Assembly: GCA_026982475.1 (NCBI GenBank)
Contig: JALSHB010000010.1
Coordinates: 1 to 33,906 of the forward strand
Length of the DNA: 33,906 bases
Reading direction: 5' to 3'
Source of the DNA: Chromatiales bacterium
GTDB taxonomy: Bacteria > Pseudomonadota > Gammaproteobacteria > SZUA-152
Numbering within the stretch: the first letter of the stretch is position 1; the number at the start of each line of letters is the position of its first letter. Under the pieces are notes generated by a model that saw only the letters and a list, made by a program, of their open reading frames with translations, had not been told where the DNA came from and made no database searches. Shown piece after piece: positions 1 to 33,906 of the stretch. The position numbers were made by a program, and so were the translations under genes.

Positions 1-1296
1 CCCGGCCACAAGCTGCGCACCTCCAACGACATCGTCGACCGCAGCGAACTGGAGTCCGGCAACACCCGGAGCGCCTCGGTGCACACCCTGCAGGGCCAGC
101 AGATCGAGCTGGTGCACGCCGAGGGACAGGTCGGCCTGGTGCGCCTGGAAACGGCGCAACCGGCCAGCGTGCCCAATCAGTTCACCGGCCCCAGCCAGCG
201 CAACCAGGGCGAGCGTTTCCGCTTCGATGGTCACAAGATGCTGCACCATCTCGACCGCGTGATGGCCTGGCAGAACGGCGAGCGCTTCGCCCCCGTGCAC
301 ATCGACATGGGGCTGACCAAGTTCTGCAACACGGCCTGCATTTACTGTTATGCCGTAGTGCAGAACATGACCAGGGGCAGCATGATCGAGCGCGATGCCC
401 TGCTGCGTTACATCGAGGACTGCGGACGCCTCGGCGTGCGCTCGCTGGGCTTCATCGGCGATGGCGAACCCACCCTGAACCCGGCGCTCTACGATGCCAC
501 CGTGCTGGCCGGGCAACAGGGCATCGACACCGCCATGGCCACCAACGGCCTGCTGCTGGACATGGATCGCGCCCACGACCTGCTGGCCAACATGTCGTGG
601 ATTCGCTTCAACCTCTCCGCCGGCACACCCGAAGGCTTTCAGCGGGTGCACCAGTCGAAGGGCAAGAACTTCGACCTTCTGGTGGAAAAGATCCGCAGTC
701 TGGTGGCCCTCAAAAAGTCGCATAACCATAATTGCACCATCGGACTGCAAATGGTGCTGATCCCCGAATGCTACGACCAGGTGCTGGCCGAGGCGGAGCT
801 GGGCGCGGAGCTGGGCGTGGACTATTTCGTCATCAAGCACTGCTCCGATTCTGAGTACAAGGAAATCGGCATCGACTACAAGGATTACGCCAGCATCGAA
901 GATGTGCTGAAACAGGCGGAGAGCCTGTCGACGGAGGACTATGTGGTGCAGGCCAAGTGGAACAAGATCCGCGCCAGCGAGGAAACGGAGCTCTATCGCA
1001 ATGGCTATAGAAAGTACGACGTCTGCCTGGGCACCCCCTTCCTGCTGCAGATCTCCGGCAACGGCAAGATCTACCCCTGCGGCCCCTTCTTCAACAAGCA
1101 ACGCTTCTACATGGGCGACCTGCACGAGGGCTCATTCTTCGACCTGGTCAACAGCGAGCACTACTGGAATGTGCACAAGGATATCGCCAAATCGGTGGAC
1201 GTGCACAAGGACTGCGCCATCGGCTGCCGGCAGGATTACGTCAACAAATTCCTGTGGGATATCCGCAATCCGCCGGAGCATATCAATTTCATTTGA
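1..1296 (+). CDS. Radical SAM protein with C-terminal cysteine region, 5' end outside window
   Basis: The frame is open from the first base and ends with TGA at 1296, so the gene is probably truncated on the left; GTG at 79 is a possible internal start, but the codons before it look coding. The radical SAM CxxxCxxC motif (CNTACIYC) has its cysteine codons at 325, 337 and 346, followed by a GDGEPT stretch of the kind that contacts S-adenosylmethionine. Two further cysteine groups near the C-terminus (CLGTPF...YPCGPFF and KDCAIGC) resemble a SPASM-type domain that binds extra Fe-S clusters. The family makes a 5'-deoxyadenosyl radical to modify peptides or sugars. The substrate cannot be read from sequence. 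Its position near a flagellar glycosylation island hints at a sugar or peptide role, but it converges on the flagellar genes, so the link is weak. Confidence 0.8.
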   Translation, partial: PGHKLRTSNDIVDRSELESGNTRSASVHTLQGQQIELVHAEGQVGLVRLETAQPASVPNQFTGPSQRNQGERFRFDGHKMLHHLDRVMAWQNGERFAPVHIDMGLTKFCNTACIYCYAVVQNMTRGSMIERDALLRYIEDCGRLGVRSLGFIGDGEPTLNPALYDATVLAGQQGIDTAMATNGLLLDMDRAHDLLANMSWIRFNLSAGTPEGFQRVHQSKGKNFDLLVEKIRSLVALKKSHNHNCTIGLQMVLIPECYDQVLAEAELGAELGVDYFVIKHCSDSEYKEIGIDYKDYASIEDVLKQAESLSTEDYVVQAKWNKIRASEETELYRNGYRKYDVCLGTPFLLQISGNGKIYPCGPFFNKQRFYMGDLHEGSFFDLVNSEHYWNVHKDIAKSVDVHKDCAIGCRQDYVNKFLWDIRNPPEHINFI

Positions 1297-1464
1297 GGCT
1301 GGGACTGCGGCCTGAGTAATGGAAAAGCCTGACAGCCATAGGGTGGTCGCAGCCCACCGCCGACAACTTCATCCAGGCACCCTGGCATAAATCGCCCACC
1401 CTCTGGCTTCCAGATATTCTTTTGCGCCTCTCTCTTGCTTGGCGGTGGCCCAACCTAGCGACAA

Positions 1465-1803
1465 TCAGGCGCCGGATTGCTGGAACTGGCTATAGGCCGC
1501 CACCGCCTTGCGGTTGCTGGCGAGGGTGTCGAGTTTTTCCAGCAGCTCTCCACGCAGGCTTTCGGCGCGTCTCATGATCTCGGCATCTATGGCCATCACC
1601 TGCTGGATCTCGGCGGCCGATGGCCGGCTTGCATCGGTGGAAAACACCCGTGTCAGCAGCCGGTGACGCTGCCCTTCGAGGGCGACCATGCGCTCGATGT
1701 CGCCGGCGCGCATCGAATCCCTCATCGTCCGGGTAAGCGTGATCACTTCCCGCCAGGCCTCGGCCGGGTCTTCTGCGGCGTCGTTACATTTTGCTGTGGG
1801 CAT
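1465..1803 (-). CDS. fliT: FliT-like flagellar export chaperone
   Basis: A 112-residue, mostly helical protein encoded directly after fliS. FliT-type proteins are small helical chaperones that bind the filament cap FliD before export and, in enterobacteria, also bind the FlhDC regulator. Sequence similarity in this family is low, so the call rests on size, helical character and position at the end of fliD-fliS-fliT. The ATG at 1803 lies inside the end of fliS (20-nt overlap), with an AGGAAG ribosome site inside fliS, which suggests translational coupling. The start MPTAKCND is an extension compared with the helical core that begins near residue 12. Confidence 0.7.
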   Translation of the reverse strand: MPTAKCNDAAEDPAEAWREVITLTRTMRDSMRAGDIERMVALEGQRHRLLTRVFSTDASRPSAAEIQQVMAIDAEIMRRAESLRGELLEKLDTLASNRKAVAAYSQFQQSGA

Positions 1804-2203
1804 CCTGCACTTCCTGTGGAATGGCGTCCCAGGCCTCCTTGATGGGTTTGATGAGGTTGATCACTTCATCGAGAATGGCCACGTCATTGCTGGCATTGGC
1901 CTCCGTGAGCCGGCGTTCCATGTAGTCGTAGAGCGAAAACAGGTTCTCGGAAATCTCGCCGCCCTTTTCCATGTCCAGGCTGACCCGCAGGCCCTCGATG
2001 ATGGCGACAGCGGAGATGATGTGCTGCGCCTTTTTGTCGATGATGCCCTGGGCCATGTAGCCGCGGGCGGTGGCGATCTTGTCCAGGGCTGCCTGCAGCA
2101 GCATCTGGATCAGCCGGTGAGGGCTGGCAGCGCCGACACCACTGTGCACGGCCACCTCGGTGTAGGAATTCAAGGCGCCTGCTGCGTTACCCGTATAGCT
2201 CAT
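1784..2203 (-). CDS. fliS: Flagellar export chaperone FliS
   Basis: 139 residues, normal for FliS. FliS is a cytoplasmic four-helix chaperone that binds the C-terminus of unpolymerised flagellin and delivers it to the export gate. Family marks are the N-terminal YTGNAAGALNSYTEV region, PHRLIQMLLQAALDKI (a common FliS signature), and a later YDYMERRL..AN helix. It lies 65 nt after fliD and overlaps fliT, as in most gammaproteobacterial fliDST operons. Only a weak ribosome site (GGTGA) precedes the ATG at 2203. Confidence 0.93.
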   Translation of the reverse strand: MSYTGNAAGALNSYTEVAVHSGVGAASPHRLIQMLLQAALDKIATARGYMAQGIIDKKAQHIISAVAIIEGLRVSLDMEKGGEISENLFSLYDYMERRLTEANASNDVAILDEVINLIKPIKEAWDAIPQEVQDAHSKM

Positions 2204-2268
2204 GATGATTCACCATTTTTCGTCAGAGTTGTTTCGTCAGTGTTGATAAGCTTCTTGCCGGCGGGGTA

Positions 2269-3618
2269 TTAGCCCGAGGCGGCCCCCGGCAGCGAGCCCA
2301 ACTGTTGGGCGAGGAAGTTGCTGGTGCTCTGCATGCTGGAAAGCAGGCCGTCGAGCGCCGTGAACTGGGCGCGATAACGGGCCTCCGTGAGGGTCATGCG
2401 GTATTCGAAATTCTCGATCTGGGTGTCGATGCGGTCGATGCGCGCATTGATGCCGTCTTCGCGCGTATCGATGATGCCGTCAATGGCCAGCTGTTTGTCG
2501 GCCAGGGCCTCGAGACGGAAGGCATAGCCCTGGTCGTTACTGGCAAACAGTTCGGCGACGCCGTTGAAGTCTTCGGCCAGCTTTTCGCTCAGCACCGTGG
2601 TGTCGAGTTCGAGGTCCCCCGTGCGTGTGGTCTTGATACCGACCTCGGACAAGAACTGCAGGCTGGTGCCCAGCCCGGTGGGCGCCGTGTTGAAGATGTT
2701 GCGCATCTCCGACTGGATGGAAATCAGCGTGTTGTCGCCCTGCAGGTCGCCCTTGGACAGATAGCCGATCATGCCCCGCAGGTCGTTGAAGGCGTTGACG
2801 AAGGCCTGCACGTTTTCCTGCACCGCGGCGGTATCCCGGCTCACGGTCAGCGTTTCGGTGGTGCCCGCCGCGCCCAGGGCGTTGAGTTCGATGGTGACGC
2901 CTTCGATGGCGCCGGTCACCGTGTTGGAGGCGCTGGTCACCTGATTGCCGTCCAGCAGGAAGATGGCGTCCTGGGCCGCGCTCACCGTGGTCATGCCCAG
3001 GGTGGCGGCCACATTGCCGCTGACGTCACTCAGCGTCACGCTGTTGGCGGCGCCGGTCTTGTCGCTGCTGAGCAGCAGGCGGCTGCCGCTGTCCACGGTG
3101 ATCACGGTGGCGGTGACGCCGGTATTGTCCGTGGCGGCATTGATGGCATTCTTGATGCCATCGAGGGAATCATTGGTGGCATCGATGACCACATCGAAGC
3201 TGTTGCCACCGAGGTCGATGCGCAGGGTGCCGGTGGCGGCGATGCTGCTCGAGGTGTCGGCGAAGTCCAGCGAGGTAAGCTTGTGGGCCTGCGCCAGCTG
3301 GTTGGTGCCGTTGTCGGAAAAATCGATGCTGTAACTGCCGGGGGCCGCCGTCGAGGAGGCGCCCACGGTAAACACGCCGTCGTTGGAGGAACTGGCGGCG
3401 TTGATGGAAAACTTGTCGATGGCGCCCAGGCTACCCATGGCCGACTTGAAGTCGGAAATGGCGCCCTTGAGGCGACCGTAGGCACTGAGGTCGGTGTTCA
3501 GCTCTTCCTTGCGGGTGTTCATCACGCCCAGTGGCAGGCGTTCGGCGGCCATCAAGGCACCGATGAGCCCATTGATATCCAGACCCGAGCCAATACCCGG
3601 TGATGAAATTGCGGCCAT
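2269..3618 (-). CDS. fliD: Flagellar filament cap protein FliD (HAP2)
   Basis: 449 residues, typical of FliD. The protein caps the growing filament tip and folds incoming flagellin. The N-terminus (MAAISSPGIGSGLDINGLIGALMAAER) carries the conserved GIGSGLD...LI signature of the FliD N-terminal domain. The C-terminal third (about 370-449) has heptad-like helices ending in TALDGLLSSMQSTSNFLAQQL, typical of the FliD C-terminal domain that docks on the filament. The ATG at 3618 has GAGGAG upstream. A sigma-54-type promoter at 3684-3699 sits about 65 nt before the start, so fliD-fliS-fliT probably forms its own transcription unit. Confidence 0.95.
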   Translation of the reverse strand: MAAISSPGIGSGLDINGLIGALMAAERLPLGVMNTRKEELNTDLSAYGRLKGAISDFKSAMGSLGAIDKFSINAASSSNDGVFTVGASSTAAPGSYSIDFSDNGTNQLAQAHKLTSLDFADTSSSIAATGTLRIDLGGNSFDVVIDATNDSLDGIKNAINAATDNTGVTATVITVDSGSRLLLSSDKTGAANSVTLSDVSGNVAATLGMTTVSAAQDAIFLLDGNQVTSASNTVTGAIEGVTIELNALGAAGTTETLTVSRDTAAVQENVQAFVNAFNDLRGMIGYLSKGDLQGDNTLISIQSEMRNIFNTAPTGLGTSLQFLSEVGIKTTRTGDLELDTTVLSEKLAEDFNGVAELFASNDQGYAFRLEALADKQLAIDGIIDTREDGINARIDRIDTQIENFEYRMTLTEARYRAQFTALDGLLSSMQSTSNFLAQQLGSLPGAASG

Positions 3619-3683
3619 AATGCCAACTCCTCGTCATACCCGCCCGCGAACAACGCGGGCCTTCAAACAACTCATAACTGCCG

Positions 3684-3699
3684 AGCAAGTTTCAGGCCA
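3684..3699 (-). promoter_or_regulatory. Sigma-54 (RpoN) type promoter for fliDST
   Basis: Read on the minus strand the site is TGGCCTGAAACTTGCT. It has the -24 TGGC and -12 TTGCT blocks of the sigma-54 consensus at exact spacing (GG and GC one helical turn apart). The predicted start of transcription would be near 3673, giving a leader of about 55 nt before fliD. Sigma-54 control of fliD is known in polar flagellar hierarchies such as Pseudomonas with FleQ. No enhancer site was identified. Confidence 0.7.
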
Positions 3700-3725
3700 G
3701 ATTTCAGGCCAACGCCAGAGGGGTT

Positions 3726-4121
3726 TCAGACCTTGTCCTGAAACAGGGTGCCCTTGTCCTCGTGCAGCTGCATCATGCGGCGCGCCAGCGCCAGCAATTC
3801 TTCGGAGGGAATCTGCCGAATCACCTCGTCGGTGGCGGAATCCATCACCTTGATCACCGTATCGCCGGTAACCTCATCGACCTCGAACTGGAGGGCGCGA
3901 TCCTGGCGCTGGATGAAATCATTGAGGTTCTGCACCGTTTCGCGCACTTCGCGTGAGCGGGTCTCGGCATCGCCCGTCTGCGGGGTCGCCGGCGGCAACG
4001 CCTTGCCATCGACAGGCAAATTGTCCGCCGCGACAGCGTCGGTGGATCTCGATGCTGTGGGCCTTGTCAGCCGGATATCAGGCGCCGCCTGGACCAGGGG
4101 AAGTTCAGTCACACTTGGCAT
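3726..4121 (-). CDS. flaG: FlaG family flagellar protein
   Basis: 131 residues. The C-terminal half (about 75-120) matches the FlaG family core: LQFEVDEVTGDTVIKVMD followed by VIRQIPSEELLALARRM. The N-terminal 60 residues are Pro/Thr/Ala-rich and look disordered. FlaG is a small protein found between flagellin and FliD genes in polar flagellates; it influences filament length but its biochemical role is unsettled. The ATG at 4121 has AAGGAGA at good spacing. It lies downstream of fliC, separated by a strong hairpin. Confidence 0.9.
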   Translation of the reverse strand: MPSVTELPLVQAAPDIRLTRPTASRSTDAVAADNLPVDGKALPPATPQTGDAETRSREVRETVQNLNDFIQRQDRALQFEVDEVTGDTVIKVMDSATDEVIRQIPSEELLALARRMMQLHEDKGTLFQDKV

Positions 4122-4141
4122 GCTACATCTCCTTACAGTTT

Positions 4142-4164
4142 CCCCGGGGCATCATGCCCCGGGG
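4142..4164 (-). terminator. Strong stem-loop after fliC
   Basis: A 10-bp perfect GC-rich stem (CCCCGGGGCA paired with TGCCCCGGGG) with a three-base loop lies 18 nt past the fliC stop. No run of U follows in the fliC direction, so it may act as an mRNA-stabilising or partially terminating structure that lets flagellin mRNA accumulate above flaG, rather than as a full intrinsic terminator. Confidence 0.55.
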
Positions 4165-4181
4165 GACTGTCTACTGGCCCA

Positions 4182-5015
4182 TTAACGCAAGAGCGACAGG
4201 ATGTTCTGCGGTACCTGGTTGGCTTGGGACAACATGGCCACACCCGCCTGCTGCAGGATCTGCGCGCGGGTCAGATTGGCCGTCTCGGCGGCGAAGTCCG
4301 TATCCTGAATGCGGCTGCGCGAGGCGCTCAGGTTTTCCACCGTGACCTGCAGATTGCGCACCGTGGATTCGAAGCGGTTCTGCTTGGAACCCAGGTCGGC
4401 GCGGATGGAATTGATGCGATCCAGGGCCGAATCCGCCAGGCCGATGGCGCTCAGCGCACCCGCGGCGGTGCTGACATTGGCGTTGGTGATGAAAGAGGCG
4501 ATACCACTGGCACCGGCGATGTCCTTGAACTGGATCTTCACCTGATTGTCGGCAACATTGGCGCCCTGGCCGATCTGGAACGCCGCCGATTGGGTGGAAC
4601 CGATGACCTTGACGCCATTGAAGGTCACGGCATCGGAGATTCGGGAGATTTCCTCGCGCAACTGAACCACTTCGTTGTCCAGGGCCTTGCGCTCGGTATT
4701 GGTATAGTTGCCGTTGGCCGACTGTACCGCCAGTTCACGCACGCGCTGCACCATGCTGGTGACTTCCTGCAGGGCGCCTTCGGCGGTCTGCGCCAGGGAG
4801 ATGCCGTCATTGGCATTGCGGATCGCCTGGTTATAGCCGCGAATCTGCGAGGTCAGGCCTTCCGCGATCTGCAGGCCGGCCGCATCGTCCTTGGCGCTGT
4901 TGATGCGCAGGCCGGAAGACAGCCGCTCCAGGGAGGTCTGCAAGGCACCCTGAGAAGAGTTCAAGGCGCGCTGGGAATTCAAGGACATGACATTGGTATT
5001 GATGTACTGAGGCAT
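4182..5015 (-). CDS. fliC: Flagellin
   Basis: 277 residues from the ATG at 5015, which has a good GAGGAG ribosome site seven bases upstream; a longer reading from 5033 lacks such a site. The N-terminal D0/D1 region (MPQYINTNVMSLNSQRAL, then LERLSSGLRINSAKDDAAG) and the C-terminal region (ASRSRIQDTDFAAETANL to NILSLLR) are classic flagellin. The middle, about residues 150-190, is short, so the outer D2/D3 domains are nearly absent. Ser/Thr residues in that stretch are candidate O-glycosylation sites, fitting the Maf and legionaminic acid genes next door. Expression is predicted from a sigma-28-type promoter at 5129-5156. Confidence 0.96.
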   Translation of the reverse strand: MPQYINTNVMSLNSQRALNSSQGALQTSLERLSSGLRINSAKDDAAGLQIAEGLTSQIRGYNQAIRNANDGISLAQTAEGALQEVTSMVQRVRELAVQSANGNYTNTERKALDNEVVQLREEISRISDAVTFNGVKVIGSTQSAAFQIGQGANVADNQVKIQFKDIAGASGIASFITNANVSTAAGALSAIGLADSALDRINSIRADLGSKQNRFESTVRNLQVTVENLSASRSRIQDTDFAAETANLTRAQILQQAGVAMLSQANQVPQNILSLLR

Positions 5016-5128
5016 TTTAATGCTCCTCTGCAAGTAGGCGCCCGATCACGCCCCCTGAAGGGCCGGGCTGCTTGATCTAGCGGATACGGTGCCTCGCCAT
5101 CGGGCTCCATTTACCGCTCCCACCTCAC

Positions 5129-5156
5129 TTATCGGTCCCGGGGCCGTGATCCTTTA
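5129..5156 (-). promoter_or_regulatory. Sigma-28 (FliA) type promoter for fliC
   Basis: On the minus strand a -35 TAAAG is followed after 16 nt by a -10 ACCGATAA. The sigma-28 consensus is TAAA, 15 nt, GCCGATAA, so the match is close, with one mismatch in the -10 and one extra spacer base. Transcription would start near 5122, leaving a leader of about 107 nt before the flagellin ATG. The remainder of the 5016-5359 gap shows only this site and the sigma-54 site for the next gene. Confidence 0.75.
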
Positions 5157-5290
5157 GCCCGCCCGCGAAAAAAATCAGCGTCACGCCCCCCCTCACGGGG
5201 CCGGACAAAGGCCGGGATGACGATATTTTTCACTCTGCAATCAACCACTTGAAGATCCATCCGGCAACGATGCCGGACACATGACGGCAA

Positions 5291-5306
5291 TGGCATATTT
5301 CCTGCT
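5291..5306 (+). promoter_or_regulatory. Sigma-54 type promoter for the Maf glycosyltransferase
   Basis: The site TGGCATATTTCCTGCT carries the -24 TGGCA and -12 TGCT elements at the exact sigma-54 spacing. Predicted transcription start is near 5318, about 40 nt before the TTG start at 5360. It would place the glycosyltransferase, and perhaps the leg genes behind it, in the same regulatory class as fliD. Confidence 0.6.
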
Positions 5307-5359
5307 TATTACATGGCCAGAAACCCATAACGTCATGAACCCGACACGGGACCCGCACA

Positions 5360-7858
5360 TTGACCATTTCACTACCAGGCCTCGAAGCCGCCGAAAGCAG
5401 CTTTCTCACCAACCGCTTCGGTGAAAGCTATCTGCACGCCGTCAACCGCGACGCCTTCAACAAGATCGGCTCTCAGGCCGTGTTCCAGCAGCAGCTGCCG
5501 GACAACCTGTGGCAGAAAGACCGCCTGCACATCATCATCGGCACCGACTCCGGGCTGCTGATCCGCCACATCCACGCCCACGGCGTGCCGCCGGGGAGCC
5601 GCTTCCTGTTCATCGAACTGGCCGAGGTCATCGAACTGGTAAAGCAGCGCCTCAGCGACCTGCCGGCGGAGCCACGCATCACCCTGGTCCCCCCGGAGGC
5701 CTGGCAACAGGCGGCGCAGGACGCCGATATCGAGACCTACGTCTACCTGGATCAGATCCAGCTGCTGAAGTCCGTCGGCGCCACCGATGCCTATCTGCCC
5801 ACCTACCGCGACCTGCACACCGCGGTGGAGGGCGACCTCAAGGGCTGGATCTGGGCCCTGCGCAGCCAGCTCGCCAGCAGCAGCTTCATCCAGTGCCAGT
5901 TGGACAATCTGGCCGAAAACCGCCTCCCCGCCACCTGTCTCAGGGGCGGCTTCAAGGGCCACAGCGCCGTGCTCCTCGCCGGCGGCCCGTCCCTGGACGA
6001 CATCCTGCCCTGGGTCAGGGAACACCGCGACGCGCTGCTGGTGGTGGCGGTGTCCCGCATCGCCCGGCGGCTGCTGGCGGAGGACGTACAGCCCGACATC
6101 GTCTGCACCATCGACCCCACCCGCCTCAGTTTCGACGTCAGCCGCGAGATGCTCGAATTCGACCCGCAACGCGTACTGCTGGTCAACGCCTACCACACCT
6201 ACCCGCCACTGCTGTCGCAGTGGCGGGGCGACAGCCTGTACCTCGGCCCGGCCTTCCCCTGGCCTGTCGAGGGGCAGGACGACAACCTGCCCGTCACCGG
6301 CCCCACGGTATCCAACACCGCCATCGCCCTGCTCATGGAGATGGGCGTGGCGCGGATCATCTTTGCCGGCCTCGACCTCTGCACCCGCCCCGACGGCACC
6401 CGCTATGCCGCCGGCAGCAACGAAAGCCAGGCCGGCCACGCCCTCGGCGCCATCGGCCTGCGCGTGCCCACCAATGCCGGCGGCATGAGCGACACCAGCG
6501 AAGACTTCATGCAATCGATCCACGACATCGGCCGCCAGGCCGCCGCCGCCCGCGAGCAGGGCATTCGCCTCATCAATCCCTCGCCCCACGCGGCGCGCAT
6601 CGAAGGCATCGAATACCTCCCACTGCAAGAGATCGAGCTGCCACCCGCGCCGCAGGACGTGCGCCGGCAGATTCGCGCCCGGCTGCCCGTCAGCGACCGG
6701 CAGGCGCGCCTCGAACACTACCGGCAAAGCGAGCGCGAACTGCGGCGCGTCGAAAACCAGCTGCGCAAGATCCGCGCCCTGAGCCAGGACGCCCTGCGCT
6801 ACAACGACGGCCTGTTCGGCCGCAACGGCATGACGCAGAGCTTCAAGTACAAGCACAAGATGGACAAGGTGGAAAAACGCCTCAACCGCGAGTTCCCGCA
6901 ACTGGGCGAGCTGGTCAAACGCTTCGGCATCCGCCAGTTCCTGCGCATCCTGCGCACCGACGAGCGGGAGTGGAGTGACGAAGAGGTGGAACAAACCGGC
7001 CGCATCTATTACGAGTCCTATCACGACGGCGCCGACCGCCTGCTGGGGCTGATCAGGGACGCCCTCGCCCGCCTGCGCTCGCGCATCGCCGAAGAGGACG
7101 AGCCCGTCGATCTCGACGCCCTCGCCGCCCAGTGGCGCGCCGACGAGGCGCCGGGGCGGGGCCGCGTCTGGCGCCACCACCACCCGCAGGCCACCCTGAC
7201 GGCGCGGGCGCAGGCCACCCTCGACCAGCTGGCGGCGGAATTCGACGCCCGCCTCAACGAGCAGGACACCCCGCACATGGCCCGCTGCCGCCAGCAGGCC
7301 GGGCTGGAGAACGTGCCCAGCAAGGCCGCCCTGCTGTTCCGCCAGGGCGATCACGAAGGACTTCGCAACCTGGCGGAGGCCCTGGCCCGGCTCGACAGCG
7401 CCGAGGCCGCCGAACTGCGCCACTTCGTCCTCGGCCAGCTGGCCGAGAGCGAGGGCCGTGACGACGACGCCCTGCAGGCCTACCAGCAGATCGGCGAAGG
7501 CCCCCTGCTGGAAGACGCCCTCGGCCGCATCAGCAGCCTGTGCCTGGCGCGCGACGACCTCGACAACGCCCGCCTGGCCTTCGACTGCCTGAGCCAGATC
7601 TCACCCGGCTACCTGCCGCAATACGCCGAGCTGATGCGCATCACCGGACGCATGGACGAGGCCGCCGAGCTGTACGCCCGCTACCTGGAGCAGGTCCCCG
7701 AAGACCTCTCCACCATGCTGCGCCTGGGCCGCCTGTATCAGGAAAGCGGCGTCATTGACGGCGCCCGCTGGGCCTTCGACCATGTACTGGAACGCGACCC
7801 CGACAACCGCGCCGCGCGCAGCCTGCGCGCCGCCCTGCCCACGGAGTGTCAGGCATGA
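5360..7858 (+). CDS. Maf-type motility accessory factor, flagellin glycosyltransferase with TPR tail
   Basis: 832 residues from a TTG start; an in-frame stop at 5336 and no nearby ATG force this choice. The central part matches the DUF115/MptE-like Maf domain: GGPSLD near residue 208, a TIDPTRLSFD strand, GPTVSNTA near 313 and FAGLDL shortly after. These resemble the GT42-like sialyltransferase fold. Residues about 690-830 hold roughly four TPR-like helical repeats. Maf proteins transfer pseudaminic or legionaminic acid from CMP donors to Ser/Thr of flagellin in the cytoplasm. Placement between fliC and a complete legionaminic acid gene set supports this. The stop overlaps the legB start (ATGA), indicating coupled translation. 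TPR fusion is less common than the plain Maf form. Confidence 0.85.
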   Translation: MTISLPGLEAAESSFLTNRFGESYLHAVNRDAFNKIGSQAVFQQQLPDNLWQKDRLHIIIGTDSGLLIRHIHAHGVPPGSRFLFIELAEVIELVKQRLSDLPAEPRITLVPPEAWQQAAQDADIETYVYLDQIQLLKSVGATDAYLPTYRDLHTAVEGDLKGWIWALRSQLASSSFIQCQLDNLAENRLPATCLRGGFKGHSAVLLAGGPSLDDILPWVREHRDALLVVAVSRIARRLLAEDVQPDIVCTIDPTRLSFDVSREMLEFDPQRVLLVNAYHTYPPLLSQWRGDSLYLGPAFPWPVEGQDDNLPVTGPTVSNTAIALLMEMGVARIIFAGLDLCTRPDGTRYAAGSNESQAGHALGAIGLRVPTNAGGMSDTSEDFMQSIHDIGRQAAAAREQGIRLINPSPHAARIEGIEYLPLQEIELPPAPQDVRRQIRARLPVSDRQARLEHYRQSERELRRVENQLRKIRALSQDALRYNDGLFGRNGMTQSFKYKHKMDKVEKRLNREFPQLGELVKRFGIRQFLRILRTDEREWSDEEVEQTGRIYYESYHDGADRLLGLIRDALARLRSRIAEEDEPVDLDALAAQWRADEAPGRGRVWRHHHPQATLTARAQATLDQLAAEFDARLNEQDTPHMARCRQQAGLENVPSKAALLFRQGDHEGLRNLAEALARLDSAEAAELRHFVLGQLAESEGRDDDALQAYQQIGEGPLLEDALGRISSLCLARDDLDNARLAFDCLSQISPGYLPQYAELMRITGRMDEAAELYARYLEQVPEDLSTMLRLGRLYQESGVIDGARWAFDHVLERDPDNRAARSLRAALPTECQA

Positions 7859-8865
7859 ACCTGCACGGCAAGAAAATCCTCGTCACCGGCGCCGACGGCT
7901 TCATCGGCTCCCACCTCACCGAGGCCCTGATCCGCCGCGGCGGCGAGGTGCGCGCCTTCGTCTTCTACAACAGCTTCGGCCACTGGGGCTGGCTGGACCA
8001 ATCGCCCACCGAGATCAAGCGCGAACTGGACGTGTTCGCCGGCGACGTGCGCGACCCCCACGGCGTGCGCACCGCCCTGCAGGGCTGCGACGTGGTGCTG
8101 CACCTGGCCGCACTCATCGGCATCCCCTATTCCTACCACTCGCCCGACACCTATGTGGACACCAACATCAAGGGCACCCTCAACATCCTCCAGGCGGCCC
8201 GCGACTTGCAGTTGGACAAGGTAGTGCACACCTCCACCAGCGAGGTCTACGGCACCGCCCGATACGTGCCCATCGACGAGCAACACCCCCTGCAGGGTCA
8301 GTCACCCTACTCGGCCAGCAAGATCGGCGCGGACCAGATGGCCCTGTCGTTCCATCGCTCCTTCGACACACCGGTGACCATCGCCCGCCCCTTCAACACC
8401 TTCGGCCCCCGCCAGTCGGCGCGCGCCGTGATCCCCACCGTCATCACCCAGATCGCCAACGGCGAGCGCAAACTCAAGCTGGGCGCCCTGCACCCCACGC
8501 GCGACTTCAACTACGTGAAGGACACGGTCAACGGCTTCATCGCCATGGCCGAGTCGGACGCCGTGCTGGGCGAGGAAGTGAACCTGGGCAGTAACTTCGA
8601 GATCAGCATCGGCGACACGGTAAAACTCATCGCCGAGGCCATGGGCGCCGAGGTGGAAATCGAAACCGACGAACAGCGCCTGCGCCCCGAAAACAGCGAA
8701 GTGGAACGCCTCTGGGCCGACAACCGCAAGGCCCGTGAACTGCTCGGCTGGCAACCCGAATACGGCGGCCGCGAAGGCTTCAAACACGCATTGACCGAAA
8801 CAGCGGCGTGGTTCACCGACCCCGCCAACCTGGCGCACTACAAGCATGGCATCTACAACATCTGA
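7855..8865 (+). CDS. legB: NAD-dependent sugar 4,6-dehydratase LegB
   Basis: 336 residues from the ATG at 7855, which overlaps the preceding stop and has GGAG upstream. It is an extended short-chain dehydrogenase: GADGFIGS at 12-19 binds NAD(P), TSTSEVYG provides the catalytic Ser/Thr region, and Tyr152/Lys156 (YSASK) form the catalytic pair. The protein resembles the Campylobacter LegB sequence I recall along most of its length, including PFNTFGPRQSARA and EQRLRPENSEV. LegB removes water from nucleotide-GlcNAc to give the 4-keto-6-deoxy intermediate, the first committed step to legionaminic acid. A following 394-nt gap filled with repeats separates it from legC. Confidence 0.92.
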   Translation: MNLHGKKILVTGADGFIGSHLTEALIRRGGEVRAFVFYNSFGHWGWLDQSPTEIKRELDVFAGDVRDPHGVRTALQGCDVVLHLAALIGIPYSYHSPDTYVDTNIKGTLNILQAARDLQLDKVVHTSTSEVYGTARYVPIDEQHPLQGQSPYSASKIGADQMALSFHRSFDTPVTIARPFNTFGPRQSARAVIPTVITQIANGERKLKLGALHPTRDFNYVKDTVNGFIAMAESDAVLGEEVNLGSNFEISIGDTVKLIAEAMGAEVEIETDEQRLRPENSEVERLWADNRKARELLGWQPEYGGREGFKHALTETAAWFTDPANLAHYKHGIYNI

Positions 8866-8895
8866 GATGGGCAGATGAATCCGCGAAAAAGATTC

Positions 8896-9217
8896 CAACG
8901 CAAAGGCGCAAAGGCGCAAAGGGCGCAAAGAAAAAACCCGGAAATTGTCTTTCGGCTGAATGGAAATCTGTGCCGCCCCGTAGCTTGGGGTAACGGCTGC
9001 ATGGAAAAGCTGAGATCGGGAACCGGTCGAGAGACCGGCCTGGGCCATGCAGGAGGCAAGGCGACGCAGAATGCCAAAGCCGGGGAACGAACCTCAACAA
9101 TACCGTCTTTATATCCACTGCCGTTGGGGTTCATTCCTCTCCCCCATCCACCGTCGCGCAAATACCTTTTTCAGTCCTTTCCTTTGCGGCCTTTGCGCCT
9201 TTGCGCCTTTGCGTTGA
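8896..9217. repeat. Inverted pair of GGCGCAAA-type repeats between legB and legC
   Basis: A left arm at about 8896-8936 contains tandem GCAAAGGC units beginning CAACGCAAAGG. A right arm at about 9176-9217 is its inverted copy ending CCTTTGCGTTG. They enclose about 240 nt with no convincing gene; the only other structure seen is a small hairpin near 9018-9036 (ACCGGTC / GACCGG). The same arm pair recurs between legC and legG. The overall form, with inverted ends and no gene inside, is like a miniature mobile or palindromic repeated element. The interval 8866-9259 holds nothing else I can support. Confidence 0.75.
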
Positions 9218-9259
9218 GTCTTTCATGTTCGAAAACATCCATCCCGGCACTGGCCACGC

Positions 9260-10420
9260 ATGAGTTTGAATAACACCATCCTCGACACCCTGCGCGAGCT
9301 GCTGCCGCCGCAGCGCCCCATCGGCCTGCACGAGCCGAGCTTCGGCGACACGGAAAAGGCGCTGGTCGCCGACTGCCTCGACAGCGGCTGGGTATCCACG
9401 GCGGGCCAATACGTCGACCGCTTCGAACAGGATCTGGCCACCTACACCGGCATCCCCCACGCCGTCGCCACCGTCAACGGCACCAGCGCCCTGCACATCT
9501 GCCTGATCCTCGCCGGCGTGCGGCCCGGTGACGAGGTACTGCTGCCCGCCCTGACCTTCGTCGGCAGCGCCAACCCCATCGCCTGGCTGGGGGCCACGCC
9601 CCACTTCGTCGATTGCGAAGCGGAAACGCTGGGCGTCGATCCCGATCGGCTGGAGAGCCATCTCGCGGAGATCGCCGAGGTGCGTGGCGCCACCTGCTGG
9701 AACAAACAAACCGGCCAACCCATCCGCGCCCTGATGGCGGTGCACGTGCTCGGCCATCCGGCGCGCATGCAAGCGCTGGCGGCGCTCGCCCGGCGCTATC
9801 ACCTCACCCTCATCGAGGACGCCGCCGAGGCGCTGGGTTCATGGCGCACGGGCCTGCACAGCGGCAGCTGGGGCCAGTTGACCGCCCTCAGCTTCAACGG
9901 CAACAAGATCATCACCAGCGGTGGCGGCGGCGCGATACTCACCGGCGACCCGGATCTCGCCAATCGCGCCAGACACCTCACCACCACCGCCAAGCGGCCT
10001 CACCCCTGGGCCTTCGAACACGACGCCGTGGGCTACAACTACCGCCTGCCCAACCTCAACGCCGCCCTCGGCTGCGCCCAGCTCGAACGCCTGCCCGAAC
10101 GCCTGGCGAAAAAGCGCCGCCTGGCCGAAAGCTACGCCCAGGCCTTTGCCAGCCTCCCGGGACTCCACTTCCAGTTGGAACCCGAGGACTGCCGCAGCAA
10201 CTACTGGCTCAACCTGCTACTGCTGCCGGACGCCGAACAACGCGACGCCCTGCTCGCCGCCGCCAACGATGAAGGCATCCAGCTGCGCCCCTTCTGGACC
10301 CCTCTGCACCGGCAGAACATGTATGCCGATGCCCCGCGCATGGAATTGCCATGTACTGAAGCACTGTTCGCACGCGGCGTCTGCCTGCCCAGTTCAGCCG
10401 CCTTGGGAGGTAAAGAATGA
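9260..10420 (+). CDS. legC: LegC-type PLP-dependent sugar aminotransferase
   Basis: 386 residues, DegT/DnrJ/EryC1/StrS aminotransferase fold. GTSALHICL near residue 70 is the cofactor-phosphate region, EDAAEALGS carries the PLP-contacting Asp, and Lys216 in FNGNKIITSGGGG is the expected Schiff-base lysine. The YNYRLPNLNAALG segment is typical of the family. LegC transfers an amino group from glutamate to C4 of the 4-keto sugar made by LegB. The N-terminus (LREL.P....GLHEPSFG) and order after legB favour LegC over other members such as PseC. No clear ribosome site is seen before the ATG at 9260. Repeats lie on both sides. Confidence 0.88.
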   Translation: MSLNNTILDTLRELLPPQRPIGLHEPSFGDTEKALVADCLDSGWVSTAGQYVDRFEQDLATYTGIPHAVATVNGTSALHICLILAGVRPGDEVLLPALTFVGSANPIAWLGATPHFVDCEAETLGVDPDRLESHLAEIAEVRGATCWNKQTGQPIRALMAVHVLGHPARMQALAALARRYHLTLIEDAAEALGSWRTGLHSGSWGQLTALSFNGNKIITSGGGGAILTGDPDLANRARHLTTTAKRPHPWAFEHDAVGYNYRLPNLNAALGCAQLERLPERLAKKRRLAESYAQAFASLPGLHFQLEPEDCRSNYWLNLLLLPDAEQRDALLAAANDEGIQLRPFWTPLHRQNMYADAPRMELPCTEALFARGVCLPSSAALGGKE

Positions 10421-10450
10421 GCCTCGGTGTCCCTTTCAAGTTTTCTTTTT

Positions 10451-10607
10451 CAACGCAGAGGCGCAAAGGCGCAAAGGACGCAAAGTTTTTTACAATCGCC
10501 CTGGGAAAGTCTGCAAAAACTGAAACGCTGAGCGGAAGAGATATTGCGCATGAAACGCTTCAAAAAGTTTTTCTTTGCGCCCTTTGCGCCTTTGCGCCTT
10601 TGCGTTG
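10451..10607. repeat. Inverted pair of GGCGCAAA-type repeats between legC and legG
   Basis: A left arm at about 10451-10485 begins CAACGCAGAGGCGCAAAGG. A right arm at about 10571-10607 is the inverted form ending CCTTTGCGTTG. They enclose about 85 nt. The arms match those between legB and legC but the enclosed DNA differs. The rest of the 220-nt gap (10421-10640) holds nothing gene-like. Confidence 0.75.
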
Positions 10608-10640
10608 GATCTTCTCTGTCACAACCCAACCCACCACACC

Positions 10641-11801
10641 ATGAACAGCCCACGCCGCATCTGTGCCGTCACCGGCTCGCGCGCCGACTGGGGCCTTCTG
10701 CGCCCGGTACTGGACGGCATCCGCGCCGTGGATGACCTCGAGCTGCAACTGGCCGTCACCGGCAGCCACCTGTCGCCGGCCCATGGCCACACCGTGGACA
10801 TCATCGAAGATCAGGGTTTCAGCATCGATGCCCGCATCGACCTGGCCCAGCGCGGCGACGACGCCCGCGCCGTGACCCAGGCCCTGGGGCGCGGCGTGGC
10901 GGCCTTCGCCGACGTCCTGCAAGACCTCGATCCCGACCTGCTGCTGGTGCTGGGCGACCGTTTCGAAATCCTCGCCGCGGTGCAGGCCGCCCTCATCGCC
11001 CGCGTACCGGTGGCCCACATCGCCGGCGGCGACATCACCGAGGGCGCCTTCGACGACGCCATCCGCCACGCCATCAGCAAGATGTCCCACCTGCACTTCG
11101 CCACCCATGCCGAAGCGGCGCGGCGGCTGCGGCAAATGGGCGAGGCCAGGGTGCACCTCAGCGGCAGCCCCGGCATCGACCAGCTCCTGGCCACGCCACG
11201 ACTCGACCGCGCCGCACTGTCGCAATCGCTGGAATTCCCGCTGCGCGCGCGCAACCTGGCCATCACCTTTCATCCCGCCACCCTGGACGATGCCGACCCG
11301 TTGGAGCAACTCGGCGCCCTGCTCGCCGCCCTGGACCGCCTCGGCCCCGACACCGGCCTGGTCTTCACCGGCGCCAACAGCGACACCGGCGGCGACCGCC
11401 TCAATGCCCGCGTCAAAGAATTCGTCGACAGCCGCGACAACGCCTGCCTGCACCGTTCCCTGGGCCAGCAGCGCTATTACAGCCTGGTGGCCCTGGCCGA
11501 CGCGGTGGTGGGCAACTCCTCCAGCGGCCTCTACGAGGCCCCCTCGCTGGGCACGCCGACGGTGAACATCGGCAGCCGCCAGGACGGCCGGCCGCGCGCC
11601 GCCTCGGTCATCGACTGCGCGGCGGAGGCGGACGCCATCGTCGAGGCCATCCACGCCGCTTACCGCCGGGACATGGCGGGGGTGGAAAACCCCTACGGCG
11701 ACGGCCGCGCCAGCGAGCGCATCCTCGACGTGCTGCGCGGCCCCTGGTCGCGCCAGGCGCTGATCCACAAGCGTTTCATCGACCGGGAAGACACCCCATG
11801 A
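10641..11801 (+). CDS. legG: NeuC/LegG-type UDP-sugar 2-epimerase (hydrolysing)
   Basis: 386 residues from the ATG at 10641. An earlier in-frame ATG at 10575 lies inside the repeat arm and is rejected. TGSRADWGLL at the N-terminus, LGDRFEIL near 110, HIAGGD near 131, and GNSSSGLYEAPSLGTPTVNIGSRQ toward the C-terminus are the signature blocks of the NeuC/WecB epimerase family. LegG hydrolyses the UDP- or GDP-linked diacetyl-bacillosamine-type sugar while inverting C2, giving 2,4-diacetamido-2,4,6-trideoxymannose. Its stop overlaps the start of the synthase gene (ATGA), a sign of one operon. A plain sialic acid NeuC is the main alternative; legB and legC argue against that. Confidence 0.88.
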   Translation: MNSPRRICAVTGSRADWGLLRPVLDGIRAVDDLELQLAVTGSHLSPAHGHTVDIIEDQGFSIDARIDLAQRGDDARAVTQALGRGVAAFADVLQDLDPDLLLVLGDRFEILAAVQAALIARVPVAHIAGGDITEGAFDDAIRHAISKMSHLHFATHAEAARRLRQMGEARVHLSGSPGIDQLLATPRLDRAALSQSLEFPLRARNLAITFHPATLDDADPLEQLGALLAALDRLGPDTGLVFTGANSDTGGDRLNARVKEFVDSRDNACLHRSLGQQRYYSLVALADAVVGNSSSGLYEAPSLGTPTVNIGSRQDGRPRAASVIDCAAEADAIVEAIHAAYRRDMAGVENPYGDGRASERILDVLRGPWSRQALIHKRFIDREDTP

Positions 11802-12895
11802 GCGCACACATCACCGTCATCGCCGAGGCCGGCGTCAATCACGACGGCGACATCGAACGCGCCCTGGCCCTGGTGGACGCCGCCGCCGAGGCCGGCGCCG
11901 ACGTGGTCAAGTTCCAGACCTTCCGACCCGCCGCCCTGGTCAGCCGCCACGCGCCGCGCGCCGACTACCAGGTCCGCAACGACACCGCCCGCCAGGACGA
12001 CTCCCAGCTCGCCATGCTGCAACGCCTGGCGCTCGACGACGCCGACCACTTCCGCCTGCGCGAGCACTGCCAGGCGCGGGGCATCGAATTCCTCTCCTCG
12101 CCCTTCGACGCCGACAGCGCCCGCTTCCTCATCGAGGACATGGCCCTGCCCCGGCTCAAGCTGGGCTCCGGCGAGCTGACCAACGCCCCGCTGCTGCTGC
12201 AGATCGCCCGCAGCGACCGGCCCCTGATCCTATCCACCGGCATGGCCAGCGTGGCGGAAATCCGCGAAGCCCTGGGCGTACTGGCCTTCGGCTATCTCCA
12301 CGAAACCGCGCCGCCTTCGGTCCCGGCCTTCACCGCCGCCTTCGAGCGCACCGCAGGTTATGTGGTACTGAAGGAAAGGCTCACCCTGCTGCACTGCACC
12401 ACCGAATACCCGGCGCCCTTCGTCGACGTGAACCTGCGCGCCATGGATCACCTGCGCGACGCCTTCGGCCTGCCCGTGGGCTTTTCCGACCACACCCCCG
12501 GCATCGCCATGCCCATCGCCGCCGCCGCGCGCGGCGCCCGCGTGATCGAGAAACACTTCACCCTCGACCGCCACCTGCCCGGCCCCGACCATCGCGCCTC
12601 GCTGGAGCCCCATGAACTGCACGCCATGGTGGAAGGCATCCGCCAGGTGGAACAGGCCCTCGGCGACGGCAAGAAGCACGTGGCGGACAGCGAGCGGAAG
12701 AACCGCGCCATCGCACGCAAATCCCTGGTGGCCGCCCGCCCCATCCACGCCGGCGAGGTCTTCAGCGAAGACAACCTCACCGCCAAACGGCCCGGCGACG
12801 GCCTCGCCCCCGCGCACTACTGGACCCTGCTGGGCCACCCGGCGAGGCGCGACTACAACACCGACGAGGCCATCGACGAGGAAGAGCTGCCATGA
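11798..12895 (+). CDS. legI: Legionaminic acid synthase (NeuB family)
   Basis: 365 residues. The NeuB barrel spans about 1-280 (IAEAGVNHDGDIERAL, VKFQTF, KLGSGELTNAPLL, LSTGMAS, HCTTEYP, GFSDHTPG, EKHFTLDR). A C-terminal antifreeze-like SAF domain follows (RKSLVAARPIHAGEVFSEDNL to LLGHPARRDY). The enzyme condenses phosphoenolpyruvate with the 6-deoxy-diacetamido mannose from LegG to make the nine-carbon acid. The ATG overlaps the preceding stop by four bases. NeuB, LegI and PseI look alike; the neighbouring LegB/C/G enzymes decide for LegI. Confidence 0.9.
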   Translation: MSAHITVIAEAGVNHDGDIERALALVDAAAEAGADVVKFQTFRPAALVSRHAPRADYQVRNDTARQDDSQLAMLQRLALDDADHFRLREHCQARGIEFLSSPFDADSARFLIEDMALPRLKLGSGELTNAPLLLQIARSDRPLILSTGMASVAEIREALGVLAFGYLHETAPPSVPAFTAAFERTAGYVVLKERLTLLHCTTEYPAPFVDVNLRAMDHLRDAFGLPVGFSDHTPGIAMPIAAAARGARVIEKHFTLDRHLPGPDHRASLEPHELHAMVEGIRQVEQALGDGKKHVADSERKNRAIARKSLVAARPIHAGEVFSEDNLTAKRPGDGLAPAHYWTLLGHPARRDYNTDEAIDEEELP

Positions 12896-12912
12896 CATCA
12901 AACACCCACCCT

Positions 12913-12970
12913 GTAGGAGCGCCTTCAGGCGCGACAGCCGCACCACAACGATCGCGCCTGAAGGCGCTCC
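12913..12970. repeat. REP-like palindrome between legI and legH
   Basis: A perfect 19-bp inverted repeat (GGAGCGCCTTCAGGCGCGA at 12916-12934 and its complement at 12952-12970) with a 17-nt spacer. It is preceded by GTAG at 12913, the tetranucleotide that marks REP elements mobilised by RAYT transposases. It fills most of the 98-nt gap. Confidence 0.75.
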
Positions 12971-12993
12971 AAAAAGGGGAGATAAAGTAAGCC

Positions 12994-13653
12994 GTGGCAA
13001 ACCCGACAACAACCTCCCCCCCCCTGATCCTGCTCGGCGCCGGCGGCCACGCCACCGTGCTGACGGAGATCCTGCAACAGGCCGGCGAGCCCCTGCTCGG
13101 CCTGTGCGCGCCGCGACCACCGGCGCCCGGCCTGCTCGCCGCCCTGGCCTATCTGGGCGACGACGCGGCCGCCGAACGGCACGCCCCGGATGCCGTGCAA
13201 ATGATCAACGGCCTCGGCTCCAGCGCCGCGGCCACGGCGCGGGCCGAGATCTTCCGCCGCTTCCGCAAGGCCGGCTACCGCTTCGCCGACGTGCGCCACC
13301 CCTCGGCCATCGTCAGCCCCAGCGCGCGCACCGGCGCGGGCCTGCAGGCGCTGGCCGGCTGCCTGATCAACAGCGAGGCCCGCCTCGGCGACAACGTGCT
13401 GATCAACAGCCACGCCGTGGTCGAACACCACTGCGACATCGGCGACCACTGCCACGTCGCCAGCGGCGCCGTGCTCTGCGGTGGCTGCCAACTGGAGGCG
13501 GGGGTGCACGTGGGCGCCGGGGCGGTGGTGAAACAGGGCGTGCACATCGGCGCCGGCGCGGTGATCGCCGCCGGCGCGGTGGTCATCGCCGACGCACCGC
13601 CGCACAGCCTGGTGGCCGGGGTGCCGGCACGTATCAAGCGGGAGAACATCTGA
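12994..13653 (+). CDS. legH: PglD/NeuD/LegH-type sugar N-acetyltransferase
   Basis: 219 residues from GTG at 12994 with GGGGAG upstream. An N-terminal PglD-like nucleotide-sugar domain ([17 protein letters not shown], about 10-85) precedes a left-handed beta-helix of hexapeptide repeats (about 100-210). [14 protein letters not shown] contains the His expected to act as base, and GVPAR near the end is a common closing motif. LegH transfers acetyl from acetyl-CoA to the 4-amino group made by LegC. A NeuD-like O-acetyltransferase role is possible, but with no other acetyltransferase in the cluster LegH is the better fit. The stop overlaps legF by one base (TGATG). Confidence 0.78.
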
Positions 13654-14366
13654 TGGATCCGCGCGAGGTGCTGGTGGTGATCCCCGCCCGCGGCGGCTCG
13701 AAGGGGCTGCCGGGCAAGAACATCAAGCCGCTGGGCGGCCTGTCCCTGCTGGGTTGGAGCGCCGAGGCCCTGCGCCGGAGCGGCCTGCGCGAGGCCCGCT
13801 GCCTGCTCAGCACCGACGACGCGGCCATCGCCGAGGCCGGCCGCGCCTGCGGCCTGGCGGCGCCCTTCCTGCGCCCGGCGGCCATCGCCGGCGACACCGC
13901 CTCCTCCGTGGACGTGGTCCTGCACGCCCTGGACTGGCTGGCCGAGACGCACGGCGAACACCCGCCCTGGGTACTGCTGCTGCAACCCACCTCGCCCTTC
14001 CGCCCGCCTGAGGCCATCGACCGGGCCTGGGACATGTTGAGCGACGATCCCACGCTGGACGCCGTGATCGGCGTCAAAGCCATCCACCGCAGTCCCGGCA
14101 GCCTGTTCCTGCCCGACGCCCGGGGCCGCCTGCGCCCGCTGGGCGACGACGGCATCACCCGCCGCCAGGACAGCCCCGGCCTGCTTACCCCCAACGGCGC
14201 CCTCTACCTGGTACGCAGCGCCGTGCTGCGCGCCGGCGGCAACTTCTTTCCGCCCGCCACCGCCCCCCTGCCCATGGACACCATCGCCAGCCTCGACATC
14301 GACGACACCACCGACTGGGCCATGGCCGAGGCCCTGCAGGGCCTGAGCTGGCGGGCTGAGACCTAA
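13653..14366 (+). CDS. legF: CMP-legionaminic acid synthetase (acylneuraminate cytidylyltransferase)
   Basis: 237 residues from the ATG at 13653, sharing its first base with the upstream stop. The N-terminal signature IPARGGSKGLPGKNIKPLGG is that of CMP-sialate synthetases; LLQPTSPFR near 110 and SLDIDDTTDW at the end are also typical. It activates the nine-carbon acid with CTP to give the CMP donor that Maf needs. The last codons of the gene (from 14343) belong to a 102-bp duplicated segment whose second copy lies 191 bp downstream. Confidence 0.88.
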   Translation: MDPREVLVVIPARGGSKGLPGKNIKPLGGLSLLGWSAEALRRSGLREARCLLSTDDAAIAEAGRACGLAAPFLRPAAIAGDTASSVDVVLHALDWLAETHGEHPPWVLLLQPTSPFRPPEAIDRAWDMLSDDPTLDAVIGVKAIHRSPGSLFLPDARGRLRPLGDDGITRRQDSPGLLTPNGALYLVRSAVLRAGGNFFPPATAPLPMDTIASLDIDDTTDWAMAEALQGLSWRAET

Positions 14367-14444
14367 GCAGCATATTTTTTCACCACAGAGACACAGAGAA
14401 CACAGAGAAAACCTAAAAAGAACATCTTGTGACACCGCTCCGCG
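14343..14444 (+). repeat. Direct repeat copy 1, spanning the legF 3' end
   Basis: 102 bp that match 14534-14635 with four differences. The copy starts inside the last codons of legF (CTGAGCTGG...), then contains TCACCACAGAGA-type short repeats and an AACATCTTGTGACACCGCTC tail. The stop codon TAA of this copy is TGA in the second. Confidence 0.85.
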
Positions 14445-14463
14445 CCGTCTCAAACCAGCCAAG

Positions 14464-14529
14464 GTAGGGTGGGCGCCGCCCACCATAGCGTTTGGCTACA
14501 CCGAAAACGGTGGGCAATGCCCACCCTAC
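14464..14529. repeat. Paired REP-like inverted repeat between the two direct repeats
   Basis: GTAGGGTGGGCGCCGCCCACC at 14464-14484 faces GGTGGGCAATGCCCACCCTAC at 14509-14529. Each half is itself a small palindrome and each carries GTAG at its outer end, the arrangement of a REP doublet. Confidence 0.7.
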
Positions 14530-14533
14530 GCAA

Positions 14534-14635
14534 CTGAGCTGACGGACTGAGACCTGAGCAGCATATTTTTTCACCACAGAGACCCAGAGAACACAGAGAA
14601 AACCTAAAAAGAACATCTTGTGACACCGCTCCGCG
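14534..14635 (+). repeat. Direct repeat copy 2 downstream of legF
   Basis: Second copy of the 102-bp segment, offset 191 bp from the first. It keeps a degenerate copy of the legF terminal codons without the gene. After it, up to the ptmE start at 14788, I see only a short GTGGCGCTCCGCGCCAC palindrome near 14650; the gap 14367-14787 has no gene. Confidence 0.85.
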
Positions 14636-14787
14636 GTGTCACACAGCCCGTGGCGCTCCGCGCCACCTCAATCAAGGCAAGCAGACCGGCACCACCGCTC
14701 TCCGACACCACCCGATGGCACCCAACTTGCATATTTCCGCCACAACGACACCAACAACGATTCCTTGACGCCGGTAAACGCAAGCCC

Positions 14788-15837
14788 GTGAACGACTGGA
14801 AACCCATTGCCGTACCCTCCACCACCCCCATGAAGACGGTGCTCGAGGTCATCGACCGCGGCCGCATGCAGATCGCCCTGGTGGTGGACGATGGCTGCCA
14901 CCTCTGCGGCACCGTCACCGATGGCGACATCCGCCGCGCCCTGCTGCGCGGCGAGGGCCTGGACACGCCGGTGGAAAAATTCATGAACGACACCCCCGTC
15001 ACCGGCCTGGTCAGCGAGGACGAACTGCTCTGGCAGCGCACCATGCAACGCCACAGCCTCGGCCACCTGCCGCTGCTCGACGCCAGGGGCTGCATCGTCG
15101 GCCTCACCCGCTTTCAGCCGCCGCAGGAACCACGCCACGACAACGCCGTGGTGCTGATGGTCGGCGGCCTGGGCTCGCGCCTGCGGCCGCTGACCCAGGC
15201 CCGTCCCAAGCCCCTGTTGCAGGTGGGCTCCAAACCCATCCTCGAGACCATCGTCGAGAACTTCGCCAGTCACGGCTTTCACCGCCTCTATCTGTGCATC
15301 AACTACAAGGGCGAGATGATCCGCGAACACTTCGGCGACGGCAGCCGGTGGGGGGTGGAAATCACCTATGTGGAGGAGAAGGAACGCATGGGCACCGCCG
15401 GCGCCCTCAGCCTGCTGCCGGAGCGCCCGGACGCGCCCTTCTTCGTCATGAACGGCGACCTGCTCACCCAGGTGGACTTCGTGCGCCTGCTGCGCTTCCA
15501 CCAGAAACAGGCGGCCGCGGCCACCCTCTGCGTGCGCGAATACGCCCACCAGATCCCCTACGGGGTGGTGGACCTGGACGGCCACACGGTCACCGGCATG
15601 CTGGAAAAACCCAGCCACCGCGTACACGTCAATGCCGGCATCTACATGCTCAACCCGGAGGCCCTGGCACTGATCCCGCACGGCCGCTACCTGGATATGC
15701 CGGACCTGATCAACCGCATGCTCGAACAGGACATGCCCGTGGGCAGCTTTCCCATACACGAATACTGGATCGACATCGGCCAGATGCAGGAATTCCAGCA
15801 GGCCCACGAAGACTACGAAGAGAAGTTCCCGGCCTGA
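14788..15837 (+). CDS. ptmE: PtmE-like nucleotidyltransferase with CBS pair
   Basis: 349 residues from GTG at 14788, chosen because the protein then begins MNDWKPIAV, close to the usual start of this family; upstream codons run back into repeats. Residues 1-115 are two CBS modules (LVVDDGCHLCGTVTDGDIRRALL, then HLPLLDARG). From about 120 there is a nucleotidyltransferase domain with GGLGSRLRPLTQARPKPLL and FFVMNGDLL. Campylobacter PtmE is a glucosamine-1-phosphate guanylyltransferase feeding GDP-sugars into legionaminic acid synthesis; this architecture fits. That would make the route GDP-linked. The sugar and nucleotide cannot be proven from sequence. No good ribosome site is visible. Confidence 0.8.
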   Translation: MNDWKPIAVPSTTPMKTVLEVIDRGRMQIALVVDDGCHLCGTVTDGDIRRALLRGEGLDTPVEKFMNDTPVTGLVSEDELLWQRTMQRHSLGHLPLLDARGCIVGLTRFQPPQEPRHDNAVVLMVGGLGSRLRPLTQARPKPLLQVGSKPILETIVENFASHGFHRLYLCINYKGEMIREHFGDGSRWGVEITYVEEKERMGTAGALSLLPERPDAPFFVMNGDLLTQVDFVRLLRFHQKQAAAATLCVREYAHQIPYGVVDLDGHTVTGMLEKPSHRVHVNAGIYMLNPEALALIPHGRYLDMPDLINRMLEQDMPVGSFPIHEYWIDIGQMQEFQQAHEDYEEKFPA

Positions 15838-15885
15838 CCGCACCTTGAAAACAAACCCGACGAGACGAGAAAAACAGGGATGAAC

Positions 15886-17376
15886 ATGCCGTGCCCCCAC
15901 CCCGCAGAGGCCGCCCAGGCGGCACACGCCGCCAGTGCGCCTGACGGCAACCTCTATTTCTTCGACTATCGACAGGCCCGCCAGGCCGCCGCCCAGCGCA
16001 GGCAGGTGCCCACCACCCACCCCAGCATCACCGCGCTGCAGGTCTGCTTCTACGACGGCCCGCCGCAGTCGGACGCCCTGGAAAACATGGTCAGCCTGCC
16101 CTTCGAACAGATCGAGCAGCGCCTCCTCGACCTGCCCTATCAGCTGCCAAACCAGATCATCTTCCCGGACGGCACCCCCGGCCAGTTCATCGCCGAGATC
16201 GGCCGGGTATTCGAGCAAGCGCTGTTGAATATCGTCCAGCGGCGCAAGCTGCTCGCGGCCCGGATCCGCCAGCAGCTGAAAAACCAGCGTCCCGGATTCG
16301 ACAGAAGCGCACCGCTGCGCATCCTGCTCAAATCGAGCCGGCTGACCACCGTGATGCAACACTGCTCCAGCCAGCTGGCCCAGGCCCTGGAAAAGCAGGG
16401 CCATGAAGTGCTCCTGTGCATGGAGGAGAACGACATGCAGCTGCTCGACAGCTACCTGCACCTCAAGGCCCAGGCGGCCTTCAACCCGCATGTGGTGTTC
16501 AACATCAACAGCCTGGACACCCAGCACCTGCACCCGGACGTGTTCTACTTTTCCTGGTGGCAGGACCCCATGCCCGCCATCAGTTGTGGCATTGCCCTGC
16601 CCTGGCGGGAGCGCGACATCACGCTCTCCCTGACGCGGAATTTCGATGACTACCTGCGGCGCTGCAGCTGCCCCGAGATCCGGCGCCAGCACTTCTGCAT
16701 CGACACCGAGGTCTTCAATACCCGCCACGACGTGAAACGGGAAAACAAGATCGTCTTCGTCGGTTCCTCCTACCGCGCCCGACTGCGGGAAAACCCCGGC
16801 GAGCGGGGCGCCCTGCGGGATATCGTCGCGCGCATGGAGGCCGGCGAGCCCGTCGACGAGGCCTTCCTGCGGCCGCTGAGCCGACGCTGGGGGCTCGAAT
16901 ACCACCGGGTCTACTGGGATCTGTTCCACTACGCGGTACGCGATGTCACCTTGCAGTGGCTGTGCCGCGAGGCGCCCATCCCCGTCGAAGTCTACGGCCG
17001 CGGCTGGCAGGACGACCCGCAGATACGTCCCCACTTCCGCGGTGAACTGCCGCACGGCGAGGCCGTGGCGCGCGCCTACAACTCGGCCCGCTACGCCTTC
17101 ATCTGCCACCCCTTCGAGATCAATTCCCAGCGCCTGGTGGAGGCCGCCGCCTGTGGCAGCGTGCCGGTGGTGTTCGACTGCCGCCACATCGCCGAACCGC
17201 CGCACTGGGATGAATACTGCCGTTTCTTCCGCACCGCCGCGCAGCTGCGCGACTGTCTGCGCGAGGGCAATGCGCCGGATCCGACCGCCATCGCCCGCTC
17301 ATCAAGCTACGACCAACTGGCGGATTTTGTCACCCGCAGCGTCCACGAACGGTTGGGCTGGGCCCTGCCGGCGTAA
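15886..17376 (+). CDS. CgeB-like glycosyltransferase family protein
   Basis: 496 residues from the ATG at 15886; an ATG at 15880 is only one base from the AGGG ribosome site, whereas 15886 has seven-base spacing. The C-terminal part shows a GT-B-type layout resembling CgeB/spore-maturation glycosyltransferases: KIVFVGSSYRARLREN near 290, VEVYGRGW near 370, and HPFEINSQRLVEAAACGSVPVVFD near 410, where the Glu-rich donor loop lies. The N-terminal 130 residues are unassigned. It follows ptmE by about 50 nt and likely adds a further sugar to a flagellar or surface glycan. Acceptor and donor are unknown. Family assignment is from motifs only. Confidence 0.7.
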   Translation: MPCPHPAEAAQAAHAASAPDGNLYFFDYRQARQAAAQRRQVPTTHPSITALQVCFYDGPPQSDALENMVSLPFEQIEQRLLDLPYQLPNQIIFPDGTPGQFIAEIGRVFEQALLNIVQRRKLLAARIRQQLKNQRPGFDRSAPLRILLKSSRLTTVMQHCSSQLAQALEKQGHEVLLCMEENDMQLLDSYLHLKAQAAFNPHVVFNINSLDTQHLHPDVFYFSWWQDPMPAISCGIALPWRERDITLSLTRNFDDYLRRCSCPEIRRQHFCIDTEVFNTRHDVKRENKIVFVGSSYRARLRENPGERGALRDIVARMEAGEPVDEAFLRPLSRRWGLEYHRVYWDLFHYAVRDVTLQWLCREAPIPVEVYGRGWQDDPQIRPHFRGELPHGEAVARAYNSARYAFICHPFEINSQRLVEAAACGSVPVVFDCRHIAEPPHWDEYCRFFRTAAQLRDCLREGNAPDPTAIARSSSYDQLADFVTRSVHERLGWALPA

Positions 17377-17488
17377 ACAAAACGGAAAAAAGATGTCTGG
17401 CGCACAGACGCGCGCAATCGGTGATTTTTACAACTCAGGAAGGGAGAAAACGGGCCGGATGCGCCGTGTTCGATACAAGAAATGAGAA

Positions 17489-17576
17489 TGGCGGAGAGGG
17501 TGGGATTCGAACCCACGGAAGGTTGCCCTTCAACGGTTTTCAAGACCGCCGCTTTCGACCACTCAGCCACCTCTCC
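17489..17576 (-). tRNA. serT: tRNA-Ser (UGA anticodon)
   Basis: 88 nt including an encoded CCA. The acceptor GGAGAGG pairs with CCTCTCC, the D region reads GCTGAGTGGTCGAAAGC, the anticodon loop CTTGAAA gives UGA, a long variable arm (TGAAGGGCAACCTTCC) marks a class II tRNA, and GTGGGTTCGAATCCCAC forms the T arm. It stands beside yccA in opposite orientation. Confidence 0.97.
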
Positions 17577-17713
17577 GGTCATTTCCGCCCGCCTGATACG
17601 GCCTTGAAAGCAGCCAGCGCCGGCACAATACCGATAGAAATACTATACAACAGGCGAACGGGCGGCCATGATACTCGAACCCCGCACCGAAAAGCCAACC
17701 GTTGTGGGCCGGT

Positions 17714-17743
17714 TTGACCCCCGCAACAGGCGGAACTTATACT
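17714..17743 (+). promoter_or_regulatory. Sigma-70 type promoter for yccA
   Basis: TTGACC at 17714-17719 is followed 17-18 nt later by TTATACT, near consensus in both boxes. Transcription would begin near 17750, about 70 nt before the yccA ATG. Confidence 0.55.
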
Positions 17744-17820
17744 TCGAACCCTGTCTAATGTACATTGTAGATGCCCGACATGTTGTCGAAAACACCACAC
17801 AAAACGGAGATCATTGACCC

Positions 17821-18486
17821 ATGAACCAGTATTCCAATGCTGTCACCAGTATCCCGGCCTCAGCACTGGCAACCAACAAGCTGATCCGCAACAGCTACCT
17901 GTTGTTGTCGATGACCTTGCTGTTCAGTGGCGCAGCGGCTGCCGTCGGCGTGTTCATGCACGTCTCTCAGGGCGTTGCCCTCATTAGCAACATCGCCGCC
18001 ATTGCCCTGCTGTGGTTCGTACTGCCGCGCACGGCCAATTCCGCCATGGGCATTCCCGTGCTGTTTGGCATCACCGGCCTGTTCGGCCTGGGCCTCGGCC
18101 CGCTCCTGAACCACTATCTTTCGGTCAACCCCAGCATCGTCATGACTGCTCTGGGCGGCACCGGCGCCATCTTCCTCGGCCTGTCCGCCTATGCGCTGAC
18201 CACCCGCAAGGACTTCAGCTTCCTGGCCGGCTTCCTGATGGTCGGTCTGTTCGTGGTCATCGGCGCCGCGCTGCTGAACATCTTCCTCGCCATCCCAGCG
18301 CTGTTCCTGGCCGTGAACGTGGCCGTGATCATGATCATGAGCGGTTTCATCCTGTTCCAGACCTCGTCCATGATCAACGGTGGCGAGACCAACTACATCA
18401 TGGCGACGGCAGGCCTGTTCCTGTCCATCCTCAACCTGTTCACCGCGCTGCTGCAGCTGCTGGGCGCCTTCAACAACAACGACTGA
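17821..18486 (+). CDS. yccA: Bax inhibitor-1/YccA family membrane protein
   Basis: 221 residues with seven predicted membrane segments. Strong family marks are SAYALTTRKDFSFLAGFLMVG and INGGETNYIMATAGLFLSILNLF, nearly as in E. coli YccA, which interacts with and modulates the FtsH membrane protease. The N-terminal 20 residues are polar, then helices follow closely to the C-terminus LLGAFNNND. GGAGA lies about 12 nt upstream of the ATG. A strong intrinsic terminator follows the stop. The gene is monocistronic and divergent from tRNA-Ser. Confidence 0.93.
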   Translation: MNQYSNAVTSIPASALATNKLIRNSYLLLSMTLLFSGAAAAVGVFMHVSQGVALISNIAAIALLWFVLPRTANSAMGIPVLFGITGLFGLGLGPLLNHYLSVNPSIVMTALGGTGAIFLGLSAYALTTRKDFSFLAGFLMVGLFVVIGAALLNIFLAIPALFLAVNVAVIMIMSGFILFQTSSMINGGETNYIMATAGLFLSILNLFTALLQLLGAFNNND

Positions 18487-18509
18487 TACGCCGCCGAGAG
18501 GCCACGGCG

Positions 18510-18536
18510 AAAAGCCCCGTTTGTTCGGGGCTTTTT
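18510..18536 (+). terminator. Intrinsic terminator after yccA
   Basis: AAAAGCCCCG pairs with CGGGGCTTTT around a TTTGTT loop, followed by a T run. It lies 23 nt past the yccA stop. Confidence 0.92.
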
Positions 18537-18564
18537 GCTTTTCAGACAACACGAAAGGTAATTT

Positions 18565-18744
18565 ATGGATTGGCTAAAAATAGGCTCGGCGCTGTTTCTC
18601 ATCGCCATGCTGGTATTTCTTTTTCCGCGCATGCGGCATGCCGTCAAGCATGCGCCCAAGGGCAGCAATCAGGACTGGCTGAGCTTCGTGGCGATCATCG
18701 CCGTGGTCGGCCTGTTCGTCATGCTGCTGATCATGATGGTTTGA
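18565..18744 (+). CDS. Small two-helix membrane protein
   Basis: 59 residues, beginning MDWLKIGSALFLIAMLVFLF and ending FVAIIAVVGLFVMLLIMMV. Two hydrophobic segments (about 6-20 and 40-59) flank a basic, polar loop (PRMRHAVKHAPKGSNQDW), so it should be an inner-membrane hairpin. GAAAGG stands seven bases before the ATG. It follows the yccA terminator, and its last 14 nt overlap the end of the convergent gene at 18731. No function is known to me; small proteins of this shape are often annotated only as hypothetical. Confidence 0.7.
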   Translation: MDWLKIGSALFLIAMLVFLFPRMRHAVKHAPKGSNQDWLSFVAIIAVVGLFVMLLIMMV

Positions 18745-19324
18745 CCCCCAACACATCCCGCACCACCGGGCGGATCTTCTCTGCCATTTCCGGCGCCTCG
18801 ATGTCCATCACCTGCTCCACCACCCATTTGTCATCGCTGGAGGCCATCACCTCCGCCACCTTCTGCCCCAGATAGCGATTGAAGTCGTAGCCGGGACCGG
18901 TCTCGTCAAAGCCGCATTCCGCGTAATTGCCCAGTCGGTCATTGAGACGGTCGATGAAATCTCCACGATAATCTCCGGGACCCAGCAGATCGGTCTTGTT
19001 GGCGACGAGGGTTTCCACCAGCTGCGCGGCAATGCCATTGATCAACGGGCCACGCCTCTCCTCGGCCAGCTTGCCGTAGATCATGCGGTCGATGATGTGC
19101 AGCAGATACACGGAAAATTCCGCAATCACGTCGATGGCCTGGCGATCCTCGGGAAAGGAAAAACCCTCCTTTTCCATGTGCAGAAAACTGTCCTTGGCCA
19201 GTTTCCAGATATTGATCGCCGCGGCGCTCGACAGGCTGTCCAGCGTCTTCGGCCTGGCCGAGCCCTGCCGGTTCCGCGCCGAGCGCTCCGATCGGTGCCA
19301 GCGTGTCCTGAGTCGTACGGCCAT
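18731..19324 (-). CDS. Conserved hypothetical protein, unrecognised
   Basis: 197 residues from the ATG at 19324, which has GGGGGA at good spacing; an upstream start at 19351 lacks one. The first 25 residues are Arg-rich (MAVRLRTRWHRSERSARNRQG) and the rest is helical and acidic, with HIIDRMIYGKLAEERR near 85-100 and DKWVVEQVMDIEAPEMAEKIRPVVRD near the end. No signal peptide, membrane segment or cysteine-metal motif was noted. It is divergent from the gene at 19471 and converges with the small membrane protein. I do not recognise a family. Confidence 0.75.
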   Translation of the reverse strand: MAVRLRTRWHRSERSARNRQGSARPKTLDSLSSAAAINIWKLAKDSFLHMEKEGFSFPEDRQAIDVIAEFSVYLLHIIDRMIYGKLAEERRGPLINGIAAQLVETLVANKTDLLGPGDYRGDFIDRLNDRLGNYAECGFDETGPGYDFNRYLGQKVAEVMASSDDKWVVEQVMDIEAPEMAEKIRPVVRDVLGVKPS

Positions 19325-19470
19325 GATGTTCCCCCGAGAGATGACGACCAAGCCACCATTGTAGCCCGCCTCATCATCAGGGGAATATCAACATCGGAAT
19401 AGACATTCCCACAGCGTTTGCACGTTTGCACTCTCTTTCCCACTGGCTACACTGACGGCAAGGAGCGCCC

Positions 19471-20505
19471 ATGTTCGATGCCCGCAAACTCGCCGCCAGT
19501 GTGCAGCGGAACTGCCACATTTCAGATGCCCGCTTCGCCGGCAACTACACCCTGTGCATCTTCCTGCTGAAGATGCGCGAATATTTTCGCTGGGAACAGG
19601 GCATCCCCCTCTCCCAGTCCCTGCCCAGGGCGGCCCTCGGCGAATGGCTCACGGCGCGCGAGGAGGAATGGAACAGGCTCGAAGCCGCAAGCTTCACCCC
19701 ACTGCTCATCGACGGTGAGGAATTCGAGCCGTTCGCCGCCGAGGCCATCAACCAGCGCATCAATCCCCTCGGCTATGTCTACAGCGCCGGTTATGGCATC
19801 CACCAAAAGCCCTGTTTCTTCCTCGCCAGACTGGAACGGATCGAGCGCAGAAACGGCACCACCCTGTTCATCGCCAACGAAGAGATCGCGCGCGATCTCG
19901 CCGCGCCGCCGGCCATGCTGCAGGGCAGGAATATCTTCATTCGCCGGGAATCGCTGCGCCGTTTCATCTGGGAAAAGATCGAGGAACTGGGGCAAGGAAC
20001 ACCGGCGGAAACCCCCATGGCCCGCGCGCTTGCCTGCCATGAAGGCCAGGATATCGAGATCATCCTGGACAGAATGACCGAAAACGAGGTCGAAACACTG
20101 ATCCTGCACGAAACCGGGGAAGACAGGGTGCATGACCTGCTGGGTGACGACTGGGAACGACTGCTGCTGTCCCTGCCCCGCTCACGCAGTGAATTCCTGT
20201 TGCGCGCCGTGCGCGACAACCTCGCCGACTGCCTTTCCACACTGCCCGCATTGATGGAAAGAAACAATGTCGCCGCCCTGCATTTCTATTTCGCCAATTT
20301 CACGGGTATGCGCAAAGAGATATTCCCAGCAGCCCTCGATGCCTATCATCATTGGTTGGCATCGGGCAGTCTTGTGCACCTGCATTCCGCCTGCGAAGCC
20401 GGCCAGCGACACTGGCGGGAGGTCGCGGAAAAAATACTGCGGGCCTTTCGCTCATCCACCAGGCAGCTGGCGGCGGATATCGGAAGACTCTGCCAACCGT
20501 TGTAG
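19471..20505 (+). CDS. Conserved hypothetical protein, Sfum_1244-like
   Basis: 344 residues, ATG with AAGGAG nine bases before it. The N-terminus (FDARKLAASVQRNCHISDARFAGNYTLCIFLLKMREYFRWE) resembles, from memory, the Sfum_1244 family of uncharacterised proteins; I could not check this. The protein is soluble and helical, with conserved-looking YVYSAGYGIHQKPCFFLARL near 110 and a long ALHFYFANFTGMRKEIFPAALDAYHHWL segment near 270. The latter half repeats acidic/aromatic helices. No catalytic motif was evident. A Sel1-repeat gene follows after 35 nt in the same direction, so the two may be cotranscribed. Confidence 0.8.
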   Translation: MFDARKLAASVQRNCHISDARFAGNYTLCIFLLKMREYFRWEQGIPLSQSLPRAALGEWLTAREEEWNRLEAASFTPLLIDGEEFEPFAAEAINQRINPLGYVYSAGYGIHQKPCFFLARLERIERRNGTTLFIANEEIARDLAAPPAMLQGRNIFIRRESLRRFIWEKIEELGQGTPAETPMARALACHEGQDIEIILDRMTENEVETLILHETGEDRVHDLLGDDWERLLLSLPRSRSEFLLRAVRDNLADCLSTLPALMERNNVAALHFYFANFTGMRKEIFPAALDAYHHWLASGSLVHLHSACEAGQRHWREVAEKILRAFRSSTRQLAADIGRLCQPL

Positions 20506-20540
20506 TGGGCATCAGCAAACGCCCACACCCAGGAGAGAAT

Positions 20541-20969
20541 ATGGACGACCACGACATGGCCCTGCAAAGCGGCATTTCCGCCTTTGAGGCAAAGGACTTC
20601 ACCCTGGCCCTGCGCCTGCTGTCGCCCCTCGCCGACGAAGGCAACAGTGAAGCCCAGTATCGCCTTGCAATGATGTTCCACAATGGCCTGGGGCGGGTGC
20701 AAGACGACAAGGCAGGCTTCAAGTGGATGTGCGCGGCGGCCGAGCAAGGCCACGCCTTTGCCCAGCACGGTCTGGGGGTCATGTACCTCTACGGCGAATG
20801 CACGGAGAAAGACGAATCAAAGGCCGCTGAGTGGTTCCGCCGCGCCGCCGAACAGGGGCTTCCCGGCGCAAGGATGACACTGGGCATGCTGTACGAAAAT
20901 GGCCAGGGCGTGGAAAAAGATGAAGAACAGGCGCGTCACTGGTACAGGCTTGCGGAAGAAAGCAGCTAG
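20541..20969 (+). CDS. Sel1-like repeat protein
   Basis: 142 residues from the ATG at 20541 with AGGAGA just upstream. After an N-terminal TPR-like helix pair (FEAKDFTLALRLLSPLADEG), about three Sel1-like repeats follow: AQYRLAMMFHNGLGRVQDDKAG, AQHGLGVMYLYGECTEKDESKA, and ARMTLGMLYENGQGVEKDEEQA. Such solenoids act as protein-protein scaffolds. No signal peptide is seen, so it should be cytoplasmic. It ends before a strong bidirectional terminator. Confidence 0.88.
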   Translation: MDDHDMALQSGISAFEAKDFTLALRLLSPLADEGNSEAQYRLAMMFHNGLGRVQDDKAGFKWMCAAAEQGHAFAQHGLGVMYLYGECTEKDESKAAEWFRRAAEQGLPGARMTLGMLYENGQGVEKDEEQARHWYRLAEESS

Positions 20970-20998
20970 AAACCGCCTAACATCTAATAGCCGGACAT

Positions 20999-21026
20999 GA
21001 AAAACGGGCCTGCCGGCCCGTTTTTC
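20999..21026 (+). terminator. Bidirectional intrinsic terminator
   Basis: GAAAAACGGGCC pairs with GGCCCGTTTTTC around TGCC. T runs on both strands let it end both the Sel1 gene and the convergent 65-residue gene. Confidence 0.92.
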
Positions 21027-21047
21027 ATTGCAGATCCTTGCCGGAAA

Positions 21048-21245
21048 TCACTTGCCGGCCCAGGCCTCGAAGTTTGCATCGTTCTTGGCCTCGCCGTCAC
21101 TGTAGCCGGCTTCATAGGCTTCATTGACACGCTGCTCTTCGCGCTTGGGGTTCTGTAGATAACCACTTGCCCAACCCACGACGTAATCACGAGAAACATT
21201 GGCCTTTTCCATTTTGTCGATGGCTGCGTAGTATTCTTCATTCAT
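21048..21245 (-). CDS. Small acidic hypothetical protein
   Basis: 65 residues, MNEEYYAAIDKMEKANVSRD to NDANFEAWAGK, with GGGAGA eight bases before the ATG at 21245. It is acidic, lacks cysteine, and has a YVVGWASGYLQNPKREEQRVNEAYEAGYSDG core that looks like a conserved domain. It shares a terminator with the Sel1 gene and an upstream region carrying the 26-nt palindromic motif at 21323. Function unknown. Confidence 0.75.
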   Translation of the reverse strand: MNEEYYAAIDKMEKANVSRDYVVGWASGYLQNPKREEQRVNEAYEAGYSDGEAKNDANFEAWAGK

Positions 21246-21322
21246 GGAACGGTTCTCCCAGTCAGGTTCATCGGTTTTTTTCAGCCAACGCCACGGCCAA
21301 CACCCGTCAGCGAAGGCTGTTG

Positions 21323-21348
21323 CCTGAACCCGCAGGCTCAGGTATTAC
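21323..21348. promoter_or_regulatory. Palindromic motif, copy 1, in a divergent intergenic region
   Basis: CCTGA-ACCCGCAGGC-TCAGG followed by TATTAC. It matches 25490-25515 at 24 of 26 positions. Outer CCTGA/TCAGG and inner CCTG/CAGG pairings are both possible and exclude each other. It sits between the 65-residue gene (leftward) and the PKHD hydroxylase (rightward). The rest of 21246-21560 is AT-rich (about 21350-21450) and probably holds promoters, but I cannot place boxes firmly. Confidence 0.55.
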
Positions 21349-21560
21349 AGTAAATTAGCTGATGCTTATAGTAACTAATCCACATCAGATTTCAATTTAT
21401 TTATCCCGCGTTTAACTTATTATTTTTATTAATAACCTTATTTCCATTTCCTATCGCCAACAACCGAAAAACGCCCCGTCGTCCCGGCTCCCTTTGGCCG
21501 CCACGATAATCTGCTAAAGTACGATTTCTCAGAAACGGACCACCACGGAAAAAGAAAAAC

Positions 21561-22235
21561 ATGCTGCTGAAGATCGCCGATGTGCTTGATGCCGAAAAAC
21601 TCGCCAATATCCGTACCATGCTGGAGAAAGTAACCTTTATCGACGGCCAGCACAGCGCCGGGCAGGCCGCGCGGCGGGTGAAGAACAATCTGGAGATGCA
21701 ACAGCAGGGACAGCAGGCGGAATACCTCGATCACCTGCTCATGGGCAGCCTGGCCGAGCACCCCGACTTCCGCAGCGGCGCCCTGCCCTATCGCGTCGCC
21801 CAGCCCGTGTTTGCCCGCTATACCCAGGGCATGCACTACGGCGATCATGTCGATGACCCCATCATGGGCAACGGCCCGGCCAAGTTTCGCACCGACGTCT
21901 CGGTGACGGTGTTCCTCAATGAGCCGGATGACTATGAGGGCGGTGAACTGGTCATCAACACCACCTTCGGCCCCCAGCGGATCAAGCTGCCCGCCGGCCA
22001 TGCGGTGATGTATCCGTCCACCAGCGTGCATCACGTGGCCGAGGTGACGGGCGGCGAGCGTCTCGCCGCCATCGTCTGGCTGCAGAGTATGGTGCGTGAT
22101 CCGGGCCAGCGTGAACTGCTCTACCAGCTGGATCAGGCCCGCAACGTGCTGCTGGCGGAACGCCCGGATGCCGAGGAAACCAAGCAGGTGGATCGTTCCT
22201 ACGTCAACCTGATCCGCATGTGGAGCGAGGTCTGA
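21561..22235 (+). CDS. PKHD-type Fe(II)/2-oxoglutarate hydroxylase (PiuC/YbiX family)
   Basis: 224 residues, the family's usual length. His96 and Asp98 (YGDHVDDP), His157 (TSVHHV) form the iron-binding facial triad and Arg167 (GERLAA) is placed to bind 2-oxoglutarate. PSTSVHHVAEVTGGER and DVSVTVFLNEPDDYEGGEL are signature stretches. Related PiuC/YbiX genes sit beside TonB iron receptors, but no receptor is present here. The gene converges on the DsrC-like gene across a small hairpin. The substrate is unknown. Confidence 0.92.
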   Translation: MLLKIADVLDAEKLANIRTMLEKVTFIDGQHSAGQAARRVKNNLEMQQQGQQAEYLDHLLMGSLAEHPDFRSGALPYRVAQPVFARYTQGMHYGDHVDDPIMGNGPAKFRTDVSVTVFLNEPDDYEGGELVINTTFGPQRIKLPAGHAVMYPSTSVHHVAEVTGGERLAAIVWLQSMVRDPGQRELLYQLDQARNVLLAERPDAEETKQVDRSYVNLIRMWSEV

Positions 22236-22253
22236 GCCGGCGCGCAGAAAAGG

Positions 22254-22277
22254 GGCGTGTAACGCTATTTACACGCC
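22254..22277. terminator. Stem-loop between convergent genes
   Basis: GGCGTGTAA pairs with TTACACGCC over a six-base loop between the hydroxylase and the DsrC-like gene. A T-rich tail is lacking, so termination strength is uncertain. Confidence 0.45.
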
Positions 22278-22309
22278 ATTTCGTTGGCCTGTCAGCAGCT
22301 GGCCGCGCC

Positions 22310-22651
22310 TCAATAACCGCCCTTGCGGCGTGATTCCGGCAGGCCGGCGATGCGCCCACCCTGCTTGCTGGGGTCTTTGGGAAACAACTCGTAGATGTCC
22401 TTCTGGCCAAGCTTCTCGTTCCACTTGGCCGACATGGCCTTGACGATGTTGCGCGTGTTGGGCTGATTCTGTGCATTGTTGAAATATTCGTCGCGCAGGT
22501 ATTCGATCAGATCCCAGTGCTTCTGGGTCAGCTCGCCGATTTCTTCCATGCGGGCCATTTCCTCGGCCAGCTCCTTGCTCCAGTCATCCAGATTGACCAG
22601 GTATCCGGTGGCGGTGGTCTCGATGGTCTTGCCGTTGAATTCAATTGCCAT
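22310..22651 (-). CDS. rspA: Cysteine-less DsrC/TusE-family protein
   Basis: 113 residues with AAAGGAGG before the ATG. The fold matches DsrC: MAIEFNGKTIETTATGYL, DDWSKELAEEMA, HWDLIEYLRDEYF and YELFPKDP align with the true DsrC at 29349. DsrC ends QACKIAGLPKPTGCV with two redox cysteines; this protein ends QGGRIAGLPESRRKGGY, so Gly replaces both (positions 99 and 112). It therefore cannot carry trisulfide or persulfide on the tail. DsrC-family proteins without these cysteines have been named RspA and proposed to be regulatory. It is the last gene of the operon starting at 25256. Confidence 0.9.
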   Translation of the reverse strand: MAIEFNGKTIETTATGYLVNLDDWSKELAEEMARMEEIGELTQKHWDLIEYLRDEYFNNAQNQPNTRNIVKAMSAKWNEKLGQKDIYELFPKDPSKQGGRIAGLPESRRKGGY

Positions 22652-22705
22652 TGCTTCCTCCTTTATTTGTTTTTTCGCTCTTAATCACCAAACAACCAAT
22701 TGCAG

Positions 22706-23386
22706 TTAGTCTGTATTCAGGGTCTGAATGCCCTTGTGCGGAATGAACAGGCCGCAGCCCAGCAATCTGTGCGGCCCCAGGCCCTGCGCCTGTAGCCGCA
22801 GGGATTCGTCGTATTCCAGGTCGGCGACCATCAGACTGCGGGTCTGCACATGGCCTTCAGGCGTCTTGATGGCATGCAGGGTGCCGCACAGCAGTTTGCG
22901 GGGGCGGATCTCCAGCCGCCGCAGCTGCGCGGCCACCCAGTCCAGCATCTGCTCCTCGTTTTCGAGATCCCGGTCCGTGGCCTGGTGGCGCGCGAACAGC
23001 GTCGTCAGCACACTTAGCGGCCGTTGCGTGGCGCGCTTCAGCGTCAGCGGATAGCCGTCCACGTCCAGGGTCTTGCCCTGCAACGACAGGGCGTCCTCGA
23101 TACGGTGTTTCGGCACCCGCAGGGTGAACCTGGTGCGCCGGGATAACTGCAACAAGTCATCCGGGCCTTGTGGCCGCATCCAGCCATTGCCCGACGCGGC
23201 GCCGTGAATGGTGTGGATGCCGGCGCTTGGCTCATCGGTCAGCCAGGGCAACTCGCGCTGCATGGCCTGCGCCAGGGCGTAGGCATGATCGACCGGCAGG
23301 CAGCGGCAATCGATGCCGAAGACGAGATCGACCACGGCATCACTCACCTCCGGTGGCTCGTTGCCCTTGTCCTCTTCCCAGTACAT
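22706..23386 (-). CDS. Cas6/Cmx6-like RAMP protein without CRISPR
   Basis: 226 residues. PVDHAYALAQAM, AGIHTIHGAASGNGW, LSRRTRFTLRVP and RSLMVADL resemble, from memory, proteins annotated as type I-MYXAN Cas6/Cmx6. The C-terminus has the glycine-rich loop of RAMP ribonucleases (GLGPHRLLGCGLFIPHKGI, about 202-220). His34, His58 and His61 are candidate catalytic residues. Cas6 cuts CRISPR RNA at repeats, yet no array or other cas gene lies in the window. It starts 18 nt after the 235-residue gene and ends 54 nt before the DsrC-like gene. Its role may be processing of another RNA, or RNA binding only. Confidence 0.75.
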   Translation of the reverse strand: MYWEEDKGNEPPEVSDAVVDLVFGIDCRCLPVDHAYALAQAMQRELPWLTDEPSAGIHTIHGAASGNGWMRPQGPDDLLQLSRRTRFTLRVPKHRIEDALSLQGKTLDVDGYPLTLKRATQRPLSVLTTLFARHQATDRDLENEEQMLDWVAAQLRRLEIRPRKLLCGTLHAIKTPEGHVQTRSLMVADLEYDESLRLQAQGLGPHRLLGCGLFIPHKGIQTLNTD

Positions 23387-23404
23387 GGTGCGCTATCGGC
23401 CCGC

Positions 23405-24112
23405 CTATTGATCCGGCAAGGAGGCCCAGATGGCCTCGCGGTCGATCCACCAGTCTTCCTGCACCAGCACGTCGACGACATTGCGCAGACGCGGCAGGAA
23501 CTTGGCCGGGTCCGTCAGCTCCAGCTTTTCCATCCAGAAGTCGAATTGCTCCTGCTTCTGCACGTCGCTGTGGCGGCGCGCCACGGTGCCCATCATGTGA
23601 TTGGTGAACAGCATCAGGTTGTCGCGCTGCTTGCCTTCGGCGCGCAGGTCGACGATATAGTGCGCCACCGCGGCGGCCACCGCGGCGCCATCGGCCTCGG
23701 CGGGCGTCTCGTCGATGATGTGCTGCAGCATGGCCACGCTCAGTTCGGGATCGATGGGGAAGGTCACCGCCAGCCACACGCCCTGCCCGAGCGCCGCCAG
23801 CGACCAGGGCTGATCGGCCATGAACATGATGTTGCAGGCATGCACGGCACCCTCCCACTGCTCGGCGGCGACGAACGTATCGAAAGCCTCGCGGGCGGTA
23901 TCGAAGGCGGCTTCGGTCTGCCGCAGGTCGATGAGGATTTCCGCGATGCGGTTCTGTATTTCGGCCTTCTGCGTGGGCGCGTAACCGGCGGGAAGCTCGA
24001 TCAGTTCCTGTTCCGCCGCGGCCAGTTCCTGTCGCAGTCTTTCCTCGGAGACGACTTCTTCGTCACCGCTGTCGGCATCACGCATGCCGGCCCCTTCGTC
24101 GAGATATTTCAT
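23405..24112 (-). CDS. Conserved hypothetical helical protein (TPR-like)
   Basis: 235 residues, acidic at the N-terminus (MKYLDEGAGMRDADSGDEEVV). Residues about 25-140 are paired helices (LRQELAAAEQELIELP, KAEIQNRIAEILIDLRQTEAAFDTAREAFDTFVAAEQWEGAVHACN) that resemble TPR-type packing. A C-terminal region with FWMEKLELTDPAKFLPRLRNVVDVLVQEDWWIDREAIWASL closes the protein. No membrane segment or catalytic motif is seen. The start is one nucleotide from the upstream stop, so translation is coupled. No function is known to me; a scaffold role is a guess. Confidence 0.85.
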   Translation of the reverse strand: MKYLDEGAGMRDADSGDEEVVSEERLRQELAAAEQELIELPAGYAPTQKAEIQNRIAEILIDLRQTEAAFDTAREAFDTFVAAEQWEGAVHACNIMFMADQPWSLAALGQGVWLAVTFPIDPELSVAMLQHIIDETPAEADGAAVAAAVAHYIVDLRAEGKQRDNLMLFTNHMMGTVARRHSDVQKQEQFDFWMEKLELTDPAKFLPRLRNVVDVLVQEDWWIDREAIWASLPDQ

Positions 24113-24113
24113 G

Positions 24114-24341
24114 TCAGTCTTCTTCTGTGCAGCCGTTGGTGGTACCCATTACCGAATACACACCGGCGAAGGCGCCTTCGACACGATCCTCCCAGTTGGC
24201 CGGGGTGTCAGGGTAATTGGGTTTGATGTCGATCTTGAGGTGAATCTCGCCCTGTCTGGCCTGTTCGCCAATCACGTGGACCAGATCCTCGAAGGACTCC
24301 AGACCCGGGTTCTGAATCAATAGTTCACTCAGGTAAATCAT
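24114..24341 (-). CDS. Small hypothetical protein of the dsr-divergent operon
   Basis: 75 residues, starting MIYLSELLIQNPGLESFEDLVHVIGEQARQG and ending NGCTEED. A helical N-half and a beta-like EIHLKIDIKPNYPDTP segment are visible; one cysteine lies near the end. It lies 21 nt after the TauD-like gene and one nucleotide before the 235-residue gene. I do not recognise it. Confidence 0.8.
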   Translation of the reverse strand: MIYLSELLIQNPGLESFEDLVHVIGEQARQGEIHLKIDIKPNYPDTPANWEDRVEGAFAGVYSVMGTTNGCTEED

Positions 24342-24362
24342 GTTTGCTCCAGTAAACGTCGT

Positions 24363-25256
24363 TTAGCTCACACGCTGATAAAAGCGCGCCCGGTACATCA
24401 GACGGCCCTGGCCGGCCGGCGCCTCGTCTTCAAAGGCGCTGCGGGTGTGCAGTACATTGTTGCAGATCACGCCCTGACCGGCGCTCAGCCGGTGACGGAA
24501 GATCATGGGTGAATCCTCCGCCAACAGGGCCTCCAGCGAGCGCACCGCGGCCTGGGTGTCGGCGTCACGTTTCCATGCGATGGAACGGGTGCGCGCGGTG
24601 TAGCGCATGTGCAGTTTGCCGCTGGCCGCATCCACGGTAAATACCGGGCCACTCTGCGCCGGACGAATCTCGACACCCTGTTCAACGTTGGCGGGGATGG
24701 TCATGGCGTCCGGCTGCATCAGGGCGGCGATGTGGCGTGGATTTTCGTCGCGCAGGCGGATGTAGGCGATCTCGTGATCCAGCAGGCGGTTTTCGCCCCC
24801 CCGCGCCGCCGGACGCGCACAGTGCAGCACCATGGCGAGCACCCGGTGCCGGGGCGAATTGTAGTAGCCGTCGGTGTGCCAGCTGATGGCATGATTGCTG
24901 TAGGGAATGTAGTCGTGCTGGCGGCGCTGCGCCGACACCTGCAGGGCCGAGATGCCATCGTCGTCGGCGTACATGTTGCAGTCCAGGTCGTGCAGACCAA
25001 GCTGCGCGCCCAGGTCGGTCAGCAGGGTCTTGTCCAGGGCTTCGTCGGGATGCGCCAGGGTGTAGACAGCCATGTTGGCGCGCTCGCAGGCCCGCAAAAT
25101 CGCGGCACGCTCGGTATCGCTCAGGGCATGCGGGTTTTCGACTGGCACCACCAATTCATCCAGACGGACGGGAAAGTCCGCCAGCTTGCGCTCCCGCCAG
25201 GCGCCGTAGGCCTGCGTGGCGTCAAGATCGAAGGGACTGTTGTCTGTGTGCGCCAT
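24363..25256 (-). CDS. TauD/TfdA-like Fe(II)/2-oxoglutarate dioxygenase
   Basis: 297 residues from the ATG at 25256; a longer frame to 25340 begins in noncoding-looking sequence and is rejected. His127 and Asp129 (SWHTDGYYN) and His270 (NNVLHTRSAF) form the iron triad, with Arg285 or Arg289 (GRLMYRARF) for 2-oxoglutarate. TauD relatives release sulfite from taurine, so a sulfur-linked substrate is possible but is only inferred from proximity to dsr. It is the first gene of a leftward five-gene operon and is divergent from dsrA across 448 nt. Confidence 0.9.
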   Translation of the reverse strand: MAHTDNSPFDLDATQAYGAWRERKLADFPVRLDELVVPVENPHALSDTERAAILRACERANMAVYTLAHPDEALDKTLLTDLGAQLGLHDLDCNMYADDDGISALQVSAQRRQHDYIPYSNHAISWHTDGYYNSPRHRVLAMVLHCARPAARGGENRLLDHEIAYIRLRDENPRHIAALMQPDAMTIPANVEQGVEIRPAQSGPVFTVDAASGKLHMRYTARTRSIAWKRDADTQAAVRSLEALLAEDSPMIFRHRLSAGQGVICNNVLHTRSAFEDEAPAGQGRLMYRARFYQRVS

Positions 25257-25331
25257 GGCGTCGTTTCCAGCGGTTGAGGTCAAGCGACCCATGCTCCATA
25301 CCCGATCTGCCACCCCTCCCCAAACGGGGGA

Positions 25332-25359
25332 TTTACACATTCAAGCATTAGCATATAAT
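25332..25359 (+). promoter_or_regulatory. Sigma-70 type promoter, probably for dsrA
   Basis: TTTACA, 16-nt spacer, perfect TATAAT at 25354-25359. Transcription would start near 25366, giving a dsrA leader of about 340 nt. Overlapping leftward boxes for the TauD-like operon are plausible in this AT-rich stretch but not resolvable. Confidence 0.55.
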
Positions 25360-25489
25360 CATATTTGCAATATCCAACATAACAGAGATTCAGCGACTGG
25401 CAACACCACATCAGGGATATACGAAGCTGCTCCAGTGGTCATGTAGCAGGGGCAGTCGCCGGCGTCCAGCGCGATTCGTCAATCCGATA

Positions 25490-25515
25490 CCTGAATCCGC
25501 AGGCTCAGGTATCAC
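25490..25515. promoter_or_regulatory. Palindromic motif, copy 2, upstream of dsrA
   Basis: CCTGA-ATCCGCAGGC-TCAGG followed by TATCAC; here the outer arms extend to ATACCTGA/TCAGGTAT (8 bp). Matches 21323-21348 at 24 of 26 positions. It sits inside the predicted dsrA leader. An additional TGACC/GGTCA half-site pair lies at 25553-25579. The rest of 25257-25704 shows no gene. Confidence 0.55.
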
Positions 25516-25704
25516 CTAAGGGATAGCCCCGCTGCGGCGACCCCCTCCCCTTTGACCAATTGCGCCATGACGCGGGTCACATAGACTTCAATCAGTCAAA
25601 GGCTGACCATTTGTATGGCTTCCCGCGAAGTCCAGAAAAACAAGAATGGTCCGATGTTATGCCAGAAGGGCTAGACGCGATTTCAAAACCAGGAGAAACG
25701 GGCA

Positions 25705-27012
25705 ATGGCCGAGCAAACACCCAAGAACCCCGAGAAGCACAGTACTTACCTCCCCAAGGAGAAGCATTCCAGCAAGCCGCTGCATGACACCCCCATGCTG
25801 GACGAGCTGGAATCCGGCCCCTGGCCGAGCTTTGTCACCGGCCTGAAACGTCTCGCCATGGACAACAACATGATGGTGGACCTGCTGGGTCAGCTGGAGC
25901 ATTCCTACGAGACCCGCCTGGGTTACTGGAAGGGTGGCACGGTCTCCGTTCTGGGTTATGGCGGCGGCATCATCCCCCGCTTCACCGAGCTGATGGACGA
26001 AGAGGGCAAGCCCCTGTTCCCCGAGGCCAAGGAATTCCACACCGTGCGCGTGCAGCCGCCCGCCGGCAACCACTACACCACCGCCATGCTGCGTCAACTG
26101 TCCGAGTCCTGGAACAAGTACGGTTCCGGCCTCATCGCCTTCCACGGCCAGACCGGCAACATCATGTTCATCGGCACCACCTCTGAAAAGACCCAGCCCT
26201 TCTTCGACGAGATCAACAGCTACGGCTGGGATCTCGGCGGCGCGGGTCCCTGCGTGCGCACCGGCATGTCCTGCGTGGGCGCCGCCCGCTGCGAACAGTC
26301 CTGTGCCAACGAACAGAAGATCCACCGCCTGCTGGTCAACAACTTCCTCGACGACATGCACCGCCCGGCCCTGCCCTACAAGTTCAAGTTCAAGGTATCG
26401 GGCTGTCCCAACGACTGCATGAACTCCATCCAGCGTTCCGACTTCGCCGTCATCGGCACCTGGCGCGACGACATGCAGGTAGACCAGGAAGAAGTGAAGA
26501 AATTCGTCGCCGACAAGGGCCGCGACTACGTGGTCGAAAACGTCGTCAACCTCTGCCCCACCAACGCCCTGAGCCTCAACGAAGACGACACCCTCAACGT
26601 CGACAACCGCAACTGTGTGCGCTGCATGCACTGCATCAACGTCATGACCAAGGCGCTGTCACCGGGCAACGACAAGGGCGTCACCATCCTCCTCGGCGGC
26701 AAACGCACGCTGAAGATCGGCGACCTGATGGGCACCGTCATCGTCCCCTTCATGAAGCTGGAGACCGAAGAGGACTACGAGCGCATCGTCGAACTGGCCG
26801 AGGAGATCATCGATTTCTGGGCCGAGAACGCCCTGGAGCACGAGCGCGTCGGCGAGACCATCGACCGCATCGGCCTGGTCAACTTCCTCGAGGGCATCGA
26901 TCTCGACGTTGATCCGCACATGATCAGCGAGACGCGCCAGAGCAGCTACATCCGCATGGACAAGTGGGACGAAGAAGCCGAGAAGTGGAAACAGCGTCAG
27001 GCCGCGGGCTGA
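25705..27012 (+). CDS. dsrA: Reverse dissimilatory sulfite reductase alpha subunit DsrA
   Basis: 435 residues, AGGAGA before the ATG. Cys190-x5-Cys196 (CVGAARC) and Cys234-x3-Cys238 (CPNDC) ligate the siroheme-coupled [4Fe-4S] cluster. A ferredoxin domain follows with Cys284, Cys304, Cys307 and Cys310 (CPTNALS, CVRCMHC). The N-terminus (LESGPWPSFVTGLKRLA) resembles oxidative-type DsrA of sulfur oxidisers, and dsrEFH downstream supports that direction. In the cytoplasm DsrAB oxidises sulfur carried by DsrC to sulfite. It heads the operon. Confidence 0.98.
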   Translation: MAEQTPKNPEKHSTYLPKEKHSSKPLHDTPMLDELESGPWPSFVTGLKRLAMDNNMMVDLLGQLEHSYETRLGYWKGGTVSVLGYGGGIIPRFTELMDEEGKPLFPEAKEFHTVRVQPPAGNHYTTAMLRQLSESWNKYGSGLIAFHGQTGNIMFIGTTSEKTQPFFDEINSYGWDLGGAGPCVRTGMSCVGAARCEQSCANEQKIHRLLVNNFLDDMHRPALPYKFKFKVSGCPNDCMNSIQRSDFAVIGTWRDDMQVDQEEVKKFVADKGRDYVVENVVNLCPTNALSLNEDDTLNVDNRNCVRCMHCINVMTKALSPGNDKGVTILLGGKRTLKIGDLMGTVIVPFMKLETEEDYERIVELAEEIIDFWAENALEHERVGETIDRIGLVNFLEGIDLDVDPHMISETRQSSYIRMDKWDEEAEKWKQRQAAG

Positions 27013-27079
27013 CCCGCCACTCCTGGACACAGGCACCCCACCGAACACAGATTCGACAAAATTATTGGAGGTTAACCCG

Positions 27080-28153
27080 ATGAGCGAGCAACCGAAATTC
27101 CCCATCGAGAGCGGTGTACCGGATCCCTTCCAGTACATGCACCCGATCTACATCAAGAACTTCGGCAACTGGAAGTATCACGAACGTCCCCGTCCCGGCG
27201 TGCTGCATCACGTCGCCAAGAGCGGTGACGAGGTATGGACCGTACGCGTCGGCACCCAGCGCCAGCTCGGCCCCTACGAGATCAACCTGCTGTGCGACAT
27301 CATCGACAAGTACGCCGATGGCTACGTGCGCTTCACCATCCGTTCCAACATGGAGGTCAGCGTCACCGACGAGGCCAAGGTCGAGCCGCTGATCCAGGCC
27401 TTCGAGGACGCCGGCTACCCGGTGGGCGGCACCGGTCCCTCGGTGACCATGATTTCCCACACCCAGGGCTGGTTGCACTGCGACATCCCCGGTACCGACG
27501 CCTCCGGCGTGGTCAAGGCGCTGATGGACGAGCTGCACGACGAATTCACCGCCGAGCAGATGCCCAACCGCGTGCACATCACCACCTCCTGCTGCCAGAT
27601 CAACTGTGGCGGCCAGGGCGACATCGCCATCAACGTGCAGCACACCAAGCCACCGAAGATCAATCACGACCTGGTGGCCAACGTCTGCGAGCGTCCCTCC
27701 GTGGTGGCCCGCTGCCCGGTCGCCGCCATCCGCCCGGCGATGGTCAACGGCAAGCCCTCACTGGAAGTCGACGAAAAGAAATGCATCTGCTGCGGCGCCT
27801 GCTTCCCGCCCTGCCCACCCATGCAGATCAACGATCCTGACCACTCCAAGCTGGCCATCTGGATCGGCGGCAAGCACTCCAACGCCCGCAGCAAGCCCAT
27901 GTTCCACAAGCTGGTGGTGGCCGGCGTGCCCAACAACCCGCCGCGCTGGCCCGAGGTATCCGAGATCGTCAAGAAGATCCTCTCGGTCTACAAGGACGAC
28001 GCCAAGGATTGGGAGCGCATCGGCGACTGGGTCGAGCGCATCGGCTGGCCACGCTTCTTCGAGCTGACCGACCTGCCGTTCACCAAGTTCCACGTCGAAA
28101 ACTGGCGCGGCGGCCGTCATGCCCTCAACGCCTCGGCGCACATCCGTTTCTAA
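27080..28153 (+). CDS. dsrB: Reverse dissimilatory sulfite reductase beta subunit DsrB
   Basis: 357 residues from the ATG at 27080, chosen because TTGGAGGT lies eight bases before it; an upstream start at 27065 overlaps that site. Cys171, Cys172 and Cys176 (SCCQINCGGQGD) mark the siroheme/cluster region, and CICCGACFPPC (235-245) the ferredoxin domain. Each alpha-beta unit forms part of the alpha2-beta2 enzyme that contacts the DsrC tail. The gene follows dsrA after 67 nt. Confidence 0.98.
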   Translation: MSEQPKFPIESGVPDPFQYMHPIYIKNFGNWKYHERPRPGVLHHVAKSGDEVWTVRVGTQRQLGPYEINLLCDIIDKYADGYVRFTIRSNMEVSVTDEAKVEPLIQAFEDAGYPVGGTGPSVTMISHTQGWLHCDIPGTDASGVVKALMDELHDEFTAEQMPNRVHITTSCCQINCGGQGDIAINVQHTKPPKINHDLVANVCERPSVVARCPVAAIRPAMVNGKPSLEVDEKKCICCGACFPPCPPMQINDPDHSKLAIWIGGKHSNARSKPMFHKLVVAGVPNNPPRWPEVSEIVKKILSVYKDDAKDWERIGDWVERIGWPRFFELTDLPFTKFHVENWRGGRHALNASAHIRF

Positions 28154-28168
28154 GGCCGGGGGATACGC

Positions 28169-28561
28169 ATGAAATTTTCGATTCTGGTCAGTGAAGGGCC
28201 CTACACGCACGAAGCGGCGGACACGGCCTACAACTTCACCAAGGCCGCGCTGGAGAAGGGACACGAGATCTATCGCATCTTTTTCTACCACGACGGCGTC
28301 AACAACGGCACCCGCCTGACCACCCCGCCGCAGGACGACCGCAACATCGTCAACCGCTGGTCGGAGCTGGCGCAGGCGCACGAACTCGACCTGGTGCTGT
28401 GTGTCGCCGCGGCCCAGCGCCGCGGCATCGCCGACGCCGACGAGGCCAAGCGCAACGGCAAGGACGCCGACAACATCGCGCCGGGCTTCCGCATCTCCGG
28501 TCTCGGCCAGCTGATCGAGGCCGGCATCGAGTCCGACCGTCTCATCACCTTCGGCGATTAA
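28169..28561 (+). CDS. dsrE: Sulfurtransferase subunit DsrE
   Basis: 130 residues. Cys78 (LVLCVAAAQRRG) matches the sulfur-binding cysteine of Allochromatium DsrE. The DsrEFH heterohexamer takes sulfur from the TusA branch and passes it to DsrC; presence of dsrEFH distinguishes oxidisers from sulfate reducers. It starts 15 nt after dsrB. Confidence 0.97.
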   Translation: MKFSILVSEGPYTHEAADTAYNFTKAALEKGHEIYRIFFYHDGVNNGTRLTTPPQDDRNIVNRWSELAQAHELDLVLCVAAAQRRGIADADEAKRNGKDADNIAPGFRISGLGQLIEAGIESDRLITFGD

Positions 28562-28571
28562 GGGGAGCGCT

Positions 28572-28973
28572 ATGTCAAAACGTTTTTTGTATGTCAACCG
28601 CAAGGCGCCCTACGGCACCATCTATGCCCTGGAATCGCTGGAAGTGGTACTGATCGGCGCCGCCTTCGAGCAGGACGTCAGCCTCGCCTTTCTCGATGAT
28701 GGCGTGTTTCAGCTCGTCAAGGGCCAGCAGACCGACGAACTGGGCGTGAAGAACTTCTCCCCCACCTACAAGGCGCTGGGCGACTACGACGTCAACAAGA
28801 TCTACGTCGAAAAGGAATCCCTGGAAGCCCGCGGCCTGAGCCTCGACGACCTGCTTCCCCTCACCTACGAGGATGAAGACGACGACTGGGCCGAGAAAGA
28901 TTCCATCAAGCTCGTCAGCGCCGCCGAGCTGGCCGAAATCATGGAAGCCCAGGACGTGGTCCTGAGCTTCTGA
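28572..28973 (+). CDS. dsrF: DsrF subunit of DsrEFH
   Basis: 133 residues with GGGGAG upstream. It has the DsrE-like fold (RFLYVNRKAPYGTIYALESLEVVLIGAAF) but no cysteine at all, so it is a structural rather than sulfur-carrying subunit. It lies 10 nt after dsrE. Confidence 0.96.
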   Translation: MSKRFLYVNRKAPYGTIYALESLEVVLIGAAFEQDVSLAFLDDGVFQLVKGQQTDELGVKNFSPTYKALGDYDVNKIYVEKESLEARGLSLDDLLPLTYEDEDDDWAEKDSIKLVSAAELAEIMEAQDVVLSF

Positions 28974-28985
28974 GGGAGATAAAAA

Positions 28986-29288
28986 ATGCTGCACACCGTC
29001 AACAAATCACCCCTCGAGCGCAATGCGCTGGAATCCTGCCTCAAGCATGCCGTGAAAGGCAGCGCCGTGCTTCTCATCGAAGACGGCGTCTATGGCGCCA
29101 TGAAGGGAACCGTGAAGTCCTCCATGGTGGAAGACGCAATGAAGGATATTTCCTTCTATGTGATCAGGCCCGACCTCAAGGCGCGTGGCATCGATGAAAG
29201 CCGGGTCATCGACGGCATCGAGATCATCGACTACCACGGCTTCGTGGACCTCGCGGCCAAATACGACAAGACCCAATCCTGGCTCTGA
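28986..29288 (+). CDS. dsrH: DsrH subunit of DsrEFH
   Basis: 100 residues with GAGGGAGA upstream. Cys18 (ALESCLKHA) corresponds to the single cysteine near position 20 in characterised DsrH. LLIEDGVYGAMKGT is a TusB/DsrH family stretch. It completes the DsrEFH heterohexamer. Confidence 0.95.
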   Translation: MLHTVNKSPLERNALESCLKHAVKGSAVLLIEDGVYGAMKGTVKSSMVEDAMKDISFYVIRPDLKARGIDESRVIDGIEIIDYHGFVDLAAKYDKTQSWL

Positions 29289-29348
29289 TTTTTCAGCCAG
29301 ATTCATTTCCACAAACAGTCAATATAGACACATACAGGAGAGATCCCC

Positions 29349-29681
29349 ATGGCCCTGGAAGTAAATGGAAAGAGCATCGCCGTCGACGAAGAAGGCTACC
29401 TCGAGAATCGTGATGACTGGAACATGGACATCGCCAAGGCAATCGCCAAGGAAGAAGGTCTGGACATGACCGACGCCCACTGGGAAGTGGTCAACTTCCT
29501 GCGCGAATACTATGACGAGTACCAGATCGCCCCCGCCGTTCGCGTGCTGACCAAGTCCATCGGCAAAAAGCTGGGCAAGGACAAGGGTAACAGCAAGTAT
29601 CTGTACGAACTGTTCCCCTACGGTCCCGCCAAGCAGGCCTGCAAGATCGCCGGCCTGCCCAAGCCGACCGGCTGCGTCTGA
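29349..29681 (+). CDS. dsrC: Sulfur carrier protein DsrC
   Basis: 110 residues with CAGGAGA upstream. The flexible C-terminal tail has both redox cysteines, Cys98 and penultimate Cys109 (QACKIAGLPKPTGCV), which carry sulfur as a persulfide or trisulfide between DsrEFH, DsrAB and DsrMK. The 60-nt gap after dsrH contains a TATAGA (29323-29328) that could be a weak promoter -10 box, but no good -35 accompanies it. Two hairpins follow the gene. Confidence 0.97.
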   Translation: MALEVNGKSIAVDEEGYLENRDDWNMDIAKAIAKEEGLDMTDAHWEVVNFLREYYDEYQIAPAVRVLTKSIGKKLGKDKGNSKYLYELFPYGPAKQACKIAGLPKPTGCV

Positions 29682-29701
29682 TTCACCTCAGACCCTTTAC
29701 G

Positions 29702-29764
29702 GCCCGCCTGTGGGCGGGCTGACCAAATTCCTCTGCACGCGCCGGTGCATCACCACCGGCGCGT
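29702..29764 (+). terminator. Two hairpins between dsrC and dsrM
   Basis: First, GCCCGCC/GGCGGGC at 29702-29719. Second, an 11-bp stem ACGCGCCGGTG/CACCGGCGCGT at 29737-29764. Neither is followed by a T run, so they may stabilise the upstream mRNA or attenuate rather than fully terminate. This would keep DsrC, needed in quantity, above DsrM and DsrK. Confidence 0.5.
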
Positions 29765-29801
29765 CAGGACAACGCTGGCTTACAACGCTCAAGGTCAACC
29801 G

Positions 29802-30518
29802 ATGATTCTTTCAGTGGTTTTCGCCCTATTGTTCTATGCCGCCACGATCCTGCTGGTGGTCGGAGTGGCGCGCAAGATCGCGGTCTATGCGCGCACCCCC
29901 GCGCCACTGAAAATTCCCGTCGCCCCGGCCCCCCTGACCAGGGCCGGCGTGGTCTGGCGCATGACCAAGGAAATCACCGTATTCCGCAGCCTGTTCTTTT
30001 CCAACAAGTGGATCTGGCTGTTCGGCTGGATGTTCCATGTCGCCCTGGCCTTGGTGCTGGCCCGCCACCTGCGGTATTTCACCGAGCCCGTGTGGGGCTG
30101 GGTGGCGCTGATCCAGCCGTTCGGCAAATACGCCGCCTTCGCCATGATCGCCGGCCTCGCCGGCCTCTGGGCGCGCCGCTTCCTGGTCGACCGCGTACGC
30201 TACATCACCAGCCTTTCCGACCACCTGATGCTGGCCCTGCTGATGGCCATCGCCCTCAGCGGCCTGGGCATCAAGTATCTGTCACACACGGACATCGTCG
30301 ACATCAAGGCCTACATGCTGGGCCTGATGTACTTCGACTGGCAGCCACTGCCCGCCGACGGTTTCGTGCTGCTGCACTTCAGCCTGGTCATCACCCTGAT
30401 GGTGGTGTTCCCGATCAGCAAGCTGCTGCACGCACCCGGCATGTTCTTCGCCCCCACCCGCACCCAGGTCGACGATGCGCGTGAGGTTCGTCACACCGCA
30501 GGCTGGACTGCCGAGTAA
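29802..30518 (+). CDS. dsrM: DsrM membrane cytochrome subunit
   Basis: 238 residues from the ATG at 29802, with AAGG upstream; an earlier ATG at 29745 lies in the hairpin. About five membrane helices, NarI-like, begin MILSVVFALLFYAATILLVVGVARK; FHVALALVLARHLRYF and LLHFSLVITLMVVFPISKLLHAPG include histidines suited to bind haem b. DsrM belongs to the DsrMKJOP complex that moves electrons between the quinone pool and DsrC. It ends 19 nt before dsrK. Confidence 0.95.
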   Translation: MILSVVFALLFYAATILLVVGVARKIAVYARTPAPLKIPVAPAPLTRAGVVWRMTKEITVFRSLFFSNKWIWLFGWMFHVALALVLARHLRYFTEPVWGWVALIQPFGKYAAFAMIAGLAGLWARRFLVDRVRYITSLSDHLMLALLMAIALSGLGIKYLSHTDIVDIKAYMLGLMYFDWQPLPADGFVLLHFSLVITLMVVFPISKLLHAPGMFFAPTRTQVDDAREVRHTAGWTAE

Positions 30519-30537
30519 CAACACGAGGTCTTACGAC

Positions 30538-32043
30538 GTGGCAAAGGCAACCTTCGACACTCCGGAACTGAAACCGCACCAGGAAGTGGTGGACCTCCCG
30601 ACCGTCAAACCCGGGACGATGCATCACCTCAAGACCTTCCCGGCCAAGCCGGTTCACAACGAGAGCATCGGCTACCCCGGCGAGCTGGTCGACGACTGGC
30701 AGGACAAGGCCGTGCAACGCCTCGGCGAACTGGTGGAGGGTTCCAAGGCCCTGCGCGTGTTTCTCGATACCTGCGTCAAGTGCGGCGCCTGTACCGACAA
30801 GTGCCATTATTTCCTCGGCACCCAGGACCCCAACAACATGCCGGTGGCGCGCCAGGATCTGCTGCGCAGCGTCTACCGTCGTTATTTCACCTTTGCCGGA
30901 AAACACTTCCCCAAACTGGTCGGCGCCAAGGATTTCGACAAGCCGATGCTGGACGACTGGTACAACTACTTCCACCAGTGTTCCCAGTGCCGCCGCTGCT
31001 CCGTGTTCTGCCCCTACGGCATCGACACCGCCGAAATCTCCATGGCCGCGCGCGAGGTCATGGACTCCATCGGCGTCGGCCAGAAATATTGCAATGAAAT
31101 CCTCGGCAAGGTGCACAAGGTGGGCAACAACCTCGGCCTGCCGGAGCCGGCGCTGGTCGACACCCTGGAGGGCCTGGAAGAAGACGTCGAAGAAGACACC
31201 GGCGTGCTGGTGCGCTTCCCGGTGGACCAGAAGGGCGCCGACGTGCTGCTGATCACGCCCTCGGCCGACTTCTTCGCCGAGCCGCACATCGATGGCCTGA
31301 TCGGCTACGGCAAGGTGTTTCACCAGGCCGGCATCAGCTGGACGCTGAGTTCCTACGCCTCCGAGGCCGCCAACTTCTCCATGTTCATCGGCAGCGCCGA
31401 CAACTTAAAAAAGACCGCCATGCGCATCCGCGAGGCCGCCCTCGAACTGGGCGTCAAGCGCATCATCGTCGGCGAATGCGGCCATGCCTGGCGCGTGGCC
31501 TACAGCTTCTGGAACACCCTGATCGGACCCTTCGACTTCCTCGATCCCAAATACCCCGTGCCGCAGCACATCGTCGAGTTCACCTACGACCTGATCCAGC
31601 GCGGCGCCCTCGAGCTGGACAAGGAAGCCAACGATCACCGCCGCATCACCTTCCACGATTCCTGCAACGTGGCGCGCGCCTCGCGCATGGGCAACATCCC
31701 CGGCGGACAGTTCATCCTGCCGCGCGAGGTGATCAAGGCAGCGGCCAACAACTTCTTCGACATGGCCCCCGACACCATCCACGAAAAGACCTTCTGCTGT
31801 GGTGGCGGTGGTGGCCTGCTCACGGACGACCTGATGGAACTGCGGGTCAAGGGCGCGATGCCGCGCATGCAGGCCCTGAAGCAGGTGGTGGAGGAAAACG
31901 ACGTCAACACCCTGGTGGCCATCTGCGCCATCTGCAAGACGCAGTTCGCCAAGGTGTTGCCCTACTACCAGTTCGATAGCCACATGATTACCAGCCTGCA
32001 CGAAGTGGTTGGCGACGCCATCCAGTTGGGCGCAAAGGAATAA
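30538..32043 (+). CDS. dsrK: DsrK, HdrD-like iron-sulfur subunit
   Basis: 501 residues from GTG at 30538, with GAGGTC eight bases upstream. Two [4Fe-4S] motifs lie at Cys79-Cys89 (CVKCGACTDKC) and Cys148-Cys158 (CSQCRRCSVFC). The C-terminal CCG-type region (FHDSCNVAR, FCCGGGGG, CAICKTQF) should bind the special [4Fe-4S] centre that acts on the DsrC disulfide or trisulfide, as in heterodisulfide reductase HdrD. It is bound to the inner face of the membrane through DsrM. Confidence 0.97.
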   Translation: MAKATFDTPELKPHQEVVDLPTVKPGTMHHLKTFPAKPVHNESIGYPGELVDDWQDKAVQRLGELVEGSKALRVFLDTCVKCGACTDKCHYFLGTQDPNNMPVARQDLLRSVYRRYFTFAGKHFPKLVGAKDFDKPMLDDWYNYFHQCSQCRRCSVFCPYGIDTAEISMAAREVMDSIGVGQKYCNEILGKVHKVGNNLGLPEPALVDTLEGLEEDVEEDTGVLVRFPVDQKGADVLLITPSADFFAEPHIDGLIGYGKVFHQAGISWTLSSYASEAANFSMFIGSADNLKKTAMRIREAALELGVKRIIVGECGHAWRVAYSFWNTLIGPFDFLDPKYPVPQHIVEFTYDLIQRGALELDKEANDHRRITFHDSCNVARASRMGNIPGGQFILPREVIKAAANNFFDMAPDTIHEKTFCCGGGGGLLTDDLMELRVKGAMPRMQALKQVVEENDVNTLVAICAICKTQFAKVLPYYQFDSHMITSLHEVVGDAIQLGAKE

Positions 32044-32064
32044 CGATTTAAAACCGACAGCAGC

Positions 32065-32097
32065 GACCGCAGGCTGGGCGATGACCGCCCTGCGGTC
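32065..32097 (+). terminator. Bulged stem-loop between dsrK and dsrL
   Basis: GACCGCA/TGCGGTC and GGGCG/CGCCC stack with a four-base bulge around an ATGAC loop. No T run follows. It may stabilise dsrK mRNA or partly attenuate readthrough to dsrL. Confidence 0.45.
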
Positions 32098-32161
32098 TAA
32101 CGATCAAACGAGAACAACTGAATTAGAAACTGACGCACCAGTGGATTAGGAGACTGACACG

Positions 32162-33906
32162 ATGGCAACGCCGGCAGATGAAGTGAAACAAGAACACACC
32201 TTCCGCAAATTCAAGGATGGCGACAACAAGCATCGCCCCTGGGCGCAGCAGATCTTTACCGCCGACACCAGTCACAAGTGCCCCACCTACCTGCTGCAGA
32301 CCCCACCCTGTCAGGGCAGCTGTCCGGCCGGCGAGGACATCCGCGGCTGGCTGGACATCGTGCGCGGCATGGAAAAACCCGCCGAAGGCATGGACTGGCG
32401 CGAATACGCCTTCCGCCGCTCCACCGACGCCAACCCCTTCCCCTCGGTAATGGGCCGCGTCTGCCCCGCGCCCTGCGAGGAAGGCTGCAACCGCAATGAA
32501 GTGGAAGACTTCGTCGGCATCAACGCCGTCGAGCAGTTCATCGGCGACACCGCGCTGAAAAACGGCTACAGCTTCGAGCCCGGCCCCGACACCGGCAAGA
32601 AGGTCGCCATCATCGGCGGCGGTCCCTGCGGCCTGTCCGCGGCCTACCAGCTGCGCCGCATGGGCCACGCCTGCACCGTGTTCGACGACCACGAAGACCT
32701 CGGCGGCATGATGATGTATGGCATCCCCGGCTACCGCACCCCGCGCGACGTGCTGCACGGCGAGATGAACCGCATCATCAACATGGGCGTCGAGACCCGT
32801 CTCAACACCCGCGTCGGCCGCGACGTCAGCCTGGAAGAACTGGAGAAGGACTTCGACGCCATCCTCTTCGCCATCGGCGCGCAGAACGGCCGCAGCCTGC
32901 CCATCCCCCATTTCGACGAGGCCGCCAACTGCCTGTCCGGCATCGCCTTCCTCGAATCCTTCAACCGCGGCCACCTCAAGGCCGTGGCCGGCAAGGTGCT
33001 GGTGATCGGCGGTGGCGACACCTCCATCGACGTCGCCTCCGTGGCCCGACGTCTGGGCATGGTCGAGGGCATCAGCGACGAGGCCCGGGTCGAGAACGTC
33101 ATCGCCAGCGGCAAGGAGCAGCCCCTGCCCGCCGACGCCAAGCACGTCCCGGTGGACGTCACCCTGCTGTCCCGCCACCCCATCGCCAACATGACCGCCT
33201 CCCAGCACGAGGTGGACGACGCCACCCGCGAGGGCATCGAGATCATCGGCTCCGTGGACCCCGTCGAGGTCATCATGGGCGACGACGGCCGCGCCAAGGC
33301 CCTGCGCGTGCGCAAGCTGAAGTGGGAGAACGGCAAGATGGAGCCCATCGAAGGCTCCGAGTACGAGATCGAGGCCGACATCATCGTCGCCGCCATCGGC
33401 CAGACCGGCCGCCTCGACGGCATGGAAGACCTGGCCAACGAACGCGGCCTGATCGACGCCGACAAGAACTTCCAGATGCCCAACAAGGAAGGCTATTTCG
33501 TCGCCGGCGACATCGTCCAGCCGCACCTGCTGACCACCGTCATCGGCCAGGCCTCGGTGGCCGCCGAGAGCATCGACCACTACCTCAAGCACCAGGATCT
33601 GGGCAACCGCCCCAAGGTGGACGTGCATCACTTCGACCTGCTGAAGAAGCTGCGCGAGCAGCACCTGGAGCCGGAGGAGTTCCAGCCCGAGGGCGACGAG
33701 CACACCCGCGGCATCGACCGCGGCCGTCGCGGCACCTCCGAGGCCGACTTCGCCATTCACAACTTCGAAGACCGCTCGGCCTATTCCATCGTCTCCGCCG
33801 ACGAGCTGTTCCTCGGCCACTTCGAATACGAACCGCGCCACAAGCGCAAGGAAATCGTCCCCGACGCCAGCGAGGTGCTGGGCCACTTCGAGGAACGCGT
33901 GCTGCC
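32162..33906 (+). CDS. dsrL: DsrL, NAD(P)H oxidoreductase of the Dsr system, 3' end outside window
   Basis: 581 codons are visible, cut by the right edge; known DsrL is around 650 residues. AGGAG stands before the ATG at 32162. Cysteines at 40, 50, 54 and at 101, 105, 109 (CPAPCEEGC) are the N-terminal Fe-S ligands, IIGGGPCGLSAA (150-161) binds FAD and VIGGGDTSIDVAS (about 281-293) binds NAD(P)H. The family is related to the small subunit of glutamate synthase. DsrL partners DsrAB in sulfur oxidation. The C-terminal linker and any ferredoxin domain cannot be judged. Confidence 0.96.
   Translation, partial: MATPADEVKQEHTFRKFKDGDNKHRPWAQQIFTADTSHKCPTYLLQTPPCQGSCPAGEDIRGWLDIVRGMEKPAEGMDWREYAFRRSTDANPFPSVMGRVCPAPCEEGCNRNEVEDFVGINAVEQFIGDTALKNGYSFEPGPDTGKKVAIIGGGPCGLSAAYQLRRMGHACTVFDDHEDLGGMMMYGIPGYRTPRDVLHGEMNRIINMGVETRLNTRVGRDVSLEELEKDFDAILFAIGAQNGRSLPIPHFDEAANCLSGIAFLESFNRGHLKAVAGKVLVIGGGDTSIDVASVARRLGMVEGISDEARVENVIASGKEQPLPADAKHVPVDVTLLSRHPIANMTASQHEVDDATREGIEIIGSVDPVEVIMGDDGRAKALRVRKLKWENGKMEPIEGSEYEIEADIIVAAIGQTGRLDGMEDLANERGLIDADKNFQMPNKEGYFVAGDIVQPHLLTTVIGQASVAAESIDHYLKHQDLGNRPKVDVHHFDLLKKLREQHLEPEEFQPEGDEHTRGIDRGRRGTSEADFAIHNFEDRSAYSIVSADELFLGHFEYEPRHKRKEIVPDASEVLGHFEERVL

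Follow-up and report, generated by a model that had tools for sequence, protein, structure and literature searches.

A lone Cas6-family gene in a conserved accessory operon facing dsrA in gammaproteobacterial sulfur oxidisers

Cas6 proteins are processors of CRISPR RNA. By family score, the closest known system to the gene described here is the Cas6/Cmx6 protein of type I-MYXAN CRISPR (TIGR02807, PF09559), and the nearest CRISPR relatives that we found are cas6/cmx6 genes of cyanobacterial plasmids, mostly located beside cas3 and cmx8 or cas8a1. The dsr-linked Cas6 is adjoined instead by dsr genes and the other genes of its unit, with neither cas genes nor an array. One of its companions corresponds to a gene that has already been named: according to PMC7596348, the DsrQ of Lenk et al. 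2012 matches the TauD-like gene of this locus in family, position and orientation. Another companion belongs to the DsrC/TusE family.

The window, that is, the whole 33,906-nucleotide stretch of DNA that was analysed, contains the following features.

22310 to 22651, minus strand: DsrC-like protein without C-terminal cysteines (PF04358, 6e-33)
22706 to 23386, minus strand: Cas6/Cmx6-family RNA endonuclease without CRISPR neighbours (TIGR02807 above its cut-off, H34 and G212 kept)
23405 to 24112, minus strand: p235, predicted to be helical and perhaps TPR-like, a lineage-variable member (AlphaFold model)
24114 to 24341, minus strand: p75, a small conserved protein with the conserved core DxKPxxxDTPxxWE
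24363 to 25256, minus strand: TauD-like Fe(II)/2-oxoglutarate oxygenase, published as DsrQ (PF02668, 3e-22, iron-binding residues kept)
25257 to 25704, no strand: intergenic region common to the unit and dsrA (open reading frame boundaries)
25705 to 27012, plus strand: dsrA, the divergent partner, with dsrBEFHCMKL downstream (open reading frame, homologue search, operon order)

An earlier note on this DNA had proposed five leftward genes with gaps of 21, 1, 18 and 54 nt that face dsrA across a shared intergenic region, and had named them as a TauD-like protein, proteins of 75 and 235 residues, Cas6/Cmx6 and a cysteine-less DsrC. All of this was borne out: the genes are minus-strand reading frames with exactly these gaps, profiles and sequence agree with the identities, and the plus-strand dsrA begins at 25705. 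The TauD-like frame has an ATG at 25256 and is open up to 25340.

Judged by its sequence, the dsr-linked protein is a Cas6, situated outside any CRISPR locus. It scores 124.3 bits against a cut-off of 98.85 for TIGR02807, and 213.5 against 26.7 for PF09559 (3e-63); 8fcj, a type I-B Cas6, was the sole solved relative that sequence comparison found (E 4e-20). The histidine at the catalytic position, H34 within a DH motif, and G212 of the glycine-rich loop are each present in 159 of 159 distinct Cas6 proteins, and the loop as a whole is nearly invariant. Both motifs are common to the cyanobacterial CRISPR Cas6/Cmx6 proteins, and this is as expected of a working nuclease. Thus the dsr-linked Cas6 is probably an enzyme. 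It also has signatures of its own that are missing from the aligned CRISPR homologues, namely an N-terminal MxW, a GNGW and a C-terminal HK. We rejected a viral or plasmid origin: viral contigs held no relative of Cas6 or p235, p235 was on no plasmid, and the plasmid matches to Cas6 were cyanobacterial. On one of these, a Gloeobacter morelensis plasmid (L236, 2768-7237), the Cas6/Cmx6 gene has no other annotated cas genes in reach, and its neighbours are a PAPS-reductase-family gene, a cupin and hypothetical genes.

The arrangement seen in the window is widespread. Of 57 genomes covered by a search of relatives, 27 have Cas6, and the contigs read around the matches again place dsrA opposite TauD, p75, p235, Cas6 and the DsrC-like gene in several families, with Cas6 identity down to ~41-50%. 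A scan of species genomes yielded 510 Cas6 relatives, and the regions that were read, the best 80 of the 510 plus 80 more drawn across the class, have the same dsrA-facing arrangement. Carriers include Thiogranum, Thiohalobacter, Sulfuricaulis, Sedimenticola selenatireducens and Allochromatium palmeri, the last with p75, p235 and Cas6 next to dsrA. Among the fetched loci, the first gene of the unit is divergent from dsrA and less than 3 kb away in 139, with 121 distinct intergenic sequences, so the arrangement is more than chance. The earlier note had suggested looking for co-occurrence of all five genes with dsr, and this holds for part of the set: p75, Cas6 and the DsrC-like protein are the most constant members; many lineages lack p235, and some lack TauD. 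The data support dsrQ-p75-(p235)-cas6-dsrC-like as a conserved dsr accessory operon of gammaproteobacterial sulfur oxidisers.

Among 369 Gammaproteobacteria, Cas6 occurs in 118 and dsrA in 120: 112 genomes carry both, 6 carry Cas6 only, 8 dsrA only and 243 neither (p 2e-76, with kinship ignored). The tally by genus (272 genera, Cas6 in 87 and dsrA in 88) resembles that by genome, and most exceptions reflect genome incompleteness or a contig that breaks off next to dsrA, as in G145, whose contig stops inside p235, and L225, in which dsrA lies at a contig end. The small protein p75 likewise tracks dsrA across the class, in agreement with the check that the earlier note had proposed for it; it is present in 88 of 303 genomes, and 88 of those 88 carry dsrA or Cas6. 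Pairwise distances correlate at 0.51 between Cas6 and DsrA, and at 0.84 between DsrA and DsrB. The link is not merely positional, because the small genome G131 retains dsrA, Cas6 and p75 at separate sites on one chromosome (~487, 529 and 1207 kb). The displaced Cas6 of two small genomes, G131 and G247 (L192, L201), adjoins, divergently, a gene that by eye resembles RNase III.

These distributions bear on two rival explanations. The unit genes could be mere hitchhikers of a conserved dsr region, and the strong synteny is what such hitchhiking would produce; their retention when displaced from dsr, in genomes of 1.0-1.6 Mb and across many families, makes this very improbable. Alternatively, Cas6 could mature CRISPR RNA in trans, its proximity to dsr being accidental. 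It is a member of the Cas6 family, and its own genome does contain a CRISPR array and Cas1 on a different contig (G000:C203, L295), where Cas1 lies in a 577-residue frame beside the array, whose repeat unit holds CCGCAGC-AATTT-GCTGCGG. However, 67 of the 118 Cas6 genomes lack Cas1, including five of 1.0-1.1 Mb (G062, G164, G276, G308 and G371), and the presence of Cas6 follows dsrA and not Cas1; the association between Cas6 and Cas1 among Gammaproteobacteria is not significant (p 0.08). We therefore regard a CRISPR role in trans as hardly credible. Within the unit, a search for repeats or a mini-CRISPR gave nothing beyond short, chance-like pairs, and PADLOC matched Cas6 as its sole component, which falls short of a multi-component anti-phage defence system. 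The co-occurrence with dsrA, the carriers devoid of Cas1, the invariant histidine and the distribution of p75 together tie a CRISPR-independent Cas6 to Dsr sulfur oxidation. That Cas6 works outside CRISPR and is linked to dsr in Gammaproteobacteria is thus supported by the data.

The TauD-like protein retains an H-x-D...H iron site (H155 and D157 in 119 of 119 sequences, H298 in 118 of 119), and its gene is transcribed away from dsrA, as is that of DsrQ. Release of sulfite from sulfonates is a published speculation for DsrQ, according to PMC7596348. A sulfonate side-branch in which DsrQ frees sulfite and Cas6 is only loosely attached would agree with that speculation, with the TauD fold and with the intact iron site. 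Nevertheless, p75 and Cas6 persist in some lineages that have no DsrQ (L120, L121, L163, L165), so the unit is not centred on DsrQ; we consider the sulfonate explanation improbable.

The remaining members are less familiar. No Pfam or NCBIfam family matches p75; its model predicts three helices, and the fold has no match among solved structures. Profiles likewise assign no family to p235, for which the AlphaFold model is all helical with a mean pLDDT of 92; its best Foldseek matches are TPR-type but weak, none reaching E <= 0.001. The DsrC-like protein is a member of PF04358 (113.9 bits against 24.9) and shares with the DsrC/TusE family a similar C-terminal arm sequence. In contrast to the DsrC sulfur carrier, it has lost the penultimate cysteine and has an invariant KGGY end: its C terminus is RRKGGY, compared with GCV in the true DsrC of the window, and 119 of 123 homologues have no cysteine in the final 12 residues. 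It belongs to a cysteine-less branch of DsrC/TusE, called RspA.

Outside the Gammaproteobacteria the unit has a different composition. Cas6 was found in no genome of the phylum sample beyond our own. As a control its dsrA genomes are weak, since the majority have no dsrEFHC and possess dsrAB-dsrL alone; we used instead 14 alphaproteobacteria that bear dsrE and therefore have the oxidative Dsr set. Cas6 is present in 0 of these 14 Dsr oxidisers. Upstream of dsrA in their 11 readable loci, TauD and p75 together face dsrA in 8, TauD alone in 1, and neither is in reach in 2. The pairing of DsrQ with p75 is thus older or wider than the link to Cas6, since alphaproteobacteria have it without Cas6. 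DUF6967 (PF22295) occurs in most of these loci. In L281, L287 and L291, DsrQ and p75 facing dsrA are followed by DUF6967 and then by the siroheme synthase CysG, which was identified by profile in L287 and by likeness in L281 and L291. DUF6967 also adjoins Cas6 in a few gammaproteobacteria (L031, L032 and L197).

Siroheme synthase CysG produces the cofactor of DsrAB, so that the alphaproteobacterial form of the unit with CysG would make this cofactor. The operon might then serve the biogenesis or protection of DsrAB, with DsrQ oxidising a protein or cofactor, p75 acting as its partner, the DsrC-like protein plugging the channel of DsrAB while it is assembled, and Cas6 binding or cutting an RNA merely in support. 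This is a serious rival because TauD and p75 in alphaproteobacteria are accompanied by DUF6967 and siroheme synthase, and not by Cas6; a DsrC-like protein that retains the arm sequence and has no cysteine also suits it. On the other hand, CysG is not a member of any of the gammaproteobacterial units that were read, and such a role does not require a conserved nuclease site. On balance we think this explanation rather unlikely, and rank it close behind RNA processing by Cas6.

The region between the unit and dsrA contains conserved elements, and two further features lie within it.

25509 to 25526, no strand: dyad GTATCAC-CTAA-GGGATAG, a putative operator at the dsrA promoter (TATCAC-N4-GGGATA found at 25510-25525)
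25582 to 25587, plus strand: TAGACT, predicted as the -10 element for dsrA (its position, +73 relative to the dyad, is conserved)

The dyad recurs in 119 of 132 distinct intergenic regions, its consensus being TATCCC-N4-GGGATA. Ungapped alignment on it reveals a second C-rich/G-rich element at ~+34 to +49, of which the window has only a weak form, and at +73 a -10-like TAAACT; L220 has a perfect TATAAT at the -10 position. Where the Cas6 operon has moved, the dyad remains with dsrA and is absent upstream of the displaced Cas6 operons. We read it as a putative DNA operator through which a regulator would act on the dsrA promoter; the transcription start is predicted at ~25594, ~76 nt downstream of the dyad. 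Its interpretation as a Cas6 hairpin was rejected, as the paired positions do not covary and the spacing to the promoter is fixed. A wide regulon was rejected as well, with only 1-6 loose matches per genome and 2 in our own.

Stable hairpins of variable sequence occur in the dsrC-dsrM and dsrA-dsrB spacers of many dsr operons, with or without Cas6. They are found in 81 of 109 dsrC-dsrM spacers, compared with 17 in shuffles, and in 50 of 123 dsrA-dsrB spacers, compared with 13. Despite this enrichment we rejected them as Cas6 targets, since they are similarly present in Cas6-less alphaproteobacteria (few loci for dsrC-dsrM). Rfam gave zero matches in the 20-34 kb part of the window, and no Cas6-specific RNA target emerged from the dsr spacers, the intergenic dyad or Rfam.

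On sulfide, the dsrEFH and dsrC transcripts of A. vinosum exceed that of dsrA, according to PMC3397948 citing Grimm 2010, so that uneven output of the dsr operon is real in this organism. That work of Grimm et al. on dsr regulation likewise concerns uneven expression, and the papers that we read do not mention Cas6. A separate dsrC promoter has been reported, which can account for uneven transcripts without cleavage.

The earlier note had proposed regulatory or RNA-level control of dsr by this unit, and had noted no earlier description of it known to its author. The tie to dsr stands, in that Cas6 and p75 track dsrA even when moved apart, as does the placement of Cas6 outside CRISPR; the RNA-level part fares less well, with no Cas6-specific target and with spacer hairpins that also occur in Cas6-less alphaproteobacteria. 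As to novelty, the oxygenase is already known as DsrQ, and we found no report of a link between Cas6 and dsr in the open-access literature, where absence is not proof. RNA-level control of dsr is plausible, but we do not accept it as settled, because the alphaproteobacterial DsrQ-p75 pair lacks Cas6 and has siroheme synthase in one version.

Our preferred explanation, held tentatively and at somewhat less than even confidence, is that Cas6 acts as an endoribonuclease that processes RNA of the dsr system and thereby sets the amounts of Dsr proteins, within the dsr accessory operon. Cas6 derives from the CRISPR family and now serves Dsr sulfur oxidation, a step that the data support. Most likely it would be an active, hairpin-specific endoribonuclease on cellular RNA of the dsr system, and its processing might set the amount of each Dsr protein. 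The proteins p75 and p235 may be its partners, the cysteine-less DsrC could report sulfur load or the state of DsrAB, and DsrQ may supply the pathway or shield it when oxygen is present. A bolder form, to which we give slightly less credence, is that a CRISPR Cas6 has been domesticated as a near-obligate Dsr component in Gammaproteobacteria, cutting non-CRISPR RNA together with p75 and the cysteine-less DsrC and so controlling energy metabolism.

The occurrence of a lone Cas6 in nearly every gammaproteobacterial Dsr oxidiser, usually facing dsr and often with no CRISPR, suggests that a CRISPR component has been taken over for sulfur metabolism. Its fidelity to dsrA through the class, and its retention in symbiont-sized genomes devoid of Cas1, suggest that a CRISPR protein has been put to use in core metabolism. 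Cas6, p75, p235 and the cysteine-less DsrC are thus candidate genes for the assembly or control of reverse Dsr sulfur oxidation, and, if the RNA role is true, one of the major energy pathways in the sulfur cycle would be overlaid by a layer of RNA processing.

Two further gene groups in the window merit mention. A PKHD-type Fe(II) oxygenase gene (21561-22235) recurs 0.1-7 kb past the DsrC-like gene in many loci, mostly in convergent orientation. At 79-17376, genes for NeuB, a cytidylyltransferase, an MptE-like protein, an epimerase and an aminotransferase form a sugar-modification cluster beside FliD, which probably serves flagellin glycosylation.

Follow-up and report, generated by a model that had tools for sequence, protein, structure and literature searches.

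The window, a stretch of 33,906 nucleotides from Chromatiales bacterium (contig JALSHB010000010.1, assembly GCA_026982475.1), carries the reverse-Dsr (rDsr) sulfur-oxidation genes dsrA and dsrB on the forward strand, followed in the order dsrE-dsrF-dsrH-dsrC-dsrM-dsrK. Divergent from them lies an operon that starts with a TauD-like oxygenase and includes a gene for a Cas6-like protein, named here Cas6L (Table 1). Neighbors in related loci are, in order, the TauD-like oxygenase, u75, often u235, Cas6L and a DsrC/TusE-family protein, the usual partners being the TauD-like protein, the small protein u75 (usually 60-75 aa) and the DsrC paralogue. There is no cas gene around Cas6L. u75 has invariant SE, DTP and W positions, its structural model is of medium confidence, and it seems to be an undescribed companion of the dsr locus. 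In two related loci from 1.1 Mb genomes (L173 and L174) further conserved small genes (64, 68-74 and 106 aa, without Pfam match) and 2OG-Fe(II) oxygenases are found between the DsrC paralogue and a glycosyl-transferase-3-like gene.

Table 1. Features of the Cas6L and dsr region in the window
Feature	Position	Strand	Description and support
DsrC/TusE-family paralogue	22310..22651	-	Downstream partner of Cas6L, without the C-terminal Cys (tail GLPESRRKGGY); PF04358 6e-33, TIGR03342 6e-29; in 70 of 80 loci; no Cys in the tail in 63/63
Cas6L	22706..23386	-	Cas6-like protein, 226 aa, ATG start; PF09559/TIGR02807
Glycine-rich loop	22751..22783	-	Residues 202-212 of Cas6L (GLGPHRLLGCG)
His34 codon	23285..23287	-	Start of helix 1 of Cas6L, canonical position of the Cas6 catalytic His
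u235	23405..24112	-	Conserved protein between u75 and Cas6L; no family hit of note; in 43 of 80 loci; dN/dS about 0.09
u75	24114..24341	-	Very conserved small protein upstream of Cas6L, 75 aa (59-79 aa in relatives); in 74 of 80 loci; dN/dS 0.03-0.05; no Pfam, NCBIfam or PDB fold match
TauD/TfdA-family Fe(II)/2-oxoglutarate dioxygenase	24363..25340	-	First gene of the divergent operon; PF02668 3e-22; in 66 of 80 loci
dsrA-leader hairpin	25486..25513		Strong hairpin of the window
Conserved palindrome	25509..25526	+	GTATCACCTAAGGGATAG, between the two divergent transcription units; more probably a DNA operator than a Cas6L RNA target
dsrA	25705..27012	+	Divergent from the Cas6L operon; TIGR02064 590 bits
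dsrB	27065..28153	+	

Cas6L is a full-length member of the Cas6/Cmx6 family

Profile searches placed Cas6L above the curated cut-offs of Pfam PF09559 (213.5 bits, cut-off 26.7, 3e-63) and of NCBIfam TIGR02807 cas6_cmx6 (124.3 bits, cut-off 98.85), and PADLOC Cas6 models matched it with E-values down to 3.6e-61. An AlphaFold2 model built on 74 homologues has a pLDDT of 91.5 and shows the tandem ferredoxin-like RAMP fold. The closest solved structure is the Cas6 of a type I-B CAST (PDB 8fcj/8fcu; Z 24.4, rmsd 2.0 over 198 residues), and all listed structural neighbors are Cas6 or other RAMP proteins of CRISPR effector complexes. The glycines G202, G204, G210 and G212 of the glycine-rich loop are conserved.

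His34 is invariant in 74/74 aligned homologues and directly precedes the predicted helix 35-45, the place where Cas6 enzymes carry their catalytic His; PDB 4c97, listed in the structural comparison, is the H37A mutant of such an enzyme. His34 is also present in 8/8 CRISPR-linked Cmx6 proteins compared, although one betaproteobacterial member outside the aligned set (L156) has Tyr at this position. His58 is kept in 70/74 and His61 in 64/74. Both are typical of the dsr-linked clade and not of a CRISPR-linked member, L124, and they lie in or beside a loop of low confidence in the model. This clade has its own conserved loop around residues 58-72, HxIHxAxSGNGWxRP, which L124 lacks.

The first-pass annotation had described a Cas6-like protein with a RAMP glycine-rich loop and plausible catalytic histidines (34, 58 and 61), but with no array, cas gene or CRISPR-like repeat elsewhere in the window. 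This description was confirmed by our analyses, although of the three histidines only His34 is at the canonical place.

The genome has a CRISPR-Cas system with its own Cas6 domain

No CRISPR-like array was found in the window. However, the genome carries a complete type I-G CRISPR-Cas locus on another contig (C203, positions 1-13000 of the stretch examined), with Cas4-Cas1, Csb2, Csb1, Cas8g, Cas3g and an array of at least eight repeats (GCTTCAATGAGGCCGCAGCAATTTGCTGCGGAGAAC) that runs off the contig end. Csb2 is a Cas5-Cas6 fusion, and thus the cell has another Cas6 domain for this array, which is the only array found in the stretches of the genome that were scanned. A solitary CRISPR Cas6 that processes crRNA in trans for arrays elsewhere would agree with the family name and with the presence of an array in the genome. 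This reading is very unlikely and already largely refuted, since the array belongs to a system with its own Csb2, 67 of 128 genomes with the gene have no cas1 match, and the tree described below separates Cas6L from CRISPR-linked Cmx6.

Cas6L follows dsrA and not cas1

Three profile searches of what should be the same 370 Gammaproteobacteria (GTDB sense, Betaproteobacteria included; sets drawn with identical settings) gave 128 genomes with TIGR02807, 125 with dsrA (E below 1e-58, a threshold that we chose to include fragments) and 150 with cas1. Both Cas6L and dsrA are present in 122 genomes, Cas6L alone in 6, dsrA alone in 3 and neither in 239 (phi 0.946, Fisher p 5e-86), while phi is 0.105 for Cas6L and cas1. 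These genomes are related and the p value is therefore overstated. Still, within five families that vary (f2, f33, f51, f93 and f119) both genes are present or absent together. Of the matches within 6 kb, 90 of 90 are divergent from dsrA, with a median gap of 1.7 kb.

The exceptions are mostly explained by contig ends. Of the six genomes with Cas6L only, one (G376) has a true CRISPR cmx6 with cas1 on the same contig and an array. The other five keep neighbors of the dsr-linked type (TauD, u75, DsrC paralogue or DUF6866), and in four of them the contig ends on the side where dsrA would be. The three genomes with dsrA only have 657, 1880 and 150 bases left on the contig upstream of dsrA, which is the side where Cas6L belongs; in one of them TauD, u75 and a cut u235 are visible, with Cas6L beyond the contig end.

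In a second sample of 348 genomes of the phylum, 37 have dsrA. The five of this class, including the genome studied here, all have Cas6L, again divergent, while the 32 of other classes have none. In four of these loci, probably from Betaproteobacteria as judged from the genomes, Cas6L is the first divergent gene and is followed by a DsrC paralogue ending in GKGGY.

Linkage alone can be inherited, and Cas6L could be a passenger gene without a functional tie to sulfur oxidation. This appears very unlikely. The gene is also kept in genomes where dsrA lies on another contig or far away (among them G117, G307 and G373), is missing together with dsrA within the five families mentioned above, and sits beside dsrA in complete genomes of only 1.0-1.1 Mb (G060, G149, G248, G276, G327 and G390), which from their size may be inferred to resemble those of obligate symbionts.

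Phylogeny and selection

In a tree of 85 proteins, the 73 dsr-linked members and with them the four from the second sample fall on one side of a branch (support 99/91). On the other side are seven cyanobacterial plasmid Cmx6 proteins (six beside cas3 or cas8, while the Gloeobacter copy lies in another context) and L124. The bootstrap had not fully settled. The dN/dS of Cas6L against near relatives is 0.11-0.20, which indicates purifying selection.

Search for an RNA target at the locus

The first-pass annotation proposed that Cas6L may be a domesticated ribonuclease acting on a cellular RNA, with the long dsrA leader and its alternative hairpins as a tempting target. The leader is not supported so far. 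The strong leader hairpin of the window is absent from a close relative (L044, whose Cas6L is 86% identical) and is not kept in another (L046). An Rfam search of the window returned only a tRNA. The dsrA-dsrB, dsrH-dsrC and dsrC-dsrM gaps were also inspected. Many dsrA-dsrB gaps (for example in the related loci L059, L075 and L079) contain a GC-rich hairpin at a fixed place with changing sequence, but it is missing in the window and in several relatives, so it is not a universal target.

An unbiased search found instead a palindrome, TA(T/C)C(C/T/A)C-N4-GGGATA, in 61 of 64 dsrA upstream regions, 145-384 bases before dsrA, with a second C-rich element about 35 bases further. The palindrome is highly conserved across gammaproteobacterial sulfur oxidizers and was the one element conserved across genera. 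It has a single hit in the genome studied here, at 25510-25526. It is also found at most dsrA genes lying apart from Cas6L and at none of 17 dsrA genes of other classes. This palindrome was first taken for the Cas6L target, but it fails as RNA. Variable pairs are filled independently (pair 4-15: CA 9, TG 9, CG 3), pair 6-13 is mispaired in 18 of 68, and shuffles reach the observed pairing, so that there is no base-pair covariation. Furthermore, it occurs, with scores from clear to borderline (19.8, 14.3 and 11.9), upstream of dsrA in the three contig-broken genomes without a detected Cas6L. A similarity to CRISPR repeat hairpins was tested against the arrays beside real Cmx6, but those repeats carry GATGCC-N4-GGCGTT, which is only a loose likeness. 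We read the palindrome as a probable DNA operator of the divergent promoters, for an unidentified regulator. No RNA target of Cas6L was thus found among the elements examined.

A possible role of Cas6L in sulfur oxidation

We suggest, with moderate confidence, that Cas6L is a Cas6-family protein that left CRISPR and became a fixed part of the rDsr locus of Gamma- and Betaproteobacteria. The computations show the family and the predicted Cas6 fold, the retention of the active-site His and of the glycine-rich loop, the lack of a CRISPR neighborhood, the near-perfect co-occurrence with dsrA and divergent linkage to it, the single clade and the purifying selection. What we infer is the function: Cas6L would bind, and probably cleave, a specific RNA of this locus, either the dsr transcript or that of its own operon, and so set the amount or stability of parts of the dsr mRNA together with u75 and the Cys-less DsrC paralogue. 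The conserved active-site His and the glycine-rich loop argue for RNA binding and probably for cleavage. An effect on sulfur oxidation or dsr expression is likewise inferred. The locus is the natural place to look for the RNA, because presence follows dsrA even where the two are not adjacent, although genomic linkage does not prove action on dsr RNA. In Allochromatium vinosum, dsrEFH and dsrC transcript levels exceed that of dsrA on sulfide (PMC3397948, citing earlier work), which leaves room for processing within the operon and makes it plausible without showing it. The congener A. palmeri has the locus (L111). The DsrC paralogue is not a standard sulfur carrier, since it lacks the C-terminal Cys; a sensing or regulatory role is inferred, and it may report the sulfur-loading state. 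A more specific version of this model, which remains tentative, is that a CRISPR-derived, guide-free ribonuclease was fixed once, in the ancestor of the gamma-/betaproteobacterial rDsr locus, as a dedicated post-transcriptional regulator or processing enzyme of the sulfur-oxidation transcripts, with the Cys-less DsrC paralogue as sensor.

Two other readings are less likely. Cas6L may stay bound to a specific RNA without cleaving it, as many Cas6 proteins do with their product, and act as a regulator of translation or stability or as a scaffold for the DsrC paralogue. The RAMP fold and the positively charged conserved positions are enough for binding, the His is lost in L156, and the clade has its own conserved loop. 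However, binding alone would not require a His that is invariant at the canonical catalytic position in the aligned members. It is also possible, but unlikely, that the target is a different cellular RNA such as a tRNA. The neighboring protein belongs to the TusE/DsrC family, whose TusE branch feeds sulfur into tRNA thiolation, so Cas6L could couple sulfur status to tRNA. The linkage is tight and is found also in all four probably betaproteobacterial loci. On the other hand, the neighbor lacks the Cys needed for sulfur transfer, and the presence of Cas6L follows dsrA rather than general tRNA modification.

The interpretation of the first-pass annotation is therefore supported in part: a domesticated Cas6 without CRISPR is strongly supported, while RNA cleavage remains an inference and the dsrA leader as target is not supported so far. 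Two findings had been named beforehand as able to overturn it, a non-RAMP fold and an array elsewhere in the genome that matches the protein. The predicted fold is RAMP/Cas6, and the array that does exist belongs to the type I-G system with its own Cas6 domain, while many relatives carry the gene with no cas1 at all.

Automatic annotation with an NCBIfam 'equivalog' model names this protein 'type I-MYXAN CRISPR-associated protein Cas6/Cmx6', yet all but one of the 128 gammaproteobacterial genomes with a hit either carry dsrA (122) or keep neighbors of the dsr-linked type (5). The record thus hides a conserved companion of the central pathway of bacterial sulfur oxidation, found in free-living purple and colorless sulfur bacteria and in genomes of about 1 Mb. 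If it cuts dsr RNA, it would be a case of a Cas6 doing ordinary gene regulation and would give a handle on how this long operon makes unequal amounts of its parts. The family is known, but its use here appears not to be described: no text linking Cas6 with dsr or describing a solitary Cas6 of this kind was found in the open-licence literature, paywalled work and preprints being outside the search.

Comparison with known systems

Cas6L shares with the Cas6/Cmx6 of type I-B (MYXAN) CRISPR systems, such as those of cyanobacterial plasmid loci, the sequence family, the fold, the invariant His before helix 1 and the glycine-rich loop. Those genes lie beside cas3, cas8, cas7, cas5, cas1, cas2 and arrays, while Cas6L lies beside dsrAB with none of these, and it carries the conserved loop that is lacking in L124. 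The Cas6 of the type I-B CAST Cascade, the closest solved structure (25% identity), caps a guide-RNA complex of a transposon, and no such partners are found here. Csb2 of the type I-G system provides the Cas6 function in the same cell, but is a different protein at a different locus, with an array. Finally, the partner gene belongs to the DsrC/TusE family, but its product lacks the penultimate Cys that works in sulfur transfer, with a tail ending in KGGY instead of GCV.
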